From positions 1 through 23,776 of IMG/VR virus record IMGVR_UViG_3300009151_000393: DNA of 23,776 nt; one strand, written 5' to 3'. Source of the stretch: a virus. The position numbers and the translations under genes were made by a program. The notes under the pieces were generated by a model. It saw only the letters and a program-made list of their open reading frames with translations. It ran no database searches and was not told where the DNA came from. This document shows, one piece after another, positions 1 through 23,776 of this stretch; within the stretch, counting starts at the first letter, position 1; the number at the start of each line of letters is the position of its first letter.

Positions 1-393
1 ACACTTGAAGAATTTACACATTATGTGTGGGCAAGAAATCAAGATAATCTTCGTCCTTTATTAATGAACACTCGTCCCTTAGAAGTATATAGCGGGTCAC
101 CTTATGGAAATACTAATTACGGTTATCTACCTTATGGAACTGTTACGAACCCAATATTTCCCGTTGCAATTAATGGTTACAGAGTTACTTATAATGCTGG
201 ATATGAAACATTACCAGAAGATTTAAAATTAGCTATTTTTGATATAATTCAATATTATATGCGTAATGATTCAGCTATACACTCAACTAAAGCTATTAGC
301 CCAAATACTATGCAGATTGAGTATGTTAGCAATACCAATTTTCCTGCACACATTAAACGCGTACTAGACTTATACACTTCGAGTTATAATTAA
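1..393 (+). CDS. Head-tail connector, gp6-like (5' end outside window)
   Basis: The frame is open from the first base (it reads TLEEFTHYVWARNQ...), so the gene starts before the window; the GTG at 25 is internal and not the start. The visible 130 residues end with the hallmark of gp6-like head-tail connectors: the motif YRVTYNAGY, then LPEDLKLAIFDII and an aromatic helix (QYYMRND). In HK97-type phages this protein forms a ring below the portal that extends the DNA channel and receives the neck and tail. The hydrophilic C-terminus (LDLYTSSYN) ends the chain. The next gene starts 2 bases after the TAA, and the order connector, neck, terminator, tail tube supports the call. The family is inferred from this motif and from position, without a database search. 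Confidence 0.75.
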   Translation, partial: TLEEFTHYVWARNQDNLRPLLMNTRPLEVYSGSPYGNTNYGYLPYGTVTNPIFPVAINGYRVTYNAGYETLPEDLKLAIFDIIQYYMRNDSAIHSTKAISPNTMQIEYVSNTNFPAHIKRVLDLYTSSYN

Positions 394-395
394 TC

Positions 396-2099
396 ATGGA
401 TGTTGCTCAATTTCTAGATTTTATGCTAGGTTCCAATTTAGCAGTATCAAAAGGGTCATTACCTGAAGTTAGAACAAAATTATTAGATGCAGCACAAAAA
501 GATTTACGTTCTGTAATTGAAGATACTTTACCAGTCATATATTTGGTAAAAGCTAAAGATATTGTAAATAATCTTGTTGTTGCTTTGGCTCAAATGGAAG
601 AAGCTAAATTACTTACTTTTATATCTTCAATAGATGATCCAATAGAAGGTAGGTTATACTCAACTGATGATGCTTTTTACGAAGCTTTATTTGTTATACA
701 AGAAGAATTAACAGCAGAAATAAATATAACAGCTCAAAAAGTAGTTGAGGGTATACGCGCAGATATTAAAAAAAGTATTACTACTAAAAGTCTAAGTAGT
801 AATATAGAAAAAATAAATACAGCCTTAACAAGTGCATCTAATGCCTATGCTGTAACTTTATCTATAGGTACTTCAAAGGATACCAATCAAATAACTGAAA
901 TTTTACGTACACAAGTTATAAATGCTGGAACAAATCTAAGAAGTTATTTGAATTCTAATACTCCAGCTGTTTTTACTGATGCACCTGAAATTTTATCATC
1001 ATATGATCCAAGTAATGAAATACTTATAATAGGAAGTACATTTGCTGGATTAAAAGAAAAAGTTAATAAAATAGCAACCCCTATTGTATTAAAATGGTTA
1101 AAAAGCCACGGATTAAATACAACTACTCAATTAACAGTTGGTAGATTTACTGATGCAGGACATGTTGCTGTAGTTTCACAAGAATCTGGTGTAAAAGAAA
1201 TAGTAGGCATAAATACTCCATTAAGTCAAATGACTTTAGCGTATGCAAGTCAGCAAGCTAAATCTAATATTATAATGGATACATTTATATTAGATTCAAC
1301 GCATATTGATTCTGCATTATCTATAAAAAAAGATACATCAACAGTTAAGAATTTATTATCTTTAAATTTTTCATTTGTAGTTTCGCAAGAATCTACATTT
1401 AATCAGGTTACTTTACGAACAGCAGAAAATGCTGCAATGAATAAGGTAATTCAAAATGTCTTTAATATTACTAGAGAAAAATTAAAAGAAAATTTCTTAA
1501 AAAGAATTGTATCAGGCAAAGGATTAGATTACTTAGTATCTGCGCTTAGGTTTTCACCTACATTAAAAGAATCTATAACATTACAAGTTCTAGCTGCATT
1601 AAAAGGCGAAAAAGACACAAAAGTTTTAGCCTTAGGAACTGCAAAACAAAAAGGCAAATCTTCTGGATTAAGTAGCGTAAAACAAGATGTACAAAAAGCT
1701 ATTAAAAAAATAGCTAATCCAACTAGCTCAAATAAACCAGCTAGTAAGAGATCTAAAAACAAACCTAAAACAGACTCTTTACTAGATTTACAAACACTTA
1801 TTAATACCCATTTGCAAAATGTAATTTCTGCGAACATGGGAGATGGTACAGCTAGAAATGTCCTAAACTACAGAACCGGACGCTTTGCTGCGTCAGCTGC
1901 TGTAACTAGAATGAGCAAAAGCAGAGAAGGTATGATAACGGCCTTTTATGAATACATGAAAAACCCTTATCAAACATTTGAACCGGGGTATCGTCAAGGT
2001 AGCCCAAAAACCCGAGACCCTAAATTGTTAATTGCCGCTTCAATACGTGAAATTGCAGCAACAAAGGTAGGCAATAAATTAAGGGCAGTATCAACATGA
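396..2099 (+). CDS. Large neck/structural protein with gp10-like C-terminal domain
   Basis: The protein has 567 residues. The gene begins 2 bases after the connector gene, without a clear ribosome binding site, which suggests translational coupling. It overlaps the next gene by ATGA. The N-terminal ~410 residues are helix-rich and rich in K, T, S and N, and I do not recognise them. Residues ~414-465 form a Lys/Ser-rich, probably disordered linker (KRSKNKPKTDS). The last ~90 residues contain NYRTGRFAASA, then an aromatic YEYMKNPYQTFEPG stretch, RDPKLLIAASIREIA and a basic end. That pattern, and the position between connector and tail terminator, fits HK97 gp10-like tail-completion/neck proteins, which are normally only ~100-180 residues. 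I infer a neck protein carrying an extra N-terminal module. The role of the N-terminal part is unknown. Confidence 0.55.
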   Translation: MDVAQFLDFMLGSNLAVSKGSLPEVRTKLLDAAQKDLRSVIEDTLPVIYLVKAKDIVNNLVVALAQMEEAKLLTFISSIDDPIEGRLYSTDDAFYEALFVIQEELTAEINITAQKVVEGIRADIKKSITTKSLSSNIEKINTALTSASNAYAVTLSIGTSKDTNQITEILRTQVINAGTNLRSYLNSNTPAVFTDAPEILSSYDPSNEILIIGSTFAGLKEKVNKIATPIVLKWLKSHGLNTTTQLTVGRFTDAGHVAVVSQESGVKEIVGINTPLSQMTLAYASQQAKSNIIMDTFILDSTHIDSALSIKKDTSTVKNLLSLNFSFVVSQESTFNQVTLRTAENAAMNKVIQNVFNITREKLKENFLKRIVSGKGLDYLVSALRFSPTLKESITLQVLAALKGEKDTKVLALGTAKQKGKSSGLSSVKQDVQKAIKKIANPTSSNKPASKRSKNKPKTDSLLDLQTLINTHLQNVISANMGDGTARNVLNYRTGRFAASAAVTRMSKSREGMITAFYEYMKNPYQTFEPGYRQGSPKTRDPKLLIAASIREIAATKVGNKLRAVST

Positions 2100-2533
2100 G
2101 TAAACGTACTTCGATATTAAAAGCCTTAACAGAAAAGTTCAAGCTTATTGACGGCAACGCACCTTATAGTGTAAACATTTTTAATAATGCTTATCCCATT
2201 ATAAAATTCTGGGATGAAGTTAACGACTTTCCTTGCGTATACGGCTCCACAGGTTCAGAAACCCGTGACTATTTACCAGGCAATTTTACTTGGGCATACT
2301 TAGGCATAAGTTTAAAAGTATATTGCCGAGGCGAAGAAGCTCAACAACAGCTAGAATTATTACTAGAAGATATAGAAACAGTAATTAATGCTAATCGAGT
2401 GTTAGTGTATGATACTGTGAATAACCACGAAACTACTGAAATTTTAGTAGCTTCAATAACAACTGATGAAGGGCTTTTGCGCCCATATGCTGTCGGCGAA
2501 ATAAACCTTCAGGTCAGATATCAGCTGATGTAA
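2096..2533 (+). CDS. Tail terminator (tail completion) protein
   Basis: The protein has 145 residues. Its ATG overlaps the stop of the previous gene (ATGA), with AAGGG at 2081-2085 as a ribosome binding site. The pattern fits gpU-like tail terminators that cap the tube ring and join it to the neck. It has FPCVYG after an N-terminal helix, then a strand-rich core (WAYLGISLKVYCRGEE), a helix LELLLEDIETVINANRV, and the ending SITTDEGLLRPYAVGEINLQ followed by a final strand. The TDEG-P-gvgei ending is typical of small tail-completion proteins of long-tailed phages. It lies directly before the major tail protein, as in many siphoviruses. Confidence rests on pattern and gene order. Confidence 0.65.
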   Translation: MSKRTSILKALTEKFKLIDGNAPYSVNIFNNAYPIIKFWDEVNDFPCVYGSTGSETRDYLPGNFTWAYLGISLKVYCRGEEAQQQLELLLEDIETVINANRVLVYDTVNNHETTEILVASITTDEGLLRPYAVGEINLQVRYQLM

Positions 2534-2604
2534 CCCGTATCAAGAGTACGACCACAGATAAATATCTAGTCTAGTACTGCGATACTAAACAAAAAGGAAA
2601 CAAA

Positions 2605-4086
2605 ATGGCATTAAATTTAGTACGTAATAGTAGAGTATTCTTTACTACAAACGTTAACTCATCAACCGGGGCAGCTCTTACTACCGGTTTTACCGCTGCA
2701 AATACTCAAGAAATTCAAGTTCTTGATGGATTTACGTTCTCACAAAATACAAATGCTGATGTTATCACGATTTCTGAGGCCGGTGTGGCTCCTGTTCGTG
2801 GACAACGTTCGTTCAATACAAGCTTAGCACCTGTTGATTTTTCATTCTCAACTTATGTACGTCCTTACAATGCTTCAACAGCAATTACTGCTGAAGAATC
2901 TGTGTTGTGGAACGCAATGTTTGGTGCTGTAGACTACAACGCCTCTACTAGTACATTAACTCTTGCTGGCTCACCTACTTATGCTTATACATTTACTAAT
3001 GCTACTGGCGTTGGTGCATTAACAATTACCCTAACTTCTGGTACTTTAACTACTGGTACTAGTGTTGGTGATGTTGTTACAATTGGTGGATTCACAGCAG
3101 CAACAGGTGGAGCATTAACTTCATTTAATGCTCCTGCACAAATTATAAGTTATAAAGTTGGTGGCAGTTCTGTTACTAGTGGTGCAGTTCCTGCAACTGG
3201 TTTAACAGAATTAGTATTAAACTATGTTAATCCTACTACAACAGCTACTACTGGTTTTACAAATACTACTCCAAAAATCTATCGTGGAGCATGGGCACCT
3301 ATTGCTGCTACTCAGGCAATCGCTACTGCAGCTGGTTCTAACTTAAATCAATTGTTAAAGTTTGCTATGTTCTTTGCTGTTGACAATGTTGTTTACCAAG
3401 TTGACAATTGCGCTATGAATCAAGTTATGATCGACTTTGGACTAGATGCTATTGCTACTCTTGCATGGACAGGCCAAGCAACAGCACTAACACAATCTGC
3501 TGTTGCACTATCAACAATTACAGCTACTGCTGGTACTAGCTATACAGCTAAAAATACTTCAGCACCATTTATTACTAATAAATTGAGTACTGTTGCTTTC
3601 CAAACACTTAATGCTCTTGGAAGTGCAGCAGCTACTACATACACAATGGCACTAACTGGTGGTTCAATCACAATTAACAATAATATTAATTATATTACTC
3701 CAGCTAACCTTGGTGTTGTTAATGTTCCAGCTGTTTACTACACAGGTACACGCTCAATTACTGGTACTATGAATGCCTACTTAAAAACAGGTAGTGGTGT
3801 TGGTGGTACAGGTCAATTGCTTGCAGATATGTTAGCAGCTAGTTCAAGTTCTGTGGAACCAATGGCATCTGTTTCATTAGCAATCGGTGGATCTAGCAAC
3901 TCAAATCGTGTTGTACTAGACATGCCAACAGTTACGTTTACTGTGCCAACAGTTGATGTTCAAGCAGTTGTTTCAACAGCTATTAACTTTACAGCTGAAG
4001 GTTCTACACCGTCAACTACTGCAAATGGTAATACATTTGCGCTTGACAAAACCAATGATATTACAGTTCGTTACTACGCAGCTTAA
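2605..4086 (+). CDS. Major tail protein (tail tube subunit), double-domain type
   Basis: The protein has 493 residues and is rich in T, A, S, G and V, with short beta-strand-forming stretches throughout and few charges, as expected for a tube protein. AAAAAGGAAA just upstream of the ATG is a good ribosome binding site. Common codons (GGT, GCT, ACT, CGT) fit very high expression. The N-terminal part has a tube-like strand around residues 79-88 (FSFSTYVRPY). A second, similar element occurs near residues 383-393 (RSITGTMNAYL), so the chain may hold two tube folds and build trimeric rings, as T5 pb6 does. Residues ~115-170, a T/G-rich beta stretch, may be an Ig-like or surface insertion. Position and composition make the tube call strong; the doubled fold is inference. 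A terminator follows immediately. Confidence 0.8.
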   Translation: MALNLVRNSRVFFTTNVNSSTGAALTTGFTAANTQEIQVLDGFTFSQNTNADVITISEAGVAPVRGQRSFNTSLAPVDFSFSTYVRPYNASTAITAEESVLWNAMFGAVDYNASTSTLTLAGSPTYAYTFTNATGVGALTITLTSGTLTTGTSVGDVVTIGGFTAATGGALTSFNAPAQIISYKVGGSSVTSGAVPATGLTELVLNYVNPTTTATTGFTNTTPKIYRGAWAPIAATQAIATAAGSNLNQLLKFAMFFAVDNVVYQVDNCAMNQVMIDFGLDAIATLAWTGQATALTQSAVALSTITATAGTSYTAKNTSAPFITNKLSTVAFQTLNALGSAAATTYTMALTGGSITINNNINYITPANLGVVNVPAVYYTGTRSITGTMNAYLKTGSGVGGTGQLLADMLAASSSSVEPMASVSLAIGGSSNSNRVVLDMPTVTFTVPTVDVQAVVSTAINFTAEGSTPSTTANGNTFALDKTNDITVRYYAA

Positions 4087-4095
4087 ATGTTTCTT

Positions 4096-4127
4096 GGTAG
4101 GGGGTTGATCTCCCCTACCTCTTTTTC
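4096..4127 (+). terminator. Rho-independent terminator after tail-tube gene
   Basis: An 8-bp GC-rich stem (GGTAGGGG at 4096-4103 with CCCCTACC at 4112-4119) encloses an 8-base loop and is followed by TCTTTTTCT. It begins 9 bases after the stop codon of the tail-tube gene. This would end the tail-tube transcript, or let only part of it continue into the chaperone genes. Confidence 0.85.
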
Positions 4128-4135
4128 TCGTTTCT

Positions 4136-4141
4136 TATAAT
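4136..4141 (+). promoter_or_regulatory. Possible -10 box upstream of chaperone gene
   Basis: There is a perfect TATAAT just downstream of the terminator and 17 bases before the chaperone ATG. No acceptable -35 lies 16-19 bases upstream, where the sequence is the C-rich right arm of the terminator, and there is no TG extension. By analogy with the two clear terminator-promoter cassettes downstream it may be a weak or activator-dependent promoter, or chance in AT-rich DNA. Confidence 0.3.
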
Positions 4142-4158
4142 AAAAGGATAATTTTTCC

Positions 4159-4590
4159 ATGGCAACTCAAAATGCTGCACTTAGCCTAAAGTCACTCTTA
4201 GTACCGTCAAAAACGGTTGAAGTAGACTACCCAGGTTTAAACGGCTTTAAAATTAACGTAGTATTTCTTTCCCGTGAAACCTTAGTAGGTATTCGCAAAA
4301 AAGCTACAAAAACAACTTTTAAAAATCGTCAACCTGTAGAGGAACTTGATGATAAGTTATTTTTACAACTATATGTTAATGCATGTATTAAAGGATGGTC
4401 AGGCTTTAAGCTTTCTTACCTAGAACAGCTAGCTCCAGTAGATTTATCAGGACAAAAACTTGATGATGAACTACCGTACGACCAAGATAACGCATTATTC
4501 TTAATGCAGTCGTCAGCAAATTTTGATGCTTTTATTTCAGAAACAGTAACTGAGTTATCAAATTTCACGAAGACCAGTACAGAGAGTTAA
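4159..4590 (+). CDS. Tail assembly chaperone, gpG-like
   Basis: The protein has 143 residues, with AAAAGGA upstream of the ATG. In long-tailed phages the gene between the tail tube and the tape measure encodes a chaperone that coats the tape measure and recruits tube subunits; it is absent from the finished virion. This protein has the expected size, a strand-rich N-terminal half (VEVDYPGLNGFKINVVFLSR) and a helical, acidic C-terminal half. The sequence itself is not highly diagnostic. What makes the call strong is the -1 frameshift arrangement with the next frame (see 4554-4590). Without frameshifting the product ends in ELSNFTKTSTES. With it, translation continues into the downstream frame and gives a ~260-residue gpGT-like product. 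Confidence 0.75.
   Translation: MATQNAALSLKSLLVPSKTVEVDYPGLNGFKINVVFLSRETLVGIRKKATKTTFKNRQPVEELDDKLFLQLYVNACIKGWSGFKLSYLEQLAPVDLSGQKLDDELPYDQDNALFLMQSSANFDAFISETVTELSNFTKTSTES
4554..4590 (+). other. Programmed -1 ribosomal frameshift region (slippery site A AAT TTC at 4560-4566)
   Basis: The two chaperone frames are both open only between 4554 (after a -1-frame TGA at 4551-4553) and the zero-frame TAA at 4588-4590. In that 37-base overlap there is one heptamer of the form X XXY YYZ in correct phase: A AAT TTC, zero-frame codons AAT (4561-4563) and TTC (4564-4566), which re-pair as AAA TTT. After slippage the reading continues ...ELSNF-HEDQYRELNRQ..., giving join(4159..4566,4566..4940), about 260 aa. 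The heptamer, phase and overlap are read directly; that the site functions is inferred from the universal G/GT pattern of long-tailed phages. No convincing nearby stimulatory structure was found. Confidence 0.85.
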
Positions 4591-4631
4591 ATCGTCAGCT
4601 AGAATCCTATTTTAGCAACAGCACTGTTAAT

Positions 4632-4940
4632 ATGACCAAAGACACATATTTTGAAATGTGTGAAACTTTGGGCACTGAACCAATTGAGGAAGAAATTCCC
4701 GTAGAGTTTGAAGACTTTTGCTTAGATGTTCAAGAAGCGCTGGGAATATACTCAAAGCTACGAGACGAATGGGATTATATGGGTGGTAACTATATAGGCA
4801 AAACATATAATGGTTTGCTAGATATATTAGAATTACTAGATGTACCGGTCGAAGATCGAAGAACTCAGTATGAGTTAATAGGGATAATTGATAAGCATAG
4901 GTCACAAGCCATTGCTAATGCAAAACCTAAAACAAAATGA
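4632..4940 (+). CDS. Tail assembly chaperone, frameshift extension (gpT-like part)
   Basis: The ATG at 4632 is the first Met of this frame, but the frame is open and coding-like from 4554 (VIKFHEDQYRELNRQLESYFSNSTVN before that Met), and there is no ribosome binding site before 4632. The frame is -1 relative to the upstream chaperone gene. It is therefore best read as the C-terminal extension of a gpGT-like fusion made by frameshifting, not as a free gene. The segment is acidic in its first half (TEPIEEEIPVEFEDFCLDVQ) and helical, with a basic tail (ANAKPKTK); T-domains bind the tube subunit. It ends at TGA 4938-4940, followed by a terminator and then the tape-measure gene. Confidence 0.75.
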   Translation: MTKDTYFEMCETLGTEPIEEEIPVEFEDFCLDVQEALGIYSKLRDEWDYMGGNYIGKTYNGLLDILELLDVPVEDRRTQYELIGIIDKHRSQAIANAKPKTK

Positions 4941-4942
4941 AG

Positions 4943-4975
4943 AACCCCAGTAGCTGATGCTACTGGGGTTTTTTT
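4943..4975 (+). terminator. Strong rho-independent terminator after chaperone gene
   Basis: A perfect 12-bp stem (4943-4954 with 4959-4970) encloses a 4-base TGAT loop and runs straight into a seven-T tract (4969-4975). It begins 2 bases after the chaperone stop codon and ends the chaperone transcript just before the promoter of the tape-measure gene. Confidence 0.92.
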
Positions 4976-4996
4976 ATGGACAAAAAAATTTGACTA

Positions 4997-5025
4997 TTGA
5001 CAACAAAGCCCATAAGTGTTATAAT
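4997..5025 (+). promoter_or_regulatory. Consensus sigma70-type promoter for tape-measure gene
   Basis: TTGACA (4997-5002) and TATAAT (5020-5025) are separated by exactly 17 bases, and TG precedes the -10 box by one base (5017-5018), giving an extended -10. All twelve hexamer bases match consensus. Transcription should start near 5032, giving a leader of ~47 bases to the tape-measure ATG. It would be read by unmodified host RNA polymerase. Confidence 0.9.
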
Positions 5026-5040
5026 GGGGGTTACTAATAA

Positions 5041-5065
5041 TAGCGTTTAAAAATTTTGCACGCTA
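5041..5065 (+). promoter_or_regulatory. Inverted repeat in the tape-measure leader
   Basis: TAGCGT (5041-5046) and ACGCTA (5060-5065) form a 6-bp inverted repeat around a 13-base AT-rich centre. It starts ~9 bases after the predicted transcription start and ends 3 bases before the AGGAG ribosome binding site (5069-5073). It could be an mRNA hairpin affecting stability or translation, or a DNA operator. The stem is short, so chance is possible. Confidence 0.35.
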
Positions 5066-5078
5066 AGCAGGAGAACAC

Positions 5079-8000
5079 ATGGCAGAAAATATCAATATTG
5101 CAGTTAATGTTAATGATAATGGCACAACAGCACAAGCTACGGCCCAAGCTACAAAATTAGCACAAGCACTACAAAATGCAGCCACAGCAGCTGCAGGTGT
5201 ACGTGTGCCGGTAGCTACTGCAGCAGCTCGTCAAGGCGTAGCTGCATCTCAACCAAGCATGTTGCCTGCACGTGCAGCTGCTGCTGGGCCCGGTGGAACT
5301 GCCAGTGCTACTAATTTATCTCGTGGTATTGGTGGTCAAACAGGTGCAAGTGGTCGTGATTTTGCAGCAGAAGCTCAAGGTTTGGGCGGGCTTGTGCACG
5401 TGTATGCAACCTTTGCAGCTAACCTATATGCTGTTTCGGCAGCTTTTGGCGCACTAAGCAAGGCAGCTGATACTGCAAATATTATTCAAGGTTTAGACCA
5501 ACTAGGTGCTGCAAGTGGTCGTTCGCTTGGTACACTAGCTAAAAATATGGTAAGTGCTACGGATGGGGCAATCTCACTACGTCAAGCAATGACTTCTACT
5601 GCACTAGCAACTAGTGGCGGTATGAGCAGTAAAGCTATTTTAGAAATGACTGATGTTGCTAAGAAGGCTTCGCTAGCACTTGGCCGTGATATGTCAGACT
5701 CTATGGATCGTTTAACAAAAGGTATTGTAAAGATTCAACCTGAATTGCTAGATGAACTTGGTATTATGACCAGAGTTATCCCTGCTCAACAAACTTATGC
5801 TCGTGAGATGGGAAAAAGTGTAGACTCACTAACTGACTTTGAAAAACGCCAAGCATTTATGAATGCGGTACTAAAAGAAGGTTCTGCAAAATTCAAAGAT
5901 ATTGCTATTGCAGCAAATCCATACTCTAAATTAACAGCTAGTTTAGCTGATTTAAGTCAATCAGCTTTAAATGGAATAAATAAAGTATTAGGCCCATTGA
6001 TGACGTTTTTGTCAGAAAGCCCAACAGGTTTAACTATGGCTGTTGGAACCTTAGCGGGACTATTATTAAAACAGGCAATACCTGCATTAGGGCAATATAA
6101 AAAGAGCCTTGAAGATCTTAGACAATTAAATCTTGAAAAAGCAGCAACTAAAAGCGATATTCTAACTGATACTGGTCAATATGACGCAGCCCAAGCCGAT
6201 AGATCAAAACAAGCATATTTAGACAGAAATAAATATGCTACACAAAGTGCTGAGGTACAAGCACGCCTATTAAAAGAATCCGAAGATATACATGCGGGTG
6301 TTTTAGCCCGTAATGAAGCACGTTCAAAAAGCTTTCTTGGACATGAAACAACTAATCAAATGATTATTAACAGGGCGTATGCAGATGCTGCTGCCTCTAA
6401 TATTAAATCAGATGTTGCCCAAACACAATCAAGATATGGGCTAGTTGCTGCTTGGAAAAGATTAAATGAAGAAATTAATGTATCTAAAACTACCGGTCAA
6501 TTATTAAAATTTGGCGATGGCGTAGAAGCTATGGCACCTAAAACCAATGCTTTGCAAAATGGATTTATGAGATTAAGTGGTGCCATAATGATACTAGGTA
6601 CTGCAATAAGCACAATAATTGAAGCATTTGCACCTTGGTTACTACTTATAGGTGTTATAACTGCAGGTATAGGTTTTTTAATGGATCACTTTTCTAAAGC
6701 AAAAGAAGAATCTGGAAAAGCCTCTAAAGCTTTTGATAGTGTAAATAGTGCCTTTACAACAATGGGTAATACTTTAGATGCAATTAATCGCAAACCATTT
6801 CTAGAACAATTAAATCAAGCAAGTATTCAAGCAAAAGCTACTGCGGTAAATGAATTAGTTGATACTGTTGATGCTTTAGCTAAAGCTACTGCTGAAGCAA
6901 ATAAAAAAATGGGGTTTTGGGATACCTTATCCGATTGGAGAATGGGTCACGATTTCTTAAAGTTAGTTACTCTAGATTTTAAATTTACTAGTGCCGATAA
7001 ATTTTATTCTGCTAAAGATTTAACAGAAGGTTTAGAAAAATCTTTAATAGGAACAGCAAGAGCCATAGAAGGCAGCCCTGGAGCAAAAGCTTTTAATGAT
7101 TCAATTAAAAAGATATTAAATATTAACTATAAAGACGTAAGTCAATTAAAAGAAGCACTTGGTACTGTAGGAGATCAATTACTTATAAAAAATCCATCTT
7201 TAATTGCTGCATTAAAAACAGCTAATAAAGCAATAGGTGAAAGTGCAGCAATTGGTCAAACATTAAAAGATACTTGGGATACAACAGCAAAAAGCTGGGA
7301 TAATATTATAACAAGTTTATCTATTACAGATCCGCTAGGTAAACTAGGGCAAGATGCTTTAATGTCAAGCCTTGCCATGCAAAAAGCTTTTAATGATCCT
7401 AAAGCAAGCCTTGCAGAATTAATTTCTTTAACAACAGATTTTAGAAAATTAAGGATGTTAGACCCTAATACTGCTAAAGATTTAATTGAATTTGGTTTTC
7501 AAGCTGAAAAAGTTCAGAAAAATATCGGAGATTTAACTGAAAAATTAAATACGCAAAGAGAAGCAGCAGCAAAAGCAGCAGAAAAAGTTAAAGAAGTAAC
7601 AAAACCACTTCCTAAAGATTTAGCTGTAGGAATTTCTGTACCAGGCGGTATGCCAATGCCTAAAAATGTAGGCATAAGTGTAGATTCTAAAGCAGTATTA
7701 GCAGCTAATACCCAAGCAGAAGCTGCTAATAAAGCAGTAGCAAATACAGAAAAACAAATAAAACTAGAACAAGAAAAGTTAAATAATAGTGATTTATTAA
7801 TAAGAGCTCAAAGCGATATGTTTAAATTTGCAGCAAATGCAATAAGCATATCTATAGCACAAGGAGCAGCTAAAGCTAGTATTGATTTACAAAAAGCACT
7901 ATTAACAGGTGCTACAGGTCTTGCTAGTATTAATTTAAATGCAGATTTACAAAAGAAAGATATTGATTTACAGGTAAAAGCTTTAGGTGGACAAGTAGCA

Positions 8001-11000
8001 TTAATATCAGCAACAGAAAAATTAGCTTTAGTTACTGAAGAAGCTACTATATCTAGAGAAAGAGAAGCAGCAAATGCAGAAACAGATTCAACAAAAAGAG
8101 CTCAATTATTAAGTGGGCTTAATGATAGAAGTAAACAACTTACACTTAATGCTGTAGCACAAGGCCAACCATTACAAAAATTAATGGGTCAAGCACAAGG
8201 CAAAAGTGGCGAAGATCCAGGAGTTCAAAAAGCTGCTAGTTTAGCACTACAAGGTGCACTGCAAAGACAGGCGGTAACAGATAAACAAGATTTATTAGTT
8301 TTACAAAAAATTTCCATTGAGATTAATCGCCAGGCACAAGCACAAGCTGAAAAAACTAGATTAAAACAAGCTGAAATAGATGTAGACATAAAGATGAATT
8401 CACTAGCACAGGCTCAGCTAGATGATTTATTAAAGTATACTTTATTTGCAACTGAACAAGATATTGCTGAAAAAAGTAGATTAGAAAGTGCACAACTTTA
8501 TAACCAAGAAAAACGCACAGAAGTAGAACTACAAGGAAAAATTAATGCTGCACTAGAAGCGCAAGCTTTTGCAAAGAAACAAAAAGGTGTGACTCCTGAG
8601 ATTTTAAAATCACGTCAAGAAGAAGTAAATAATGCTCAGGATACTTTACTTAAACAAAAACAAAAATATGGTGTTGACGTAGTAGTACAACAAATAAAAA
8701 TTGAACAAGAGTTGTTTACTGCCAGAAAAACTCAAAGAGAATTTGAACAACAACAACTTAAAAGACAAACAGATTTAGCTTTTACAAAACGCGATATTGA
8801 TATTAGTATTGCAGATAATGCTTTGTCAGCTGTTAGTACTATGAAAGCAGCTCTGCCTTCTAGAATAGCGCAACAAGAAGCTCTTAATAAAGTATTAACT
8901 GAACAATTACGTATTGAAAAATTTATAGATAATCTTCAAAAGGAAACCTCAAAAACAGTAGAAGATATTAATGATAGATTAACAAAAATAGCAAATACAA
9001 AAGGAAAAGGCGAAAACTCATCAGAATTTAAAAAATTACTTGCAGAAGGTAATGCTATAGCAGATAATGCTAGAGCTATACAAGCAGCTGAAGAAAAAAA
9101 ATCAATTGCATTTATAAAAACTATAGGTGTTATAGGAAAATATACTCAAGAGTTAGAAAAACTTAATGATATTGAACAATTAAATGCAGCTAAACGCGAA
9201 ACAGCAGCACAAGGAATATCTGGATTAGAAACACTTGGTCGCATAGATCCCGTAACTGCAGCAAAGAAAAAATATCAACTTGCCGAAGAAGCTCGTCAAG
9301 CAGCTTTGAGAATATCTACATTAGGTGCAAATACTACTATAGCTGCTGATAAAGCAAAACCAGGTAGCGTAGATGCCGAATCACTTCAAAATGCTAAAGA
9401 TAAATTAGAACAAGAAACAAACATAAGCAATCAGAAAAAATTTCAAAATGACCTGACATTAGAATTAGTAAGTATTCAAACAGAGTTAAATAGATTACTA
9501 GGAGATCAAGCATATATTACTGAAACTGCTAGTAAATTTACGGATAACATGACTACTGCTTTTGGAGATTTAGGCAATGCAATTGGAACCGCCACAGAAG
9601 CTTTAGCAAAAATGGCTACAGATACTATTAAATACGAAACAGAAAGAATTAATTTAATAGAGAAACGAAAAATGGCTGAAGGTGATCCCAAAGAACTAGC
9701 TAAAATTGATGAAGATATAGCGCGTAATGATTCTAAAAATAGTCAAGATCAGCTTGCTAATACAACAAAACTTATTGGTTCAACTAAAAAGTTTTTTGAT
9801 CAAAAATCAATGGGTTATAAATTATTAGGCAATCTAGAAAAAGTTTCTGCAATGGTAACTGCGGCTTATCAAGCTAAGGAATTAGCAATGGCAGCAAGCA
9901 CAGCATTGGCAAAAATTGGAATTGATATACCAGCAATATATGCATCATTTATGGCTCAATTAGGACCATATGGTGCAGCTGCTGCAGGTGCCGCTATGGC
10001 TGCTGTAGGTATAAATGCATTAGGTGGAAATGCTACTAAAACTGATATGGTAGACATGACTGGTAAAACTTCAGAAGACCGTCAAAAAACTCAAGGCACT
10101 GGCGGTGTATTTGGAGATGAAACAGCCAAAAGCAAAACCATAACAGATTCACTAGAATTACTAGCTAAAAATTCAATAGAAGGTTTAAACTACGATAATG
10201 AATTATTAAAAGCTATGAGAAAGGTAGCAGATGCCGTAACAGGTGCTGCAAAATCTATTTATGCTAATTCAGGTATTAGAACCGGAAAAGGTTTTGGTAC
10301 CGGTGAGTCAGAAAGTTCTAATGCTAATTTTGGTTTAGGAAAAGCAGGTGGTGCAGCAGCAGGTGCTGCAATTGGTTTTCTAGTTGCAGGGCCTTTAGGT
10401 GCTGGTATAGGTAGTATGTTAGGTGGAGTTGTAAATAATGTATTAGGTGATATATTTGGAGGAGGAAGCTCTACTTCAAAGAAAATTACATCAGCTGGAC
10501 TAGAGTTAAAAGGTACATTTAAACAAGTAATGGATGATACTGAAGGTAGTATTAAACAGTTTAAAGATGTGCTAACAACAACTCATAAAGAGGGCGGATG
10601 GTTTAGTCAAAGTGAAGATTCAAGTTCACTTGCTCACGAAACCCAAGCACTAGGAAGTAAAGCTAGTCAAGCAATAGCTGATATATTTGGTCAAGCTAAT
10701 GAAATGTTTATTGCACTAGGCAAAAAAACGGGTGTGTCTGCTGCAGAAATTCAAAAGACGTTAGAAAATTTTGATATTTCTATGCCTATTGATTTAATGA
10801 ATAAAACAGGACAAGAACTTGTTGATGAGTTAAATGCAGTTATAGGTGAAAAAATAAGCGGTGCTGCTGAAAAAATCTTTACTGGATTTGAAAAATACAG
10901 AAACTTTGGAGAAGACTATTTAAAAACAGTACTGCGTGTTGTTGATGCAAATGATAAAGTTAATCAATCACTATTATCAATAGGTCATGCATTTTCAGTA

Positions 11001-12317
11001 ATAGGTAAATTTGATATAACTGAAGCAATGGTTAATGCAGCCGGTGGTCTAGAAACTTTCCAGACACAAGCATTATTTTTCCATGATAATTTCTTAACTG
11101 CTGCTGAGAAATTAGCACCAGTACAAAAAGGTGTAAATGATCAGTTAGTAAAATTAGGTATTAGTAGCAGTATTTCAAGAGATGAGTTTAAACAACTAGT
11201 AATTTCTCAAGATTTAAGCACTCGTGCCGGCAGAAACATGTATCAAAACTTAGTGGAATTAGCTCCAGGTTTTGATATGGTAACAAAAGCTATAGATGAT
11301 CTTGCCGTTAAATCACTAGACCTAGAAGCAAAAATTTATGAATTAATTGGCAAAAAATCCACAGCCGTAACTATTGCTAGAAATAAAGAACTAGCAGCTA
11401 TGGATGCTTCGTTAAGACCTCGTCAAATTTATATTAATGCACTAACAGATGAAATTGCACTACGTGATCAATTAAAATCTGCTTATGACTCTACAAATAA
11501 ATCTTTAACTGCATCTATTGATACATTAAAGAATTATAAAACAGCACTTCTTGCAGGAGCATCTTCAACACTTACTCCAGCAGAAAAATACGCACAATCT
11601 AAAGATTTATTAATACAAACTGCAGCAGCAGCTAAGGCAAGTATTACAATGTCAAGCTCTGCAGCAGATATAGCAGCTCGAGATGCAGCACTTGCTAAAC
11701 TAAGTTCAGTTTCAGATAGTTTCTTAGCTAATTCCAAGGAAATGAATGCAGGTAGTGCACAGTATTCCACAGACTTAGCCACAGTTACATCAGCATTAGA
11801 TGATGCTAGTTCAGCATTATCTACGCAACAAACTGATATGCAGCAACAATTAAGTTTCTTAGATACTATAGCTTCAGCAACTCAAACAACTGCAGATATA
11901 CTACTGTCATATCAAACTGCAAAAAGTACTAGTGAAGCTGCTCAATTAGGTGCAGTTACATCAGGTTCTGTGGCTGCTGGTATACCAATACCAGGGCATG
12001 CAAGTGGTGGACTAGCACAAGGTATATCTTTAGTTGGGGAAAATGGACCCGAAATTGTAGACTTTAAAAATCCAGGACGTGTTTACTCTAATCAAGCAAG
12101 TAACGATATATTTAGTACTAAGGAATTAGTTGAAGAAATCAAATCACTACGTAAAGAAGTAGCTTCTCTACGTGCTGATCAGCAAGAACAAACAGGACAT
12201 TTAATTACATCTACATACGACGCTAACATGAAAAATGCTGAAGCAATTGCAACAGCAAATCAAGAAGCTTTAAACAACCAAAATTGGAATACAAGATCCA
12301 AGGTTAAAATAGCTTAA
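5079..12317 (+). CDS. Tail tape-measure protein (2412 aa)
   Basis: This protein sets tail length and is ejected at infection. The ATG follows AGGAG at 5069-5073 at ideal spacing. Residues ~1-90 are Ala/Gln/Thr-rich; ~93-230 form the conserved TP901-like start of tape measures (LGGLVHVYATFAANLYAVSA, then VKIQPELLDELGI). Hydrophobic segments lie near residues 318-339, 499-538 (with AFAPWLLLIGVITAGIGFLM), 1595-1651, and a glycine-zipper region at 1753-1796. Between ~560 and 1590 runs a K/E/Q/A-rich helical coiled-coil-like rod. The end (~2299-2330) has the classic GHASGGLAQG and LVGENGPEIVDF motif, then a short coiled coil (LVEEIKSLRKEVASLRADQ). At about 0.15 nm per residue this predicts a tail of ~360 nm. 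I saw no peptidoglycan-hydrolase motif. The 3' end is followed by a terminator. Confidence 0.95.
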   Translation: MAENINIAVNVNDNGTTAQATAQATKLAQALQNAATAAAGVRVPVATAAARQGVAASQPSMLPARAAAAGPGGTASATNLSRGIGGQTGASGRDFAAEAQGLGGLVHVYATFAANLYAVSAAFGALSKAADTANIIQGLDQLGAASGRSLGTLAKNMVSATDGAISLRQAMTSTALATSGGMSSKAILEMTDVAKKASLALGRDMSDSMDRLTKGIVKIQPELLDELGIMTRVIPAQQTYAREMGKSVDSLTDFEKRQAFMNAVLKEGSAKFKDIAIAANPYSKLTASLADLSQSALNGINKVLGPLMTFLSESPTGLTMAVGTLAGLLLKQAIPALGQYKKSLEDLRQLNLEKAATKSDILTDTGQYDAAQADRSKQAYLDRNKYATQSAEVQARLLKESEDIHAGVLARNEARSKSFLGHETTNQMIINRAYADAAASNIKSDVAQTQSRYGLVAAWKRLNEEINVSKTTGQLLKFGDGVEAMAPKTNALQNGFMRLSGAIMILGTAISTIIEAFAPWLLLIGVITAGIGFLMDHFSKAKEESGKASKAFDSVNSAFTTMGNTLDAINRKPFLEQLNQASIQAKATAVNELVDTVDALAKATAEANKKMGFWDTLSDWRMGHDFLKLVTLDFKFTSADKFYSAKDLTEGLEKSLIGTARAIEGSPGAKAFNDSIKKILNINYKDVSQLKEALGTVGDQLLIKNPSLIAALKTANKAIGESAAIGQTLKDTWDTTAKSWDNIITSLSITDPLGKLGQDALMSSLAMQKAFNDPKASLAELISLTTDFRKLRMLDPNTAKDLIEFGFQAEKVQKNIGDLTEKLNTQREAAAKAAEKVKEVTKPLPKDLAVGISVPGGMPMPKNVGISVDSKAVLAANTQAEAANKAVANTEKQIKLEQEKLNNSDLLIRAQSDMFKFAANAISISIAQGAAKASIDLQKALLTGATGLASINLNADLQKKDIDLQVKALGGQVALISATEKLALVTEEATISREREAANAETDSTKRAQLLSGLNDRSKQLTLNAVAQGQPLQKLMGQAQGKSGEDPGVQKAASLALQGALQRQAVTDKQDLLVLQKISIEINRQAQAQAEKTRLKQAEIDVDIKMNSLAQAQLDDLLKYTLFATEQDIAEKSRLESAQLYNQEKRTEVELQGKINAALEAQAFAKKQKGVTPEILKSRQEEVNNAQDTLLKQKQKYGVDVVVQQIKIEQELFTARKTQREFEQQQLKRQTDLAFTKRDIDISIADNALSAVSTMKAALPSRIAQQEALNKVLTEQLRIEKFIDNLQKETSKTVEDINDRLTKIANTKGKGENSSEFKKLLAEGNAIADNARAIQAAEEKKSIAFIKTIGVIGKYTQELEKLNDIEQLNAAKRETAAQGISGLETLGRIDPVTAAKKKYQLAEEARQAALRISTLGANTTIAADKAKPGSVDAESLQNAKDKLEQETNISNQKKFQNDLTLELVSIQTELNRLLGDQAYITETASKFTDNMTTAFGDLGNAIGTATEALAKMATDTIKYETERINLIEKRKMAEGDPKELAKIDEDIARNDSKNSQDQLANTTKLIGSTKKFFDQKSMGYKLLGNLEKVSAMVTAAYQAKELAMAASTALAKIGIDIPAIYASFMAQLGPYGAAAAGAAMAAVGINALGGNATKTDMVDMTGKTSEDRQKTQGTGGVFGDETAKSKTITDSLELLAKNSIEGLNYDNELLKAMRKVADAVTGAAKSIYANSGIRTGKGFGTGESESSNANFGLGKAGGAAAGAAIGFLVAGPLGAGIGSMLGGVVNNVLGDIFGGGSSTSKKITSAGLELKGTFKQVMDDTEGSIKQFKDVLTTTHKEGGWFSQSEDSSSLAHETQALGSKASQAIADIFGQANEMFIALGKKTGVSAAEIQKTLENFDISMPIDLMNKTGQELVDELNAVIGEKISGAAEKIFTGFEKYRNFGEDYLKTVLRVVDANDKVNQSLLSIGHAFSVIGKFDITEAMVNAAGGLETFQTQALFFHDNFLTAAEKLAPVQKGVNDQLVKLGISSSISRDEFKQLVISQDLSTRAGRNMYQNLVELAPGFDMVTKAIDDLAVKSLDLEAKIYELIGKKSTAVTIARNKELAAMDASLRPRQIYINALTDEIALRDQLKSAYDSTNKSLTASIDTLKNYKTALLAGASSTLTPAEKYAQSKDLLIQTAAAAKASITMSSSAADIAARDAALAKLSSVSDSFLANSKEMNAGSAQYSTDLATVTSALDDASSALSTQQTDMQQQLSFLDTIASATQTTADILLSYQTAKSTSEAAQLGAVTSGSVAAGIPIPGHASGGLAQGISLVGENGPEIVDFKNPGRVYSNQASNDIFSTKELVEEIKSLRKEVASLRADQQEQTGHLITSTYDANMKNAEAIATANQEALNNQNWNTRSKVKIA

Positions 12318-12321
12318 AAGG

Positions 12322-12350
12322 ATGCCCCGGTTATACTGGGGCATTTTTTT
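12322..12350 (+). terminator. Rho-independent terminator after tape-measure gene
   Basis: The stem ATGCCCC (12322-12328) / GGGGCAT (12338-12344) encloses a 9-base loop and runs into seven T (12344-12350). It begins 4 bases after the tape-measure stop codon. Confidence 0.88.
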
Positions 12351-12370
12351 GTCCCAGATAAAAAATATAC

Positions 12371-12399
12371 TTGACTAAAGTGATCTAATCGAGTATAAT
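12371..12399 (+). promoter_or_regulatory. Sigma70-type promoter for hub/fibre genes
   Basis: TTGACT (12371-12376) and TATAAT (12394-12399) have a 17-base spacer; 11 of 12 hexamer bases match consensus. It lies just after the terminator and ~26 bases before the hub ATG, so the leader is very short and holds the AGGAG ribosome binding site (12415-12419). As at the tape-measure promoter, a GGG-rich stretch follows the -10 box. Confidence 0.87.
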
Positions 12400-12424
12400 A
12401 GGGTGAATTGAATTAGGAGAATAT

Positions 12425-15400
12425 ATGAGCAATGTAACGCAAGCATGGCTTGAAGACCCTGCCAGTATTCGTGGCATATTGGTAGAAGTAACAGTAAAAG
12501 ATTTACTTGGTAAATACGGAACTGCTGGCACGGATGTAACACTATATCTTTCTAACATAGGATATACTACAAGCACAGCAGATGTAAGTTATTTGCCATA
12601 TTTAACTGGCTCACTACAAACAACAGAAAGCCTATCTATTGATGGCGGTCTTTCTATGAGTTTTGGTGATATTGAAGTTTCAAATCCAAACGGTGAATTA
12701 GATAGTTGGTTAGATAGTACACAGTTTATTTGGGTTAATCGTAGTATTCAAGTATATTTAGGTGATCCTCGTTGGATTACAACTAACTTAGCCAATGTGT
12801 ACACAGTATTTGAAAAAATATTTGATGGTGTTATAGCAAACACAGACTCTGCTGCTCGTGAAACATTAAACATAAAAGTCCGTGATAAATTAGAACGTTT
12901 AAATATGCCATTAACTGCAAATACCTTAGGTACATACGGAACTTGGGCTTCAGGACAAACAAATCAAGATAGTATTCGCCCAATAGTATTTGGCGAAGTA
13001 CATAATATGTCTCCGTTGTTAGTAGACCCATCATTATTAGAATATATGTTTACCGATACCGGCGGTACTACAATTACTACAGTAGTTACTGCTACATCAG
13101 CCACAGATAATACAATAACTTGTGTAAGTACTCAAAATTTTGCGGTAGGTAAAGCAGCAGTATTTAATGGCACTGGAGTTTTTGGTGGCATTGTAGCAGG
13201 CACAACTTATTATATTAAAACTATACCATCCTCAACAACTTTTACTATATCTAGTACAGTTAGTGGCACAACATTTGCGCTTACTACTGCTAGTGCTCTA
13301 GTTGGTGGTAGTGCTGGTACAACACAAACTCAAGTAACTGTTGTTGATGTACCTCTTCCAAATACACAATTATCATTACTACTAAGAACTAGTAATAATT
13401 CAACATTTGCCAGTGATTCTAGTCCTACTACAAAATCAGTAATAAATAATAATTCTGCTACTAGTTCAACTTTAACACCTTTTACAAATGCTGCAGGAGC
13501 ATGGGATACTACGACATACCCATTTGGTTCTATTGCTTTTAATGGTACAAATCAATATTTAAATATTGCAGCTAATGGTGCTTTTCAATTTGGAACAGGT
13601 ACTTTTACCTGCGAAGCTTGGGTATATGTAACAGACCGAGGTAAATCTTATACCATATTTAGTAATGGTATAATGAATAATATGATAGAAATGGGTATTA
13701 CTGCAACAGGGTATCCATATGCAGCTTTTGGAATTATAAGTGGTGGAAAAAGTGGTGAAAACGGGACTTTAACATTAACTGCACCAACTGGTTTTGTAAT
13801 GACCAGTGTTTTACTTGGTGGTTATGGGGCTTTTACAAGCAGTAATGGTTGGTGGATACCAGAATTTACTGGAAGTGTAGCTAGTACAACATTATCTGGT
13901 CAAACATTTGAATCAATGTGTGTAGGGCAATCAACAGTAACTATTACTTCAAATGGTAATGGTAATGCAACATGGGGAGACGTTGCTCCAGGAACTGTTA
14001 AAGGATTAGCGGCAAACGTTACTTATGGAGTAGTAGGACCTAATATACTAAGTACAGGTACTTGGCATCATCTTGCTATAGTTAGATCTGGAACAGGAAC
14101 AAATCAAACTGTATTTTATGTAGATGGAGTAGTTGCAGCAACAAAAACAGTTGCAACAGATTTTAGTATTGCTCCCCCTTTGTATGTTGGAGCAACAACA
14201 TATGGAAATAATACAACAACGTTATTTTGCAAAGGCAATATAACTAATTTACGTATACTTAAAGGTCGTGCAGCATATACTGCAGCATTTACTCCTAGTA
14301 CTTTACCTTTTTTAACGGCTAGTCCTAATGTATCGTTATTAACGCTTCAAAATTCTAGTGCTATTGATAATAGTGCGTATTCACATGCATTAACTAAAAA
14401 TGGCACTACTCAAACATTTTCTAATGTAATTACACCAGATACAACAACTTACTCTACTTCATTTAACGGATCAAATAATTATATAACTATTCCATATAAT
14501 AGCGTGTTTAATATAGATCCATCTACTGCTTTTACTTTTGAATGCTGGGTACTTACATCTAGTACAACTACATTTGTTATTGCTGCTAGAAATTGGAGTT
14601 ATGGAGGTACTGGCCCTACTTGGGCATTTTATCTAGAAAATGGTATAACTCCAGTTATGGGTATTGCGGGTACAGGTTCTGCAACTTATGAAATGGGAAA
14701 ATCAACATTAAATGGAACACTTGGAGCTTGGAACCACTATGCTTGGTCCAGAGATTCCAATAATATTTTTAGAATATTTGTTAATGGTCAAATAGGATTA
14801 ACTAGAGCTGATCAACAGGGCATGACTTCAGCATCTGGTAGTATGTATATAGGTGTATCATCAAATTTAAGTTCTCCATATGCAAATGGGTATATGTCTA
14901 ATATGCGATTTGTAGTTGGTGCGGAAATCTATACTACAGCATTTACTCCAAGTAAAATACTTAATGGAGCATCTACTGCTTTTTCTACTACCACTACTAC
15001 CACTACTAATGCTATTCCAGGTACACTAGACCCTAACCTGATGACTGCAACAATTACAGTAGGTGGTGGTTCTACTGCTGAAAGCGTTATTGAAATTCGT
15101 TACAACGGTTTGCCAGCTTATACTAATCCAGATATATATGGAAATAATAATACTACTAGACCTAACGGTGCTGTAGTTAATTTAGATACTGGTAAATTTA
15201 CGCTTACTTCTCAACCGTTTGGCACGGTTACTGCTTCTGTGCAAGGTATTAAAAAGAGTATAGATTTAACTACTGGTACATTAATAGAAGGTACTTACAC
15301 TAATAATATTGCAAAAATAATTTCATTAATTGCCACACAGTATGGTGACGCAAATAATAAATTAAGTGCCACTGATCTAGACTTAACAAATTTATTAGCT

Positions 15401-16006
15401 TTTTCAACTGCAAATAGTGCGCCAATAGGTACAGTAATTTTAGACAGAACTAATGTATTAAATATTTGTCAATTAATAGCTGCTAGTGCTAATGCACAAT
15501 TATTTTTTAACCGTAAAGGACTATTACAGTTATTGCAACTTGGAACACCTACTAGTGATACAGTAGTTGCTATTACTGATACTGATATATTATTTCATAG
15601 TTTAAATGTATCAGCAAGAACAGATGTTGTTGCAGCAACAAAAATAGGTTATTGCAAAAATTATGCAATTCAAAGTACGATAGCTGGAAATGTACCAGCA
15701 AGAGCTATAACAATGTATGCAAATGAGTGGTACACTAGTAGTATTTTAGATGCAACTGTTAAAACAAATTATAAAATACAAAGTACTCCGGAACAAAAAG
15801 ATACTTGTTTAATAGCTAAAACAGATGCCGATGCATTAGCAACAACTATAAATAATTATTTTAAAGTACCTAGAACTGTATATAGTTTTGTTGGAAAATC
15901 TAGCTTATTTTCATTAAAATTAGGGCAAGCAGTTACATTAACACATAATAGATTTGGATTAAACAGCGGTAAATCAGGGCAAGTAATATCATTAAGTCCT
16001 AATTGA
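12425..16006 (+). CDS. Tail hub/tip protein with inserted LamG-like and lectin-like modules (1193 aa)
   Basis: Residues ~1-205 look like a tail-tip/hub N-terminus: GDIEVSNPNGELDSW, an IQVYLGDPRW strand, KVRDKLERLNMPL and RPIVFGEVHNMSPLL. Residues ~205-310 carry a TATSATDNTITC ... FTISSTV module seen in several phage structural proteins. Residues ~367-642 form a LamG/concanavalin-like jellyroll (FNGTNQYL ... FTCEAWVYV ... TWHHLAIVRSG ... VFYVDG) with a SUEL-lectin-like stretch nested at ~447-535. Residues ~679-847 form a second LamG-like domain (FNGSNNYITI ... FECWV ... WNHYAWSRD ... IFVNGQ). Residues ~862-1193 return to a hub-like C-terminus (NICQLIAASANAQLFFNRKG, KLGQAVTLTHNRFG). LamG and lectin folds bind carbohydrate, so the insert may contact host glycans. 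The hub role rests on position after the tape measure; the domain calls rest on motifs. Confidence 0.7.
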   Translation: MSNVTQAWLEDPASIRGILVEVTVKDLLGKYGTAGTDVTLYLSNIGYTTSTADVSYLPYLTGSLQTTESLSIDGGLSMSFGDIEVSNPNGELDSWLDSTQFIWVNRSIQVYLGDPRWITTNLANVYTVFEKIFDGVIANTDSAARETLNIKVRDKLERLNMPLTANTLGTYGTWASGQTNQDSIRPIVFGEVHNMSPLLVDPSLLEYMFTDTGGTTITTVVTATSATDNTITCVSTQNFAVGKAAVFNGTGVFGGIVAGTTYYIKTIPSSTTFTISSTVSGTTFALTTASALVGGSAGTTQTQVTVVDVPLPNTQLSLLLRTSNNSTFASDSSPTTKSVINNNSATSSTLTPFTNAAGAWDTTTYPFGSIAFNGTNQYLNIAANGAFQFGTGTFTCEAWVYVTDRGKSYTIFSNGIMNNMIEMGITATGYPYAAFGIISGGKSGENGTLTLTAPTGFVMTSVLLGGYGAFTSSNGWWIPEFTGSVASTTLSGQTFESMCVGQSTVTITSNGNGNATWGDVAPGTVKGLAANVTYGVVGPNILSTGTWHHLAIVRSGTGTNQTVFYVDGVVAATKTVATDFSIAPPLYVGATTYGNNTTTLFCKGNITNLRILKGRAAYTAAFTPSTLPFLTASPNVSLLTLQNSSAIDNSAYSHALTKNGTTQTFSNVITPDTTTYSTSFNGSNNYITIPYNSVFNIDPSTAFTFECWVLTSSTTTFVIAARNWSYGGTGPTWAFYLENGITPVMGIAGTGSATYEMGKSTLNGTLGAWNHYAWSRDSNNIFRIFVNGQIGLTRADQQGMTSASGSMYIGVSSNLSSPYANGYMSNMRFVVGAEIYTTAFTPSKILNGASTAFSTTTTTTTNAIPGTLDPNLMTATITVGGGSTAESVIEIRYNGLPAYTNPDIYGNNNTTRPNGAVVNLDTGKFTLTSQPFGTVTASVQGIKKSIDLTTGTLIEGTYTNNIAKIISLIATQYGDANNKLSATDLDLTNLLAFSTANSAPIGTVILDRTNVLNICQLIAASANAQLFFNRKGLLQLLQLGTPTSDTVVAITDTDILFHSLNVSARTDVVAATKIGYCKNYAIQSTIAGNVPARAITMYANEWYTSSILDATVKTNYKIQSTPEQKDTCLIAKTDADALATTINNYFKVPRTVYSFVGKSSLFSLKLGQAVTLTHNRFGLNSGKSGQVISLSPN

Positions 16007-16026
16007 GTAGCTGGTACAATAAATGT

Positions 16027-16034
16027 AGAGGTGA
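16027..16034 (+). promoter_or_regulatory. Strong Shine-Dalgarno sequence fixing the start at 16042
   Basis: The stretch AGAGGTGA, part of a longer GAGGTGAT match to the 16S 3' end, lies 7 bases before the ATG at 16042. It is the best ribosome binding site in the window. It marks that ATG, and not the upstream TTG at 16003, as the start of the fibre gene. Confidence 0.8.
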
Positions 16035-16041
16035 TTATATA

Positions 16042-18249
16042 ATGGCAGCAATTGTTAATGAAAGAGATAAAGCACTACAAGCAGCGGCCTATAGAACTAT
16101 GGATACGTCCGTAAGTATAACCTCTTCTGGTGGTGCTGGATTTAAAACACCTAAAAATGGTGCTGTAACTATTCCCACAAGTATTACACTTACAGCAGCT
16201 GCAAGTTTAATATTTACTGCTGCAGCTGTGTATACTTGGCATTATGCTGTAAGTTCGGCACCTACAACTTGGGTATTACTAGGTACAGGTACTACACAAG
16301 TAATTACAAGTGCTACAATATTAAGTATAATTGGAACTAGTACTTCAGTAAATTATAGATGTACTGTTACAGAAACTTTATTAACAACTGCATATGGTTA
16401 TTATAGCATACAATATAGTGCTGAAGCTTCTGATCCAGTAATAGTAAATTTAACAAGAGCTGTTGCAACAATTGGTTGCGACGCAACAGGTACACCAATT
16501 AGTTTTGCAAATACAGATACTACAATTACTGTAACCCGAGGCACCAGTAATTTAACTTATAGTTCAACTGGCGGTGCTAATACATTTAAAGTTGCAATTG
16601 CCAGCGGATATGATACCGGTCGTACACTGGGCACACAAACTGCTGTTGATGGTGGCACTACCTATAATCTAGCAAGCATAACAGCACTTACCACAGATTC
16701 AGCAAAAGTTGTATTTTCAATAACAGTTTATGATGCATCAGGAACTGCATTAGCGCCTGTAACTAAAGAAATTGTATATACAAAAGTAACTAGTGGTATT
16801 GTAGGAACAAATGCAGTATTTTATTACTTAGATGTACCTACTCCTGTTATTACTAAATCTACTAGCAGTCCACTTATCAGTGGAACACATAGTAGTATTA
16901 CTGTAACAGGTAAAAAAGTTGATGGTGGTACTACCACTACATATGGATTTATAACTGTAACTGGTAATGGTGACTCAGAAGTTGGAACTGCTACTCCAAA
17001 TACTGTTACATTTACTCCTAATAATAATGCAGGAAAAACCTCTTATACTGTAAAACTCTATAATCAAGCTTCCGTAGCTGGCGCAACTACATTAGATACT
17101 CAAATAATACCAGTTGTATTTATTGGTGGTAGTACTATAACTAGTACGTGTACTAATGCCAATACTGTAATTCCCACAGATTCTAGTGGGTCAGCTGGTG
17201 TTTATACAAATACTTCAACAGACATTTATGTATATGAAGGTGCGAATGTATTAACTTATGATTCTGTAGGTACTACTAATGGTACTTGGACAGTTACCGC
17301 TTTTGCAACAAATATAACAGCAGGTACAATTACAGATTTAGGCGTATTTGCACGCACAACCATAGCATCTAATATACTTGCTGATACTGCTTTTATCAAT
17401 TATAATATAAGTGGGATAAGCCTAGGTGGACAAGCTTTTACAGCTGTAACTACCCAAACATTTGCAAAAAGCAAAGCAGGTGTTCAAGGTACACCTGGAG
17501 TAGGTACTCGTATAGCAATTGTTAGTGCTTATGCTTGGAGTAATTCTGGAGTGCCTGTTTATACTGGTAATACAACATATACTTGGGCAACTAGTGTTAA
17601 TTCAACAATACCTACAGGTTGGTCCGCAATAATTCCTGCTGCTCCTGGTACAGGATATACATTATATCAATTAAGTTTAACTATCACAGGTTTAACAACA
17701 GATACTAGTACAACTGCTAGTTGGACAAATGCTGCTAATGGTACGATTGGTTATCGTAATGATGGAACTATTGGACCACAGGGTAATTCACATCGTACTG
17801 CTTATGTTGTTACAACAAGTCTTGGAATTCCAGGTACGCCAACTGCTGCCACAGCAGGCGTTGGCGGAGATGCAGCACCCACTAGCAGTGTTACTAATTT
17901 AGATAACTCACTAGCATATTGGAGTTTTGCAGCTACTAGCGTTTTAACTAGCGGACAATATTTATATCAATGTGATGGTATTCTTAATGCTACAACAAAT
18001 GGTATTACTTGGGGTAATCCGTATCTTTCTAATTTAAAAGTTGGAAGCTTATCGGCTATTAGTGCTAACCTAGGTAGTATTACTGCAGGTCAAATAAATA
18101 TTGGTCCTAATAGATTTATTGTAGAATCTACAGGTGCTACAACTATACAAAGCGGTACTAGTGGTGCGCGTATGCAAATCACTGAAAATTTTATTAAAGT
18201 ATATGATGGTAATATTTTACGAGTACAATTAGGCAATCTTAGTATGTAA
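16042..18249 (+). CDS. Central tail fibre, gpJ C-terminus-like (735 aa)
   Basis: The start at ATG 16042 gives MAAIVNERDKALQAAAYRT, a typical phage minor-tail N-terminus; an in-frame TTG at 16003 exists but has no ribosome binding site. The middle is a string of T/S/G-rich beta, Ig-like segments (for example TWHYAVSSAPTTWVLLGTG near the N-terminus and TFTPNNNAGKTSYTVKLYN further on). Short collagen-like stretches (GVQGTPGVGTR, GTIGPQGNSHR) link modules in the last third. The C-terminus carries the classic fibre ending: LGSITAGQINIGPNRFIVES, then ITENFIKVYDGNILRVQLGNL. In lambda-type phages this ending belongs to gpJ; here it is a separate gene 35 bases after the hub gene, so hub and fibre appear split. 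It probably projects from the tail tip and takes part in host recognition. Confidence 0.7.
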   Translation: MAAIVNERDKALQAAAYRTMDTSVSITSSGGAGFKTPKNGAVTIPTSITLTAAASLIFTAAAVYTWHYAVSSAPTTWVLLGTGTTQVITSATILSIIGTSTSVNYRCTVTETLLTTAYGYYSIQYSAEASDPVIVNLTRAVATIGCDATGTPISFANTDTTITVTRGTSNLTYSSTGGANTFKVAIASGYDTGRTLGTQTAVDGGTTYNLASITALTTDSAKVVFSITVYDASGTALAPVTKEIVYTKVTSGIVGTNAVFYYLDVPTPVITKSTSSPLISGTHSSITVTGKKVDGGTTTTYGFITVTGNGDSEVGTATPNTVTFTPNNNAGKTSYTVKLYNQASVAGATTLDTQIIPVVFIGGSTITSTCTNANTVIPTDSSGSAGVYTNTSTDIYVYEGANVLTYDSVGTTNGTWTVTAFATNITAGTITDLGVFARTTIASNILADTAFINYNISGISLGGQAFTAVTTQTFAKSKAGVQGTPGVGTRIAIVSAYAWSNSGVPVYTGNTTYTWATSVNSTIPTGWSAIIPAAPGTGYTLYQLSLTITGLTTDTSTTASWTNAANGTIGYRNDGTIGPQGNSHRTAYVVTTSLGIPGTPTAATAGVGGDAAPTSSVTNLDNSLAYWSFAATSVLTSGQYLYQCDGILNATTNGITWGNPYLSNLKVGSLSAISANLGSITAGQINIGPNRFIVESTGATTIQSGTSGARMQITENFIKVYDGNILRVQLGNLSM

Positions 18250-18257
18250 GGCATAAA

Positions 18258-18545
18258 ATGAGTTTTGGTTTAAAAATGTATAAGTCAAATGGACTTGTTG
18301 CGTATGACTCGGATTCTGTTACTTGGAATCAGGTTGATCAGCTTTATTTAGCAGCAAGTGGAAGCGGTAGCTGGAATTATCCAATACTTATTGACAAAGA
18401 AATATTAGTAGTACAGATGTTAATAGATGCACCTCCTACTACACGAAAAGCTATAGCATATACTATAGTTACTAATAATACAAATGGTACTATTTCAATT
18501 TCAGGCGGTTCTGAAAACGCCTTTTTCTGGGTATTAATGCGATGA
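18258..18545 (+). CDS. Small tail protein, 95 aa, function unknown
   Basis: The gene lies 8 bases after the central-fibre gene, with AAGG at 18248-18251. It starts MSFGLKMYKSNGLVAYDSDS and continues through short beta-strand stretches to a strand-like end (ENAFFWVLMR). Its stop codon overlaps the next start (ATGA). Small proteins that begin M-S-x-G-L and resemble the N-terminal region of a neighbouring fibre are common in tail-fibre regions of AT-rich phages. The next gene starts MSYGFSATNNYNQVLISSDT, which may be a related module. A minor tip or fibre-attachment protein is plausible from position only; I recognise no defined family. Confidence 0.6.
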   Translation: MSFGLKMYKSNGLVAYDSDSVTWNQVDQLYLAASGSGSWNYPILIDKEILVVQMLIDAPPTTRKAIAYTIVTNNTNGTISISGGSENAFFWVLMR

Positions 18546-21500
18546 GCTACGGATTTTCAGCAACTAATAATTATAATCAGGTATTAATATCTAGTGATAC
18601 AAAAAATTTGCATTTTATAGGCAAAGCATATTTGTATAGCACTATTAAAGCTAGTGACTACTATGGTGGTATGCGACAATGGAGTTTTAGAATTGGCACA
18701 TCTAAAAACATTGCTCCATTACCGTTTTTTTCAATGACAGGCGATGAATACTATGCTATATCTGCAGTTAGGCAGATTAGTACTGCACCAAATATTATTA
18801 TTACTACTCAACCAATTACAGTTATAGGGCAGATAGCTAAATACTATAGTTGGACTAATGGGCCCGGCGCTATTAATGAAGGTTCAGATAATGTATATAG
18901 CATAGCTACAACAAATGTAGCTACTGGTACTGTGCTATATTGGGATATTTCTCCAAGTACTAGCGATGATTTTCAATACACAGATGGTAGTTTTATTATT
19001 GATAGTGCAGGAAATGGATCTTTTCAGATAACTCCTACTAAATTATTTGATCCGTATCCTGAAACTGCAGAAAATTATACAATTAATATTAGATCTTATC
19101 TTCCATTAACAGGAACAGTAGTTTTATCATATACATTTACAGTTAACAATCAAACTTCTAGTGATATCACAGGATTTGGCTGGACCACTGACTCAAGTTG
19201 GGGAGCAAGTACACTTTCAGAAGGCAGTAATATGCCGGGTACTGGAACTCCTGCTGGTACAACTTTTATAGTTACTGCTACTCAAGGTAATAACGCAGTA
19301 ATAGCTACATCTGATATTATTACTATAAGTTCAGACTACGCAGAAACTTATACTTTTACAACATTACCTTTAACTATGAATGAAGGTACTGCGTATAATG
19401 TTGTTGTATCTACTACAAATGTTATAAATGGCACTGTAATATATTTTACACTAAACTCAACAAACAAAAATGAATTTATAGTTGATGAAGGCAGTTTTAC
19501 TATTAATAATAATAGTGGAACATTTAGTATAACTCCAAGCCTTTTTTATGATCCTTATCCAGAAACTGGATATACTAATTTTACTATTAGTTTAAATAAA
19601 CGTTATGGGCAAAATGATAATCTTACTGTTGTAGCTATTACAACTACTAATAATCCGACAATAAATATAGCTGCTGTTACTACTTCACAAACAACAGGAT
19701 TAGGTTGGCAAAATAATGCACTATGGGGCACAGATCCTATTACTGAAGGCGTTATAGGAAGTGGAATTCCAAATGATACTGGAACAACTACTAGTACAGT
19801 ACCTACAAATACTTTTATAGTTACAGATACAAATCCTAATAATCCTGTAATTGCTACTTCTGATCAGTTTGCTATAGTTAATACATATCTAACAATTAAC
19901 GCAAATCCAGTTCTTAGTGGGGCTAATTTTCGTGCACCTACATCAGCAGATTTAACTGCTTCAGGTTATACAGGCGGCGATCTAGCTAATTACACAAGTA
20001 CTTATGGTAATATTTTACTAGAAGGTCAATCTTTTACTGTAAACCTATCTTCCAGTAGTACTACTTTAATTAATGGTACAGTTTTTTATTGGGATGTGCA
20101 GGCACTAGGTACTGGACTACCAGTAATACCAATGACAGTATATACTGATGGATTGGCAAGCCCTGAAGCAATTACCAATGATTTTTCTACTAGATCAGGT
20201 TCTATAGTTATAAATTTTGGAGCCGGTTCATTTACTGTTCCTAGTATACGAGTAAATGAATGGGCTATGAAAGAAACAAAGTACGAGTTTTTTAAACTTA
20301 ATATAAGAATGGGTGCTGAATTAACAGGACCTATAATAAAAACCGTACCTTTTCAAATATTAGATCAGCCTTTTACTGCAGATAGTTTACCGCACTGGGG
20401 AGATCCAGATAATCAAAGTACTCGTGGCATAGTTGCTAATATGAATGAGGGTACTACTAATAATTTTTATGTTTATAACGGAGTTAGCGGTAATAATAGC
20501 AATAGTAATGCTAACTATTATTGGACTATAAATCATATTACAACTAATAACAGTGATTTTACTGCGGTAAGCGGTCAAATTACATCAAGTAAAACTAATG
20601 CAACAAGTGGATTTACACAACCTACAGGTATTTTTAGTATAACTACTGCGGCTGACAATCTAACAGAAGGTTTAAAAAGATTTAATGTAAGTATTAGAAT
20701 TGGTAGCATAACTGGTACTATTGTACAAACAAGTGGCGAAATTCGTTTGTTAGATACATCAACTTCGCTTCCTCCACTACCAAGAATATTATCAACTAGC
20801 CACGCAAATTTACTTATTGACGAAGCTGTAGTTGGTAATATAACAGTAAATTACACTTTAACACTAGCATCTGCATTAAGTGCCAGTGCTTCTACTAGAC
20901 TATATTGGAGAATTAATCACGTAACCACAGATGCTCTAGATTTTGTAAATACTAACGGTTTTGTAACAGTTGCTGCTAATGCCACTACTGCAACTTTTAG
21001 TATAGTTATTAAACCTGGAGACACAGCTGCCTCAGAACAAACAGAGTATTTTTCAGTTAGCGTTGTTGAAAAAGCAGCAGCAAACTATAGATACTGGAGT
21101 ATTAATCATGTAACTACAAATGCCAGTGATTTTATTACTACATCAGGGGTTTGTTTACCCGGCGGGTATAATTGGTGGTATTTTTATGTTAATGCAACAG
21201 CGGATAATTTAACAGAAGGTACTGGCACAGAAAAATTTACACTTAGTATAGCAAATAGTACTAGTGGTATTTTGTGTACTTCAGGACAAATAGCTATTAC
21301 AGATGCTAGTCAGGGACGAGCAAGACCATATATTATAGGCTCTGCTAAAGTTGCAGAAAATGTAGCAAATACTTATAGTGTTTTTACTAGTGGATTATCA
21401 GATGGTACATATTACTGGCGCATAAATGACATTACTACAAGTACTGTGCAAAATATAACTCCTACATCTACTGGTGATTTTACTACTAGTTGGGGTGAGG

Positions 21501-22795
21501 TTACTATAACAAATAATAGTGGTACTTTTAGTGTTACAGCAGCTAATGATGGTTTAACTGAGTACGAAGAAAAATATACTATTAGTTTGGTAAATAAAGC
21601 AGCGGCTGATAAATACTGGACTATTGAACATATAACTACAAATGATAGTGATTTTAATAACATATCTAATTATTGTATACCAGGCGGGTATAATTGGTGG
21701 TATTTTAATATTCCTGTAGTTGCGGATTATATAACTGAAGGTACAGAAAAGTTTAATATTCAAATTCGTCAGGGAAGTGATACAGGTACTGTACTAACTA
21801 AATCAGGAGCTATTAGTATACTAGATACTAGTCTAGGATATTATTCAGTAATACCTGGAGCACTTACTGAAAGTTTTGTTTTTAATGCAACAATTTTTAC
21901 TCCTGGCGTTGCTGATGGAACTACCCTTTATTGGGATATCAATCACATCACAACCTCAGATTTAGACTTTGTAACAACATTTGGTTCATTTGCTGCATCT
22001 ACAAGTGGAGCAACAATTAGCATTACGGCTGTTAACTATGATGCTGCAGAATTTGATGAAGGTTTTACAATTAATGTACGCACTCAACCAAAATATATCT
22101 GGGAAATTGAGTTAATTCGTAGTGGAATAGCTAACACAGTACCTGAAGTTTATATATTTGCTGAAGCATCTGCCTCTGCATTATCACTTACTGAAACTAT
22201 GGGATTAAGAGTACTTCGTGATGACGGCTCAACTAGTTTTGATTCACGATTAGGCCCACTAGTAATTAATGCAGCTACTGCAGTTACTCAACCATATAAC
22301 CCAAGACCTTCACCTGGCGGAGGTTTATATTCAGAAGAATGTCGTTCTAATGGGCAACAGGCTGGAGATGCATTAGCTCCAGATCTTAGTAATTATAATG
22401 CTTATAATATAGCTAATATTCCAAATAAACCAATATATCACTATACTTCACTTGCACAGGCTCAAAGACAGACAAATGCGCATAGAGATAGACAAGAATG
22501 TACGGGATTTAATGCTTATGGTGGTTGCGTTGGATATGCTGAAGAAGAACACTGGGATTCAGATTATTGGTGTTTTTATAGGGGCGGAATAAAAAATTTC
22601 AGTAATACTTATATACATGCAGGATGGATTCCTGTAACTTGGAACTGTTATTGGAGATACTCTAGAGGAGCTTCACTTCTTGGTGTTGGTTATGGTAATG
22701 GTGGAGATAATGGAGGGGGTTGGCCTTATAATAATGAAACTATAAATCTTTCTTCAGGTGTTGTTATTATTGCTGATGGTGCTTTATATGATTAA
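18542..22795 (+). CDS. Large repeat-rich tail fibre/adhesin with Calx-beta-like domains (1417 aa)
   Basis: The start overlaps the previous stop by ATGA. Residues 1-~90 are a short tail-type module (MSYGFSA ... LISSDT ... FRIGTSKNIAPLPF). From ~110 to ~1190 there are at least nine Calx-beta-like beta domains. Each has a YWxINHxTTxxxDF strand, an acidic TEGxExF turn and often an ending like ILDTS or ITDAS. Two halves are internally duplicated: a GxGW-containing unit (19171-19338 and 19699-19890), and a ~174-residue unit around PGGYNWWYF (21151-21184 and 21673-21706). The last ~160 residues (from ~1254) are Cys-, Gly-, Tyr- and Trp-rich (five Cys; GGDNGGGWPYNN) and may be the receptor-binding end. 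Calx-beta folds are common in adhesins. The fibre role is inferred from position and architecture. Confidence 0.65.
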   Translation: MSYGFSATNNYNQVLISSDTKNLHFIGKAYLYSTIKASDYYGGMRQWSFRIGTSKNIAPLPFFSMTGDEYYAISAVRQISTAPNIIITTQPITVIGQIAKYYSWTNGPGAINEGSDNVYSIATTNVATGTVLYWDISPSTSDDFQYTDGSFIIDSAGNGSFQITPTKLFDPYPETAENYTINIRSYLPLTGTVVLSYTFTVNNQTSSDITGFGWTTDSSWGASTLSEGSNMPGTGTPAGTTFIVTATQGNNAVIATSDIITISSDYAETYTFTTLPLTMNEGTAYNVVVSTTNVINGTVIYFTLNSTNKNEFIVDEGSFTINNNSGTFSITPSLFYDPYPETGYTNFTISLNKRYGQNDNLTVVAITTTNNPTINIAAVTTSQTTGLGWQNNALWGTDPITEGVIGSGIPNDTGTTTSTVPTNTFIVTDTNPNNPVIATSDQFAIVNTYLTINANPVLSGANFRAPTSADLTASGYTGGDLANYTSTYGNILLEGQSFTVNLSSSSTTLINGTVFYWDVQALGTGLPVIPMTVYTDGLASPEAITNDFSTRSGSIVINFGAGSFTVPSIRVNEWAMKETKYEFFKLNIRMGAELTGPIIKTVPFQILDQPFTADSLPHWGDPDNQSTRGIVANMNEGTTNNFYVYNGVSGNNSNSNANYYWTINHITTNNSDFTAVSGQITSSKTNATSGFTQPTGIFSITTAADNLTEGLKRFNVSIRIGSITGTIVQTSGEIRLLDTSTSLPPLPRILSTSHANLLIDEAVVGNITVNYTLTLASALSASASTRLYWRINHVTTDALDFVNTNGFVTVAANATTATFSIVIKPGDTAASEQTEYFSVSVVEKAAANYRYWSINHVTTNASDFITTSGVCLPGGYNWWYFYVNATADNLTEGTGTEKFTLSIANSTSGILCTSGQIAITDASQGRARPYIIGSAKVAENVANTYSVFTSGLSDGTYYWRINDITTSTVQNITPTSTGDFTTSWGEVTITNNSGTFSVTAANDGLTEYEEKYTISLVNKAAADKYWTIEHITTNDSDFNNISNYCIPGGYNWWYFNIPVVADYITEGTEKFNIQIRQGSDTGTVLTKSGAISILDTSLGYYSVIPGALTESFVFNATIFTPGVADGTTLYWDINHITTSDLDFVTTFGSFAASTSGATISITAVNYDAAEFDEGFTINVRTQPKYIWEIELIRSGIANTVPEVYIFAEASASALSLTETMGLRVLRDDGSTSFDSRLGPLVINAATAVTQPYNPRPSPGGGLYSEECRSNGQQAGDALAPDLSNYNAYNIANIPNKPIYHYTSLAQAQRQTNAHRDRQECTGFNAYGGCVGYAEEEHWDSDYWCFYRGGIKNFSNTYIHAGWIPVTWNCYWRYSRGASLLGVGYGNGGDNGGGWPYNNETINLSSGVVIIADGALYD
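21071..21830 (+). repeat. In-frame tandem duplication (~522-525 bp) inside the large fibre gene
   Basis: The pattern K-AAA-x-x-(Y)YW-x-I-x-H-x-TT-N-x-SDF, then C-x-PGGYNWWYF, occurs twice. At the DNA level a 24-base stretch (21161-21184 and 21683-21706) is identical, and the flanking 10 bases differ at only two positions; the copies are 522 bases (174 codons) apart. The other parts have diverged, so the duplication is not very recent, or the PGGYNWWYF element is under strong constraint. Confidence 0.8.
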
Positions 22796-22988
22796 ACCTT
22801 TTAAAATTATTAATACAATAATAGAACCAGATGGTGGTACAGGAGTTACTTTTCAGGTATCAAAAGTTACGCAAATTAGTAATAGCACACAAGAAAAACA
22901 AACGGTAACTTCATATATATCCGTTCCTCCTAACACGGATATTGATAGGTATATATTTGATGATTTAAAAAAAGCTGGGTGGTTTTAA
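22788..22988 (+). CDS. Small protein, 66 aa, function unknown
   Basis: I chose the ATG at 22788, which overlaps the fibre gene's TAA by 8 bases; a GTG at 22758 is also in frame but would add a run of leucines read from the other frame's coding DNA and has no ribosome binding site. The product starts MIKPFKIINTIIEPDGG and ends with VTSYISVPPNTDIDRYIFDD plus a short Lys-Lys-x-Gly-Trp-Phe end. The Asp-rich DIDRYIFDD-x-K-K-x-GWF ending is distinctive, and similar small genes sit between tail-fibre genes of other AT-rich phages as far as I recall, without a known role. The stop is followed directly by the next ATG, so the two are probably translated together. Confidence 0.55.
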   Translation: MIKPFKIINTIIEPDGGTGVTFQVSKVTQISNSTQEKQTVTSYISVPPNTDIDRYIFDDLKKAGWF

Positions 22989-23600
22989 ATGCAAGAAATT
23001 TATTATTCTGGAGATGCAGCAAGACAAAGTTTTGCCTATGAAAATCAACCAAAAGAACTATATGATTTATTATTACAAAGTTTTTCCTGGGTAGACCCCT
23101 TAGAGTATTTTTCGATATCAGAACCTACGTATCATGATATACTTGAAGAAGATGTAATTACATGTTGTTTACCAAGATATACAAGTACTCTTCTTGTAGG
23201 GCCACAAGCTGCATTAACAGCTAGAAAATTTTGTATGACTAGTAAAACTTCATATTTACGATCATACGAATTGTATGAACAATCAAAACTAACCTGGTTA
23301 CCTGATTCTGCAAAATTGTTCTTTTATGGTGTTAATCATGAAGAATTATTTAGACCTTTTAATCCTAAAGTTAATACATTTACTGATTTTTACTTTAGTG
23401 GAGACCCTAATGTAATAGAACAAGCTTTTAATTTACCAGAAAAAAGAGGAAAATATGATACGGGGTATGGTGCTACTGTTGTAGATAACAAAGTAGTAAG
23501 AGTAAAACAATATTGTTATGATGAACAAACTACATTTTCTGAGTGGGATTTATCGTATATAATTCACTGTAAAAATATAGGTAGAACCGATCTTTTATGA
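22989..23600 (+). CDS. Unknown protein, 203 aa, in the fibre region
   Basis: The ATG follows the previous TAA without a gap, which suggests coupled translation. The product is soluble-looking, aromatic- and acid-rich (SFSWVDPLEYFSISEPTYHD), with several Cys including a CC pair (DVITCCLPRYTS). No signal peptide, membrane segment or repeat is visible. It does not look like a fibre (few low-complexity T/S/G stretches), and could be a fibre-assembly helper, a tip component or a host-interaction factor. I recognise no family. Its C-terminal half has GYGATVVDNKVVRVKQYCYD and ends CKNIGRTDLL. Confidence 0.55.
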   Translation: MQEIYYSGDAARQSFAYENQPKELYDLLLQSFSWVDPLEYFSISEPTYHDILEEDVITCCLPRYTSTLLVGPQAALTARKFCMTSKTSYLRSYELYEQSKLTWLPDSAKLFFYGVNHEELFRPFNPKVNTFTDFYFSGDPNVIEQAFNLPEKRGKYDTGYGATVVDNKVVRVKQYCYDEQTTFSEWDLSYIIHCKNIGRTDLL

Positions 23601-23636
23601 TTAATATTATTGTGGTTATGCCACTAAAGGAATACG

Positions 23637-23776
23637 ATGGCAGCAAATAATCTTAGGATAATTTATCAAAATGCGCTGGATGCAACCGCAACTATAACTG
23701 CATCCAGCGAGGCTTCGGCTAGTACACCAGTAACAAATCTTAAACTCGACCCTAAATCGCAAGTTTGGAGAAGTGG
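23637..23776 (+). CDS. Start of a further minor tail protein (3' end outside window)
   Basis: The ATG at 23637 has TAAAGG at 23625-23630, a good ribosome binding site. The visible 46 residues read MAANNLRIIYQNALDATATI, then TASSEASASTPVTNLKLD and PKSQVWRS. This N-terminus (YQN-LDATATITASS, then P-V-TNL-LDPKSQVWRS) resembles minor tail or fibre-associated proteins with a discoidin/galactose-binding-like beginning, which lie near fibre genes in many siphoviruses. The gene continues beyond the window, so no length or domain order can be given. Confidence 0.55.
   Translation, partial: MAANNLRIIYQNALDATATITASSEASASTPVTNLKLDPKSQVWRS

Follow-up and report, generated by a model that had tools for sequence, protein, structure and literature searches.

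Directly downstream of the tape-measure gene of the uncultured tailed phage analyzed here (the window, a virus record of IMG/VR type of 23,776 bases with a siphophage-like tail module) lies an ORF in which a LamG-type jellyroll appears to be interrupted by another lectin-like segment. This arrangement raises three questions: whether one domain is truly nested within the other, what the interrupting segment is, and whether it could still bind sugar.

The tail protein and its split LamG domain

The ORF and the sequence strings by which the initial annotation identified it were found where that annotation had placed them (Table 1). Both halves of the product match phrog_8917 (residues 18–221 and the C-terminal half), a family that carries no stated function. 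Because the ORF follows the tape-measure gene directly and its product is of the phrog_8917 type, the protein is predicted to be a tail-tip or hub component. Two short ORFs in different frames (positions 4159–4590 and 4632–4940) immediately precede the tape-measure gene; in many siphophages, a frameshifted pair of tail chaperones sits just before the tape measure. Further downstream, positions 18542–22795 encode a protein of 1417 amino acids with repeats that are Calx-beta-like in look, and a similar protein is encoded downstream in the related sequence L159.

The middle of the 1193-residue protein is matched by the LamG/ConA-like profile PF13385 in three stretches (E = 9.4e-25). HMMs that we built from phage LamG domains match LamG2 whole (residues 642–844) and LamG1 in two pieces, with HMM positions 10–118 aligning to residues 314–429, and a second piece, reliable from about residue 536, ending at residue 643 (HMM position 225); complete jellyrolls of the PF13385 type are thus recognized, LamG1 being complete only as two halves. 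In an alignment of 45 LamG sequences, occupancy is near zero over residues 420–469 and full again from residue 540, at the TWHHLAIVRSG strand. The LamG and SUEL parts were modelled apart because a joint alignment of both sets of rows was misaligned. With the LamG rows only, most of the flanks (residues 375–415 and 545–624) reached a pLDDT of about 71–92 and the insert stayed at low confidence, mostly below 50, and the flanks, modelled together, found their PDB counterparts among LamG and CBM40 folds. The interruption of the first jellyroll ahead of the TWHHLAIVRSG strand, which the initial annotation had described, is accordingly real: the split HMM match, the empty alignment columns and the flank model show that approximately 100 residues are nested within one hairpin of a jellyroll that is complete in other respects.

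Table 1. Features of the window discussed in the text (res, residues of the 1193-aa protein)
Feature	Position	Strand	Basis
Tape-measure gene	5079-12317		phrog_3779, phrog_7740 matches
ORF P0001, 1193 aa, phrog_8917-type tail protein, likely tail-tip/hub, lectin-like block mid-protein	12425..16006	+	follows tape-measure gene
N-terminal half of phrog_8917-type protein (res 1-292), includes small beta repeat	12425..13300	+	phrog_8917, 1.1e-18
Block LamG1[SUEL]-LamG2, putatively acquired	13253..15071	+	1,819 bp here vs 82 bp at same site in L158
LamG1, first half (res 314-435)	13364..13729	+	LamG HMM i-E 1.2e-20; AF2 pLDDT 81-86, res 375-404
Nested divergent SUEL/rhamnose-binding-lectin domain (res 445-535)	13757..14029	+	profile and predicted fold
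Glu445 codon (= CSL3 Glu7/Lat-1 Glu42)	13757..13759	+	alignment; PMC3269628, PMC2430599
Tyr467 codon (= CSL3 Tyr27/Lat-1 Tyr63)	13823..13825	+	alignment; PMC3269628, PMC2430599
Ala486, replacing loop 1 (CHA) cysteine invariant in relatives	13880..13882	+	alignment
Asn514 codon (= CSL3 Asn74)	13964..13966	+	alignment; PMC3269628
Asp519 codon (= CSL3 Asp79)	13979..13981	+	alignment; PMC3269628
Ala521, replacing DPC-motif cysteine invariant in relatives	13985..13987	+	alignment
Gly523 codon (= CSL3 Gly83/Lat-1 Gly117)	13991..13993	+	alignment; PMC3269628, PMC2430599
Lys526 codon (= CSL3 Lys86/Lat-1 Lys120)	14000..14002	+	alignment; PMC3269628, PMC2430599
LamG1, second half (res 537-632)	14033..14320	+	LamG HMM i-E 4e-26, C-terminal match
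LamG2, uninterrupted (res 642-845)	14348..14959	+	PF13385 best stretch 681-829; LamG HMM 1.1e-55
C-terminal half of phrog_8917-type protein (res 884-1193)	15074..16006	+	phrog_8917, 8.8e-25

Identity of the nested segment

The initial annotation had assigned the insert to the SUEL/Gal_Lectin domains, proposing a PF02140 search and a structure prediction as checks, and held that the absence of a PF02140 match together with a fold unlike SUEL lectins would speak against the assignment. The first half of this pair came true, as the PF02140 profile (curated cut-off 31.4 bits) yielded no match to the insert; the second did not. PF02140 misses the insert only because the domain is divergent, given that its aligned viral relatives match this profile (42 of 42). 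Viral SUEL domains were gathered from IMG/VR by pattern and profile, and an HMM built from 72 of them, with the insert excluded, matched the insert over its full length and colinearly at 28.4 bits (28.4–28.9 bits in all with the insert kept out of training; E about 1e-10). By the same HMM, the best of 4,811 shuffles scored 8.8 bits, the reversed insert 0.2 bits, other parts of the 1193-aa protein at most 3.2 bits, and the best of 2,052 natural decoys (101-residue pieces of other phage ORFs) 14.2 bits; this last decoy belongs to a protein of L238 with a short GDPIPGVYK ending. These scores place the insert in common descent with the known SUEL members. Scans with exact peptides from the insert alone found no relative, and a tblastn search with the insert leading the query alignment retrieved viral SUEL domains at 33–39% identity (E from 3e-10 to 1e-4, relative to the candidates). 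The closest solved sequence among those compared is the SUEL domain of RemA (chain 8gl6_D; 30% identity, pairwise E = 1e-4).

The structure prediction gave a concordant picture. The AlphaFold2 model of the insert from the SUEL alignment (pLDDT 75.9, pTM 0.69) superimposes, by VIA, on eleven SUEL/RBL entries with Z scores of 9.0–11.6 (2.0–3.4 Å over 86–96 residues), and the best unrelated PDB entry reaches Z 7.2, so that only SUEL lectins lie above Z 8; likewise, the best 14 PDB matches in Foldseek are all SUEL/RBL. Since the model was built with SUEL rows, this support for the fold depends in part on the homology call. The SUEL/Gal_Lectin identity therefore stands on the profile of the relatives and on the predicted fold. 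The boundaries needed a small correction: the previously given end (residue 535) is exact, and the start (447) is two residues late and omits a sugar-contact glutamate, the domain extending from E445 to G535.

The nesting of a SUEL domain in LamG1 is confirmed by these results, and two other interpretations lose most of their ground. The insert could be a low-complexity, Ser/Thr/Gly-rich beta insertion that merely resembles SUEL, as might be suggested by its T/S/G/N-rich composition and by the failure of PF02140 to detect anything in it. However, composition-matched shuffles stay far below the 28.4 bits of the insert, the match is colinear and full-length with every functional position kept, and the leading fold matches are SUEL only; such chance resemblance is already disfavoured to the point of being hardly credible. 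Alternatively, a SUEL domain could lie between two unrelated partial jellyrolls, so that the nesting is only apparent, and 16 of 79 bacterial loci do have SUEL and LamG in tandem within a single ORF. Yet the flanks correspond to the first and then the second half of a single LamG profile, in order and with no duplicated part except a weak overlap over the insert, and modelled together they resemble LamG and CBM40 folds, which makes the tandem arrangement very improbable.

Two further matches were set aside. The weak similarity to the tail fibre of phage phi3LM21 (phrog_38233, E = 0.002) falls in a common small tail-fibre beta repeat and was not counted as SUEL, and a phmmer match in the PDB to complement receptor 1 is the sum of many sub-threshold repeats. 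The L238 ORF (402 aa, secreted-type) has a short GSFGDPIPGVYK ending that resembles a degenerate SUEL C-terminus.

Sugar-contact residues, lost cysteines and possible function

The primary sugar site of the lectin CSL3 consists of Glu7, Tyr27, Asn74, Asp79, Gly83 and Lys86 (PMC3269628), and that of latrophilin (Lat-1) of Glu42, Tyr63, Gly117 and Lys120, where the substitutions E42D, E42Q or K120R greatly reduce or abolish binding (PMC2430599). All six CSL3 contact positions are kept in register in the insert, with exact spacing (D-x3-G-x2-K, and N five residues before D). The same six residues are kept in 81–85 of the 85 bacterial SUEL domains that we collected, and the 42 viral ones agree.

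The cysteines follow a different pattern. The cysteines of loop 1 (CHA) and of the DPC motif, which on the basis of the alignment probably correspond to the latrophilin loop 1–loop 2 pair Cys83–Cys115, are present in 85 of 85 bacterial domains, a set collected by a pattern in the YG region and selected on neither cysteine, and in 42 of 42 viral domains, a set partly picked by a GDPC pattern so that its count for the DPC cysteine is biased. In the insert, both positions are alanines and C499 is the single cysteine, which bears out the initial remark that most cysteines are replaced; neither the four-disulphide framework of animal RBLs (8 Cys) nor the CHA/DPC pair of the bacterial and viral domains is present. 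In place of the YGR and DPC motifs the insert has YGA and DVAPGTVK, retaining Y, G, D, G, T and K and losing R, P and C; the R position of YGR is T in most viral relatives. Because the Pfam cut-off is not reached and the DPC motif and the disulphide are missing, we file the insert as a divergent SUEL descendant outside canonical PF02140. The initial annotation had mentioned neither the six kept contact residues nor the cysteine loss at an otherwise invariant pair, nor the block-level insertion described below.

With the structural cysteines gone and the ligand residues kept, the insert is read as a domain maintained for sugar binding in which the holding of the loops has changed. Our preferred explanation, which as a whole we consider rather probable, is that the block helps a tailed phage to bind its host, as an accessory module carried at the tail tip. 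Two LamG/ConA-like jellyrolls would have been inserted into the linker of a phrog_8917-type tail protein, as the empty site in close relatives suggests, and the hairpin loop of LamG1 before TWHHLAIVRSG carries a complete small descendant of SUEL/rhamnose-binding lectins, as shown by the profile and the predicted fold. The SUEL sugar site (E445, Y467, N514, D519, G523, K526) is probably still presented on two long loops, and the fixation of the domain's two termini within the jellyroll, together with the extra WWIP and NGN segments, may replace the loop 1–loop 2 disulphide. Judging from its sequence, the insert probably binds sugar, presumably rhamnose- or galactose-like residues of a host surface glycan, which would add avidity or specificity to adsorption. 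In its most specific form, namely a disulphide-free rhamnose- or galactose-binding SUEL lectin clamped in a jellyroll, as part of a three-level adhesin (SUEL within LamG within the tail protein) acquired as one block, this reading is offered tentatively, at somewhat less than an even chance.

The main competing view is that the domain, though descended from SUEL, has lost sugar binding and acts as a structural spacer or makes protein–protein contacts in the tail tip. The insert does lack both the loop disulphide and the DPC motif, the loss of the proline and cysteine of this motif could have wrecked loop 2, and sugar binding has disappeared from many SUEL domains of animal receptors, which have been proposed to recognize ligands other than carbohydrates (PMC2430599). 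In those non-binding animal domains, however, it is the Glu or the Lys that is changed (PMC2430599), and the insert displays the opposite pattern, with all six contacts kept and the cysteine pair gone; a spacer role is thus unlikely, though well above the chance and tandem interpretations.

Comparison with other lectins and origin of the block

The insert shares with CSL3, SUL-I and the latrophilin RBL (PF02140) the fold, the YG element, the order of strands and loops and the six sugar-contact residues, but differs from PF02140 lectins in the missing loop 1–loop 2 disulphide, DVAPGTVK instead of the DPC motif, the extra WWIP and NGN, a score below Pfam detection and its nesting in another domain. 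The SUEL domain of the RemA adhesin (8gl6_D) is likewise Cys-poor and bacterial-type but retains the CHA/DPC pair. In our sample of 79 bacterial SUEL loci, no SUEL was nested in LamG, and the two domains, where they share an ORF, are always side by side, unlike in the insert; similarly, among some 220–276 phage LamG domains in a sample of 80 viral loci, neither a nested SUEL nor a comparable split was detected. SUEL domains on phage tail-type proteins, as in the window, were found on viral contigs L093 (positions 5970–8750, on a minor tail protein L, PF05100), L119 (1608–4163, on a GpJ-type tail protein) and L008 (beside a LamG), but in all three the cysteine pair is kept and the domain lies outside the TWHH hairpin. 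Carriage of SUEL on phage tail tips thus seems to recur. In L008 (2869–3942), the SUEL follows what seems to be LamG strand 1 (DGLIQYLDP) and precedes the remaining LamG, possibly a second nesting at another site.

The addition of glycan-binding modules to the tail proteins of siphophages is well established (PMC6669499). Those of lactococcal and other siphophages (evolved Dit and the like) are also sugar-binding modules (CBMs) added to a conserved tail protein that aid host binding, but with other lectin folds, and nesting of a lectin within a lectin was not encountered in the abstracts retrieved. Our literature search retrieved no paper on SUEL domains of phage tail proteins, which appear to be little described. 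The principle of added tail sugar-binding modules is therefore known; what is new is the nesting, along with a SUEL that lacks the disulphide. The locus shows how a phage can extend a conserved tail protein for host recognition through lectin-in-lectin nesting. It also amounts to a natural experiment on whether the disulphide retained by nearly all relatives is required for the SUEL sugar site.

A search with the C-terminal half of the ORF product identified six relatives that encode the same tail protein without the LamG1[SUEL]-LamG2 block. The flanking protein of L158 and L159 is 70–79% identical to that of the window (N-terminal half, 79% to L158 and 73% to L159; C-terminal half, 76–77% to both), and in blastn against L158 positions 12005–13252 and 15072–16600 of the window align at 83% and 77%, respectively. 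Neither LamG nor SUEL was matched in the records of the six relatives, which are fragments, or in 79 related tail proteins, the median length of which is 502 aa vs 1193 here; LamG is found in downstream ORFs in six of this set of 79. Parsimony favours insertion of the block in the lineage of the window, into a linker that tolerates additions. An assembly chimera is argued against by the reading frame, which is open across every boundary of the block, and by a base composition like that of the rest (GC3 of 0.07–0.15 in the block vs 0.11–0.18 elsewhere). Several related tail proteins (the hub ORFs of L334, L329 and L161) carry extra small beta repeats at the linker occupied here by the block, and a CBM-like insertion is located further on, in the C-terminal half, in L396 (positions 4546–7395).
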